Assembly: GCA_022605405.1 (NCBI GenBank)
Contig: JABYQQ010000031.1
Span: forward strand, 62,001-126,000
Source: Earliella scabrosa
Taxonomy: Eukaryota; Basidiomycota; Agaricomycetes; Polyporales; Polyporaceae
Direction: 5' to 3'
DNA: 64,000 nt
Of the stretch, positions 1 through 64,000 are shown piece after piece (within the stretch, counting starts at the first letter, position 1; each line of letters begins with the position of its first letter). The translations under genes and the position numbers were made by a program. The notes beneath the pieces were generated by a model. The model saw only the letters and a program-made list of their open reading frames with translations. It ran no database searches and was not told the origin of the DNA.

Positions 1-64
1 GGCCAGAATGCCCCAATATATTCGCCATTTTGACCGGAAGCACGAGAACATCTGCCCCGCTTGA
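1..64 (+). CDS. Possible last codons of a gene entering from the left
   Basis: The first 64 bases read in one frame as about 20 codons and end in TGA at 62-64. The peptide is charged, with an arginine-histidine-phenylalanine-aspartate stretch followed by lysine-histidine-glutamate. It could be the C-terminal exon of a gene starting outside the window. It is far too short to identify and could equally be chance. Confidence 0.2.
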   Translation, partial: ARMPQYIRHFDRKHENICPA

Positions 65-1252
65 AGCGACGCGCCTTCTCGTACGCTTCTGCGCTGCCAT
101 TAATGATGCGGCGAAGGACCGAAGAGCGGTGCATGAACCTCGGAGGGCGCGATGCGCCGCATGACCATCTATGGGCCCCAAGCGCGAGCCACGAAAGTTC
201 AGCCGAGTCTCCCATCGCCCGCACGTACGCCATGCGTGCGCCGTGGGGCTGAATGAAGTTCATCCAAGTTCTTTCGGTGTTCGTGAGCCTTGCCAGCGCC
301 CTTCCGTCGACTCGCTTCGTACTACGTCGCTGCGTTCATGCGCTCACCTCCAACCGAGTCTTTCCCGTACATACACTACTGACCTACTCCAGTCCCATGC
401 GGCCTGCGGCCCCTCCTACAACACGATGCCCAATGTAGTACTCGTACGTCTTCCATCATCATACACTGTCTACTCAGTGTCTACTCCTGTATGTAGGAGG
501 GCGGGTCCTGGCGGGCTGGATAATCTGTCAGACCGTAGATTTCCTCCTCCGATCATCGTACATCATGCATATGGTCATCGTGATGAGCATGATGCTCGAT
601 CGGCCGTGGCGCAGGCGGGGCGGGGAAACTCGCTCGAATCTCCGTGAGCGGGAGGCGCGGCCCGCCATGGCCCGCCACGCATACGTACTTAGACGGAGGC
701 AAAGCGGCGCGGGGCCGACGCGTCAGCGTGGCGCCGACCCTCTACACTGACCACGGACTGCAACTCGCTCACCTCGGACTGGAGGTTCCAGGCTGGCAGG
801 ATTTTAATGGATGTACATTATTCGGGGGCGCTGCTTCTAGTTACTTAGATAACGATGCACAACACGACGAACGGGCGAACGGGGCGATTTGGGAAGGGGG
901 GCATTCAAACGACGAGTACGTATACTGGTACATTACCTCCCACCGCGCACAGTCTAGGCAAGGAGGGAGGGGCCGATAATACACGGGACGGACGGGTTGG
1001 GTTCCAGGTCGAGGGCTCGCGACGAGCCCGTTTCGCGAGGAGTTCGAGTTTGTTTGCATGGGAGCGAGCGGACGGCGGAGGGAGAGCGGAAGAACAAAGT
1101 CCATTGAGAGCGAGAGAGATGTGTCCTCGAGTCACGGTGCGAGTGCGTGCGGCGCGGTGTGTATTGTACACGGTGCAGGCAAGCAAGCAAGGGCAAGGGC
1201 AAGAAGAAGGATGGAAGGGGTCCGCGTGCAAGTCTCCCCCCAGCGCACGCGC
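65..1252. other. Intergenic, no gene seen
   Basis: GC-rich DNA between the left edge and the 3' end of the proteasome gene. Short overlapping open frames occur on both strands, but none has a recognisable motif or a splice-joined continuation. Purine-rich runs near 1040-1220 lie just past the proteasome stop codon and probably belong to its 3' flank. Confidence 0.5.
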
Positions 1253-2710
1253 CTAATCCTTCTTGAGCTCTCTCCGGAGGATGAACATCCGGTCCCCATT
1301 CGGCTGTGTGCTCAGCTCCTGCAAGCCGCGCATGCCCTCGAGCCCTTGTGGACTCCGGCCCTTTGCGAGAACGACATAGATCTCGAGCCCGTCGCCGACC
1401 TGTATGTGGAGAGAGCGAGTGGTGAGCGGTTTGTCCGAGGTTCAGTGCAGCGAGATCAGCCCGTGACCGAGAGTGCGCTAGAACGCGACCCGCACTTCGG
1501 CGGGAGCGATAGAAGCGAGAGAAGCGGGGGGCGGTGGGGCGGGAGAGAGAAGACGAACCTCGATGTGACGCTCCGTTGCGCTAGTGAACGAGTCGATGAC
1601 GATTGAGAGGACATCTGACAGCGGCAAGTGCGTTGGGTGCGCTGTCCCGGGCGCCGCTTTCTGGTTCTTGAAGTATATCTATGTGATGGGGCGATAACAG
1701 GCGGGGCGGTTCGAAGTCGGAGAAGGGTCGGTTCGCGGACTGTCAGCGCGGGCACGTCTGGGGAGCGGGCGGGGGGGACTGACCTGGTTGTCCAGGAATG
1801 GCTGGACAAGGGATTGTGCTGCACCGGCCGCTCGGCAGGCTTCGCGTTCATATGATCCTACGGGATCGAAGGAGTAGACTGCGCCAGTGCCTATTTGGAC
1901 GGACGGGTTGTGAGCATGCTGCGTATTTGTAATACGAGGCACTCCGGGACTACGACATGCAAGACGACATCTTCTGCCTAGATCGCAAGAGACGCTCATG
2001 GTACGCGCGTCCCCTTCCATAGACAGAAATCACGCGTCGGAGTGCGTGTTCCCCGTGAAGACATTGATAAGCAAGGAGAAGCAGTCGGTGGCAATAGACG
2101 TTGGACGTGCGGAGGGTGTTCCGGGAGCAGACCGAAGTGCGGGGACGCAGATCTGTGACCCGAAGGAGAAACGAGCACTTACCGTCTTCCTCGATGCCGC
2201 CGAGGATGTTGTAGACGTAGTATGGGAAGAATCGCTGTGCGTACAGCATTGTTTGGATGAGGCGGGCGATGGCGCGGAGGGGCATGTCCTTTGCATGTGC
2301 ATGGCGGTACCACTACACGGGCGGGAGAGTGAGATGAGCGCAGAGCTCGACGCACGCGACGCGTGCTGGGGGAGACGGAGCACGCACCTCTAGCCGCTGC
2401 TTCACCTTCTTGACAAACATGTTTCCGTCTGCCGCGAAACCGTTCACGGCGAGGACGGCACGGTCGGTTCTGAGAGAGACAAAGAGGGTTAGAGGACGAT
2501 CGGTCGCGGGAGAGCGAGCGCGATGTGATCGACGCACAGTCGGAAGACCTTGGGCGCATAGCGGGTCTGGATGCTGTAGCCCTCGCTCTGCCTGGTGTCG
2601 CCCGCGATGACTGTGAAGTCCGCACCGGCGATGGCGAGGATGGTGCCGCCGTTGTCGGTGTAGGGGTTGAACTGGCGCTGCTGGGGGTGTGCGAAGGAAC
2701 CGTCGGGCAT
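1253..2710 (-). CDS. PRE7: 20S proteasome subunit beta type-1 (yeast Pre7 / human PSMB1 type)
   Basis: Core-particle beta subunit, non-catalytic, part of the ring that degrades ubiquitylated proteins in nucleus and cytosol. Six exons join in frame: 2538-2710, 2388-2469, 2183-2312, 1784-1890, 1559-1678 and 1253-1399, giving 252 residues, the usual length. Every intron is GT-AG. The order of diagnostic segments matches Pre7: [10 protein letters not shown] near residue 14, [54 protein letters not shown] and GDGLEI, then a C-terminus ending in lysine-aspartate. The family lacks the processed N-terminal threonine of catalytic beta subunits, and none is seen here. The ATG at 2710 has A-rich/purine context and starts the conserved N-terminus. 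No defects seen, so this is an expressed housekeeping gene. Confidence 0.96.
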
Positions 2711-5700
2711 GGTGGGCGGAGTTCGGTGGGCGTGGTGGATGGCGGTCGGGACGGTTCGGACGACGAGGAGGGGAAGGCGAGAGATGGGGGCAGGAGATGA
2801 GAGCGTATATGAAGGGAGGCCGCGTCAGTTTCGAGAGCAGGACGCGCGCGCACGGGCGCCTGGCGAGCGGAGTTGGAAGATGGGATAAAGCCGAGATTTC
2901 TGCTTCGACCACTCCCCGTTCGGTAGTTGCTCCCAGACACAGGCACCCTCCGCCTCCCCACGCCTGCCCGCGCCTGCCGCCTCTTCCTCTTCCCTATCGT
3001 CCCCCGTTCTGATTCCTCGTCCCCGACGTTTTCCCGCTCCCTCCTGCCGCCTGCCGCCTTCGCCGCCCGCCCCCAGCGTCCCCGAAGCTGCCCTTCGCGG
3101 CCACCGCGCACCCGCCCGACTTACTCGTACTCAATGTCGCCCGCTTCCCAACTCAGCCCGCTTCCTGTCGCGAAAAAGCCTGTTCGACCGTTTGTCGGCC
3201 TTACTCGCCAACTGACCGCCGCTCTGAATAGCTCAATTTGCCGGCCGCATGCACTGGGAACGCTCCCAGCGCACCCAGGCCGGCGCTCGTGATAGGCCTC
3301 GTCTCGGGACGTGTCCATCGAATCGAACCCGACTCAATGGCGATCCCCCGGCAGACCCTGCTCGCACCAGCACCCAACGCCCAACGCCCTCCACGCCGTT
3401 CTATTTCGCGCCTGCTCCCACACCCCGCTTCGCACGCCCCTGCCGTACGACAACGACCGCGAACCGAAGCCTGCGACCTGCCCACGCTGCCCCCATTCCC
3501 CTCGGACACACCGCTCTCCCGCTCCTCGGGGCCCTGCAGCCCTCGTTCGGGCAAACACGGAGGCGCTCCGCTCTCGCACTCTTTCAATCTACAAATCCGA
3601 AATTGTCCTTAACCCCGTCCCGCCATGCAATTTTTCTGCCGTCCGGTATTTCTCCGCCGCATGCCGGACATCTTTCCCCAATCCGGGAGGTCGTCGGCGG
3701 CCATACCGAGGTGCCCTGTAACCTCCGACGAGGTCCGTCGTGCTCTCGCTTCGATCGCGAGTCACCTAGGATTGTTCTCGGCGCCACTCTGAGGTTAACC
3801 CTCTGGATTGCATCGCTGCGGCGTCCTGCTCCGCCGCGGGCATGTATCCATTGTGATTAATGGCGTCGGGATATTACGGTCAGTAATAGAGTGCTTGGAA
3901 CATAATGGTACCGTTCAGAATTGCGTTCGCCTGGTGTATTAGCCACAAGCGGATGTCTACATCAGGCGCCGATCTGTACAATTCACGCCTCCCTCACAGA
4001 ACTGCCAATCTGCCGAATAGCTAGTGTCGTAACCAGCCGCTATAGGCTACAGTCTCACCCGGTCCAAAAAAGGCAGGGGAAACGAGAAGACCGGGAGAGA
4101 CTGGCCTATAACCTCTTCCTTGTCTCGTTTCTCGTTGCCTCTTTTGGACTCGGATGGGCCCTAATCGGCTGCATACGAGACTACCAAGTAGCGCAGAGAT
4201 GGCTCACGGCCAGGCGTCTGAGGTCTCAGTGCCGGGGTTGCAACCCACGCGCTTAGCACTGTTCCCCCATAGCTGATCGCGGACTTATCATTCTCGCCTG
4301 CAGCTGTCCTCCATGGAGGGCGTTTCACGCCCCCACCTGTTGCTGGCGCTCCTGCGTCCGCCGCCTTCCGCTCCGTTGACGCCCAGGGTCCAACCCAGCC
4401 CCTCGTGATTCATTCAAACCCCCACAGGAAGCCAGGGTGATTTAATCGCGCGAACGAGGCTTCAGTGTGCCCGCCTGAGCGCGACTGGCTCGGAGGACCC
4501 CCCGAGCGCAGCGAGGGAGGGGAGGGAGCGCGAATGGCGGGTGCTCTTCGCGCACGGGCTGGAAGTCAGTATTGACTTCAAAAGTGACTTAGCGAGTCAC
4601 ACAAGCGAGACGATCACGCCAAATATGGGCGGAATCACCGTATGAGTTCTCGGTAAGATAACATCCTGCGTCCGTGGTTAATTGTGAGCCAGGTCACCCG
4701 AGACGCCCTTCTATACCGTCCCGAGCAACGTGCTGATGATGTTCATACTTAGGACAAGACATGTACTTGAACTTCCCCCCACATCTCTCCTCGGCAATAT
4801 TCAGGACTATGACAACAGAATAGGTGCGTACCCCTCTAATTCTCCGCTGTGTAGAAGAGGCATATGTCAACGGCTGTCCATGCACGCTCGGATCGTGTGT
4901 AATCCAATGAGTTCACATCTAGACCGAGGGCCAACGGGCTGTTCGGCAATGACCGCAGCCTGTTGACTGTTAGTCTTGACGAGGGTTCCACACTGTCATT
5001 GTGAAACAGGCCCGTAGAACATACGTCGCCCGAGTTACTCCAGGGGCGAGTTAGAGTTTTTGACTCATATAACGTCACCTCGAAACGGCGCTCCTTCCAC
5101 GGTCGAGATGCAACCGCCGAGCTCCTCGTGGCTTTTCTCCGATATATCTGCAGTGCGGTATGGCGGAGCACACCTTCACCCTCCGCTTTTCCTTGTGCCA
5201 GTCAATGTACTGCGGTGAGCCGGTGATGAACGGGTTTCATGGCGGCGGAGGAACCGCTGCGCCATTCATTCCCATACTAGAAATACACCGTGGTTGTATC
5301 GCAGCACGCTTGAGTGAAGGTTCCTAAAATGGGGGAAGGATTGACACAATGTGTCCGTGCCTCACCACCACCCGCGCAGTGTGGGCCACTGTATAACAGT
5401 CCACACAGTCCACAGCAGACGGGCTCCGGTGCAGAGGCGCACTGCAGATCACCGTCGTTCTCTGCCCGGCGACGAGCGCTATTTCTCCGGCCGAGAATAC
5501 TGTCCGTGGTGATTCTTCGGACTGACGATCAACCCATACAGCCTCCATTTTCTTGCTTAACCCGAGCGCATTTCTATCCGAGAATGTCCGGCTGGGTGCG
5601 TATTGCCATTCGCATCCGCATCGATGCATCTTCCCTCCTGGGTCGATCTGCGCACGGCGACTTGAAAGACCAGCCAACCAACCAATTCCAGGTGCATATC

Positions 5701-8700
5701 AATCAATCTCACCTCCCTCTCCCACGCGCGGGCTTCCCCCATCGAACATCGAACGTCGAACGTCGAGCAGCAAGAGCAAGCTACCGCGCTGGCCGATCAG
5801 ACCCCATCTCAACCTCGCGCCTGCTCCAGCCTCCTTCTATGTCCTTCTCCTTCTCAGAGCCCTCTCAGGGCGCACTCGCGTTCCCGCCGGGCTTGGCTGC
5901 GTGCGTGTTCGCGCGACCCGACACACGCAGCTAATCACTGGCTCGCCCTCCCTCGCGCGCGGCGCGTCATCATGTCCCAGTCATAGACAAGCACCACCCC
6001 ACCCCCATCTCCGCGACCGAATCTCGCGGTCTCGCCCCCTCCGCGATCAGCCACCTACCGTTGTGTCCGAGTCTCGAGACTATGAGATGGTGTTGCGCGC
6101 CCTCTTCGCGCCTGGGAAAGGGAACGGGGGAACTGGGAAGCGCATGCGCAGGGGCTATTCTCGTCGACGGTGTCTCAAGCGACCGCACGCGCGCGGGCAG
6201 CAGTACGAATAGACTCGGACAGCCTGCGCACGCGTTCCCTCACTCCGGCTCTCCGGCTATTTCGCTCAGCCCTGCTGGAAAGTCAGGGGTACAGGGGCGT
6301 AGGGACGTCGCGTGCTGCGCGGGGACACGCAGAGAAGAAGAGGAAGGGAGCGCAAAAGACGCAAGACGCAGGACACGAGCCCGCTGGCGACGAGGAGGGG
6401 GGTCACGCCACCGCGTCCGCTATCCCCGCCGCGTTCGCGAATCCCGCTCGCGCTCCTCCCCTTCCGTCTCTTCCCTCCCTTGTCTCCCTGTACACCGCAC
6501 GGCAATCCACTCTGGATCGGGTGCGGCGCGGGGTGGTGTCGGGCGGTCGCACGCTCGCGCTATGTTTGTCGGTTGTTAAGCTGCAGAGCATGGCCCCGGC
6601 TATCCAGCACGTCACAATCCCCCATCGGGCGAGCGCGAATCCTCCTGAACGTGTACGCCGGCTATTGCGCTGTCATCCACCGCGCTGTCGATGCCCATTG
6701 CCGGGTCTGTTCTGGGGGCGTGCGCGAGAGTCTGGACTCGTGGACTTGCGCCTCGCCAGTGCCACTCGGAGAGCTTCTTGGCTTGGACGGCGCTCGGCGG
6801 TGCGCTCTCTTCGAGTTCTGCAGTTCTCCCGCGTCGTGCGCCCCCACCTCAAGTCTACCACCGCGTCCACATCCACATCCAGAACACCCATCGACATCGG
6901 CCGAGCCCGCCCGCTCCCTCGTCCGTCCGCCCCTCGCTGTCTATACCGGGCGCGCCAGAGTCTCAAGATAGAACTCGAGTCGCCGTCGCGTTCTCTTCCC
7001 CGTCTGTGCCTGGAGGAATGCATCCGTAGAGGGGCGTCGGCCGGTTCGCTCTCCTGCCCTGGAAAGCCCTCTGCTCCATCCATCGCGCTCGCGCCTCTCC
7101 TCATCGCTCCCGCCCGCGCCCCTCGCGAGATATGGCTATCCACTCTCCACATTCTGCTCCTGCGTCGGTCCGGCCGCGTCTTCTGAGTTCATGACGTCCG
7201 CACTGTCGTCAGCGGTGGGGGTGACGCCATGCGCATGCGCGTGCGGCGGTTCGGATGTGGTGAACGCGCTTTCCTCCTCGTCTCTGCGCCCTTCTCTCTC
7301 CTCTATTTTGCCATCTGCAGCAGAGAGTATTCTGGGAGTACCGCTGGACTCTGCACCCGAGGCCGCCCGACCATTCCAGCCCGCCGCGCTGTCACGCACC
7401 GAACTACGCTCTTCAACGTCGACCAGCTGTGCGCACACAGAGGCCGGGGCTGACAGGACCAGGGTTGCTTCCTTCAATCCTCCGACTGGCTGTGGGCGCG
7501 CGCCCACGGGCCATGACCCTCGGGAATCAATCTAGCTACAAGCACACAACCGCCGCCGGACATCATGTACACTTCTGCACTTGCTGTCAACGAACCTTGC
7601 GGCGGACGTCGACGTGTCTTCGAGAGGTCCAGATGTCGCATGGACCTAGACCGTAGCCGTTGCGGGTACACTGAACCCTTCTGTCGCTCGCGTTATGAAT
7701 AGCGACTTCACCGCCTCGTCGCATCTCGTGCGCGCACCTATGCACCTCTGGAATGTCCGTGTCTCCACTCTCGGCATCATTTCGCGCTCATACTCACTCT
7801 CGCGCTTCTCCCTTGAACGCGGCCGACTGTCGCTCTGACGCCGACAGCACCGACAGTGAAGACAAGGGCCGCGCCGACACGCACGCAGGCTGGACGTCGA
7901 CGCTCGAGAACGCGGGGCGAGAGCGCACGCAACGGCGGAAACCTCGGACTATCCCATCCTCGTCCCCGCCGCATGCCAAGTTTCTCCGCGCGGGCGTCTT
8001 GGAGTTTGCACGTCTCACACTCCTCCTCAGCGGTCGCTGACTCGCTGCGGACCCCAGTCCTCGGCCATGAACTCGAAGCACGACCGGATCGACCCCCTTT
8101 CTGGTCTCGTTCGAGCAGGCACCTTGGCCTGGCGCCCTCGACGCTTCGCCCGACGCGCATCGGATGGAATGCTCAGTACGCGGCATGCATGTGTCGATGT
8201 CCAGGAAATCCCGTCCTCGACACGGATGGGAGCTGCTGTCCGGGCCCGAGGTGTGCGGCCCTATGTCCGTTCCCTGCTTCCCAGGCTGTCCGGACTGCCA
8301 GGGTGGTGCAGGAGGTTGTCATGTCTTCCGCCAGTGCCGAGGACGAGCGTGGTTTTCCTCGCTACGTTGTCAGCCCATCCAAGTCTCCGATCGCTGTGCT
8401 GCACTCTCTCGAGTCTCGACGGGCGTGCTCCTCTACAGTGAGTGCGACTCCACGACTATAGCGCAGCTTAGGTTCTTGCATGATCTTTGCCACTTTCAAG
8501 CAATTCATTCACCACAGGGTGATGGCGCTGTGCCTCCTACTTGTTCACAGAGGCATGACAAACGACTCTGACCTGCCACCGGTCCACCATCCGGCTCGGG
8601 CGTGGTCGTTGACAACCCGACAGCTCGCCTGTCCTCGGCGACCCGTGTGCTCGCGCTGCTGCGTATCAAGACATGCAGTGCGCCATGAACGCGAAATGCG

Positions 8701-10020
8701 CGTAATCGAGGACGCCGCTCCCAATCGTTGGTGTCATTTCTCCGAGACCCGTACCAGAGGACGCCGCCCCGAGTCGATACGCCCGCCTCGGAGACCACGT
8801 TCGTCGAGATATCTTCGTATCTTCTTCCTGCGCCCCATCCGTATCTCGCGTACGCTGCCGTCGATATCTTATCGAAGATACCTCCCATGCTGTGCTGCCT
8901 GCGGCTCCGCTCACAAGTGACAAAGCAACCACAAAACGCAATCTCTGCTGGAGGAGCAGCGGAGTCGATATCGAGCCCGCGAGGACGATTGCATGGGCGC
9001 CCCGACGACTCTCCGCGACAACGCCCCAAGATGGGAAGCTCTTCTCGCGCGCAGACGGTGGTGACACACCATCCGTGCTCGCTCATGCGTGGACAAGACG
9101 TCAAGGGTACCGTCTTCCGCACTTCGCTGCTGCGGTGCGCGGAAGACGGCCAGCATAACGCGTATCTGGCGCCCTGGAGATCGCAGAAGCGCGATAGATT
9201 TGTTTCGACGTCCCTTTCTCTTCATCTCCGAACATTAATATTCCTAGCATGCGACGGGATCCACGACTGGGGACAGGGTGCGGGAACGTACGACCTCGTT
9301 GGAGGTTGTGTCATATCTAGGGTGCCGTCGGCCGCACACTCCCTATCAACGATTTGTTTTTTGCTCGCTCGTGCGCTCCTATACACGTCTTTGTCGCCAT
9401 AGACAACTTGAACATATAGTTCCCCGCGCTACCCTTCAGCTTCTGGACAACGTCTTGGGGCGCGTAGTCAAGTTCAAACAGCATCGTCGGCTATGTCACA
9501 GCGGTCGACGGTAGGGCTAATGGGTTAGTGTTATCCTGGTATAACATGGGGCAGCTATCATCGACTAGTTCAAGTCAGCAATAACATACGCATCTTGTTT
9601 AGACAGGATGAAGCAAGTCCCACACAGTGTCCCGGCACTTCGCGTGGAGGAGGTGGAGGTATTCCTGACAGAACAAGATCCAGGTTGTGCCGCATGAGGT
9701 TGGCAGCGCAAATCAAATTCCGTCAAGTCTCCTGGGTCTACTGTGTTTAAATTTACTCCCGGGCCAGTTGTTTTGAAACGCGTGTTTATAGATGTGTTCC
9801 AGGATACATGGCGTCCTTGCTAGTGTAGTGCAGGACTCTTCAGAATCACAATGACCCTTCGTGTCGACTAGGTCACGTGCGTTTGGCGATACGGCCCGCC
9901 CGGCAACCGGGTGTTCTGACGCGTATTAGGTGACGTTCGCTGGCAGTGGCGTCCCTTTCTCCTCTCACTCTCACAGACCGACAACACGTCTTGGTTCTGC
10001 GGGTATCTACTTGACCTCCC
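2711..10020. other. About 7.3 kb with no supported gene
   Basis: Very GC-rich in 2.9-3.6 kb and 5.7-8.4 kb, more balanced in 3.9-5.3 kb and 9.2-10 kb. Open frames of up to 338 codons exist (for example 6170-7186), but they overlap others on both strands. They are rich in arginine, serine and proline, as expected from GC-rich non-coding DNA, and I could not join any into a family-like protein. No terminal repeats or transposon domains seen. It could hide a non-coding RNA, a long promoter or a decayed gene. Confidence 0.4.
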
Positions 10021-12215
10021 ATGCAAGCCCGTCATGTCGCTACAATGTTCCCGCCAGAAGTGGCTCGAGAAGTTTGTGAATGGCTTATCCATGGACGTCT
10101 GCCCGATGATCCACCCGGAATTGGATTGAAGACCGCTATCATGCTAGCTGGGACGTCGAAGTGGCTCTATGAGCCTTGTGTTAGTGCTCTGTGGCGCACT
10201 CTTCCAAACGTAGCGTTGCTGCTATGGACTCTGCCCCGCGAATGCTACAAGAGGGCGCGGGTGAAGGATCATTTGCAGTGGACCATGTTCGTGAGTAGCG
10301 TTCACGACGTGACTAAGCATCCCCAGACTCCCACCCCTCACGATCATTACAATGAGCCCTCGGAGCCCTTGGAGTCTGGTGATGCCATGTCATAGTTGCT
10401 CCTCCAAGTCCCCATCACTAACACTCAACGCTGAAGCGCTTTGACCCCTCGACCCCTCTGCAAAAACTCGACTTCACTCGATTCCGATTCCATGCAGCTC
10501 GTGTCAGGGTCCTGAAGCGAGGCATCACTTGCGCATGGCTTCCTCCCCGCGTGCGCCGGTACGTCTTACATCCTAGTGCTCTGCGCGACCTGGAAGCGCA
10601 CTTCGAAACGGCAGGATGGACGATTCTCCCCAATTTGCGAAAGCTAGAATTCTACCCCCTTCCCATGCCCTACACTATTCTTCGGAGCCTTCCCTCCCTA
10701 TGCAACCCTCGTCTCCATACTTTTCATGTCAAGACATATGACTCCTTTGAGGGGATCAGCGAATGTCCCCGTCCGGCCGAGCATCAAGACTTCGAGGAGC
10801 ATGCGATAGTCATGCTGTCCCGCCTGCTGAAGATCTGCCCGGAGCTCCGCGAGTTTTCCCTGGGGGTAATCCCAAGCAGCGTCCCCATCGTGAAGTCTGT
10901 CGTAGACGCATGTTGCAGCTTCAGGCGATTGACGAGCTTTTGCTGTGGCGAAATGACGCTGCCACTCACGTTCAAAGCGATCACGCATCTCGCCCTCCTT
11001 CCAGACCTGCAGGTGCTCATGTTCGCAAGCGATCGCTCCTTCTGGACCTTCGACGACTTCTGGCTTCTCGACCATAAGCCGAAGGACAAGATCTTCCCGT
11101 CACTCCGCAACCTAGGAATGATCTCGTCCACCATCGACGTCCCACTGAAGCTCCTCCCATATGTCTCTTCCCGCCACCTCGAGCAGATCACGATAAAGAT
11201 CGATGGCGGCGTCTCTCGCAAACGCGTCAAGCCGCTCTTCAGCGCCATCGCGGACCTGAAGGGGCGGAAGGCTATCGAACACATCCACATCGTCATGGAC
11301 GTCCTCCCTACCAACAAGAACAGCACCGTGACAACTGACGGGGACGCATGTCCCGAGCCAATCAGCGAAACCACTCTCGGACCGCTCCTTGGGCTGTACA
11401 AGCTCTCCCGACTCATACTCGACATCCTGTGCCCGTGGAGCATCAATGACGACCTCCTGCACCGTATGAGCCTCGTCTGGCCAAATCTCACCGTCCTCGA
11501 GCTCGGGATCGAACGACCGTGGCCGCTTCACAAGCGGGTGCAGGAGCCAGGCGTGACCCTTGTCGGGCTCATCGTGCTCTCGCACTTATGCGAGCACCTG
11601 CATACGCTCGGGCTTGAGCTGACGCCCAACGTGGCGGAGGTGAATCACAGCCAGGGGACGTTCCCCAGCGTGTTTGTGCGGCTCGCGCCGCTGGAGAACC
11701 TTTGCGTCGGGCTCTCGCGCATCGAGGCGGACGAGGAGATGGCCGTCGCGGGTATCCTGTCGAACGCGTTCCCGACGCTGAAGCAGATCGACTCGTATTG
11801 GGCGACACTCAAAGAGGAGGACGAGAACCGGGAGTTGGAGAAATGGCGCGAGGCGCAAGGACCTCAGGAGGAGAGCGTCGAGGCAGGAACCGCGTTCGAG
11901 CCTGACGAGGCGTTGGTGGCGAGATGGGCAGAATATGAGGCGATGTCGGTGAAGTGGCACGAGGTGGAGCGGACGATACCGGAGCTCTTCCTGGTCCGGA
12001 CGCAGGAGCGGAGGTGGAACAGCGAGCACAGGGTCTACGAGAAAGCGGCCCGTCAGGTTCTACGGGATCTCGATGTCAACGACGAGGACAAGATGCGCGA
12101 GCTGGTGTGCAAGTACTTCCACGAGGACGGATGGACGAGCTACAAGCTCAGAATCGCGTTCGCCATGCAGGCTGCGGTAGGGTTGGAATCGGACCACGAA
12201 ACTGAGCCTACTTAG
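10021..12215 (+). CDS. F-box-like / leucine-rich repeat protein
   Basis: Two exons (10021-10290 and 10437-12215) with a 146-bp GT-AG intron give 682 residues. The first about 60 residues resemble the F-box fold (FPPEVAREV near residue 10, then a hydrophobic segment ending in SALWRTLPN), the part that binds Skp1 in SCF ubiquitin ligases. The rest alternates leucine-rich segments (LSRLLKICPELREF, LRNLGMISS, LTVLELGIERPW, LHTLGLELTP, LENLCVGLSR) typical of the substrate-binding half in basidiomycete F-box proteins. The C-terminal about 150 residues are glutamate- and tryptophan-rich and unlike repeats. Skp1 binding is inferred from family resemblance. The start is the first ATG of the open frame. 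An in-frame ATG 24 bases downstream, just before the F-box-like segment, is also possible. This large family evolves fast, so the target cannot be guessed. Confidence 0.8.
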
Positions 12216-13406
12216 CATTCCAGGCCCTCTGTTCTTGGTAGTCGAATGCATTGCTCCGTGCGTCAGGTTGCGCTCACTACTCCAGTTCTAGACGCTTCTG
12301 CGCGGTCACAACGCACGAGCCCAGTGACTGGTTGCGGTCCAGTCAACCATAGACCACCATCGCGTCCAGTTGCCGTTCGCACTCAGTTCGCCCTCAATCT
12401 CTACCTCATCTCTCCGTGTCCAGACATCTTCGGTCGTGCCAGTGCGAGCCAAAGGAAGTTTCAGACTACTAGCAAGCTGAGGCGACGCGAGGTGGTGAGT
12501 GCAATTTTTGACGAGCAGTTGTCTTGGAAGCGACCCTGCTGTAATTGGTGGCACCACAGCGCTCGGCAGAAGACAGCACCCGCTCTATGAGTGGTTGGCT
12601 AGCATCCTTCTACTGTCACGACGCGCGCCCACCTGACATCTCCTACCGGCACTTCGCACACGTCGGAAGCGAGTTGTCTTCTACATAGACCCCTCGCCGG
12701 GGATGGTGTCCATGTCTGGTGACTCTCCAGCATCGTTCGTGAACAGGTCTCCATTTTCGTGTGGTCAACGTTCATCGCTTCCCCCGTCGGTGCTCGTGCT
12801 GACCATCGCTTCGCAGTAACAACGCAGTCAATTGTGGAGGTGGCACAACCACTTGATTGTTTCAGTTCGGTATCGGTTCTCTATGGGCGGCCCGCGCCTG
12901 ATGGTAATTCGACCTCAACTCACTACAAGTCGAGTTCGTCACCATGAGCTGCAGTGCGGGGTGGATTCACTGAGGCGGGCGACCGTCGACAGTGTAGTTG
13001 CAGCCTCAAAGAGTGAATGCTTCGACGACAAGTGGCACAGGCCGTACGGGCGCAGAGCGGCTTCTACCTGACCCGCTGCAATTGACGTTGAGCGTCCGGG
13101 GGCAGTGGGTGTACAAGGTTCCGCCAAACGAACATGGATGCTGACTGCTCGTTACATCCAGCCCTAGTTACGCATCCGCTCGCAACGGATCGTGTCTAGT
13201 CAGTCTGGTGCTGGGAGTCTGCTGTCAGATTCGGTACTCGAGCGACTACTAGCACGCGGTGAGATCGAGACGCTGCCAGATGGGCGCAGCGCTCGTTCCA
13301 ATATATATCGGACCATGGTCCGTTAAGGGAAACTTCATGTCCTCTCACATCGCGATTTGTGACTGCTAAGCTACTCCCATCTGCCATCTATCTAGGAACG
13401 GACAAC
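12216..13406. other. Intergenic, nothing recognised
   Basis: Spacer between the F-box-like gene and the DUF6533 gene on the same strand. Only short unsupported open frames. A C+T-rich stretch at 12240-12440 on the plus strand could be the 3' untranslated region of the upstream gene. Confidence 0.4.
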
Positions 13407-15261
13407 ATGGCAACTTCGATGTGCAGTGAAGTACAGGTCATTCAAGAGCAGATTGAACTGTGGGTAGACAACCGTCATAAACTCCTCATTGCGTGTTGTC
13501 CCGTTGGCGTATATTGACGATCATGTCATGTAGGAGGACCACGTTCGTGCGTGGCTTGCATGCTTGCGCACTGGTTAGCTCTAACCTATGATCGGGCAGT
13601 ATGTCGCTCTCGCGAGCTACACAGTCTTGCTCTGGGACCATGCAGTCACCTTTGGAGATGAAGTGAGATACATATGGAGGCGGAGAAAAGGTCCACGTAC
13701 GTCCTGAGCGGGTGTATTTCCGATTTCCGCTCACTGTCAGATGCAGTCATCTGGCTATTCCTCCTTGTAGGTCCACTCTTTAGGTTGGGGGCTGCAGCTA
13801 ACGTGATCCAGAACCGGTATTTGACACCGCTGTCCTTCATTGTCAATCTCTTTGGTCAGTGGTGGGGCTCACCTATTCTGGCATACCGATCCATTCAGTT
13901 TCACTATAGCCTACTTCTCTGAGATATGGACACCGGAAGTGAGTGAACGACTACATCAGCGTCTGGAAAGCTGACCGACTCGGACGTGGGCCTCGGTTGT
14001 ACAAGATGTGAGCTCTCTCACAGCTACAACACCAGTATTATACCCACCGTTACGCAGTTGCAAGAAGTTCGTACGATACGAAGGCAGCATGACCGTAATC
14101 GGCATCAATACATCCGCGCTCATGATGCTGTTGCGGATATACGCCATGTACGAGAAGAACATCAAAGTTGTCGTCCTCGTTGCCGCAACCTTTACGGTGG
14201 AACTTGGTATGAACGCCTGGCTTCTTACAAAAGGAATTGGTGTGTATCTCCTTCTCACTAAGCCAATCGATGCGCCCTTTGACGAATGCTACCCTCCACT
14301 GCTCCTTAGCTGTTCCACGATGTCCTCCACTATCCTCCGGTATGTTCGACAGAGACTCAAAACACAGAGCGTTCTACACTAACGCACAGTGACAGCTTGT
14401 ACCATGATCTTTGACATTACTGATGTGTATGTCATTCGACTCTGCGGGTTTGCTTGCGATTGATGCGGTTTTCAGGCCGAGTGTCGTCGTGGCATCCTCT
14501 GCATGGCTCCCACTGCTCTATGACACAATCGTACTCGCACTCACTGTCAAACGCTCCTTCTCCACGGCAAGACACCCATCCATCGGTCGAACCATGCGTA
14601 TTTTGCTGAAGGAAGGTATCTGGTACTATAGGCGAGTGTCTTCATGCACGTCTCATGTGCTGTCTCGTAACTCAATGTCCAATACCCGCTCAGTGTGATA
14701 TTCTGTATCACATTGATCCTTACCGTCATGATCGTATCCGCCCCTGATGGGCTGAAGAATGTCACGGCTCAGTGCGTCGAACATGTTCTTCGTGCACAAG
14801 ACAAGGCTGATGGGAGTCTTATACCCACTATAGAACCGAGTATATGTAAGTCCTACTGCACCGAGAACACATGGATAGGGCTCCTTGAACTCGTTTTCAG
14901 CATGACAGTGGCGATGATGTCTCGTATCACCCTCCATCTCAAGAAGGAAGCACATCGACCTTCTGACAACCTCGGGGCGCACGACACGTACGAGCTTCGC
15001 TCCGTCGTCCATGCAAGTTCCGGCAGCGTCGGTACTAGTGCAATTAACTTCGCGCACGTCAACCGGCGGAATAATCTTGCGGCAGCACAGATGACAATAT
15101 CTGTCCAAGAGTGCTTCGTGACGCACGATGACCACGGTCGAGAAGTTGCAATGCCGCAGAGCTTGAAGAAGGTGGCCCAAGTCAATCATCATGAGAGGAA
15201 GTCATGGGAAGGCGATGAGGAGTGGATTGAGCTCACAGGCATGCCAATTTCACGCACCTAA
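13407..15261 (+). CDS. DUF6533-family multi-pass membrane protein
   Basis: Spliced gene encoding a membrane protein of unknown function common in Agaricomycetes. Likely exons begin at the ATG at 13407 (to about 13463), then 13600-13690 or 13696 carrying the DUF6533 signature (VLLWDHAVTF then EVRYIWRRR). Next come a segment with NRYLTPLSFIVNLF ending at 13854, a short exon with YFSEIWTPE, and a long one with KFVRYEGSMTVIGI and LVAATFTVELGMNAWLL. After those are the TACTMIFD exon, SSAWLPLLYDTIVLALT to 14631, and 14694-15261 with ITLILTVMIVSAPDGLKN and TVAMMSRITLHLKK plus a hydrophilic tail. I count about six or seven hydrophobic helices. The intron 14632-14693 starts with GC, not GT. Several inner exon borders are approximate, notably 13690-13771, 13940-14060 and 14240-14391. 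No obvious defect, so the gene is probably functional. Confidence 0.75.
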
Positions 15262-15434
15262 AACGCTTCCAAAAGGTGTAGACGTTTCAACGCTCCTCAA
15301 TATAGAGACGAGGTTTGCAGTGACATACTAGGCGTCTATCAGCGCTTTGCCTGCAAATGCCCACTTAAAAGCCGCGTCATGGTCGTGGTCTCCTTGACCT
15401 TGTTCCCTCACCACCACTCATCTTAACAGACACG

Positions 15435-16820
15435 ATGCCAAAGACTGTCAAAGCAACGACGTTCTCCCGCAAACTGTCTTCAAGCGCGACTGCTTCTCGG
15501 CAGACAGTAGGTGCGAGTGGTGTCACGATCGCTCAGAACCACCGCACCACATCCCAGTGGCGCGAGTCGACGGTGGCTGCAAACGCGAAGGTATGAGCTA
15601 TGTCTTGTCCGGTTCTATGGAACTATTTGATGCAGTACTCATTCGGACACGTTATGGCAGATATCCAAGCACAAGGCACTGACTTTGTATCGTCTCAAGC
15701 CTACTGATCTCGAAGGGCTCCGCTTCGAGACTGAGAAGTAAGCTGTACTATTGAATGCTCGCCATATAGAGGCGCCTAATGCCCGAGGTCAGGAAGCTCC
15801 TTGGGGGTGAACCCATCGACACATACCTATACAGTGAGCGCGATGTCGAGCGACGGGCTTGGGAGCGCCATGGCGGACCAAAAGGGTTCGACGCGTAGTG
15901 AGTACACATCCTGCGCTTCATCCTTCTCGCATTAACTATTTCCAAGTCTTTCAAGTCTGCGTCGCAGGTATCTGAACAAGTACGGGGAGAACGCCTTATG
16001 GAAGTTCAAACAACCATCGCCATACGGGGAAGCATGCGTTGCGGACACATTTGAGACGACTGAACCTCGTCCTCCAGAGCAGCACAAGGCTACTACCGGC
16101 GCTCCTCGTCCCAAACCTCTTAACCTCAAAGCGGATATGGCACCTTGGCTATGGCACGCTTACAACAAAGCGCTTGACAGGCATAACGCTCGGGGCCTCG
16201 AGCTCGGCTACCTCCCTTTCAGCACTAATGCGCAGCGGGAGAGGCCGCTCGTCCTCGCTATGCAAGTTGCGAAGACATATCCTCCGCGACCCAGAGATCG
16301 GTTGCCCTCCTCCGCAAGCGTCGACGCGCTAAGAGCGGTCCTTGCTCAGGCTGCGAGTCCCCCGGAAGAAGACGACTATGGCGTGCATGTCGAAGGCCTC
16401 GAGTACAAGTACATCGCCTTTCCGGAGGAAATAGAGTGGTACGAATGGAGCGTTGACTATTTGGAGCGCGTCTACTCCGCTCTGGTCGCTGTCATCAAGG
16501 AGCACGGACAGGGCGATGAAGGTTGGCGCACGATTCGATGGGAGGTCTACGACAAGGTGCGTGCTTGGACTTCTACACGAATGCGTGGTCATTCTGACTT
16601 GTCACAGTACGCGGAGAGCATGAGGAAGCCTATCGAGTACTGCATGGATCGAAACCTCTGGGAAGACGACGCGGCCAAGTGGCTCGAAGGCCGGCTCACT
16701 ACCGACGGCAATATTCTTGACACCTATTTGCGGAGGTGCTCTCCCTCGGGGATGATATACAACAGCGTGGTACCCTTGTTGAGCCCTTGCGGCAACGCCA
16801 AGATCGGCGCTGCGTCCTAA
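15435..16820 (+). CDS. Family member A: protein with XPA C-terminal-like motif, intact
   Basis: Five exons (15435-15590, 15661-15737, 15772-15897, 15956-16556, 16608-16820) give 390 residues without a stop. The second exon is 77 nt, as in members B and D. The basic, serine/threonine-rich N-terminus is followed by a segment with KALTLYRLKPTDLEGL and then YSERDVERRAWERHGGPKGF. These two pieces together resemble the C-terminal DNA-binding part of XPA, a nucleotide excision repair scaffold, but there is no Cys4 zinc finger. The second half is shared only with the other members: PWLWHAYNKAL, WSVDYLERVY, IRWEVYDK and AAKWLEGRL. The 51-bp last intron is a multiple of three, so retention would keep the frame. 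DNA binding is my inference; the biological role is unknown. This is the most diverged of the four copies in its central part. Confidence 0.7.
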
Positions 16821-16980
16821 ACAGAACTGGCCTCATATCTGCCGTTTGCGAGACCAAGCTCTGCAGTGCTCTCCCGTAGTCGTGTACATCGTCTACTGGT
16901 AGTGCAGCGGTTTGCTACTTCCGAGAAATGACATGTACAATACATTCCGCATCTTCCTGCCTTGGGGTAGTCCACAGCCG

Positions 16981-17974
16981 TCAGTCCTCTTCAAGACCCT
17001 CTGACCACGCCTCATACTTCTCTACCGTTTCCAAGAAACCGGTCAACTTGCCTCTTGCGTACCCGATAGCGTCTCTGCCAACGACGAAGTGGAGCGGGGG
17101 ATCTTCCAGAGAAGCGACCCTGCAGAATACCTCAGCGCATTTGCGGGCATCCTTCCACTCGATGCTCGCGAAGTTGTCCGCTCGCATGACGGCACATGGG
17201 AGGTTCGGTCTAGCAGCGTAGGCAGAGGGCGGAGGCGACCATATCGCTTTAGCCGTGATCGGGGTCTTGACCCATCCTGGTTCGATGAGCGTAATCTGAA
17301 TTGAAGATAGTTACTAAGATAGAGGTCAAGTTCCGCAGCCAGACTCTCCGTGATCCCCTCGAGTGCTAGAAACAGACGCGAGATTGAGTCGTGATTTGTT
17401 ATATGCGCGCCCAGTGACCTAGTCTTGGCTCACCGAACTTCGAAGCAGCGTAAAATCCGACGCCGGGAGCTCCTACTATGCCCAAGAAGGAGGACATCTG
17501 CAGGAGACGTCCTCCGACGCCGGGCGGGTTTGACTCGCGGAAAAACTTCACGGCTTCCTTCGTGACGCGAAGGTTCCCCCAGAAGTTCGTCTCCATGAGT
17601 TCTCTCCCGGTAGACTCCTCCTGGCCCTCTACCTCTCCGAGGGCGCCGTAACCGGCGTTGTTCACGACGACGTCGATGCGCCCGAACACGTCTTTGCACC
17701 GAGCGAAGGCGGCAACGATCTCCTCGGACTTGGTGATGTCGAGCGCGAAGACCAGAAGACGATCTGCAGAGTACTTCTGTGCGAGATCGTCGAGCATCGC
17801 TGGCTGACGAGCTGTCGCAGCGACCATCTCCCCCTTCTCCAAGAGAACCTCAGTCAGTGCACGTCCAATGCCACTCGAGGTTCCTGTAACTGGGAGAACA
17901 TCAGCAGCAAGCTTGAGTGAGGTGTCGTGTCGCAACGTACTGAACCAAACTTTGGGAGGATCGATCGACGCCAT
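16981..17974 (-). CDS. Short-chain dehydrogenase/reductase (classical SDR), possibly frameshifted
   Basis: NAD(P)-dependent oxidoreductase of unknown substrate. Exon 17941-17974 (start MASIDPP), exon 17434-17889 with the nucleotide-binding motif TGTSSGIG, NNAG, and the catalytic pair within GVGFYAASKF (Tyr and Lys of YxxxK), then an exon from 17365 with LEGITESLAAELD. The last exon is 16981-17295, with ITLIEPGWVKT. Between LAAELD (ending about 17325) and ITLIEPGW (17295) lie 29 bases that neither fit an intron nor keep the frame. Either a small indel has broken the gene or the splice there is unusual. The Rossmann core and active site are otherwise complete and the length (about 300 residues) is normal. 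The gene converges on member A, with 160 bp between the stops. Confidence 0.75.
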
Positions 17975-20900
17975 GAGTTGAGGAGGGCCTGGAGGGAAAG
18001 GTAGATCCGAAGAACAAGTCGAGATGTTGGCTGCGCATCTTAAGTACGCGTGGAGCAAAGTTATGTCTGGTCCTGCATATCCCCACGATACGAAATCCTG
18101 CGCGCTATGTGTCTGCCTCATGGCCGCTTCTTGACCGATACATAACATACCTATAGAAGCCTTCAGGTGATATGAGCCCGAAAGTCCTCAAATGGTCGCT
18201 TGGTGTCCTTCGAAGTCTGATGATAAAAGATACTATACCGTTGCAGTCACTGACTGAATGGCTAAGTCACTTCGGATTGCGCGATGTTTCCAGGTATGCT
18301 TCAGATTGTGGTTGGACATGTGAATCCAATGGCCGGCCTGACAGATACTAGACAGATCATTTTGTATCCCCGGCGGAACTCTTCACACACTCGCTGGCCG
18401 ATCCAAAGCGTTGGACACTGGGAGGCCGTTAATAGTTGCGTCAGGAACTGTCGATGTGAAAGCCATGAGCTCGAACTTACGCCTTTGTGCAAAGCAGAGT
18501 CAATCGTCAAGTACACGTCTAGATCCTACTCATGAGACAAAGCTGAGGATGTGAGTAATGGAGTAACCAATGAGAACTCGCCTCCCAGCTTCGATTTGCT
18601 CCACAGGGTCGCCGTCAGCGACACATCGGTCTCACAGACAAACAGTGTCCGGTACCCACGGAGACTAACCTGATGAATTCAAGAGGTCAGGCGATTCAGC
18701 GAAGTCAAGAAGACGTATGAAATCCCTTACGGGTACTTCTCTCCAGTACACTCCTGAGACTCTCCGTAAGCATCACTGTGCGAGTCGAGACATCGGCCTT
18801 CACGGGGATATTCAGGGCACGGCAATTGCCGGAACACACGCGCCTCTCCGGCCCGGGGTCCCCGTTGCTAAGTTGCTCTCAACCCTTCTCAACCTCCTTC
18901 AACCTCTCACCTTTTTCTCCGCCTACTCTGATGCTTCCCGTGTGGCTGGGACTGATCCATGTAGTATCGATCATAGTCCTTTTCTCTTCACTTGCGCTGC
19001 CACCTTCGAACGCCAGGCCCGCCACTCATCCAAAGTGCCACAATGTGTCCACATTCTACATCACGCTCAAGCAGTGAGCCGCAGTGCAGCAAGGTCGAAC
19101 CTCAAAACTATGGGAGGACGGGATCGTTGAGTCTGAGAACGAGGACTTGTTGGTGTGTTTGGGGCTACAGAACACGTAGTGAGTACCACACCTCCCTGAG
19201 TCGTCGACGCGGGAAGGGCCATGGTACGTTGTGTCTTGTCGCTTTGGACCCCGCCCGTCTACGTCTTCGTGGAAGCTCTCGGTCCGAGACGATGTGGAGC
19301 AATGCCGCACTACCTGAAGGGAAGGACTTCTTCATTGCTCATCACGCAGCCGTCTTTGCTCCGCTACCATGCATCCCCGACTCAGTCAAGCTATCTCATG
19401 TTTTGACACTCAGAGAAGGGGTTACCTTGGGACAGGGCCGGCTGCTGACTCCTTCAAACACCCGCCGTCCCCCTTAGACTTGACTCCAAGGAATGAGTCA
19501 ATCCTGGGGGATACTTTCCGGCTCGACGCTGATGTTTGAAGAGTGGCAGGACTTGCGACTTCCTCAAGTCTCTTTCGTTGGATGTCATATTGCCACTGAC
19601 CAGGCCAACCGCTCAGACACCCCGGAGTGCAGGACACAAGGACAGCTACTTATGGTAGTCTGGTGAGCGAATCCACGCTCGCCGTCATGTTGGCAGGGGT
19701 CACTTCTAGGTCATGATCAGGGATTTATGCACCTAACCAATATCGTGTACGTTTGAACGGTTCCAATCTGGTGAGCCTCCGTTTCGTCCGCGATTGCTGC
19801 AAAGCACAGAGTCGGTGTGAAGACAGCTGGATGTTCATGTGGTCCATGATGCATGCAGGATCTGATCCGGATCGTTCATACGAAGTATTCACCGTCTTTG
19901 AGTCGGTCCAGAACCGTGACGGCCCGTCTGAAGTGATCCCCGTGCCGTACATGTCGCTCCATGCTTCCATTCCTGCCGACGTCTGGAAGCGGGAGTCGGT
20001 CTATGTGGGTAGGGCTATTAGGTACTAGCGGACTTTGAAACCTAACATGGCGGACCGGCTCGGTCCGATTAGCACAATAAGTATCTGCTAGTAGGTGGCC
20101 TAATTGGCGGTTGTAGTCAGTCTAGCGGAGTTCAAACGTGCCTGAAGCCTCGTAATATACAATTGTATGTCCCTCTTGTGAGGCTCTCTGGGAGAAAACT
20201 GGCTGAGAAGTGAATTAAAAGACCAGAAAATTCTTTGCAACAGCTGTACACACTCTCTGAAAGGTCCATGAGGTAGCTGAGCTGTGTCCGGGATGACCGG
20301 AATAGGCGCTCATTGTGTGCGAAGGTGCAGAGGGCTCAGAAATGGTCTATTTACCAACTTTTTCTGGACTGGGTCCATCTTAGACGTTTGTAAATGCATA
20401 TATCGGGCTTGCTGTATGAAATCGCAGCAATACACTTGGCAGTCCGAGCACCATTAGGAGTGCCATCATGTTCGCACGTGTCAGCGCGCGGAGCTGGAGG
20501 AAAACATATCTTCCCGTGCACGAAAATCACACATATTTGCACCTCAAATGATGGCAAATGTCCATCTGTTTGGTATCAGCAGTTTTGCAGCACAAACACA
20601 ACAGAATGCTGTCTCTAAATCATGATCCCTCCGAAATTAATTCGATTTAATTTCTGTACTTCCCCCGCAACCTACCCACATAGGTCGAGTGCCCTGGAAG
20701 CCAGGTTAGAATGAGCGATTGTGCGCACTTCACCCGCCTCTCGATAATTGTTGATCACCGCGCAGGGACTCCTCCAGCCCACTTCCAAGTCATCTCAGCC
20801 TCCGCCACTCTTCATCCCATTGTATGTCGTCCACGCATGCCACGGAGGTTTCCGTCTCTTCCGATTCTATTTTCGGGTCCAGGAACGCAGCAATACGTAA

Positions 20901-23007
20901 CACTGTGGCATTGGATAAAGCGGAGGAAGTCAATTCGCAACAGCCCGCTCCGTCCGTATCGCGTAGGTTTGCCTGAATCCACCGTGCTGCACATCTGCTG
21001 ACCCTCAAAGGTCGTCCGGGGCCGACCAAACGGGTATTCTCTATCTACGCTCTCTGTTCGTGCGGAACGTTTGCCTTTAATCTGCCGCTGGCATCGGAAG
21101 AACACAAGAAGATTTGACGTGCGCTTCGTCGTGCCTCCACCTCTCTGTCTGACTACAAGCTCCGCACTGTGTTGGTAAGCCCTTCTTCCTGCTTTCCGAG
21201 CACATTCGTACAAGTCGAATAACTACGTGGAACGAAGACCAGACGGGTGAAGAGGCATAGCGCATGCCCATCCGGCAGAGGCACTAGTCATGGCATGTGC
21301 CGTCCGCCTGCAAACTCGCAAAAGCCGCTCCATGACCATGAGATCGTGCATTCTGTATTCCAATCCCAACTCTCAGTCGCAACGTCCGATGTCCGACGTT
21401 GGCTATACCGCACATATCCACCGACGATCCTATCGGAGAGGTGCTGAGAAACGGAAGAGGTGGCTTTCGTAAGTGTTTGAGTTTAATGTCGTGCGGTGAC
21501 TGACAGCAGGCTAATGCATTACTTAGCAATATTCCCATCTGCAGGGTGTACTCGGGGGCTGCCGCACAAAATCCAGCTTACCTTTCGATCGAGCATTGCG
21601 TCCCGAACGAACGGTGATGAGACTCCGGAGTGTCTGGGCTCTGCAGGGAAACCCGAGAAGCACTCTAGAGGATGGAAGGTGATAGGGTCGTCGCCTCTGC
21701 TACCTCACACAGTCGAGACCTAAGGAGGAAGGATGAAATGAAGTGTATATGCGCAGGAGAGTCGCAGACAAAGGTCTCGGATCGCAGTCGCAGTCGTATG
21801 TCTCAGGGTCGCAGGTCGCAGGGGAAGTACGCAGGAAGGAGTCGCAGGGGAACGCAAACGCAGGAGAGATGGTGATGGTCCGAAGGTAAGCTAAGGGAGG
21901 GTGGTGGCTATGCACGATGTCTAAGTAAGGGGATATCGACACTAAATAAGCTAAATATGCGATAAGTCCGAGCTGTGCTACTGGAATGGGGCTCATACTC
22001 GAAAGGTAAGTGCGAGACTCGAACCTGAGGTGTCACGGATGGTCAGAATCGGAGCACAGACGGTGCTGGTGCATAACAACGGGAGTCGCCGATTCCGCCT
22101 GTAAGGTGGTCGTTTGGCTGAGTACGGTGGGAATCGGGAGCATCAGGGCTGTCCGTATCTCGCGTTTAATCGTGTTTCTTGACCTGTCACTGTTGCTCGA
22201 GTGGTCGTCTCATACTGAGTAATGCTTCGAATCTCAGAGTGTACACCCACAGGCTCTAGAACAGGGCCGTTGCTGGGCGGCTGCGAGTGCAAGTGCGGGG
22301 GGCTCTGTGCGTCTCCCTCCCGCGAGACGTCGGGCTTACGTCTTCTGGCGGCTGGAGGGCTGAGTCACAGTTGACGACACCCCGCAATCGCCTCGAGGCT
22401 TGCGAAGCTTGTGATTGCGCACTCAGCGCAGGGTCTTCCCTGGTCTTTCCTCCAAGGCTGAAGCCTTGCCACATTCTCTCGCGCCGACCGTCTCTATTTG
22501 CTGAGATGATGTTGATGGCGTACACCTCTGGCCTGGCCGAGGAAACCTGGGGGACATACTTATGTTGGTCCATACCGTAGAGCTTGTACTACGGTACCCT
22601 CTTGTGATTGTGTCCCAGATGTGGGAGATGAACGGGGGATGCCGTACAGGAAACAAGTGCAAACAGCGTGCTGAGTATTAAATCAGTGCTAATGAAGTCC
22701 CGGGAGAGTGCCCGCTCCCTGTTTCTGGCCCTCTTCTCGTACTCCAGCCATCCTCTCACCTACCCCAGAGAAACAGATCGCGTCGAGGACGATCCATCTG
22801 AGCAAGGTGAGTGCTTGTTCGACGCCAAGTTGCGGTGCATCTCCGCTTTTGATCGACGGGCGCTGCCTCGGCTTCCGAGGTGCCTCGTTGCTCTGCGTCG
22901 CATCCACGCTCAAAGCTTCGCGGAACCAAATATCCCACATCACTCGCCCTCGCTGTCCACCTTGTCCTTCTCGACTCCTTCATATATATCACATCTACCA
23001 TGACCCT
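17975..23007. other. About 5 kb with no supported gene
   Basis: No family-like protein could be assembled on either strand. A 91-codon frame at 19753-20028 and a short stretch at 21290-21470 followed by GTAAGT look somewhat protein-like, but neither has a proper partner exon or a recognisable motif. 21720-21870 on the plus strand is purine-rich and low in complexity. Probably intergenic DNA with decayed remnants. Confidence 0.35.
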
Positions 23008-23611
23008 TGATGAACTTCAGACCTGGAAGGCAGGGAGCCGACTGTAAGTCAGACGAGTAGACGATCTTCAGTCAGTGAGCGAACGACTAGATTGCATAGA
23101 TGTGTAGTACCTGTAAGTCAGACGAGTAGACGACTACAAGTACTAATCAGTAACTAGTAAGCAAGCATAGTATGTAAGGAGACTTACTCTTCAGTCAGTG
23201 AGCGAACGACTGAAGAGCAACGAACGAGAGACGACAGCTTATATACTGAGAGACGAAGTGAATGAGTAATCGTATGAAGCTGTCACATGAAGCTATGAAT
23301 AATAGCCAAGAATATTCTGAGTAAGAGACAAGCATATTCTGAGTCATACAGTGAGTCTGGAGACTTCTGGAGTATCGTAGAACGCACAGCCTATGTGGAG
23401 AAGTAGCTATGTACAGTAGGAAACATAGTACAGATGCGAAGAAATCCATGTATAGTAGGTAAGTATCAAGTGCACAGCTTATTTCCTTTTTGGGAAATAA
23501 GCGCCAATCGGAACAGACCGGCTTCAATTTGGCACTGGGTACCAGAGGTCGGTGCCATTTCGAAGCCTGCTTCACCCGTGGTCACATGACCGTGTAAGCG
23601 CTCTTTCAACA
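23008..23611 (-). repeat. Solo LTR of a Copia-type element (family 2)
   Basis: 604 bp, starting TGTTGAA and ending TTCATCA on the minus strand, flanked by the 5-bp target duplication ACCCT (23003-23007 and 23612-23616). It aligns by eye with the solo LTR at 54317-54903, including the ends and the repeated hairpin block. A TATA-like stretch lies near 23239-23245. The internal part was presumably lost by LTR-LTR recombination. The repeat lies only 46 bp upstream of the ATG of member B, so it now forms that gene's promoter region. Confidence 0.9.
23042..23211 (-). repeat. Unspliced/spliced block pair in solo LTR
   Basis: On the minus strand: block 1 at 23188-23211 (24 bp), an intron-like segment at 23134-23187 (54 bp, starts GTAAGT, ends TTGTAG) and block 2 at 23111-23133 (23 bp). 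After a 22-bp spacer, blocks 1 and 2 recur directly joined at 23065-23088 and 23042-23064. Both copies of each block are identical. Confidence 0.85.
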
Positions 23612-23657
23612 ACCCTCATGCATCTACTTCTCAAGCACACTAGTGTCGTCATCTCTC

Positions 23658-25090
23658 ATGGCGCAAGTTCCCAAGACGAAGACGAAGAAGACCAACGCCC
23701 CTGCAGGCAAGGTCAGGAAGGCTAAGGCCAAGGGTCCCGAGACGGAAGACGTCGATAGCGAACCCGAAAACACGACTGCCTTGGACACCTTTGGCTGGGT
23801 CTCAGAAGTTCCGGAAAATCAAACGGTCAGCTCCTGCCACTCCTCTGTCTCTTGCACGCCTCTTATGGCCTTGTAACGCGCAGATCACGTACTTAAGAGC
23901 CGGTATGAAGTATCGGGTTACCACCAAACAGCTTCAGGGCATAAACTTCACGCAGCGGGAGTGCGTAGTTATTATTAGTGTGTCTGCATGTTGATGCGCA
24001 AGCTCACTGCAGCCATTCCAGTATGACTGACAGGAGGCGACGTACCCGATCCCAGTTCGATCAACTCTTGGAACGTCAGGTGGAACGGAAAGCCTGGGAG
24101 ATATATGGGGGACCAGACAAGTTCTGGATATAGTGCGTCGCACCTCTTTGCTCCTCTCCCTATCGCTTAGTGATGATGGCACATCTACGTCCTCCCCGCG
24201 CATGCCTATCACGAAATGCAATCACATCCGTAGCCTCAAAGAGCGCCTTCAAGTACATCTTGACGGGGGGATGTCATCCGAGTCATTCCACATTCCATAC
24301 GACTACGAACCTGGACGACTCTACGACCTAAGGGCGGACAGCCCACCTACTATTCCCGATCGCTACGTGCAGCAATCGGCTACCATCCAACAGGCCAAGG
24401 AACGGCTTCCCCCTTGGTTGTGGAAAGTCTGCAACACCGAGCTCCCAATGGCTTGCCCCCTGTTACCCTGTCACCTGAACGCGAACAAGCCATGTACCAC
24501 GCCATGATGTTCGCTGAGTCGACACACCCGCGCTACACGGACCGTCCGAAACAATACGTCCTGACGGTATCCTTCTGGAACTTACGCTCTGTTCTACGCA
24601 CCATCCCAGCTGCTCCCGAACGTACCTCGGACCAGTGGGGCATGGAGATCACCAATCTTCGTTGGCTCCCTGACAAACAGCGCTACGATTGGAGCGTCGA
24701 GTTCACGGAGCGTGTGCTCAAAGCGCTGTGCGCGCTGGTGAAGGCGGACGGCCTCGATGAGAAGGGGTGGAAGACCGCGCGCTGGAAGGTGTACCGACAG
24801 GTATGTGACCGGTCGCTGTCAATCTATGTTATGAGCAGCTGCTGACGCGTGGGCGTGGGTATCTGCAGTATGTCAAGACAGTCGCTGGCGGCATTCACTA
24901 CGATCCCAGTACTCAGCGGTGGCACGACCCTGCGGGCGAGTGACTGGATGGCCGGCTGAACTCGCCCGAGTGGGGGAATAGCTTGCGGTGCCAATGTCCC
25001 ACTGGCTCACGGTACAACGACCTCCTCCCGCATCCATCTGCACCGTCTCGCGAGTCAACGCCGGTGGCTGGCCCATCCTCGGCCGGTTGA
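23658..25090 (+). pseudogene. Family member B: broken paralogue of the XPA-C-like family
   Basis: Same five-exon plan: 23658-23825, 23884-23960 (77 nt), 24034-24132, 24234-24800 and 24869-25090. Basic N-terminus rich in lysine and alanine, then GWVSEVPENQ, a YRVTTKQLQGI segment, VERKAWEIYGGPDKF, GRLYDLR, LPPWLWKVCNTEL, WSVEFTERVLKAL and ARWKVYRQ. Two defects are visible. The fourth exon is one base short of frame: the reading frame shifts by one base at about 24447-24452, straight after the CNTEL segment. In the last exon the conserved tryptophan of the AEWL motif is TGA at 24941-24943. Both could be sequencing errors, but two independent lesions favour a pseudogene. The promoter region is occupied by a solo LTR. 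Confidence 0.75.
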
Positions 25091-26270
25091 TGTCCTTCCT
25101 GCCTTATCATTGTTTTTTCCGCTCTGTGCTGCTCTACTGCGTGAGTATCGGCATTGTGCATCCCTGATCGTGCGCTGACCCCTCGTCGCTAGTCCGATTA
25201 TATCTTGTTGAAGGTTTCCGGTCTTGAAGTTGTGTATGCTCGCATCCATCTCCATCGTTCGTCCCTTTCCACCCTTGTCCCTCGTCTGGTCACCGTTGTA
25301 CCCAATACTGTATCATAACCCCTCCCTCCCGTGCTCTTATCGTGCTTTGGACCCGCTCGTGTTATGGAATAGTTTGAACTTCTCGCACTCACCATCTCTT
25401 ACCTACGTGTCGCGCGCGCATCTCACGCCTATCTGTCGCCATATACTGTATTGTAGGTATGCCATCGGTACAGTGTGGCCAGTGTACCCTGTCCGGAACC
25501 GTGGACTCTAGCTCTCACATCTGTATGTAGAACAGTTACGCGTGATGTATCGCCGCGGGTATTCACGAAAGACTCACCCGATATCTCCCGGTGCTCATCG
25601 AAATGCGCTGCAACATTTTCTTTCGAACCTCATCCCTATAATACTCTTGCTTGACTCTCTTCAATGCATCTGCTTTGTGATGTGACAAACCAATCCTATG
25701 GTGGACGACTTCCATGCGAGACCGCCTGGACGTCGGCATCAGCAGCAAACTTGAACATAACTTAGTCAACTACCTACCGGTAGCTCATCCCTGCACAGTC
25801 CTTCGGTTGTTCCTCCGGCTGGTCGTCCAGCTCCGGCATCACACTTTGGTCAACATGTCGATGACTCCGGACCCCGTCAAGTTCGTCCTCGTTCGTTGTC
25901 GGCATGTCAGCGAGTGACTGCCATGCAAGCCTGAGCAAGCGCCTGTTGATAATCTGACTCATAACATGAGGATCTTGCAACTGAGAAGGAACCCCATTTA
26001 CATAGCGCGGTCTCCGTGCGAAGCTGTTCCATACCTCCGTGCACGAACGGCATAACCATCCCTTCCTCCTCTAAGTGCGACATGTGGAAAATTGACAGCG
26101 CGTCGCCGTCCCTAGGCCTTCGCTGAGGGCACTCGTTCGTCGAATTTCAAAGACCACACCGCCTCCTCGCGCTCTGCCGAAGGGAGGCGAGGTACGAGTT
26201 GGTAAGTGAGGTCGCGCGATGGCGTAAGTGAGCCCGACGCTGACCATATGTCTTGCAAATCCGCATTTAG
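25091..26270. other. Intergenic with a possible decayed coding fragment
   Basis: On the minus strand, frames at 25774-25980 and 25563-25769 read as ordinary-looking protein (segments SQIINRRLLRLAWQSLADMP and HHRIGLSHHKADALKRVKQE), and another short piece follows at 26112-26275. They may be exons of an old gene that continues beyond the Copia insertion site, but I could not join them or name a family. Nothing else recognised. Confidence 0.3.
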
Positions 26271-26650
26271 TGTTGAACAATGGACTACGAACAGTAGACG
26301 CGCATTAGGCGCTATGGGCACTGCTTCTTACGATAGATCTTAGGCTGTGCTTCTTTCTTTCCATATTAGGTATACGTTGTACGATACACATGGTTACTAG
26401 GCTTCTCTTTTGTCCAGTCCATTCCAGTGCGTTCTTCTACGCTCCGGACTCTTCTTAGACTGTTCCAGATCGTCCTTGTGACCATACTTTGTTCTCCATT
26501 TGTCGTTATCTTTGTTCTGTCTGAGTCATCCTTCGTCGCTCCTTACTCATCCTCGACTCACTCTGACTCAGACACATCACATGCCCTCCTTACTATCGCT
26601 TACTCATGCAGCTCCTTTACGGTATATAAGGAGGACTCTCTGGGACTCGT

Positions 26651-26681
26651 CTCCTCAGTCTTTCACTCACTGACTGAGGAG
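26651..26681 (+). promoter_or_regulatory. RNA hairpin abutting a 5' splice-like site in the LTR
   Basis: Stem CTCCTCAGTC / GACTGAGGAG with an 11-nt loop. The last G of the stem is the first base of GTAAGT. The same hairpin occurs at 38585-38615, and in family 2 LTRs (54691-54721 and the minus-strand LTR at 23008-23611) as CTCTTCAGTC / GACTGAAGAG, a compensated base-pair change. A role in splicing or packaging is inference. Confidence 0.6.
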
Positions 26682-26830
26682 TAAGTACTCGTCTTACCTA
26701 TGCGTTCATATGCTCTTACTTACAAGTACCTGTGTAGCTTGTCTGTCCGCTCACTTACTAGGTACTTGGCATTATGCTAATATAGTCTTTCACTCACTGA
26801 CTGAGGACTTGTCTGTCCGCTCACTTACTA
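26657..26830 (+). repeat. Unspliced/spliced block pair in Copia LTR
   Basis: Block 1 (26657-26680, 24 bp), intron-like segment (26681-26737, 57 bp, GTAAGT...GTGTAG) and block 2 (26738-26760, 23 bp) are followed at 26784-26807 and 26808-26830 by the same blocks 1 and 2 joined directly. The 57 bp are missing with base precision. The 3' LTR repeats this at an offset of 11934. Confidence 0.85.
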
Positions 26831-26869
26831 GTCGCTTGCGACATCGCCTCACAGGTTCTCACTCCATCA

Positions 26870-26886
26870 GGTTATGAGCCCTGCGC
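26870..26886 (+). promoter_or_regulatory. Primer binding site, initiator tRNA-Met anticodon-arm type
   Basis: GGTTATGAGCCCTGCGC lies directly against the 5' LTR. It is complementary to the anticodon stem-loop of initiator methionine tRNA (loop CUCAUAA), as I remember the yeast sequence, not to a tRNA 3' end. Drosophila copia and yeast Ty5 prime from half-tRNA-iMet in the same way. Confidence 0.8.
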
Positions 26887-27389
26887 TCTGACCGTTGCTA
26901 GTCGTCACATCGCGCGCACCCGACGACTTCTACCCTCGTGCACATCCTCCACTAACTCCTTAGCTCTTGACTGTGCCCGCCGACACTGCTGCCAGGGGGA
27001 CATTCCTGCGCTCGTGACGCAGCCCTGAGCGCTCTTTAGTAGTCACATAGCTCGTAGTATCGTTGTACAACCTATTGTGCTCTCGAGGCACACGGGTCTT
27101 TTTGGATATCCCTCAGCCAGGCCACGCACTTGCGCCCGCCAGCTGTTGTATCCGGGGTGTCATCACCTTTGGAGCCGGAGGACAACCGTTCGGACCCTCC
27201 TTACGATACCATTTTTATACGTACATCGTAGCAGACTCTTTCAGGGCACAGTTGGCAACTTCTACCCTTGGCATTAGCATATCCGACTTGCTAGTGTTTA
27301 AGGTTCACCTCAAAAGGTGTTCATCTCTACGTTGCCTTTGCACGAGGCTTTCCAAACCATCGCACTCTTGAACCTGTCGCATCGACACA

Positions 27390-30204
27390 GTGGCTTCATC
27401 GGACGACGAACCGTTTGATTGTAGTCACTCATACCATCGGCACGACCGCATTGACCAAAGGGACGTCTTCTGGGAAGAGTCAGATAGAAGGTGGTACTAC
27501 TGCGAACGACAACCGTGTCCTAACCGGGAGTCGGAAGTAGCTCAACCAGACAACTGCACTGTACCTCGTCGTAACGTACCTATCGCTCCTGACCAGGTCT
27601 GCCGACCACGAACACCGGACACATCCTCGTCATCCTCATCCCCTGCTTCGTCTGAGCACGAAGTTGCAAATATCCTCGAAGATCCTGCGGAGCCTCCAGT
27701 CCCAACTCCTCTCCCTTCTATCGTTATCTCTCCGCCTACACCGACTCTCACTCCTCTACCAGCCCTCGATCTCATCGTCAACCAGCCAGACTTAACCGAC
27801 TTCGTCTACTCCTTCACCATGTCGGAAGCCGGAATGGAAAAGAGTCTTCCTCAGCTCCACGGGCAGGAAGGCTACAAGGAATGGGCTCGTCAGATGAAGG
27901 GCTATCTCATGATGATCGATGCATGGGATATCGTCAGCGGCACGGAGAGTCAACCAGCTGCCACTGATGCGGCTGGTCTCAAGGATTGGAAGAAGAGAGA
28001 TTCCCGAGCAAGTGGTATCCTCATGTACAAAACCACTGCCGAGGTAGCCAAGTGCTATGAAGGGAAGAACACCTCGAAGGAGATCTGGGATGCCCTGAAT
28101 ACGACCTACGAGAAGACCGACAACGGGTACAGTTTCTCCCGATTCGAACGGCTTCTCAACTACCCTCGTTTCAACGAGAACAAGTCGATCGTCGACCAGG
28201 TCCAGACCTTCATCGGGCTGATGAACGAGCTTACCACAGGCTCCACCAACACCCTCGCCGAGCATATCAAGGTCTACTGGCTCTTCTCCAAGATGCCAGA
28301 TTCCTATCGACCATCGATCTCCACTATCCTCCACACCACGGCTGAGACGGACCTGACCCTTGAAAAGGTTAAGCCGAAACTCAAGCTTGAGGACTCCCTC
28401 CGTGGTACATCGATCGGTCAGGCGAACAAGATCTCCAAGCCCAAGTCCAAGCCCAAGCCTCCTTGCGAGCATTGCGGTAAGACGAACCACGATTCGTCGA
28501 ACTGCTACAAGAAGTTTCCGGAGAAAGCTCCGAAGCGGAACAAGGGCAAGGGCAAGGACAACGGCAACGGCAATGGGAATCAGTCAGGTGGATCTGGGAA
28601 TAATAATGGACATAACCACGCGCACACTCTAGCAGCCTTTGTACCTGTATCTACGAGCACCATCAACGAGATCTCCTTTTCAGCTTATAAGGCGGACAAC
28701 GCCAAAGACATGGACCTTGAGCGAACCACACTCTGGCTCATGGATTCTGGAGCATCTCAACACGTTACTGGCTGCCTCGAGGACTTCACTGAGTACCGTC
28801 CATATGACACACCTGTTCTGTTTGGCACCGCCCAGGCAGGTAGTGACGGACATGTCCAAGGACTCGGTGAAGGTACGGTCAAAGGATACACTTATGTGGA
28901 AGGCAAACGGGTCTCCTTCACACTTCAGAACGTCTGCTACGTTCCAGCAGCAGGCAATACCCGTCTGTACTCCACTGGTGTCATCGAGCGCGCGAAGGGG
29001 TTCATCTATCAAGGGGGATACTACATGAGGATCTTTGACTCAAGGCCGGAAGGCTTTGTCGAATCTGGCAAGACGGTTAAGGTTGTCGGCAATGAGGTGG
29101 TTACTGCCCACTACGCCGCATCACACAACCTATACTACTTTCTGCTTGAGAATGCCGAACGTGATCTCAATGCTGCGTCCCACACTACACTCGATCACGA
29201 CCTTGCTCATCGTCGCTGGGGTCATCCTGGCAAGGAAGCGGTCAAGCGTCTTCCTGATGCAGTCAACGGTGTAGATGGCATTGACTCTAGTTCATCGGAC
29301 AAACCATGCGAAGGATGCGCGAAAGGCAAAATGCATCGCCGTCCGTTCCCTCCGTCTTCGAAACGCGCCTCGGAACCATGCGAACTCGTCCACATGGATG
29401 TCGCTGGGCCGATGAGCACCTCGATTGGTGGTTACAGCTACTTCTGCACCTTCATCGATGACTACACCGGTCTCGCCTGTGTCTACTGCCTGAAGCGTAA
29501 ATCCGATCAGGAGGCCGCTTTCAAGGAGTACAAAGCCTGGGCTGAGACACAGACCGGTCGTAAGATCAAGAAGGTACGATCCGATCGAGGGGGGGAATAT
29601 CTGTCCGATTCGTTCGAGTCATTGCTACGCGAATTCGGGATCGAGCACGATAAGACGTTGCCTGGCTCGCCTCAGCAGAATGGACGTGCTGAACGCTTCA
29701 ACCGGACCATTGAGGAGAAGTCACTCTGTATGCTTCACCACGCCGGACTCTCTCATGGTTTCTGGAAACTCGCACTTGAAGCAGCCGTTCACATCTACAA
29801 CCGTCAGCCCATGAAACGACTCAAATGGCAATGCCCCATCACACTTTGGTCTGGTAAGAAGCCGGACGTCTCATACTTCCGTGTGTTTGGGTGCAAAGCC
29901 TATGTACATGTGCAGAAGGACAAGCGTCATGGGAAGCTCGACGTGAAGGCAGTCGAGAGGACGTTTGTGGGCTATGAACCGGGTTCAAAGGGGTATCGTC
30001 TATGGAACCCGACTGCCCGCCAAGTCGAAGTATCTCGCGATGTGATCTTCGATGAGGACGTATTTCCTGCACGTGCAGACACCGGCACTCGTCGCGCTAC
30101 CCCCGACGACAGTCCGTTCCCTGCTCCACCGTCAGAGGATGCTTCCAATGACGATGTTGATCTCCCTGTTCCTCGTGATAACGACGAACCTCCTCCTCCC
30201 GCTC
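27390..30204 (+). CDS. Copia gag-pol polyprotein, 5' part (gag, protease, integrase)
   Basis: One open frame runs from 27390 to the hAT insertion point. The first in-frame ATG is at 27819; upstream codons may be translated from a spliced leader, since CAG precedes 27390. Gag ends in a CCHC zinc knuckle (CEHCGKTNHDSSNC, about 28467-28508). The aspartic protease has the DSG motif in LMDSGASQHVTG (about 28740). The integrase has an HHCC zinc site (HRRWGHPG ... CEGCAKGK) and a DDE core (MDVAGP, SDRGGEY, NGRAERFNRT). No stop or frameshift seen. The frame ends in foreign codons at the hAT terminus; the final native codon is split by the insertion. Translation of this part alone would give virus-like particle protein and integrase but no reverse transcriptase. 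Confidence 0.93.
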
Positions 30205-30443
30205 TAAGGCTGAGCAACGGATCCAGGTATTTCGCAGGTTGAGCCGTGAAACCTAGATCCGTGATCCGTAGGTTCGGATCCAGTAGGTATAGGTACTAGG
30301 CGCCCGGATCATGTCCGGATCCAGGTTTAGGTTGCACAAATTGAGTGATCCGTAACGGATCATATGTGCATGAGAGCACTTCGAGATGCATCCAGAGAGA
30401 AGCACGACGTCAAATTCAACAATGTACATGAGAACAAAGTACA

Positions 30444-31732
30444 CTAGGACATGTCTGTAAGCACAGGAAGGTCCGCTTCGTCCTCACCAACCCCAGCAGT
30501 GGCGTAAGTCTCACCCCCTGGCAAGGCAAGTAGGCGCTCAGCGGCGACACCGGTGGCTGGCAGCTGCATGAGCGCCCATAGGTCGTCTGTGGATGGGATG
30601 ATGGGGTCCAGAATGACAGCCTGTGACAGAGAGTACAAAGTCAGCCAGAGAGGACCCGTTGAACATGGGTAGAACGTACATCCGGAATGTCTGCGAGTGC
30701 CCAATAGACGATGTCGGCCAGTACCCCATCGGCGTGCTCGAAGGGCCGCATCGCCGCGGCGCGATCAAGAAGATGTCCCGAAAACTCTTGGAACGTACGG
30801 GGGACCAGGCGGGGGTGCCGTGTTACAAATGCATGGTATATGAGGCAGAAGTCGAGAAGAAGCTCGCGCTGTTCACTCGTGAGGCCCATGCGACGCGTGC
30901 GTGGGCTATCAATGATCTTCATCCAGCCCTGACATAACCACGCTGGCACGTCAGGGGCTAGACGGCGCACGGGGAGCACAAACTGGATTGTCATAAGAGA
31001 TGGGGCATAACCTGGGTAGGAGCTCCGAGCCACTCACCGTCACTTTGTCGTCTCGCGTCGGGCTCTCTACCGTGAGTACAACGGTATGTACGGCTTGCGC
31101 AGCGCCCATCAGGTAGCTGTCTGCGGCGAGGAAGATGTTCGCGCGACTTGGGTTGGTCGGGCTGGGCGCCAGATGCGTGCGCGCAAGCTGGGGGCTGCGC
31201 TCGAGAGTACTTTGAGCGTGTAGACTTCGAGCGAGAGGGCTGCGCGCAATGGGAGGGGTGAGGGGTCGCAAGGGCGAGTTCATCGCGAGTGTTCGAAGGG
31301 TATCACAGAAGGTGCGTGCATTGGGAGAAGGACTTACCAAGTCGACTTCTCTGGCCCTCGGGCGTCTAGAGGCGGTCAGGCTCGGGCCTTTCGGAAGTGT
31401 GCGTCCGTGATAACAGATGCGACCGCGCGGTTGCTGTAGATAATCAGGATCCTGTGTCTGAACGTGTGATGGGTCAGGAGTGCGGGCGGCCACGAGAACA
31501 CCGAGACATACCGGAAATGGTTCAGATGGGGCGGACGCGCTCGCCTCGAGGCGAGATATCGATCGTACCGACTGCGCGGCAAGCTGCAAGGTTGATGGGC
31601 GTGAATTCGAGTTTCAGTAGGGCCGTTCTCGGGGAGCGACAATGTGGAGGAGTCGTCAGGTAGTGAGGCATCCAAACGAGACCTGGGGGATGGCACAGAG
31701 TGGCAAATAAGGTTCAGAAGTTCGTCGGGCAT
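30444..31732 (-). CDS. Unidentified gene carried antisense inside the hAT element
   Basis: Divergent from the transposase gene. The last two coding exons are well supported. 30680-30982 (101 codons; FVLPVRR, APDVPAWLCQGWMKIID, LLLDFCLIYHAFVTRHPRLV, ADIVYWALADIP) joins by a GT-AG intron to 30444-30620 (59 codons; LDPIIPSTDDLWALMQLPAT and an acidic tail). Upstream, an exon ending at 31038 (IFLAADSYLMGAAQAVHTVV) fits in phase through a 55-bp intron. The 5' part towards an ATG at 31732 is unresolved: I could not find one clean frame, and it may be damaged. I recognise no family. Location inside the terminal repeats makes it cargo or an accessory transposition gene. Confidence 0.55.
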
Positions 31733-32306
31733 GCAGGGTTTGAGCGCCTATCGCCCTCCCTACTATTCGGCTCAAGAACGTGCGCATCTGGCTGGGGCAA
31801 AAATGCAGCCGCGCACCACCTCCCGCTCTCAGCATCGCTCCCCCATCATCCTCCTCTGCGTCGGTCCAGCCTGCGAGCTTCAACCTGACCGGCCTGCGGC
31901 CGAGAAACACCTTGGCACCACGCACGGAGCCTACTGCGGCCGTCGGACACCTTCCAACAATGGCGATACTAAGGGCTATCGGAGTCGGGTGGTTCACGCT
32001 ATCAGGTATCGTTGCATGTTCATGGTGATTTGGCTTGCTAACCATGTCATGGGACCCTCTCTCCGCAGTGCTTGGGGCTCTACTCGTCGTGCATGCCCAT
32101 TTCACGCTGCACACCATTCTGCAAAGGGACCAACGCGAGGCCGGACAGACGGTTCCTGTTGCTGACGCGTTCTGGAGATATGGTCACTCGAGGCCAGAGG
32201 TGGCTCAGGTATTTAAGGGCCCAATCGTGCGGCTGCGAGGTAAGTATCTCCACCTCGTTCACAGCATTCTCTCTAAGTTCTCTAACCCACTCCGTCTCTG
32301 TCTGCG

Positions 32307-35300
32307 ATGTCAGCCCCGCCGTCGACTGCACCCACCACCGTCAAACGTCGCCGCGCTCCCACTCGCTCCGACGGCACTCAGGAGGCAGCCAAGCGGATTC
32401 GGAGTACCACCTCCGAGTTCGATGAGGCTGAAGCCTTCGAGCTTGACGATGACCCGGACGCTGATGCCGCGGATGGCGAGATCCCCGGAGATGACGAGGG
32501 AGGCCACGTCTCCGAGCCCATCGACGACGACGAGGGCGAGGAACAAGATGAGGAAGATGAACAGGAGGAAGGGCGAGAAGACGACGGCGAGGAAGGGGCC
32601 GAAGATCAAGGACAGGGCGCAGGACCCAAGCGTACCGGCAAGCTCTCGGCCGCGCAGAAGAAAGCTATCTTCCAGACGAAGTACGGCCATCTTTCGGATG
32701 AAGAAGCTCTGCGTGCGTTGCTTCTCCTACATGTGTTTCTTCGGCGGCATGCTGACTTCCGCACCGACCGACTATAGAGGCCATCCGGGCGACATGGAGG
32801 TCGAACGTGTACGACCACTTCCACCCACCAACGATCGACAAGGCGAAGCAGAAGAAGGGCCGTATTGTGTACAAGTTCGTGTGCAAACGGTGAGTGAAGG
32901 GCTTGCGCGTTCGCGAGTGAATCTGTACGCTGATCATTCGACTACCAGACATGGGACTGTGCTTAGCCGCTCCGCTTATGAAGACTCCACCGGTAACCTC
33001 GGGCGTCATGTCACGAGTTGCGACCCGCCTCCGTCCGCAGAAGCCCTCGCGATGGAGGACTACGCGAGGGGGGTGACCTACTCGTGGGGACGCATCCGCT
33101 ACCTCATTGCCATGTGGTGCGCATCGCGGCATCGCCCTTTCTCCATCGTTGAAGACGAGGAGTTTCATGAGATCCTGCACATGCTATACCCCCGCGTGCG
33201 CCTCCCGTCACGCTTCACCGTGTCACGCGACGTCGATATGATCATGAAGGTCTCACAGGAGGAGGTTGCCAAGCTACTACAGGTACGTCGCACACTCTTC
33301 ATTCTCATTGAAGACAGTTTGGTTGACATATCACGCACTCCTAGGCCTTGCAAGGCAAAATCCACATTTGCGTAGACGGCTGGACGTCGCCGAACGTCAT
33401 CGCCTTTCTCGGCGTGACGGCCCATTGGCATTCAGAGGGCAAACTGAAAAATATAATTCTCGCCTATGTCCGGTACGGCGCTGCGGCATCATTCCGCATT
33501 CTTGATGCGTTACTGACCGGACTTGTGCAGCCTGACGCAGGGGCATACCGGCCAATATCTCGCAGAACAACTCGTGCAAGCGCTGAAAGAATTCAAGGTC
33601 GAAAAGAAGGTGTGTTTAACATATCTACACATCCGCGATGGGTCTCATATTCGTCCTTTCCACAGCTCCACGGGGTTACTGTCGACAATGCCGAAAACAA
33701 TACGACGATGATGAAGGCCTTGGGCCGGCTCATACCCGGCTTTCGCGGACTCCAGCTGCGAGTGCGCTGCTTCGACCACGTGCTGAATCTCGTCGTGAAG
33801 GTCAGACCGCGCGAGCTCTATGTCCGAATACCTCACTGATCCATGCACCTCTCACAGGCGATCCTCTCTCAGTTCAAGACCAAGCGCAAGAACGCCGACG
33901 GAGACCTGGAGCCGGACGAGCGAGAGCTCGTCGACCTACTTGAGGCAGCCGAGCTAGACCCCAGCCATGACGCCGACGAAGAGGAGCATGAAGTTGACCA
34001 CGACCGTGAGGCCGCCGACGACCAGGAGATCGATGCCATTGATCTCGAAGAGGATTTTCCCGAGCTAATCCTCACCTCGTCTGATGTTCAGGAGGCCCGG
34101 GTAGCGCTAGAGAAGGTGCGCGCATAGTCTGCTCACGTCCAGAGCATCCTGGCTCGCTTGCCGTGGACTAACTTCGTTTGACGTCCATACTAGATTCTCC
34201 TCCTTTCAAACAAGGTGTGGAACAGCCCCACCGTGCGCGCGGAGCTAGCCAAGCTTGCGCAGGAGGCGAATCTCAATAGCGAGGTACTCGTCCGTGCGGT
34301 CAAGACTCGGTGGAACACAGTCACGCATGTCCTCGACCGCGCGATCGACCTGGAGGATGTCATCCCCGCTCTCTGCGACATGAATCAATTCAACAAGGCC
34401 CGAGGCAAGGGCCTGCGTCTCCGTGCTTTGGTCCCGAAGGATGAAGAATGGACGATCCTCAAACAATTACACGCTCTTCTCCTGGTACGCCATTTGCTCA
34501 TCACTCACGCGCATTCCCTCGATAGACCTCACTAACCCGTCATATGTTAGCCATTCCTCTATGCTACCAACGAGATGTCTCGCAGCGATCGTGCTGCGAT
34601 CCATGAGGTCATCCCCTATATCGACATCCTCACGAACCACCTCGACGACTTCCTCAGCCAGGAGGACCTCCATCCGGCGATCCGCGCCGCTGCCAAACGC
34701 GGTCAGATACTGCTCAACAAGTACTACTCGCGGACGGATGAGAGTATCATTTACCGCATCGCGATGTGTAAGTGTCACCCGACGAAGTTCTTCTCCTCTC
34801 ACCTCTCCAACTCACTAACCCATTCGTTCATCCGCCAGACCTCCATCCTGGCTACAAAGGCCAGTACTTCATCGACCACAAGTGGAAGCAAGTCTGGATC
34901 GACGTCGCCAAAGAACTGGTCCGATACGAGTGGCAAACATACTACAAGCCAGCGAACTCGTCGACTGCACCTGCTGGCCATAGCTCTTCGAACCAAGCAC
35001 GTCAGAGCGCGCCCGCCGATGCCCAGTCCCAGCCGTCAAGCAGCAGCGCGGCCCGCGGTGTTTTTGGCCGCGAGGCGTCTGCCTCATCCAAAAAGGTGAG
35101 CTCTTCTGGCGTCCACTGAACGTGACGATGTGCTCACTCATGCTGTCCCTGCCTAGGCAATGAGCGTCATGTTCTCCGCGATCAAGACTGGTGCTAAGCC
35201 TAGTGCCGGGCCCGTCACAATCGACCCTCTAGAGGCGTACCTGGCCTCTCCACCTCTTGAGCAAGTTACTGACCCGATTGCGTACTGGAACGCCATGCTG

Positions 35301-35733
35301 GGCAACGAGACTGAGGCTCCCCTCGCTCGCATGGCACTTGACTTCTTGTCTGTCCCCGGTGCGTCATTGTCTGCTCAATCTAACCTTCTGTCGTGTCTCG
35401 CTACTAACGATTCTGGTTCTAGCTACCTCTGCGGACGCCGAGCGGGGCTTCTCGCGCGGTCGTTTGACTGTATCCCGCCTCCGGCACTCCCTCAGTGATG
35501 CGTCGATTCGCGCCACGACACTCGTTGGCTCCTGGGCGCGCATCGACGGGCTTATTCCCAAGAAGGCCATCATTCAGAAGCTGGACCCGCAGGCCAACCC
35601 AGCCACCTTCGACGCCGCGCCCACCGCTAGCGTCTCTGGTAGCCGTGTGAAGAACAATGGCCAGGGAAAGGGAAAGGGAAAGGGCAAGGAAGCTAACGCG
35701 TCGGCAGCAGCCGAGGTCATTGTTGTAGATTAG
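32307..35733 (+). CDS. hAT superfamily transposase
   Basis: Cuts and joins the hAT element at its terminal repeats. About a dozen exons with short GT-AG introns. N-terminus acidic (aspartate/glutamate run at about residues 45-110), then a BED-type zinc finger region (AIRATWRSNVYDHFHPP, FVCKRH, STGNLGRHVTSC). The RNase-H-like core shows all hAT landmarks: first Asp in ICVDGWTSPN (about 33370), second in TVDNAENN followed by CFDHVLNLVVK (about 33690-33800), an RW within VKTRWNTV (about 34310), and the C-terminal dimerisation region with SADAERGFSRGRLTVSRLRH (about 35430-35490), which holds the third acidic residue. The end has a glycine-lysine repeat (35661-35687). No stop interrupts the exons I joined. 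With intact ends, the source may still be active. Confidence 0.88.
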
Positions 35734-36316
35734 TCCCTCGTTCGGTTGTTCTGTCTTCGCAGTATGGAAGTCTTATATTATTCGCACTGCTCAAGTTATT
35801 CCGTGAACTACTAGTATCTGTAACATATCCCTATTGCACTCTTCATATCACAAGTTGACTTCTATCTTCACTGTCAAGCGGTGGATACGTCTCAGACTCG
35901 GAACGACGGCTGAAATTGAGTAGAGTTGTACTGTGTATGTCCATGACGACATTCTCGAGCACACGGAGGTGTTGATACCGGCGCCTATAAACTCGCCGAA
36001 GACTCGGACATGCGTTGCGGCTTCCTGAGATCAAACAGCCATGGTAGAAGTATTGTAAAGGTATATGGTGGTTCAATGTCTCAAAGGGCACCGCGGCTCA
36101 GAGGCTGCTATCAAAATCATTGCAGTCACCGTAGGTACCTGTAGGTTCGGATCACCAATCAGGTCACCTACAGGTGTTTAGGTTCGGATCTTTAGGTTTA
36201 GGTCACCCGATCCGGATACCCGTGCGGCTCTAGGTGTGATTGGAAGGTGTCGGAATACCTGTAGGTTCGGATCCGGATCACCCGTAGGTTGATCCGTGCT
36301 CAGCCTTATCCCGCTC

Positions 36317-38193
36317 CGCCACAAGACCCTGCTCCTGCTCCGCCCGAAGCTGAACCGCAGCCGCCGCAACCACAACAGCCTCCGCCGCCTCCCGCTCAGA
36401 TTCCTAAGCCGAATCATCGTCGCGGACGTCATCCTCCTGCCGCAGGAGATGCCCCTCCTCCTCGTCGCTCTGAGCGACAGACCAAGGGTGTCCCTTCAAA
36501 GGCACGGACCGAGGACAACGTGTACGGTGATGAACCTCCCGCTCAGATAGATGCTAGGACCGATGCGGATGGTGAACAGGCTGAGGCACAATCAATACTC
36601 GCGTTTATCCATTACTCTCGGTACAAGTCTGGTATTCCTGAGCACCATAAGGATGCCATGGCTAGACCGGATAGCGAACATTGGAAAGCGGCTGAGCGAG
36701 CAGAGTACGAATCACTAATGGCTAATAAGACATGGGTCTTGGTTCCTCGCCCAAAGGACCGATCCGTCGTCACATGCCGTTGGGTCTATGATCGGAAGTC
36801 AGATGGCCGCTACAAAGCACGTCTCGTAGCTAGGGGATTCACGCAAGTCTATGGGAAGGATTACCACGAAACCTTCTCACCCGTCGCTCGTTTCGAGTCC
36901 ATCCGTTATCTCTTTGCGCATGCTGCCCTAGAGGACTGGGACGTCGACGCGATGGATGTAAAGACTGCGTTCCTCAATGGCGACCTTGACGAGGAGGTCT
37001 ACATGGAACAACCGGAAGGGTGGGTCGCGAAAGGCAAAGAGGATCACGTTTGTCTGCTTAAGAAGGCCATCTACGGTCTCAAGCAAGCCTCGCGCCAGTG
37101 GAATGTCAAAATCCACGACTCGCTCGTCCAACAGGGATTTGTTCGGACGTACTCTGATGCCGGAGTCTACGTATATCGCCGACAAGGGGGGGATTCAGAC
37201 CCTGATCATGTCACTATCATTGTCTTGTATGTCGACGACCTACTTCTCATGGGGAAAAGTCGTGTACAGATTGACAAGGTCAAGAAGGCGCTAGGCAAGC
37301 AGTACAAGATGACGGACTTAGGTCCGGTACAGCGATTCCTTGGTCTACGCATACGTCGAGATCGTCAAGCTAAGACACTCGACATCGACCAGGAAGAGTA
37401 CATCGAGGCTATTCTGGAGAACCATCAGATGGCTAACTGTACGCCTGTGCGCACTCCTCTTCCCTCTGGTGCCGTGCTCGAAGCCGCTCAGACGGAGGCA
37501 TCGGCAAAACTTCTCAAGCGTTTCCAGAGCTTGATGGGCAGTCTTCTCTATGCCTGTCTTGGGACGCGACCCGACATCGCGTTTGCCATCAGCCGTCTCG
37601 GAAAATACAGCGCTAACCCCTCGGAAGCACATCTTCACTATCTCCAATACGTGCTTCGCTATCTCCGGGGGACTTCACATTATCGTCTGCGCTATGACGG
37701 AGCGTCTAATGCCGGTTTGATCGCGTTTTCCGATTCAGACTGGGCAGAGGATCGCGATGATAGGCACTCGCAAACTGGCTTCATCTTCAAGATGGCAGGT
37801 GGTGCAATCTCATGGGCGACGCGACGGCAGCCGACGATTTCGCTCTCTTCTACTGAGGCGGAATACAAGGCAGCGTCAGACACCAGCCGTCAGATGATGT
37901 GGCTAAGGACGTTTGGAGATGAGTTAGGGGACGACATGAGTGCGTCTACGCCCATGTGTATGGATAACCATGGCGCGATCTTCCTCTCTGAGAACCCAGC
38001 CATCGACAGGCGTACCAAGCACATAGAGGTCCACTACCATTTTGTGCGCGAGTATCTCGCCAGTGGGAGTATGGACATCTATTACATCGCAAGCAAGGAG
38101 AATCTGGCAGATGCGCTAACGAAGAATGTCACCTTCTCTGTGGTTGACTACTTCGTACAGCACTCTGGTCTCATTTCTTCCTCCGCGTCTTGA
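36317..38193 (+). CDS. Copia gag-pol polyprotein, 3' part (reverse transcriptase, RNase H)
   Basis: Continues the frame interrupted at 30204. Proline-rich linker, then the reverse transcriptase with WVYDRKSDG, KARLVARGF, DVKTAFLNGDL and the catalytic YVDDLL (about 37228). The RNase H has SDSDWAEDRDDRHS, SSTEAEYKA, the DNHGAI motif and a C-terminal KENLADALTKN. No stop or frameshift to the TGA at 38191-38193. Domain order after integrase confirms Ty1/Copia. Because the hAT separates it from its own start, it is not translated as a polyprotein in the present configuration. Confidence 0.93.
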
Positions 38194-38204
38194 ACGAGTG
38201 GGAG

Positions 38205-38803
38205 TGTTGAACAATGGACTACGAACAGTAGACGCGCATTAGGCGCTATGGGCACTGCTTCTTACGATAGATCTTAGGCTGTGCTTCTTTCTTTCCATAT
38301 TAGGTATACGTTGTACGATACACATGGTTACTAGGCTTCTCTTTTGTCCAGTCCATTCCAGTGCGTTCTTCTACGCTCCGGACTCTTCTTAGACTGTTCC
38401 AGATCGTCCTTGTGACCATACTTTGTTCTCCATTTGTCGTTATCTTTGTTCTGTCTGAGTCATCCTTCGTCGCTCCTTACTCATCCTCGACTCACTCTGA
38501 CTCAGACACATCACATGCCCTCCTTACTATCGCTTACTCATGCAGCTCCTTTACGGTATATAAGGAGGACTCTCTGGGACTCGTCTCCTCAGTCTTTCAC
38601 TCACTGACTGAGGAGTAAGTACTCGTCTTACCTATGCGTTCATATGCTCTTACTTACAAGTACCTGTGTAGCTTGTCTGTCCGCTCACTTACTAGGTACT
38701 TGGCATTATGCTAATATAGTCTTTCACTCACTGACTGAGGACTTGTCTGTCCGCTCACTTACTAGTCGCTTGCGACATCGCCTCACAGGTTCTCACTCCA
38801 TCA
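38205..38803 (+). repeat. 3' LTR of the Copia element
   Basis: Reads the same as the 5' LTR throughout by eye. It is preceded by a short purine stretch (GTGGGAG, 38198-38204) that would serve as the polypurine primer, and followed by the target duplication TTTAG. The hairpin lies at 38585-38615 and the block pair at 38591-38764. Confidence 0.93.
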
Positions 38804-40683
38804 TTTAGAATGTGTGTTCGCACTGCGTGGCACACACCCACGCCACTACGTCACACGCAGTGTATGTCGATCTTTCTATGTGACTCCCCTCGACAGTGGC
38901 ACATCGATATCCGCCCGCGCGTCGCGCTGCGCGCAGCTGCTACCGCTCGGGGAGCGACGCCTGCGCCTCACGATTCGAACGGACCTTGATGGACGCTCTG
39001 TCGTATCTGGATGCAGGGTCCTGCTCGGAGGGGAAAGTTCAGACCTCCTGGCATGCGCTTCTGAACCAGCGACCCCGTTTACAGTCTGGCCCCACCACCT
39101 TCCGCACCAGATGCGGGACTCGGAAGAGATCCGGACACTTGGATGTCTCCTCCGAGGAGTCGGGAGGCCGCCGCGGAGGGTACGTAGCGCATGCGTGCCG
39201 TACGCGAATAACCAATAGCCCGCGGCGGAGAAGGTTAGCCTTTGAGGCTGGGGTTCCTGCTGCGGCGAGGCGGCGCCCAGCCGCCACGAGCGCCGAAAGG
39301 TATGGTCTGGAGTATGTCGCAGGGTTAAACCAAGTCTAGGGTTGAGGGTTCTGGTTTTCAGTGTGAGCATATATTAGATAAGATTTTGGGGGTCGGGACG
39401 AGTCCTCAGGCAGTCCAACGCGGATCGCCCCCGCTCCTGCTCCCTGCCTCCAGCACTCTGCGACACCTGCCCTCCTCAGTCCCCGTTCATTCTGTGCCCG
39501 ACGCCGTAAAACAGGCTCGCAAGCTATTCGCACAAACTAGTGAGTGTCTAATAGTCATGTCGAGCTCGCTGCTGAGCTGGGTCAACGACGCTCTCGCTGC
39601 ATAGCTCTCTTTACCGAATGTGGTTCCTGACGACGTTGTACCAGTCACTCGCAACTGGGTGACTATCCATCCGTAAGGCATCTAGGACGATTTGTCCCAG
39701 ATGTCGGAGTCTGAATCTCAGTGACCTGTCACTTGTAAGGACCCGTTCTAAACCGTAACGCACGGTTGGACCAAATCCATGTCTTTGAGTCTAGATTTTG
39801 AAAAGCGGGATATGACGGCAGACGCGCATAGTTGATCCTACCCGTATGCCATATACAGGCTGGCCAGGTCGTCGCAAACCCGCTTAACACCGTTTGAAAC
39901 CTAGGATTCCTAAATCATGGTCTGGGTAGGGGGGTCGACCCCCCTCCCAGATTTTAGAGTTTGGTCCCGGATGGAGCTTCTAAGCGGGATTTACGATTGA
40001 TGAGGTAACGAAGAAATCGTCCTTTATGTCGACATTGCCTGTCACGATGATTCGACCCCGTGGGAACTATATTTAAACTCCGATTACTCAAGCCTTATGC
40101 TTACATCAGCACTTGTAACTAAATTTCTTATGGGTATAAGCCCTAAGCCAGGGTTAGGTCCAGCACATAGGGTTGGACAGGCGCCCATCACGACAATGGT
40201 TGTGTACTGAGTTTTAAGTACCATAACTTCTCAATACCTAAGTGCTAATCACATTAGCTAGTTACTACACTGTTGCTGTAGATGACTTGCAAACATACTG
40301 TGCTTTATGGTACTGGCTGTCAGCTTGGCAGTCACTGCTGGACAGGCCTCCGTTGCAGCAGAGGCCTGCTCAGCAATGGGCGTCTACTAGTAGTCATACC
40401 TGCTTGTATATGAAAAGTATAGACATCTGGTTTAAAATGAGTATTCTTCATGACTTCAAGCAATTTTTATACTGCTCAATAGTCATCATTGCTACTATAC
40501 ATCTCAAACCCTAATCTCATCAATCGATTCTGCCAGAAATGGCCCACTTCCAACCAAGTTTGGACTAAAGGTCGAGACGGGGTCTTGTCACGCTAGATCT
40601 CCGACATCTCCCCGGTCTAGGATTTGGGAGGTCTAAACAATTCGTACGCGGCTTACGGATAGTCACCCACTCTACCATCAATT
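38804..40683. other. Intergenic, with a GC hairpin
   Basis: No gene supported. 39929-39944 is a perfect 16-bp palindrome (GGGGGGTCGACCCCCC) extended by further near-complementary bases to about 39921-39950. 40250-40510 is AT-rich. The last part should include the promoter of family member C, whose ATG is at 40684. Confidence 0.4.
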
Positions 40684-40944
40684 ATGGTCAAACCTCCTCC
40701 CTCCCCCAAGAAGGCGAAGTATCAGAACATGGGACCTGGCGGCACATCACATTCGCTGCCGAAGATCAGCGCCCTCACAATTCACCCTAAGACAACGGAC
40801 TCAGCCTCTGCGAGGTGGGTGTCGGACATCAGGGAAGGCGATAAAGTAAGTTTCCATGCACTCGTGTACAAGGCCAGTGAGCTGATCGCCACCGCTCAGA
40901 TGACCACTACGAACGCCAAGGAGCAATACATTCTCGATTACGAG

Positions 40945-42115
40945 TGTCGCGACCTGGGGTCAAGCGAGACGAGGAGGGAACGACGAGGCGAGCGAGGGCG
41001 TCCGACGAGCGCTTGTGCAGCGAGAGTGGAGCAAGGCTCAACACGCAGGGCTGGAGACAAGTTGTATTGAGCGAAGTATCTACAGCGAAGTACAGAGGAG
41101 GCTTACCTGGAGACAAGAGGTCGAAACTGAGGTCTCCAGGTAGCAAGTGCTAGGACTTATATCTACAGTTAGAACAATAGCGCTGGGAGAACAATAGAAC
41201 AATAGCGTGACGGAACAATGGAGGAAGTACAATGGTGCGACGACAATTGTGTCCGGAACAAAGGAGAAGAAACAAAAGGGTGTCTTGGGGATGAAAGTAC
41301 AATGGGGATTGTGGACAATAGAAACAGTGAACGGTCATGAACGGTGGTTAGTTGTAGTGTTGCAGGGTCCGGTCAAGTTCGGTTTTTTGACCTCTCCGGA
41401 GATAACCGGACTTTTAACCGAACTTGACCAGTCCAATTTGAGAGAACCGGACCAAATGTTCGGTTCTACCATAACCGAACCGAACCTCGGTCCGGTTCTC
41501 GGTTATGACCGGTCCTTGACTGGTTGAAAAGCGGCTGTGCTGAAATTTCAACTTTTGCTGAAAACGTAGCCCAGAGCCGTGGGAATCTAACGGTATATAT
41601 AACTATATATTTTGAATCAAAACTGAACGTGCTATGTTCAAAATAAACTTGCCCATATTGGGACAGATGGTTTGTTTTCGGAGTTTTCCGCGGGCGCTTA
41701 GGCGCTAGACCCGGCGCCTATGCTACCAGATTGGGTGTGTTGGCATTTGTCAGCTCAAAAGCCAGCCCATCTGTCCCAAAATGGGCAAGTTTATTTTGAT
41801 TATAGCACCCTCAATTCCCATTCAAAGTATATAGTGTTATATACCGTTGGAATCGTAGAATTATTGGCTACAATATGGGGTACTATTTGTACCAGTTCAT
41901 GACCGGTCGGGACCGGTTATGGACCGGTTCTGATATACGGCTGAAAAAAATAACTGGAACTGAACCGATAACTTGACTGATAATTTTCCGGTTCTGGTCC
42001 GGTTCTTTTCAGTTCTGGTCAGGTCATTTTGCAGTTCTCGACCGGTCGTAGGACTGGACCCTGCAACACTAGTTAGTTGGGCGCTTCCCTAGGCGCTGAG
42101 GGACCGTTCGTGACA
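40945..42115 (-). repeat. 3' LTR of the Gypsy element, split by a hAT relic
   Basis: Starts TGTCACGAACGG and ends GGTCGCGACA on the minus strand. The 717-bp insertion plus its 8-bp duplication account for the whole length difference from the 5' LTR (446 bp). Two substitutions relative to the 5' LTR were noticed, at about 41040 and 41182. Confidence 0.92.
41355..42071. mobile_element. Non-autonomous hAT element, 717 bp
   Basis: Terminal inverted repeats TAGTGTTGCAGGGTCC, target duplication GTTAGTTG (41347-41354 and 42072-42079). No coding capacity. The ends are packed with GACCGGTC-like inverted repeats. The intact 5' LTR at about 53638-53645 shows the unfilled site. Same family as the 716-bp element at 55108. 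Confidence 0.93.
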
Positions 42116-42118
42116 GTA

Positions 42119-42131
42119 CCCCCCTCCTAAG
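42119..42131 (-). other. Polypurine tract of the Gypsy element
   Basis: On the minus strand a run TTAGGAGGGGGG lies three bases before the 3' LTR, the expected plus-strand primer for reverse transcription. Confidence 0.6.
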
Positions 42132-42141
42132 GCTCGTGTCC

Positions 42142-45100
42142 TCATGAGCGACGCTTCTTGGGGATGTAGGGTTTGTGAGGTCCATCAGCGTCGGGATGTC
42201 TGGTGTGGAACGCCTCTACCAGCTCAGCAGCATGTTCAACATCGGCTGCATCCTCCCAAGAGTCATTCTCCGGACCCCATCCTTTCCATCAGACCAAGTA
42301 CTGCAGCTTGTGCCATCTGCCCCACCGGCGCGAGTTACGGATTTCCTCCACCTCGTATTCTTCCTCGCCCTCAACCTCGATTGGGGCTGGTTCAGGAGGG
42401 ACCCGTCCTGGCAGTGTACTCTGCTTGTGTGCGTGAAGGAGGGAGACATGGAACACCGGATGGATCTTCATTGTGTGGGGCAACTTGAGTTCGTATGCAA
42501 GTTCACCAACACGCCGTACAACTGGATACGGGCCTGCGAACTTGTCGGCGAGCTTCTTAGGGATGTCTGAGAACCTCAAGTTGCGCGTGTCCAGCCACAC
42601 GTTCTGTCCAGGTGTGAACGTCGGAGTGTCCTGCGCATGGCGGTCGAAGTACTCCTTCATACGCTCTGCTGCCAGTGTCAATGCAGCGGTGGCGTCCTCG
42701 CGTGCCTTGGCAAGTTCTGCGAGTCGTTCGTTGGCTGCAGGTACTTGTGTGTCCGGGTTGGCAGGTACCAGGAACTGCGGTTCATATCCGTACATCAGGA
42801 AGAAGGGGGAGTACCCAGTCGATGAGTGAACTCTGGCGTTGAGTGCGTACTCCGCGATGGGGAGCCACTTGACCCAGTCATCTCGTCGTTGACTGCAGAA
42901 CGCTCGCAGGTACGCCTCTACTTCCTGATTGAATCGCTCCGACTGTCCGTCGGTCTGGGGATGGTATGCAGTGGACAGGGCACTCTCGATGCCTAAGCCC
43001 TTTAGAATGGCACGGAACAGGTCTGCAGTAGGGAAAAGCACGGGTATACCCGCGGGTTTTCGCGGGTTTTGGCTTGTAGCCCTTCCCGAGAGCTTTCGAA
43101 CGGTACCAAGATCGTGCAAAACGGACCAGAATTGAGGGAGATATCTTGAAAACAATCCTGCAAGGTTTTGGAGCAAACCATCAAAAATTGTGACCTGGAG
43201 CGTGACAACAATGTCACCAGTGCCCCTCACAGGTGGTCACCCGCCATACCCGTGGCCCCCGTGACATTGTTGTCACGCTCCAGGTCACAGTTCTTGATGG
43301 TTTGCTCTGAAACTTTGTAGGATTGTTTATTCAATATCTCCCTCAATTCTGGTCCGTTTTGGATGATCCTGATACCGTTTGGAAGCGATGCGCAAGGGCT
43401 ACAAGGCTTTGGCGCTCGCTAAGCGCCTAATACCCGTGCTATTCCCTAGTCTGCAGCGAACTGGGGGCCTCGGTCCGAGATGATCTTTCGGGGCAGCCCA
43501 TGCAGACGGAAGTATTCCCGAATGAAGACGTCTGCTGCTCCTCCGGCATCGATCTCGTCGCTGCAAGGTACCAGGTGCACCAGCTTTCCGTGCCTGTCTG
43601 CCATGAGTTGGATCACATTGTGGCCATCGATCTCAGGAAGGCCGACAATGTAGTCACAAGTGACGATTTGTCCGGGCCTCTCAGGGATTTCGTTGGGCTT
43701 GAGAAGACCTTGAGGTCGACTTCGTACGGGTTTAGTGCGTCGACAAGTGTCGCACGTCCCCACGTACTCTTTGACGAATTTGCCCATCCCTGGCCACCAG
43801 TAGTTGCGCGATACCAACTCGAGCGTTTTCCACTGCCCTGGGTGTCCCGCAGGAGGTAGATCGTGGTGAAGTCGGACGATCTCAGTGCGGAGTGCCTCAT
43901 CTTTCGGTACATAGACCTTTCCTCGGTAGAGGATGAGGCCTTGCTCGACATTCCAATCGACGAGGTCACTCTGGAGTCGCGCTGGTCCCAGCTTCTCCAC
44001 TTTCTGTAGAGCTTCTGCTACCTCCTGTTCCCGTTGGGAGCAAGTGCGAATACACTTTAGCAGGGCTTTGTCGGCCACTACTGCGTTGTGTCCTCTACGA
44101 GCTGCCAGCAGTCTGAACTGCTCCGGTCGTAGCACGATCTGGTCTAGGTTGTCATCGGCATCATCCTTCTGGTGATCAGGACGCCTGGAGAGCGCGTCTG
44201 CACGTCCGTTGGATGTGCCAGGTTTGTGCGTGATCTCGAAGTCAAACCTAGACAGATACAGTGCCCATCGCACCTGTCTACGAGTGAGATGTTGTGCAGT
44301 ACGCCAATATTCGAGATTCTTGTGGTCTGATTGAATCTCGAAACGCCGTGGTAACCCTTCCAGGTAGTGGCGCCAGGCCTCTAAGGCCCGTATGATCGCA
44401 AGCATCTCTTTATCGTAGATCTCGTAGTTGCGCTCCGCCTCACTCATGGACTCGGAGTGAAAGGCGACCGGGTGCCATTTGCCATCGTCCTGTAGCTGTG
44501 CAAGTACCCCACCCGTTGCATATCCCGAGGCGTCCACCTCAATGCGTGTGTCTTTGGTCGGGTCGTACATGCACAGTACTGGGTTCTGGACAAAGCGACG
44601 CTTCAGCTCGTCAAAGGCGTCCTGTTCCTCCTGTCCCCACTGCCAGGGCATGTTGCCTGTGAGACGATCCAAGGGTTTGCAAATGCGACTGAAGTCCTGG
44701 ATGAATCTGCGATAGAAATTCGCAAATCCTCGGAACTTCCGGACATCAGACGCATTGCGCGGAGTAGGCCACTCCTGAATACCCTTTACTTTTACAGGAT
44801 CCATCTCGACACGGTTGTGGGACACCAGAACACCGAGGTACTCGACCTTGGGGACCTCAAACTCGCATTTCTCCGGCTTGCAGAATAGATCGTGCTCTGC
44901 CAATCTTTTCAGGACCTCGCGTGTAACGGCGTGATGTGTCTCAAGGTCGTTGGAGAAGATCAGGATGTCGTCTAAGTAGATCGTGATCTTTCCTTCGACA
45001 ATGAGGTCCTTAAAGATGTCGTTCATGTAAGCCGAGAAGGTGCTAGGCAAGTTGGTCAACCCAAAGAACATCACGTTTGGTTCGAAAAGCCCCCGGTTCG

Positions 45101-46508
45101 TGACGAACGCAGCTTTCCACTCATCTCCCGTCTTAATCCGGATGTTGTTGTATCCCCAACGGATGTCCAACTTAGTGAAGACCTTGGCTTGTTTGAGTCG
45201 ATCCACCAGCTCTGAGACGAGAGGAATCGGGTACCGATTCTTCACCGTAATCTCGTTGAGCCGACGGTAGTCCTGTACGGGTCGCAGACTACCGTCCTTC
45301 TTTTTGATGAAGAAGAAGGGTGACGAAATGGGCGACTTCGACTCGCTGATGTAGCCTTTAGCCAGGTTCTCCTGCAGGAACTTATCTAGTTCTACCTGCT
45401 CGTTGGGGGAAAGGGGATACACTCGTGAATGGAACATCTTGGCCTCTGGTACCAGTTCAATTGCGTGGTCGTACGGTCCGTGCTCGGGGAGCCGTTCCGA
45501 CGCATCCTTGGAGAACACGCGTAGATACTGGTGATACCGTTCGGGCACAATCTGTTCCACCGGGCGCACTTCCTTCTTCTGGTACTCCTGTTCTGCAAGC
45601 TGCTGCGAGTATGTGTAGCCAGCCATTGCAAACAGTTGTGGGGCGTTGGACAAGGCATGTCCTTGCTCCCAGGAGTACAGAAGGGCGTCCTCCGAGTTAT
45701 CCCATTCAACCGGTATACTCGACGGGGTGGTCGGTCCGAGGTCCTCCTCAACCATTACCGTGGCCCGTATCTTCCCTACTCTCTTAACCTTCCGCGTTTG
45801 CCGAGTACTTTGACGCCCCGTAGGCCTAACCCCCGTATCACGCGTGTCCGTCTGAGCAGGCGGTTGGTCTTTCAAGCAGGGTCGACACGACGCAGGACAT
45901 CTGGACAGCTTCAACGTCCCTTGATCCCAATCAACCTTGGGGTTGTGTTTGCGTAACCAGTCCAGTCCAATAATGATGTCCTCCATGCCAATGTCCGTGA
46001 CCGTGAACACCACCTTCTCTCGGTGTGTTCCTATCTCCAATTCCAGGATGGCAACATCTGTGATCGTGCCATCACGATTCAGAGTTCCATCGATGTTGTA
46101 CAGCGGTATTGGCGTAGCCAACTTCCGCGTAACCACACGGTTCTCCTTGACGAACCGTCTACTCAGGAAGGTTGTAGTGGCGCCACTGTCCACCATGGCC
46201 ACGACCTCCTTCCGGTGCTGCTTGCCGATTAGCTGTACTGGGACGTGAAAGTGTTGGCCATCACGATCTAGTTCATAGATAATCCCGGACCCGAGTACAG
46301 CAAACCGACTATTCGTACAAGGACCTACACCCGCAGCCGCTAGTGAGGTCCGGATCAAAAATCCTCCGTCTTCTCTGCCGCTTTCACAGAGGCCAGCTGT
46401 TCCTGCAGCTGCTTCAGCTTGGCCTCCATTTGCTCGAATTGGGCGGCGGAGATTTTCTTGGCCTTGCAGTTGCGTGCAATGTGCCCTGGTTTGCCGCACT
46501 TGAAGCAC
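42142..46508 (-). pseudogene. Gypsy pol: protease, reverse transcriptase, RNase H, integrase, chromodomain
   Basis: Frame -1 to gag. Protease with VDSGATTTFLS (about 46180), reverse transcriptase with KKKDGSLRPVQDYRRLN and YLDDILIF (about 44980), RNase H with EVDASGYATGG. The integrase has HHCC (HHDLPPAGHPG ... CDTCRRTK) and the DRG of the catalytic core, where a 420-bp hAT relic (43029-43448) splits it. The frame resumes with ALSTAYHPQTDGQSERFNQE. The C-terminus has an HPVFHVSLLH segment and a chromodomain (EYEVEEIRNSRR ... WKGWGPENDSWE), with a TGA at 42289-42291 where most chromodomains have lysine. The original stop is at 42142-42144. Removing the relic would rejoin the integrase in frame, so only the chromodomain nonsense codon is a point lesion. 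Confidence 0.9.
43029..43448. mobile_element. Fold-back non-autonomous hAT element, 420 bp
   Basis: Terminal repeats TAGGGAA(A/T)AGCACGGGTA, 8-bp target duplication GTCTGCAG (43021-43028 and 43449-43456). Almost the whole element is two inverted arms meeting at about 43220-43260, including GACCTGGAGCGTGACAACAA and its complement, so a transcript would fold into one long hairpin. No coding capacity. Confidence 0.92.
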
Positions 46509-47640
46509 GTGCGGGTCTCCGATTGCTGGTCGGTGCTCGTACCAGCGATCTGTTCCTTGGCCTTCCCTTTGAAGGGACGGAACTTGCTGGCCTCGATGGA
46601 AGCGAGGCCCTGGCTGATCTCAAGGGCCTCCTTCTGCATCTTGGCGAAGGTCGAGACGTCGCGTCCGCTGGTGATGAGGGCGGTGCGCAACTGCTCAGGG
46701 AGGCCATCTCGGTAGCGCATGCGCTTGTCCTCTTCTCCAAGACCCGTCCGAGCGGCGACCGCGTTAAACTTGGCCGTCCACTCTTTGACGGTAGCCATCT
46801 TGGGACGCTGTGCCCCTCGATTGAGCTGTCGGAGCTCCTCATACGCCGAGGCCTTGTCATCGACGGCGCAGAAGTGGGCTTTGAAGTCCACCTCGAAGGC
46901 CGCGAAATCGGCCCAGCAGGGCTGCGAGCCCCTCAACTGTGCGTAGTAGGGCAGCACCCAGATTGCCGCGTCATCCTTGAGGAAACCCAGAATCATCTGG
47001 AACTTCAGGTCGTTCGTGACTGCAGTGGGAAGGTTGTCGAAGAACGCCTTGGCCCGCGAGAGGAAGGCGAGAGCAGCGATGGGGTCCTTGCCATGGTACG
47101 GCTCAGGGGCGAGCAGCTTGACCAGGGCGTCGGGGATGGTGGTGGAGCCAGACATGGTGGTGGATTGGGAGGTCTGTACGGCTACCGGTGTAGCGGTTGT
47201 TACAGGTTGTGCGACCTGCGGCGTGGGTTGAGCAACCTGTGGCAGAGGCTGCGCTGTGGTGGGGGAGGGAGGGCGCGCGGATGGAACGGGTTTGGCAGGC
47301 GGGGAGTTGAGGATGATAGTGGTTGCGGGTTCTTGGGCAGGCTGACTTGGTCCCGCAACAGCTGGGCCTGGAGAGGATGCGCGTCGTTCCTGTAAGCGTT
47401 GGGCAACGAGTGCAACGCCGGGGAGGGCAGTGGTAGGGGTAGGAGGAGTGTTGGCGCGACTGGGAACACGACTAGGGGGACGAGAGGTAGTGCGGGTGAC
47501 TGGTTGTGTTACAGGGAGACCAAAGATCGCCCAGATAACGTTGGCGTTATGTTCAGTGCACTTCTCGAGGTCGTGCTCTGTGAGAGTCTGCTGGGGTGCT
47601 GCCCGGCCGCGGTTTGGGCACGGTTGGTTGCCACAGACTT
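46355..47640 (-). pseudogene. Gypsy gag, N-terminus lost to an insertion
   Basis: Structural protein of the virus-like particle. It reads from the junction near 47640 (FKVCGNQPCPNRG) through a proline/threonine-rich region, a capsid-like helical part (PEPYHGKDPIAALAFLSRAK, VKEWTAKFNAVAARTG, YRDGLPEQLRTAL) and a CCHC knuckle (CFKCGKPGHIARNC, about 46490-46531) to TGA at 46355-46357. Codons upstream of about 47640 in the same frame belong to the Plavaka fragment. The stop is preceded by a run of five T (46357-46361, counting the T of TGA), and pol continues in the -1 frame at that point. Confidence 0.85.
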
Positions 47641-47645
47641 TAAAG

Positions 47646-49389
47646 GTCTTAGTCTGTTGTGTCGCCAACCTCCTCCCGGGCAATGTCACACTTGGGGCAC
47701 GTTCCATTCTTGCAGCACGTCACGAGGAGCTGTTCTAGATAGTCCCCCACGTACATAGCGACGATGGGGTGGCCACGACAAACGACGCCATCCCCACTGG
47801 CAATTGCGATCCCGTGAATACCCGCCTTGACGAGCGGCTTGAGGATCATCGTCATGCATTTGTGGAAAAGGTTCGTGATGACCCGGCGTCGAACCGTCTT
47901 GCTCGTGATGTGCTCCAGACGCGAGGCGGGGAGGTAAGCGAGGAGGATTTGGCCGCGGCAGGAGGTCTTGCGGCGGATGTCCTTCGGAAGGTTCCCGATT
48001 GTGAGGTATACGGGATAGGCCGTCTTGTTTCCGAACAGCGTGAGCTGTGTCTTGTCCGAGGATAGGATGACCGGGATGATTGTTGCGCCCGGCTTCCGCT
48101 TTTCAATCTCCTTCTATGGTTAACGGTGCGGTGAGGACGAGGGGAGGGAACGGTTGATGGAGACACACAACGCACCTGGGTATCCCACCACCACCGACCG
48201 GTATGCATGTCAAAATAGACTTGAATTGTGTGGTCAGGGTCGGAGTAGTGGCGCTCTGGGGTGAACACGAGGATTCCCGTGAACTCGGGATCTCCGTAGA
48301 GTGCACGGATGCACAGTATCACATCTCGGTAAAAGACCTCGAACGCCTCTCCTGCAACGATGATCTCGCGGCGCGTAAAACGCGGACGTCCGGACGACAA
48401 CTTTTTGTCGATGATCTCGTTGAGTTCGCGGGTGTTGCTGAACGAGAGGCCTAGAAGGGTTACAAGCTTGGTAGCAGTCATGTTAGTCACTCCGAGACGG
48501 ACACGGAAGGATAGGGTCTTACCTCCTCAATCTCTAGCAGCTCTGAGAGAGCAGTTGAGCCGGGACCTCGCATCTTTGCCCAGCGCGCGATCTCCCAGTC
48601 CATACGAGAACGAAAGGGCGCGTAAGGATTGTTGCCATCCGAGTCAACGGCTTCTTCATACCGCTCATACTCGGAGGATGTTGGCTGCTTGTTGATGGGA
48701 GCACCGGCGTGCACGCCCGGGAAATGAACGACGTGTGTCCGAGCTTGCAGGTGCTCGTGTGTGCGCTGCTGGGCCGCCCGCTGCTGCTCAGTGTCCTTGG
48801 ACTCGGGTGTGGCACCATCCAAGTGTTCTTCGGAAGTAGATCCGGATGCATGTGGCGGAGGCGGAGGCTCCCACCCGAGTTCCTCCTCGAAATGGTCCGC
48901 CTCCCGTAGGTCTTCTTCCCCGCTGTCAAAGCCGTCGTCCAGCTCAACCTCCCCATCACCCTCCAGCTCGTCGCCTTCAAGTTCCACCAACTCCTCCTCC
49001 CCGCCCTCGTCCGCCGGTCCCTGATATTCGTCGTAGTCGTCCCAGTAGCCAGTCTCGTAGTCCCCAAAATAGTCGCCGTTGAACGGTGGTGGAGAAGTCG
49101 GATGACTAGGAGTCGACTCGTCGTCGCGGTCGCTCGAAGGCGCGGAAGGAGGATGGGGGAACCCGAGACGGGAGCCGGATGCGGGAGAGGCGTCCAGAAT
49201 TGGGGAGGTGCTGGCTCGGTCCGTCTCCGAGTCCTCGTCGGACACATAGAGGGCCTCTCGTAGCGGTGCGCAGGTAGCCTTTTTGGTCTGGAGGATGTGC
49301 TGGGGCAGTCCGCTCGGTGTGAACCAAAGTTTGCAGCCCGAGCATTGTTGCGTTGCGCGTGCAGTCCGGTGACGAAGTCCGCGAGCCAT
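47646..49389 (-). pseudogene. Plavaka-type transposase, N-terminal part
   Basis: Transposase family of basidiomycete DNA transposons. The ATG at 49389 is followed by a C2H2-like finger (CSGCKLWFTPSGLPQHIL) and a long acidic region. WEIARWAKMRGPGSTALSEL ends the first exon near 48520. After a short intron come LGLSFSNTRELNEIIDKKL, RPRFTRREIIVAGEAFEVF, FTPERHYSDPDHTIQVYFDM and HTGRWWWDTQ (to about 48180). The exon from about 48117 has EKRKPGATIIPVILSSDKTQ, GNLPKDIRRKTSCRGQILLA and YVGDYLEQLLVTCC, then CPKCDIAREEVGD at 47646. These are strongly conserved Plavaka segments. The protein should go on for several hundred residues, but Gypsy gag begins here, so the catalytic C-terminal part is lost. 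Confidence 0.85.
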
Positions 49390-49682
49390 ATGAATTGCGA
49401 GCGGGCAGAAGAGACTTGCGCGAACCTGAGTGTCGAGCCTGAGCCGTCGAGGACACAGCGAAGAATCTGAGATCATGAGTTGGACCCTTAGTGACCCGGC
49501 GTCACGGAGAGGCGCAGTCACAGCTGGTAACGACTTCCGCTTTTGCTCGTATTCCAGCTCTTTCTTTGCAACCACCACATCCTTACACGTAGCCCTCCCA
49601 GTTCTAATAATCTGCCTTTCAGCCTATTACTTTCATCTCCACTCGTCCTTTGAACCACACACCTGTTCTTGAAATTGTTCGC

Positions 49683-52593
49683 ATGGCGCCCTCCAGTCGC
49701 AGTCAGCGTCCACCTTCCGCCAGCGCCGCGCGGACAACGAGGTATCCAAGTCGTCAACCTCTAGAGGTGAGTCCTCCCTGGTGTTCTCGGCTCTGTTTAC
49801 GAGGCTCTTAACGACCGTGACTCACGGAGAGCAGCTCAACGCCGTGCCAAAGCCAAAGCTCGCGAAGGTTCGTCAGTCACGGTGACATGGCCGCACGATG
49901 GATTCGCCTCACTCACTGCAACTCACAGCATGGGCTGACTTGAAGCCCCGCTCTCGGCGCAAGGAGGCCCGCAGCGACCCGCAACTTGATAGCCTGTGTA
50001 TGTCTATGATCATAGTTCATAACTGGGTTCCGCTGCGCTGACTCCTTGCCCCGTAGCTGCTAGCGCGCCCAAGATCCCAAATGCATCAAGGTATCGCGCT
50101 CCGGCAATGGACTCGGATGCTGAAGACTCGGACGCTGAGGATAGCCACGCTGCTGTTCCTCCAAGCCGCCCGGCCCGGGACACGTCGAAGTCTTCTCCGC
50201 CCGGCCACGACCTGAATGCTGTTGGAAAGGTGAGTCCCATACCAACGCTCGAGGCGAATGCTCCTTTCACTCACTAATCGACCGCGTATCCTGTATAGGT
50301 ACCGAGGTCAGTCAAGGACACCGACACGTCGCAGTCTCAGCGCTCGAAGAAGACGGCGCCTGTTGGCTCCGAGAGCTCGGGAGATAGTGGTCACAGTGGC
50401 AGCGAGTCGTCCTCCGGTGAGGACGAGGACGAGGCCGACCAAGGCAAAGACGATGACGACGCTGACCTCGAGAAGTTGGAGGACAACCCATGCGCGCTCA
50501 AGGCGCAGTTTGATGCAGAGGTGAGTGATGGGAATTCATGTTCTTCCCACTCACCCATTACTGTCATTTCTCACACGCATGCCCCTCTCGTCCTCTTTCC
50601 TACCCACACCCACTAGGAACCTCAGTGGGTGGACAACGACGACTCGGATAACGACCGCCCGTCAGTCAAACACCCTTCTGCACCTGCCGCCTCGCGTCCT
50701 ACTCAAACGCGTGCCTCGCCTCCCTCGAACAGTCTTCCAGTTGTCCACTTGGGCTCTGGTTCAAAGAAGCGCGTGATCTTGTCCGACGCAAGCGAGGATG
50801 AGCACTCATCCCGCAAGTCACTGCAGGTAAATCCCTGCTGCGTTCATACGTTGGACCTCCGCTATGACTGACATCGTGATGTTGCTTTCCGCTAGGCGTC
50901 TCACGATGCTGCTCCTTCCAAGCCAGCCAAGAAGAAGCAGAAGGGCGACCGCGGCAGTGCGCCGCACAAGACTCACCCTGAACTTCGCACCGAACGCACC
51001 GAACGCACTGAACGCACTAAACGCACCAAACGCACCAAACGCACCAAACGCACCGGCCGGGATGACCACCATCATGCCATGAGCACCCACGGCACTGCGA
51101 AGACAGCGCCTATGGACTGCGCCCCTGCGGATACCAAGAGCAAGAAGGCGACTCAATCCAGAGCTGCTCGTACGTCTGCTTCCACCAGTTGAGCGTATAT
51201 GCCCCTCACCGCAGTCTTCAGCCACGCACTCCGAGCCTCCCACTGGCAAGCGCAAGCGCGAGAAGCCCCGCGAGGTACAACATTTCTCTGCCATCACGCG
51301 ATATACTCACGATAGCACGCACTTCCAGGACATTGAATGGGCCCGGAACGATAGCGACTCAGCTCCGAAGAAACGCCATTGCAAGACTCTTGCCACACAG
51401 GTGCGTTGCGTCCCTCATCCCAAATCTACGCATCGTTTCCTCACTAATATTGCACCTCACAGGAACCCGACGATTCTGACAACGACAGCAGCTCGTCTGA
51501 CTCGTCTGACCCCGACGGGTCTGACGATGATGACAGCATTGAGCTCGTCCTCTCCAAGAACGGCGGACGCCTCAAGCTCAAGAAACAGCGGCCTCGCGTT
51601 GCTCGAGTCGCGCGTCGCGCTGTGGACAACATCCAAGCGAGTGTCTGCCTCACGAACGCGTTCCCCGACGGAGCCGAGAAGACTACCGACTTCGCTCGCA
51701 AGGCCCTTATCAAGGCTGCCAAGGATCTCGGCGACCAGGACATTGTGCGTCGCCTCAAGCGTGACAGCCCCTACTGCAAGAAGCTCACGAGCATCGTACG
51801 CTCGTTGCTCTTCATCCATGTCCATTGAGCTGACATCCTGCATTTGTTCTCTGCAGCCTGTCCAGCGCATCCCGAACTTCCGCGGGAAGGTCAAGCGGGT
51901 CACCGATGCCATCGCCGGGAACGTCTACAACCTCCGCCCGGGTGACGTCCAGAACGTCAACTTCTTGCAGGAGGGACTCCGCCACATCTTCCCGAACAAT
52001 GCAGCGGTACGTCACGACAAGCTGCTCTCATGTCCCGTATTGATCATGTCATTTGCCAGCAACAAACTGTCGACGGCACGAAGCCCTATGGCATACCGGT
52101 CTTCACTCAAGTCCTTCGCAATGCGTTCTTCCGTGACGAGCGAAGCTTTGGGTACCGCGTCGTCGATCGCTTCGAGTCCAGCCTGGCCGACGAGCCCAAC
52201 GAGAAGGAGATCCCAGCGGCGATGCTCGCTCTGGTGTCTACTGCGGTACGCCATCGTCCCTGCTGTTTTGTGTTCGACTAACTGGTCACTGCCCAGCTCT
52301 ATGCCTCTATTGGGGACTACCGCAACGTTCATTACAAAGCGGGCGAGTTCAAAGCCAATCTCTTCCTCGACGCCTACCGCCAGAACATGCAGACCCTCTC
52401 AGAGCTGAAGGCGGGGAAGCCGCGCAACTACCACAACCTCATGCATAACCTGTACACCGAAGTCTGGTGAGTCCGCTGTCATTGACAAGCACATTCAAAT
52501 GCTCACGTTGGTGCTAGTGTTTTGTCCGGTGCTCCTGATGCCCGACTCCCGGTCAAGAGCTTCTTGAACCTCAAGGACATGGCCGACGAGTAG
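49683..52593 (+). CDS. DUF6532-domain protein, divergent from the Plavaka gene
   Basis: About a dozen small exons separated by 50-80 bp introns, starting MAPSSRSQRPPS. The N-terminal half is disordered, rich in Ser/Asp/Glu/Lys, with a 9-bp coding repeat (50986-51055) giving Arg-Thr-Glu/Lys units. The C-terminal domain, from about 51640, has CLTNAFPDGAEKTTDFARKA, AKDLGDQDIVRRLKRDSPYC, RIPNFRGKVKRVTDAIAGN, YGIPVFTQVLRNAFFRDE, EIPAAMLALVSTA, LYASIGDYRNVHYKAGEF and NLFLDAYRQNMQTL, then YHNLMHNLYTEV, the pattern of DUF6532. Function unknown. The exon around 49835-49868 is not resolved in phase. No stop seen in the domain. It shares a 293-bp divergent promoter with the Plavaka gene, which suggests it was part of the same mobile unit. 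Confidence 0.75.
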
Positions 52594-53235
52594 ATCCCTC
52601 TCATTCTCTGCACTCACTGGTTCTCCTCTGCCCGCCTTTCCGCTCGCTTTCTCTCATCGTCTACTTCATACGCCTCTGTTAATCTGCACAGTACATACAA
52701 GTCTCAGTCTCCAGTACATGGTTCAGCATAGCGTAGACACTCGTTGATCCTCATCTAACCCCCGCTCAGTTGCCATATTGTCCTCTCTACCATCGCATAC
52801 ATATTATCGTACGCCGTCAATAATAGTGGTTGCTCCCATAACATTGGTGTGATAAGTATCAATATCTGGAGCAACAGCAAGATCTGGTACTCGTAAGTTG
52901 TCGGTCCATTGACCATCAAACATTGACAATGCAGTGCTCATAGAGCGCAAAATGTTACTCGTTGGGTTCAATGATCACCCCACCTAGTCAATCTGTCCGA
53001 TTATTTAGGTGGCGTATAATTATGAACATTCGGACAATTTAGTTATAAAACACGCCCATATGTGCTAAGTGGCTGGGGGGATTTTTGCTGATGTACTTGA
53101 AAACCCGGGTGCCTCTCGAGCACAAAAGGTTCACAATGCTAGTTACTAGAGACCGTGGTATGTATCGTAGGGCGCGCGTTACCTCAAGGAGAGTGTGAGT
53201 TTACACGCCGGCGCTCGCAAGGAGTTTCGACCTAA
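52594..53235. other. 3' flank of DUF6532 gene, then Gypsy leader
   Basis: 52594-53085 is AT-rich, with an imperfect inverted repeat around 52980-53015 (CCACCTAGTC / ATTTAGGTGG) and no gene; it may be the end of the inserted element. From about 53090 to 53235 the minus strand looks like retrotransposon leader: AACCTTTTGTGCTCGAGAGG resembles the Copia leader at about 27066-27089. No clear tRNA primer site adjoins the LTR. Confidence 0.4.
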
Positions 53236-53681
53236 TGTCGCGACCTGGGGTCAAGCGAGACGAGGAGGGAACGACGAGGCGAGCGAGGGCGTCCGACGAG
53301 CGCTTGTGCAGCGAGAGTGGAGCAAGGCTCGACACGCAGGGCTGGAGACAAGTTGTATTGAGCGAAGTATCTACAGCGAAGTACAGAGGAGGCTTACCTG
53401 GAGACAAGAGGTCGAAACTGAGGTCTCCAGGTAGCAAGTGCTAGGACTTATATCTACAGTTAGAACAATAGCACTGGGAGAACAATAGAACAATAGCGTG
53501 ACGGAACAATGGAGGAAGTACAATGGTGCGACGACAATTGTGTCCGGAACAAAGGAGAAGAAACAAAAGGGTGTCTTGGGGATGAAAGTACAATGGGGAT
53601 TGTGGACAATAGAAACAGTGAACGGTCATGAACGGTGGTTAGTTGGGCGCTTCCCTAGGCGCTGAGGGACCGTTCGTGACA
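53236..53681 (-). repeat. 5' LTR of the Gypsy element
   Basis: 446 bp, undisturbed. It looks like a solo LTR, but its outer flank carries the target duplication ACGAG matching that of the LTR at 40945, and the host gene resumes in frame at 53687. It preserves the unfilled site of the 717-bp hAT relic. Confidence 0.92.
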
Positions 53682-54316
53682 ACGAGGACTTGAGAGGACT
53701 GCCCCATGAACGGAAGGAGTAAGTCGTCTCCGAGTCTCGACCCATAGTGTCCTTCTAACTCACCACCTCAGAGGAACCTCTCCCAAAGGAAAGAAGTACT
53801 CCTACACTCTCTGGGACGAACGTGCAGTGGAGCGCCGCGCCTGGGAGGTACACGGCGGTCCTATGGAGTTCTGGTGGCTGTGAGTGGTCCTGCTTGAACG
53901 TCGTCTGCAGCCTGTCCTCATGACGTGTATACCAGCTTGAAGAAACGTCTCGCGGGACACACGAAGACGCACGGTGACGATGAGTCGTTCCAACCTCCGC
54001 AAGGTTATCAACGTGGTCGCCTATACGACCTATATGAGGACCTGCAGCCCGTCATCGTCGATAGCTACTGCGGAAGTTCGGACGTTCTTCAATGGTGCCA
54101 GCGGAAGCTTCCGACTTGGTTGTGGACCCGGTGCAACGCGGAGCTGAACGCTGTCCTCAACCAGTCGCCTGGCGCCCTCAAGCTCGCGAGACCCCGTACT
54201 GATGCCATGCTTCACGCCGCGCGATATGTCGAGATGCATCCGATATACGCCGAGCGACCCAGGGAACGTGAGATGCAAGATTTCGATATGTCCTTCACCA
54301 GAGGCTACCTGGAAAG

Positions 54317-54903
54317 TGTTGAACTTAGGGTTATCCGGCACTGTCCGGACCGATATGTCCCCATATGGACTTGTGGCTATGCGTTCACATGACGCACAGC
54401 ATGGGCTATGCTTCTTCATTACTATATATAGATAACTCTGCATCTGTACGATAGTTCTTTCTTTCCGGACTTTACCTCTACGTACCAGTGCGTTCTACGA
54501 TGTTCCGGATAGTTCCAGACCTTATGTCTGACTCAGACTTGGTGCTCATCCTCGCGTCATACTGACTCATCCTCGCATCATAGCCTCGTATGCCTCTTAC
54601 TCATCGTCTTGTGGCTAACATGTGACTGCTTTCTATGCTTACTCAGCTACCTTCCCTACGTCTATATAAGCAGCTCACATTTCGCCTCTGCTCTTCAGTC
54701 GTTCGCTCACTGACTGAAGAGTAAGTCTCATACATACATATGCTCTCTACTTACTTACTGACTAACTTCTAAGTACTTGTAGTCTCTCTCTGTTCGACTT
54801 ACAGGTACTTATCTATGCAATATAGTCGTTCGCTCACTGACTGAAGATCTCTCTCTGTTCGACTTACAGTCGGCTCCCAGCCTTCCAGGTCTGAAGTTCA
54901 TCA
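54317..54903 (+). repeat. Solo LTR of a Copia-type element (family 2) inside gene C
   Basis: 587 bp from TGTTGAAC to TTCATCA, flanked by GAAAG (54312-54316 and 54904-54908). TATA box at 54662-54669 and hairpin 54691-54721. Related to the solo LTR at 23008-23611 in both ends and internal plan. Confidence 0.93.
54697..54869 (+). repeat. Unspliced/spliced block pair in solo LTR
   Basis: Block 1 at 54697-54720 (24 bp), intron-like segment 54721-54782 (62 bp, GTAAGT ... CTAAC ... GTAG) and block 2 at 54783-54804 (22 bp). After a 19-bp spacer, blocks 1 and 2 are directly joined at 54824-54847 and 54848-54869. The copies are identical. Confidence 0.85.
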
Positions 54904-55107
54904 GAAAGTGCACTGGAGGACGCACCGAACGAGTGGGATGAGACATTCCTTACGCTCGTCTTCGAGAGACTCGCGCAGGTGGTCGAGGGCTAGAACGAAG
55001 TAGAGATGTGGTCAATCCTGCGCTGGAAGGTGTACGACAAGGTGCGTTGAAACACGATCGTCATCGAGGATCAACATCTAACTGTTGATTATCTGGATAG
55101 TTCTCGA

Positions 55108-55823
55108 TAGTGCCGCAGGGTCAGGTCAAGTCAGGTCATTGACCCCTCTGGGCTATGACCATGACCATGACCATGACTGATCTTCAGCAGACGGCTCATG
55201 ACCTGACTGATCTTTCAGTCAGGTTATCATCAGTTCAGTTATGGTCCAGTCACGGTCATTGACCGGTCATGACTGAACATGCAGTTATGACCAGTCATAA
55301 CTGGTCAGAGCAAGTTATGACCAGTCATTTGGTCCACCAGGTTAGAGAAACATCTTAAATGTAATACAGAAGTAATTTTCATGTTTATTACTGGAGAGAG
55401 CCTTCTGTATCTACATGGATTGATATTGATATGAATATTGGTCTGTCACTCAGTCTGTTTATAGACAGCACTGAGCATCTTTGATCTGTTTGATTAGACC
55501 TGGGTTAACTAGAGACTGGTATTTTCCACTTGCCAGAGCTGCTGAATTTAATATATTTCAAGTGTTTCCATTGTACATTGTATTTGATCAGTTGATGTCT
55601 CTTATATAACCAGTCAATGACCAGTCATGACTGGTCTTAGCAGGTAAAATATGACTGGTCATAACCAGTCATCTGCAGTTATACAATCTTTGTCATTCTC
55701 AATAACCGTGACCATGACCATGACCATAACTGATTATAAGCGGTTATGGTCAGGTTATTTACACATCAGTTACGGTTATTTTCCAGTCATTGACCGGTCA
55801 TATGACCTGACCCTACGGCACTA
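55108..55823. mobile_element. Non-autonomous hAT element, 716 bp
   Basis: Terminal repeats TAGTGCCG(C/T)AGGGTCAGGTCA, target duplication GTTCTCGA (55100-55107 and 55824-55831). No coding capacity; many TGACCAGTCA-like palindromes and a GACCAT tandem at 55155-55178. Length and end sequence match the 717-bp element at 41355. It lies at the start of the last exon of gene C. Confidence 0.93.
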
Positions 55824-56031
55824 GTTCTCGAACACGCGTCAACGCGGTCTACGCTATGATCCTGAGACGGAGACCTGGTCTGATGCAGCAGCGGAGTGGC
55901 TTTATGGCAGAATGCCTCTTGAGGCCCTGCCGAACACTTTGCGTGGGCAGTGCGAGGCTGGGCTCAGGTACAACGGCATCCTGCCGGATTGGCCGGCCAT
56001 GGCTTCCGAGCCGTCCGACATGTCGGCTTGA

Positions 56032-58032
56032 AGTCCTCCCAGTCGCAAAGGAGGATGCCAAGATGAGATATGTGCCGCACGCAATCTTGGTCCGCCATCG
56101 CATACTATATGTTTTATGTCGTTCGTTGTCTACGCAACCCTCTTTAACATCCTCGTCGAAATCATCTCCACTCCGTCTTACTACTTACGACCCAAGTTCG
56201 AGGTCCCATGAATCGAAGAAGTCGAGTACTCGTCAGTCGCGCTTGTCAATGTAGCATACGTGTATCCAATAGTCTGTCTTCTCTGCTTTCGTTAGTCGGA
56301 ACAGCTCTGAACGAATCAGAACGATTGACGACCTATCGTACTGCATGTGGTTAATGAGCGTCTCGTGAAGCGCTCAGGGCGTCAGCTGGTACACGCGGCC
56401 TTCTCAGTCAGGCTCTGAGTCACAAGGCTACCACTACCAGTACATCTCTCCGAGTTCCCCTTGTCCCATGAACCCATCTCGTCTTCTGTGCTGCATACGA
56501 ATTCTGCGCGTTTTGTGTCTACAGCTGTAGCCAACTGCTGTCAACTCCTAACTGCGAACTTCGACGGGCCACGACGGGCCACGACGGGCCACGACGGACC
56601 AACTCAAAGTTCAAACTCCCGTCACGGTCGGTTGTCCTGGATGATGTTCTGTTCAAGTCCAGCTGGTCCACGGCTGAGCTTTTATCTTTCCGGCAGCAAA
56701 TTTGAACTTACTGCAGCAGGTGAAGATCATGTATTGGTCAGTGCGTTACAAATTCGACGGACCAGGGCCCTGAGGTGAGTCGTTATTCTCAAAACCCTTG
56801 TCACGACCCTAACTTGTGCTAAGATGCAGTATATTTTTCCCTGAGCTTCTATCTGCAACGGTATCAAACGCTTTAGTCAATGGCTTCCTACTGGGACCGG
56901 AGCGCTCCAATGAGCCTGCGGCATCCTCTGTGACTGGACGTATCACCGTGAGTCATGACCACCGACAATTTCCGCGTAACGCTCTGTTGAAGGTTTTTAA
57001 GTCGGCCATGACAAGCCTTCAGGCGCCCCATTCTACCCAACAGCGTTCGCGCACAGGTACGTGTGCTCAGTGCTTGCGGTGACTCATTCTCCTCTCACGT
57101 TCCGCCTTGACAGCGAGTGCATCACAGCCTCAGCACCGCCCGCGCCATGACTGTGTGGCGTGCTGCTAATGGAAACCTCAGCATGGTTGGAGCGAGTCTG
57201 GAGGTATTCTTACGGTGCCCTGACATTAGATACTGAATACTTCATTCGACCATGTTTGAGAGGTATACCTTGGCTCCCGGTTCTCAGTGCGATGAGTCTC
57301 ATTCCCACCTCAATCGTTCCAGAGCCTCTAACATGTCGTTCAATGACGGCAAGTCGTGACGGTTGTAGCAGGTGTCAACACGTCAAGTCGAGTCTCACAC
57401 TATTGCTGCATGGCAGCGTGGCCCAGTGGGCACTGAGTGAACTCACAGAATTTGTTTCAATGCCTGGTGAGTGTCTTATCGTGAACAAATATGCCCTGAT
57501 TCCAACGTCTGGTTCAACGTCTACATAGGAAGCGTCTTCCTATCGAGCGTTCAAGGTTGCGTGGCTTTACGGTCCGCGGCGGAGATCAAACCCTTCCCGA
57601 TCGAATCTGACGCGTATTCAAGTCGAAATCCGTAACTTCGTAATTTCCGCCCTATACTTAAGGAGTCGAATGCCTCATTGCACCGCCCAACGACTCGCGC
57701 TACCCCCTTCTTACTTCCATCGCCTCCCTGCTAGTCCATACGCTGTGATACTCGACCAGCCCGCCCCCTACGCGTTGTGAGAACCTCCGAGGAACTTTGA
57801 AGCACGTCAATCAACAGTCAGGCCCTTCGATCCTAGGTGAGTGCATGATCGGGGGTCGATTGCTCCGAGTCGGCGCTCCGGCAGAATAGCCATGAATAGT
57901 CCTTTCCCCCCGTAGTGCCTCTGTTGGGTCTTGGCCCTTCCCTCTTGTCATCAATAGCTCCGCGTGCCCTTATGACTCGTGAGAGCTGTCCTTCGTGCGC
58001 TGACCCTATCTATCGATGCTACAGACACTGCG
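56032..58032. other. Intergenic between genes C and D
   Basis: No gene I can name. Open pieces at 56643-56776 (SKFELTAAGEDHVLVSALQI) and 56830-56949 (PELLSATVSNALVNGFLL) are flanked by splice-like sites and might be exons of a decayed gene. A 122-codon frame at 57160-57528 has no recognisable motif. 57540-58030 should hold the promoter of gene D. Confidence 0.35.
56562..56600. repeat. 10-bp tandem repeat
   Basis: Four copies of GACGGGCCAC, the last imperfect. No coding context recognised. Confidence 0.85.
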
Positions 58033-59426
58033 ATGTCGCAGCGAATAAGCTGCAGCAGCACGCAGGCCAGGCAAGGAGGCAATCGCAGGACAGCTGCAAC
58101 TGCTTCGCAGTCGGGTACTCAAGCATGCGTAGAGGTTGACAAGTCTGGCTGGATCTCTGATCTTCCGGAGAATGCCACTGTGAGTTATCGACCTACGTCC
58201 GCGCGCTCTGTCGTTGACTCATTACTTGAACACCAGATCATCAAAGGAGTTGCTAAGATACGGTATAGACTGACAGATGGGGATCTCAAGGATCTTCATT
58301 GCGAAGAGAAAGAGTACGTGATCGGTCGTCCTCGTAGCGCACATTGCTTACCTATACGTTGATGCTCAGAGCCTCTAATAGTCAGACCGGAGCCCAGTAC
58401 GCATATCTCGAATATCAGGAACGGGATGTAGAGACTAGAGCGTGGGAGAAGTACGGAGGGCCCATTGGGTTATGGCACTTGTGAGTGTACCTTTCGCACT
58501 TAATTTATGTATCACTCAACGACAAAACAAGCTTGAAATGCAAGCTGGCAGATTACATTGAGAAGCACGGAAATGATCACAGCTTCTTCCCGCCCCGAGG
58601 CTATCAGCGTGGTCACCTTTACGACCTCTACATCAAGGACCCACCCTTTGTCTGCGACAAGTATTGCTATAGCTCGTCCGTGCTAGCGGAATGCAAGAAA
58701 CTGTTATCGGCCCAGTTTTGGAACGAGTGCAACAAGATACTTGACAAGATCCAACCTGTCCTTACGTCCGACCTTCGTGCGCAGGCGATGGGCGAGGCAG
58801 TTGTCTTCTTCCGGGAGAATCCGGTCTATGCCGAGCGACCGGACGATGGCAACGTTCTCAAGGGCACTTCGACGCTTTATACAGTACCCTTGACTGCAAC
58901 ACTGTGCGCAGCACCTCGTCTCCCGCCAAAGGAAGAGGACAACTCGGAGGAAGAGATTGTCGCCTACCCGCCCAACATCAGGCCGCGCATGTCCCCGAAC
59001 GGACCTTACTGCGATTGGTCGCTGAGTTATCTCGAGCGCATCTTCACGAAGCTCATCAAGGTCAAGGAGGACGTGGAAAGATTCGAAGGTGACAAGGAGG
59101 TCTGGAAGAAACTGCGCTGGGTCGTGTACGACAAAGTTTGTAGCCGCATCTGTTCCCTTTCTCTCGCATCGACCCCTCAACTCACATCCGCGCAGTATTC
59201 AAACTCGCTCTGTCGTGGCCTGCGTTACGACCCCGATACCGCGACTTGGTCAGACCCTGCCGCAGAATGGCTGAAGGGCAAGATGTCACCCGAGGAGATG
59301 CGCAAGAGTATCCTCCGCGAACAATGCAAGGCCGGCGTTCAGTACAACAAGTTCCTTCCTGAACCTTCGTCTGCTCCCTCGCAGTCGCAGCCTCCTAGCG
59401 CTGGTCCTTCGTCTGCACCCATGTGA
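58033..59426 (+). CDS. Family member D: protein with XPA C-terminal-like motif, intact
   Basis: Five exons (58033-58179, 58237-58313, 58370-58480, 58532-59135, 59196-59426) give 389 residues, nearly the length of member A (390), all in phase and without a stop. Order of segments: basic N-terminus, SGWISDLPENAT, VAKIRYRLTDGDLKDLHCEE, EYQERDVETRAWEKYGGPIG and GYQRGHLYDLYIKDPPF. Then come CYSSSVLAECKKLL, NPVYAERPDD, a loop rich in Glu/Asp, WSLSYLERIF, LRWVVYDK, GLRYDPDTATWSDPAAEWL and CKAGVQYNKFLPEPS. The YRLTDGDL plus VETRAWEKYGGP pair matches the XPA C-terminal pattern; no zinc finger. It is the best reference for the family, since C and B align with it along their whole length. Nuclear DNA binding is plausible but inferred. 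Confidence 0.78.
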
Positions 59427-59959
59427 CAGTGCGACCCGCGCGACACCTTGCTGTACACTACCGTGATCGTAGCACAGTTATGCGGCTGTTAGGTGCTAAT
59501 CGGCGAGTCCGTTAGATATCTACTGTCCGTTCACGATGCTATCTACTCTATCAATGTTGTTCCAACTCGGCCTTGTATCTCGCTTTGCTCGTGCTGTATC
59601 TTCTCCATGTTCTGACTATACTCCGCTGTATCGCAATCACTTCGTATTCCCACGTGCTTGTTAGACAATAATGATAGTCGTGTCACGTAGTCGTGTGCCA
59701 CACGTACAAGTAGGACACTGAACATGGCTGGAACATGTCGTGCATTCATCTTATGTGATATCCTGTGCTCAGCTCACCGGAGAAACGCGGGTGAACTGCG
59801 CGCTTCGCTGTGAACACGATCCCCTTGCAATAGTCCAGCTGTAGCTGCATGCACGGGTGACGCGATTCATATATAGTTGTCCAGGTTATGAGATATATCG
59901 TGGTATATCGACGCCTGAAATCAAACAACAGAATTGACAACATCGAAGAGATGCTGCTA
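59427..59959. other. Intergenic between convergent genes
   Basis: Space between the stop codons of member D (plus) and the dehydrogenase (minus). AT-richer than the coding regions and expected to hold both 3' untranslated regions. Nothing else seen. Confidence 0.5.
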
Positions 59960-61265
59960 TCAGCCCTTCAGACGCTTTGTCTCGTCCTCCATCCACTGCC
60001 ATAGCCGCTGCCCGATCTCATCGTCGTATACCTCGTCCCTGCACCTCCCGAGTCGAGCGAAGGGTATCATGAACTGCAAAATGGGACCATTGAGTCAAGG
60101 AGAAGACGCAAGAGAGGGAAAGACTAACCTCGCCGTTGTAGTTGAGCGCTTCGGGCATCGTGCCCGCGAAGAGCTGCGTGAGCGCACCGTACGGCGTCGG
60201 GTAGAAGAGCACGACGTTCTTTGTGAAAGTCATATTCGGTCAGAAAGAATCAAGGCATAGTCTACGACTGTGAACGCACCAATATCCGGCGCAAAAGCTT
60301 CGGTAGATGTCGCTGGAGTTCGCTCTGGATGTTACCCGGGTTGAGTGAAATGGAGATGATCCCTTGGTCTGCATAGCGCTTAGCGACTTGTCGCGCCACG
60401 ATTGCATTGCCCTAATGCCCGAATGTCACATGCGATTCTGTCAATGTCAAAGGAGAATATAGCGATAGACGCACCAGTTTACTCTGAAAGTAAAGCATCT
60501 GATCGGTCATCTTGCGGCGTGCAGGTGTGTCTTTGAAGGTGTCCCAGTGGAGGGTCTCCAAGTACGCGCCGGAGGATGAGGTAGTGATGACCCGCGCGTG
60601 GTGGTCAGGCGACGTCTTGACACCAGCGAGGAGAGCAGGCATAAGCAGCTCGGTCAGGTACCAGTGCCCGACGACGTTCGTGCCCCATTGAAGGTCGTAG
60701 CCGTCTTTCGTGAGCTGATCGATAGGTGGATACATGACGCCACTGTAACGAAGTCCAGTGTTTGTATCTTCCTGCGCTCGGATAGGTCGAGGAACTCACG
60801 CGTTGTTGAATAGAACGTGTAGCTCGAGCTCCTTGCTCATGAACTCCGCCGCCGCCTTCTTGACAGATGCGAGACTCGCGAGGTCCATCCGAATGAAGAA
60901 AGCCTCTCTCCCGGTCACTTGCTTGAGAGACGCGATGGCCGCTTCCGCCTTCTCCTTGCTGCGAGTCGCAATGTATACTTTTGCGTTGTGTTGCAGGAGA
61001 GCCTGTGAGCTCCATCAGTGAATGGTCTCGTCGGGACTAGTGGTGTTTAGCGGGCTAACCTTGATAGTCTCGTACCCGATACCGACGTTCCCACCTACGC
61101 CCGGACGTCAGTGTCACCCCACACGCGATATAGTCCGGACGACGTACCAGTCACGAGCATGACCCTCCCGGTGAGATCAGGGATCTGATCAACACTGAAC
61201 TTGGGCTTGGGCGGAAAGCCCTGCTTGTAAACGGTCCAATCGTTCTTCGAAAAACCGCCGCCCAT
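59960..61265 (-). CDS. Short-chain dehydrogenase/reductase, retinol-dehydrogenase-like
   Basis: NAD(P)-dependent oxidoreductase, substrate unknown. Seven exons in phase: 61148-61265, 61060-61094, 60800-61002, 60475-60742, 60280-60411, 60129-60218 and 59960-60073, giving 319 residues. The nucleotide-binding motif TGGNVGIGYET spans the first intron. NNAGVMYPP (NNAG) spans the third. TSSSGAY carries the catalytic serine and YFQSK the Tyr/Lys pair. NPGNIQSEL follows, as in the WWOX/retinol dehydrogenase-like branch. The N-terminal extension (about 30 residues before the first beta strand) is typical of fungal members and no signal peptide is evident. The start ATG at 61265 precedes GGGFSKNDW. All signature residues are present, so it should be an active enzyme. 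Confidence 0.93.
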
Positions 61266-62741
61266 GACTGCAACTGCTAGTGTGAGTGTGTAAGAGGAGG
61301 GATGTGAGTCGATGCGAGATATTGGTCGAGAGCAGTTGCGGATCGAGGCTTAAGTACCGATGTCGAGCGGCTAGCAACCACTCGCATATTGCTCGCATAA
61401 GTTTGCCCTCCGTAGTCGGGTACTGCTGCCTCGAAGACTTCATCCTGCGAGCAACTTGGCTGCGGCGGCTCGCCGGAGTGGATCGTCATCTTCCGGAGCC
61501 TTCCAAGGCGTGGATCCAGGAGGTACGTGATGAAACATGGTAGACGCGTCAAGACCAAATTGAAATGCTGCATGCATCATGGGAGCGAGTCGTGCTCGTA
61601 GGAAGGCGACGGCGAGCGCAACGCAAGTGTGTCGGCAACTGCTGCGCTCCCAGGCGCTAATTCGGGGGCTGTACTTGGCTGCTTGCGATTTCCGGTCGGG
61701 CATCGCACCTCTACAAGACGTCTTCATAGGCATAAGTTCAGACGATGTTGGTCGTATCTAGATAGATCTATCCAGTTAGATGCTTCAATCCGTTATGAGT
61801 GTCACTTACATCGAATTATACATGCAGCCGCCTCATGCGCGGGTTAGGCTCGCCGCTGCTCAGGCTGATCATTGGCAGTGACTCCTAGTGACCACGATTT
61901 GGTGGATATGTTCAATAGTAGTGGCGAATGAAGCTTCAGGATTCTATTGATCCCAGATTGGTGTAGGAAGTCGCTCCGGACCGCCGGTAGGGGCACAATG
62001 GAGATTCACATCGAAGGGCGAGAGACCCACTGATATGTCCGCGCCAAGTGTCTTGGAATCTTCCACTTCGTTGCAAATGTAGATTGGCGCTTGAATCGAC
62101 CAGCCTGCCAAACTACTTACCGCGTCCGAGTCCACAAGGAAGTCCGACGATAACCTGGGAATGTCTAGGATAATGCCCAACGCAATCTACTTGAAACGCT
62201 CACTTGTAACGCTGAGTTGGGTCCCCTCGTTGCGCCTAGTGCTCAGCGGCACGAACTCTCCTGAACCGGAGGAGTAGTCTCAGGGAGCCCAAAGTCCCCT
62301 CCTCGTACCAACTTGGCAGCAGCGGCCCGCCGTTGGCATTGTCCTTCTGCGCCTCCTTTGCGCCATGTGCGATGAGCATGTTACGACGACGTAGGACAAG
62401 GAAGAGCCCTGGATGTGAGCCGCGATCCAGCATGCAAAGGTGTACGGTGACGTGCCTGGAGAAATAGTCGATCGAATACTCGACTGACCGTATTACGCTG
62501 TCGAACGATACGCAGGGGGAGGCTTCACGATGAATAGACTCCGGTTTATAGGAACCGAAGGCATAGTGGATAGTCGAAGACTCGTATTACACCGTCGTCG
62601 TGCCATGCTGTCGCTCGCAATCCCCCCGCTTGATTCGGTGGTTTTCTCCTATCTACTCTCGCCTTCCGCTTTCTCCCAGTCGTCCACCGAGTCTTCAAGT
62701 TTGTCCGACCAGCAAAGTCTTCATCGTCATGCCCGACATCC
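61266..62741. other. Intergenic, nothing recognised
   Basis: Between the starts of the dehydrogenase and the 3' end of the dioxygenase-like gene, both on the minus strand. The first few hundred bases should contain the dehydrogenase promoter. Short open frames without motifs. Confidence 0.45.
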
Positions 62742-64000
62742 TCACACCCATTCCTCTGGCATCTGGTCGTCATCGTTGCTGTCTTCCTCCTCGACAACGC
62801 GAGGCTCTCCGCTGCGATCGCCAGCAGGCCCGACCCGCACGAGCAAGTAGATGCGCCAATACACGAAGTCCACGGTAGCCTCGTTGCCATACGCCATGAA
62901 CGTCGTCTTGTGATCAGTGTACGGTGGCGCGCCCTTGACCCATTGGACGCGCGTGATCGGTGGACACCCCGTGTCATAGTATGTGGGGCGAGACACGAGC
63001 ATTCCTCCCCACCGCGTGCATAGCGTCTCCCACAGCGGGGTTCTGACGTGTCCTGCTCGGTCCAGCGGAATCACGCGGTCGCAGGCGACGTGGTTGGGCA
63101 CGCGATCATATTTATCGGTGTGGGTGTAGAGGATCTTGAGGGATGCAGAAAGGGAGAGCTCCTGCATGATGCGGAGGATGACCGCATCGTTCGCCTTGAG
63201 CCGCGAGGCTACGGCGCGGAGGGCCTGGCGTCCTTCTTCGGCCTGATCGCTAGCAGTAGGAGCGAGCGGATACTGGTGGGCCAAGCCAAACATGAGATGT
63301 CCACCATTGGGTAGGAAGTCTGGATCCTCCAGCAACCGCTGCATGGTGGCCTTAAGAGTGCTCTCAGTCGTTGAGATTGGCCGCGGGATGGCGGACGTGG
63401 ATGAGTCGCCCTTCGAGTCGGCCCAGTAGAGGTTGTAGGTGATCGTGACGCGATAGCCGGAGGTGACAGGCATGACCTCATGCTCGATGTCGCTGAAGAA
63501 CGCGACATACGCGATGGTCGGTTCGGTACAGCCGGCAAGCAAGGCGCTCGAGTCGAACGTCCATTCTTCGCGCTTCTCTTTCGAGCTGGTCTCCGAACCG
63601 TCCTCGGCATATCGGATCTTCAGGGCGCCGCCCTCGTGGGCGGTCGGGAGGACAATCACAAGTGAGCCGAACTGAAGCTCGCTCCGTGGAGTATCAACGT
63701 GAGGCTTGAAGAAGGAGCCAGGACCTACGACAGCGGTATCAGTACCAGATGTTCCAATCGAGTCGGAGTCAATAGCTCTAGACATACCATACACGTTGAG
63801 CTTGTACAGCTCGGCGCGGATCGCATCTTCTCTGACAAGTCTGTCGATGGCGAGCTCGGAGTGAACAGCATCGAGGATGCCCACGCGAGCGGGGTCTAGC
63901 TTGAGCGCGAAGTCGTCGATGTCGAGCTTTCCTGCCTTGCGGTACGTCTCGTCAAGGACATCCTTCTGGTCCAGACCGAACGTCGCCGGCTGGCATCTCT
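62742..64000 (-). CDS. 2-oxoglutarate/Fe(II)-dependent dioxygenase-like protein, start beyond the edge
   Basis: One open frame of about 419 codons runs from the right edge to TGA at 62742-62744. It begins in mid-protein with PATFGLDQKDVLDETYRKAG. The prolyl-4-hydroxylase-like core has the iron ligands in FKPHVDTPR (His-x-Asp) and the distal His in SDIEHEVMPVTSGYR, whose arginine would hold 2-oxoglutarate. Between them lie GSLVIVLPTAHEGGALKI and WTFDSSALLAG. After the core, a family-specific C-terminal half of about 200 residues follows, ending in an acidic tail. This architecture is common in agaricomycetes; the hydroxylated substrate is unknown. No intron seen in this part. The N-terminus (probably about 80 residues) lies outside the window. 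Confidence 0.88.
   Translation of the reverse strand, partial: RCQPATFGLDQKDVLDETYRKAGKLDIDDFALKLDPARVGILDAVHSELAIDRLVREDAIRAELYKLNVYGMSRAIDSDSIGTSGTDTAVVGPGSFFKPHVDTPRSELQFGSLVIVLPTAHEGGALKIRYAEDGSETSSKEKREEWTFDSSALLAGCTEPTIAYVAFFSDIEHEVMPVTSGYRVTITYNLYWADSKGDSSTSAIPRPISTTESTLKATMQRLLEDPDFLPNGGHLMFGLAHQYPLAPTASDQAEEGRQALRAVASRLKANDAVILRIMQELSLSASLKILYTHTDKYDRVPNHVACDRVIPLDRAGHVRTPLWETLCTRWGGMLVSRPTYYDTGCPPITRVQWVKGAPPYTDHKTTFMAYGNEATVDFVYWRIYLLVRVGPAGDRSGEPRVVEEEDSNDDDQMPEEWV

Follow-up and report, generated by a model that had tools for sequence, protein, structure and literature searches.

The window, by which we mean the whole 64,000-nucleotide stretch of Earliella scabrosa DNA analysed here, carries a copia element bounded by two LTRs of family A, together with solo LTRs of families B and C (Table 1). 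The element has copia-type domains, with the integrase upstream of the reverse transcriptase, as in Ty1/copia elements. About 6 kb of extra DNA (30243-36264) splits its ORF between these two parts; a 448-aa frame within that DNA (32029-33375) has no Pfam match. Many other genomic copies retain a single frame of 1569-1616 aa. The best named matches of the window reverse transcriptase come from Rhodofomes, Dichomitus, Trametes and Ganoderma.

Further support for a Ty1/copia assignment comes from the ends of the elements, which have TG...CA LTRs and, in 34 of the 37 listed LTR pairs, a 5-bp TSD. The sequence GGTTATGAGCCCTGCGCTC follows the 5' LTR in 34 of these 37 pairs, is one base off in one and is not at that place in two; it is similar to the half initiator-Met tRNA sites at which copia elements are primed, so that initiator-Met tRNA is the presumed primer. 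The two LTRs differ by only 0-2 bases over the stretch compared in 35 of the 37 pairs. Judged by domains, LTR ends and TSDs, the owners of these LTRs are young Ty1/copia elements, and the TSDs and near-identical LTR pairs indicate that the intron-bearing LTRs described below transpose. One insertion (G000:C8:2161308-2167352; L012, L104 and L121; TSD GTAAG) has LTRs of two subtypes, which differ in intron 1 and in the base preceding the second E1; this mixture suggests that the template was switched from one RNA to another, or that conversion took place later.

Table 1. Features of the copia element and of the LTRs in the window
Feature	Position	Strand	Remarks
5' LTR, family A	26271-26869	+	TGTTGA...CATCA; TSD TTTAG
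TATA box TATATAA	26623-26629	+	starts 34 nt before E1 in each of the four window LTRs
E1, first copy	26657-26680	+	begins at the A of initiator-like TCAGTC; predicted transcription start
Intron 1, GTAAGT...GTGTAG, 57 bp	26681-26737	+	exactly missing from the fused copy (26784-26831) and from L097
E2, first copy	26738-26761	+	from the sequence
Predicted intron 2, GTACTT...TTACTAG, 70 bp (spacer + fused copy)	26762-26831	+	GT-AG ends; E2/TCGC junction at the fused copy
E1, second copy	26784-26807	+	CTGAC branch-point-like motif, putatively for intron 2
E2, second copy, fused to E1	26808-26831	+	terminates in the predicted 3' splice site of intron 2
Primer binding site GGTTATGAGCCCTGCGCTC	26870-26888	+	adjoins the 5' LTR end
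gag + integrase part of copia ORF	27372-30242	+	Retrotran_gag_2, Pol_BBD, gag_pre-integrs, rve, SH3_retrovirus
Reverse transcriptase part of the same ORF (RNase H by position)	36265-38193	+	RVT_2
3' LTR of the copia element	38205-38803	+	identical to the 5' LTR
3' LTR parts	E1 38591-38614; intron 1 38615-38671; E2 38672-38695; intron 2 38696-38765	+	
Solo LTR, family B	54317-54903	+	GAAAG on both sides
Family B solo LTR parts	E1 54697-54720; intron 1 54721-54782; E2 54783-54804; spacer 54805-54823; fused copy 54824-54869	+	
Solo LTR, family C	23008-23611	-	AGGGT on both sides
Family C solo LTR parts	E1 23188-23211; intron 1 23134-23187; E2 23111-23133; spacer 23089-23110; fused copy 23042-23088	-	

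All four window LTRs share the same order of parts: U3, TATATAA, a block E1, intron 1, a block E2, a spacer, E1 and E2 fused, and a tail of 34-38 bases after the fused copy. The split-repeat sites lie at 26657-26831 (+) and 38591-38765 (+), which are the two LTRs of one copia element, at 54697-54869 (+) and at 23042-23211 (-). Intron 1, with lengths of 57, 57, 62 and 54 bp, respectively, begins with GTAAGT and ends with TGTAG in all four, and holds CTGAC- or CTTAC-like branch-point candidates (here and for intron 2, candidates were chosen by what we take to be the branch-point consensus). The spacers measure 22, 22, 19 and 22 bp (sites 26657, 38591, 54697 and 23042), E2 ends in TTACAG or TTACTAG, and the fused copy equals E1 plus E2 base for base at every site. 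A preliminary description of this DNA had given the same block order at four sites that we find to be exact, and its segment of 54-62 bp that starts with GTAAGT and is missing from the fused copy, as well as its spacer of about 20 bp, agree with our measurements. It was also correct that both copies of E2 are identical within each LTR, although the sequences it quoted for this block were too short, the true length being 22-24 bp.

Scanning for split repeats (10 + 8 exact bases, a gap of 40-80 bp and the fused copy downstream) returned five in the window, four of them with GT-AG boundaries, and none in 30 dinucleotide shuffles, more than chance would give. In a similar scan, GT-AG junctions were placed at 26681, 54721 and 23187, the identical junction at 38615 being merged with that at 26681.

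The spacer and fused copy together also resemble an intron. This segment of 65-70 bp starts with GTACTT or GTACTA directly after E2, ends with TTAC(T)AG, and includes both CACTGACTGA, which lies within the second E1, and the second E2, which is rich in pyrimidines. We predict that it is a second intron, which the preliminary description overlooked. Both candidates have the attributes of spliceosomal introns, namely GT-AG ends, lengths as short as is usual in fungi (54-62 bp for intron 1 and 65-70 bp for intron 2), and exact intron-less forms that exist in DNA. A leader from which both are removed reads E1E2 plus the LTR tail, which is the fused copy with its downstream bases. In other words, the predicted doubly spliced start of the LTR's own RNA is already written out in the LTR, 3' of the introns. 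If intron 2 were kept in the RNA, the leader would mismatch the second copy and tail, and further copies ought to accumulate; a search of families A-C with the exact pattern found no LTR with a tandem spacer-E1E2 expansion, its sole match being L097, an LTR considered below.

The relationship between the two copies was followed across the 51.7 Mb assembly, in which the 3' end of E1, joined to a GTRAGT donor, has 139 exact matches. Our sample comprised 90 LTR loci and 18 further R-regions, and 105 of these 108 were parsed automatically; the remaining three are two fragments (L066, L067) and one LTR without intron 2 (L116). Since L051/L071 and L052/L072 are the same places, the 105 parsed rows represent 103 distinct ones. 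Both E1 and E2 are identical between the copies in 100/105 parsed LTRs (98/103 distinct places), and the five exceptions (L064, L065, L099, L101 and L114), with one or two differences each, show independent drift, as expected of dead copies. Between families, E1 is identical at 21/24 positions (A versus B/C; B and C have the same E1), and E2 at 18/26 (A-B), 17/25 (A-C) and 19/24 (B-C) aligned columns. The E2 of families A-C is about half identical to that of a further family, F. In each family, both copies have been altered together. The copies within an LTR are thus more alike than are those of different families, the comparison that the preliminary description had called for.

Passage through RNA is expected to erase introns, and intron-marked retrotransposition assays are based on this expectation. 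We propose that the introns persist here because reverse transcription uses doubly spliced RNA and the resulting strong-stop DNA lands on the fused copy of the 3' LTR; we assign this reading, which derives from DNA sequence comparison, a probability of roughly 80%. Transcription would begin at E1, and splicing would rid the cap-proximal 5' LTR of both introns, so that the leader reads E1E2 plus tail. Reverse transcription, primed just inside the LTR, would copy this spliced leader, and the strong-stop DNA would then jump to its sole unbroken match in the 3' LTR, the fused E1E2 plus tail. From there, synthesis would proceed upstream through the spacer, E2, intron 1, E1 and U3. In the new LTR, the introns would accordingly stem from the RNA's 3' end and the fused E1E2, freshly made, from its spliced 5' end, so that the second copy would be rewritten from the first in every cycle and the introns would survive the RNA stage because they are located upstream of the landing site. 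The model requires the introns of the 3' LTR to remain unspliced in the template. It is supported by the start of the E1 repeat, which coincides in all four window LTRs with the predicted cap site TCAGTC, 34 nt from the TATATAA start, and by the repeat boundaries, which coincide with GT-AG splice sites for both introns.

Imperfect cycles would yield LTRs that lack one or both introns. Landing of the doubly spliced RNA's product on the second E1 would give the full form and landing on the first E1 the intronless form, and RNA that has lost only intron 1, or only intron 2, would give rise to two mixed LTR forms.

In first-strand transfer as established for retroviruses, the end of the strong-stop DNA joins at the start of the transfer repeat and may carry extra bases. 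We found that the base 5' of the second E1 is variable, with T at 109, C at 13, G at 13 and A at 3 of the 138 matched places. Family A (45 places) has T 29, C 13 and A 3, and families B/C (93 places) have T 80 and G 13. Among the 105 parsed LTRs, the second E1 is preceded by T in 88, C in 10, G in 5 and A in 2, and the first E1 by C in 105/105. With moderate confidence, this variable joint points to the second E1, and not the first, as the landing site. Changes were counted on trees built without the junction column from LTRs among L001-L090. For family A (30 LTRs, 10 distinct), the junction requires three changes and each of the 32 other variable columns one; for family B (53 LTRs, 29 distinct), where the signal is weaker, it requires two, with five other columns also at two and one at three. 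Some junction alleles are probably common to several LTRs by descent. As sole proof, the variability of the junction was rejected, since seven family B sites, the junction included, need at least two changes.

LTRs with missing introns were sought from the U3 and E1 context, which continues with G, like the intron 1 donor, at 134 places and runs directly into E2 at eight. Seven of the eight have the form U3-E1E2-tail, with both introns gone; the other, the 3' LTR L097 (G000:C23:442228), retains intron 2 and reads U3-E1E2-spacer-E1E2-tail, the sole place of this kind found. The converse form, with intron 1 and without intron 2, is represented by L116 (C17:1204199), a partial count because the pattern used for loss of intron 2 alone fits families B and C and not A. 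Several of these LTRs belong to identifiable insertions: an element on C11 has two intronless LTRs and the TSD TCCAC, an element on C23 has a fully spliced 5' LTR (L098), an intron-1-less 3' LTR and the TSD CGGGG, and the copy on C14 is a solo intronless LTR with the TSD CTATC. The number of independent events is smaller than the seven intronless LTRs, since L092 and L093 bound a single element, and L095 and L096, which have a common 3' flank, represent one duplicated insertion. The latter two (G000:C23:421630-421890 and 424250-424500) lie in opposite orientation, 2.7 kb apart, as an inverted duplication around one insertion. A further candidate for a mixed LTR pair, C9:402640 with C9:409187, was dropped because the flanking bases disagree.

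As proof of splicing, the fully spliced LTRs are weakened by the fact that deletion between the E1 repeats yields the same letters, and the LTR without intron 2 could likewise come from deletion between the E2 copies. Only L097 resists such a one-step deletion. A single base distinguishes its two E2 copies: the first has G and the second A, the variant also present in the intronless L091, as if the copies came from different parents; two successive template jumps could make such an LTR. Taken with the identity of the copies and the variable joint, the intron-less LTRs support the earlier inference that the second copy is regenerated from spliced RNA, even though that proposal had missed the second intron.

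An improbable alternative is a single origin of the fused copy from spliced cDNA, followed by its maintenance through purifying selection only, because it provides intron 2 with a branch point and a 3' splice site; the template would then be unspliced RNA. The second copy does contain the CTGAC motif, the pyrimidine-rich stretch and TTAC(T)AG that such selection would preserve, and unspliced RNA would regenerate the LTR too. Splice signals, however, need no base-for-base identity of E1 and E2, yet the copies are identical in 100 of the 105 parsed LTRs while E1 and E2 differ between families; nor would selection of this kind place the variable base before the second E1 rather than the first. 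Still less likely is that the short repeats of each LTR are kept identical without splicing, by gene conversion or by recombining with each other. The repeats do lie close together, and the seven fully spliced LTRs could be explained by deletions between the E1 copies. Conversion, though, would have to act on tracts of 22-26 bp that are apart in one copy and joined in the other, and to convert both while intron 1 and the spacer stay. It also leaves unexplained why the boundaries are GT-AG, why the repeat begins at the predicted cap site and why the joint varies. Recent duplication alone, in families too young for the copies to drift, is the least credible, since the near-identity of LTR pairs makes copy identity expected inside one family but A, B, C and F are mutually old by their E2 divergence and the copies match in each, which led us to reject plain duplication.

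We also scanned, without prior E1 or E2 sequences, the 931 bp downstream of the reverse transcriptase match in one member each of copia families D, E and F, whose reverse transcriptase segments are 51%, 45% and 41% identical, respectively. Family F (L125) has the same layout as families A-C in different E1, intron and E2 letters: a 26-bp E1, a 55-bp intron 1 (GTATGTTC...TATAG), a 25-bp E2 ending in CTATAG, a 16-bp spacer starting with GTATAG, and then E1E2 fused. The layout thus recurs in a second, distant copia family of the same genome, which counts in favour of the proposed model. Four genomic places, L125 included, match family F. In one older relative, within L019, the E2 copies match, the E1 copies differ at three bases, and the bases just 5' of the second E1 differ too. 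No such layout was found in the 931 bp from the single members of D and E, apart from one trivial self-match in D, and a window LTR served as positive control; the split-repeat layout is therefore not universal in copia elements and not required for copia replication.

Beyond this genome, reverse transcriptase searches of viral contigs, with a single sequence and with an alignment, and of wider genome contigs with a single sequence retrieved no relatives. The alignment-based search of the wider genome contigs retrieved 26 copia-bearing loci filed as prokaryotes (L126-L151); these bacterial- and archaeal-filed contigs are probably eukaryotic contamination. The layout is absent from these 26 loci, many of whose contigs may lack LTRs, and the 12 GT-AG matches among them all represent a tandem repeat in L144.

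The elements share with Ty1/copia (Pseudoviridae) the Gag-integrase-reverse transcriptase order, TG..CA LTRs, 5-bp TSDs and a primer site adjoining the LTR, and differ in having two predicted introns and a pre-spliced leader copy within the transcribed part of the LTR. In HTLV/BLV and foamy viruses, a splice donor lies in R and its acceptor outside the LTR, unspliced RNA is the genome, and no pre-spliced copy is known; the likeness to the present LTRs is confined to a 5' splice site located after the cap, inside R. The DIRS, PAT and Ngaro elements have split direct repeats, and DIRS-like elements use a tyrosine recombinase and are not known to make TSDs. Their A...B...AB logic, in which ends are rebuilt from other copies, is formally similar, whereas here the split repeat is bounded by splice sites and lies within each LTR, and the rve integrase and TSDs rule out membership of the DIRS-like group. 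Functional introns within LTR elements are known from EVADE, a copia element of Arabidopsis, and Ogre, where they are described as serving alternative splicing for subgenomic RNAs (PMC12786077). In the present elements, by contrast, it is the LTR that holds the introns, and the template appears to be spliced RNA. The main text of a survey of fungal Copia elements does not contain the word "intron" (PMC5445492), and a candidate precedent concerns the bacterial gene ltrB (PMC4256276). Among the openly licensed papers listed by our searches, we found no description of LTR introns maintained by a pre-spliced copy.

This mobile element seems to retain spliceosomal introns through its RNA stage by means of a simple arrangement of repeats. 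In elements of this kind, transcription and the transfer repeat would begin at separate points of the LTR. LTRs with introns are more numerous than those without, and intron loss looks irreversible, which suggests that the introns pay. Speculatively, the benefit could lie in splicing-coupled export, or in removal of the 5' copy of 3'-end signals. Along the latter line, we tentatively consider, as a possibility on which we would not rely, that splicing lets identical LTRs act oppositely, intron 2 being cut out near the cap, and the 3' end being cleaved and polyadenylated unspliced. Intron 2 holds the second leader copy and possibly poly(A) signals, so that, once it is excised, the 5' LTR could no longer end the transcript; in the 3' LTR, cleavage and polyadenylation would precede splicing, and the same stretch would serve as the landing site. 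If this holds, splicing would be a replication licence that solves both intron loss and premature 5' polyadenylation. The choice of landing site by the first strand, the gain from leader introns and the means by which identical LTRs are told apart can now be tested.

The window also contains a 12.7 kb element with 410-bp repeats at 40945-41354 and 53236-53645 that are 99.5% identical. It carries a Ty3/gypsy-type polyprotein (43446-46619, -), a frame at 51083-52408 with a weak match to DUF6532, under the cut-off, and two long imperfect inverted repeats, at 43073-43405 (152-nt arms) and 41566-41871 (118-nt arms).
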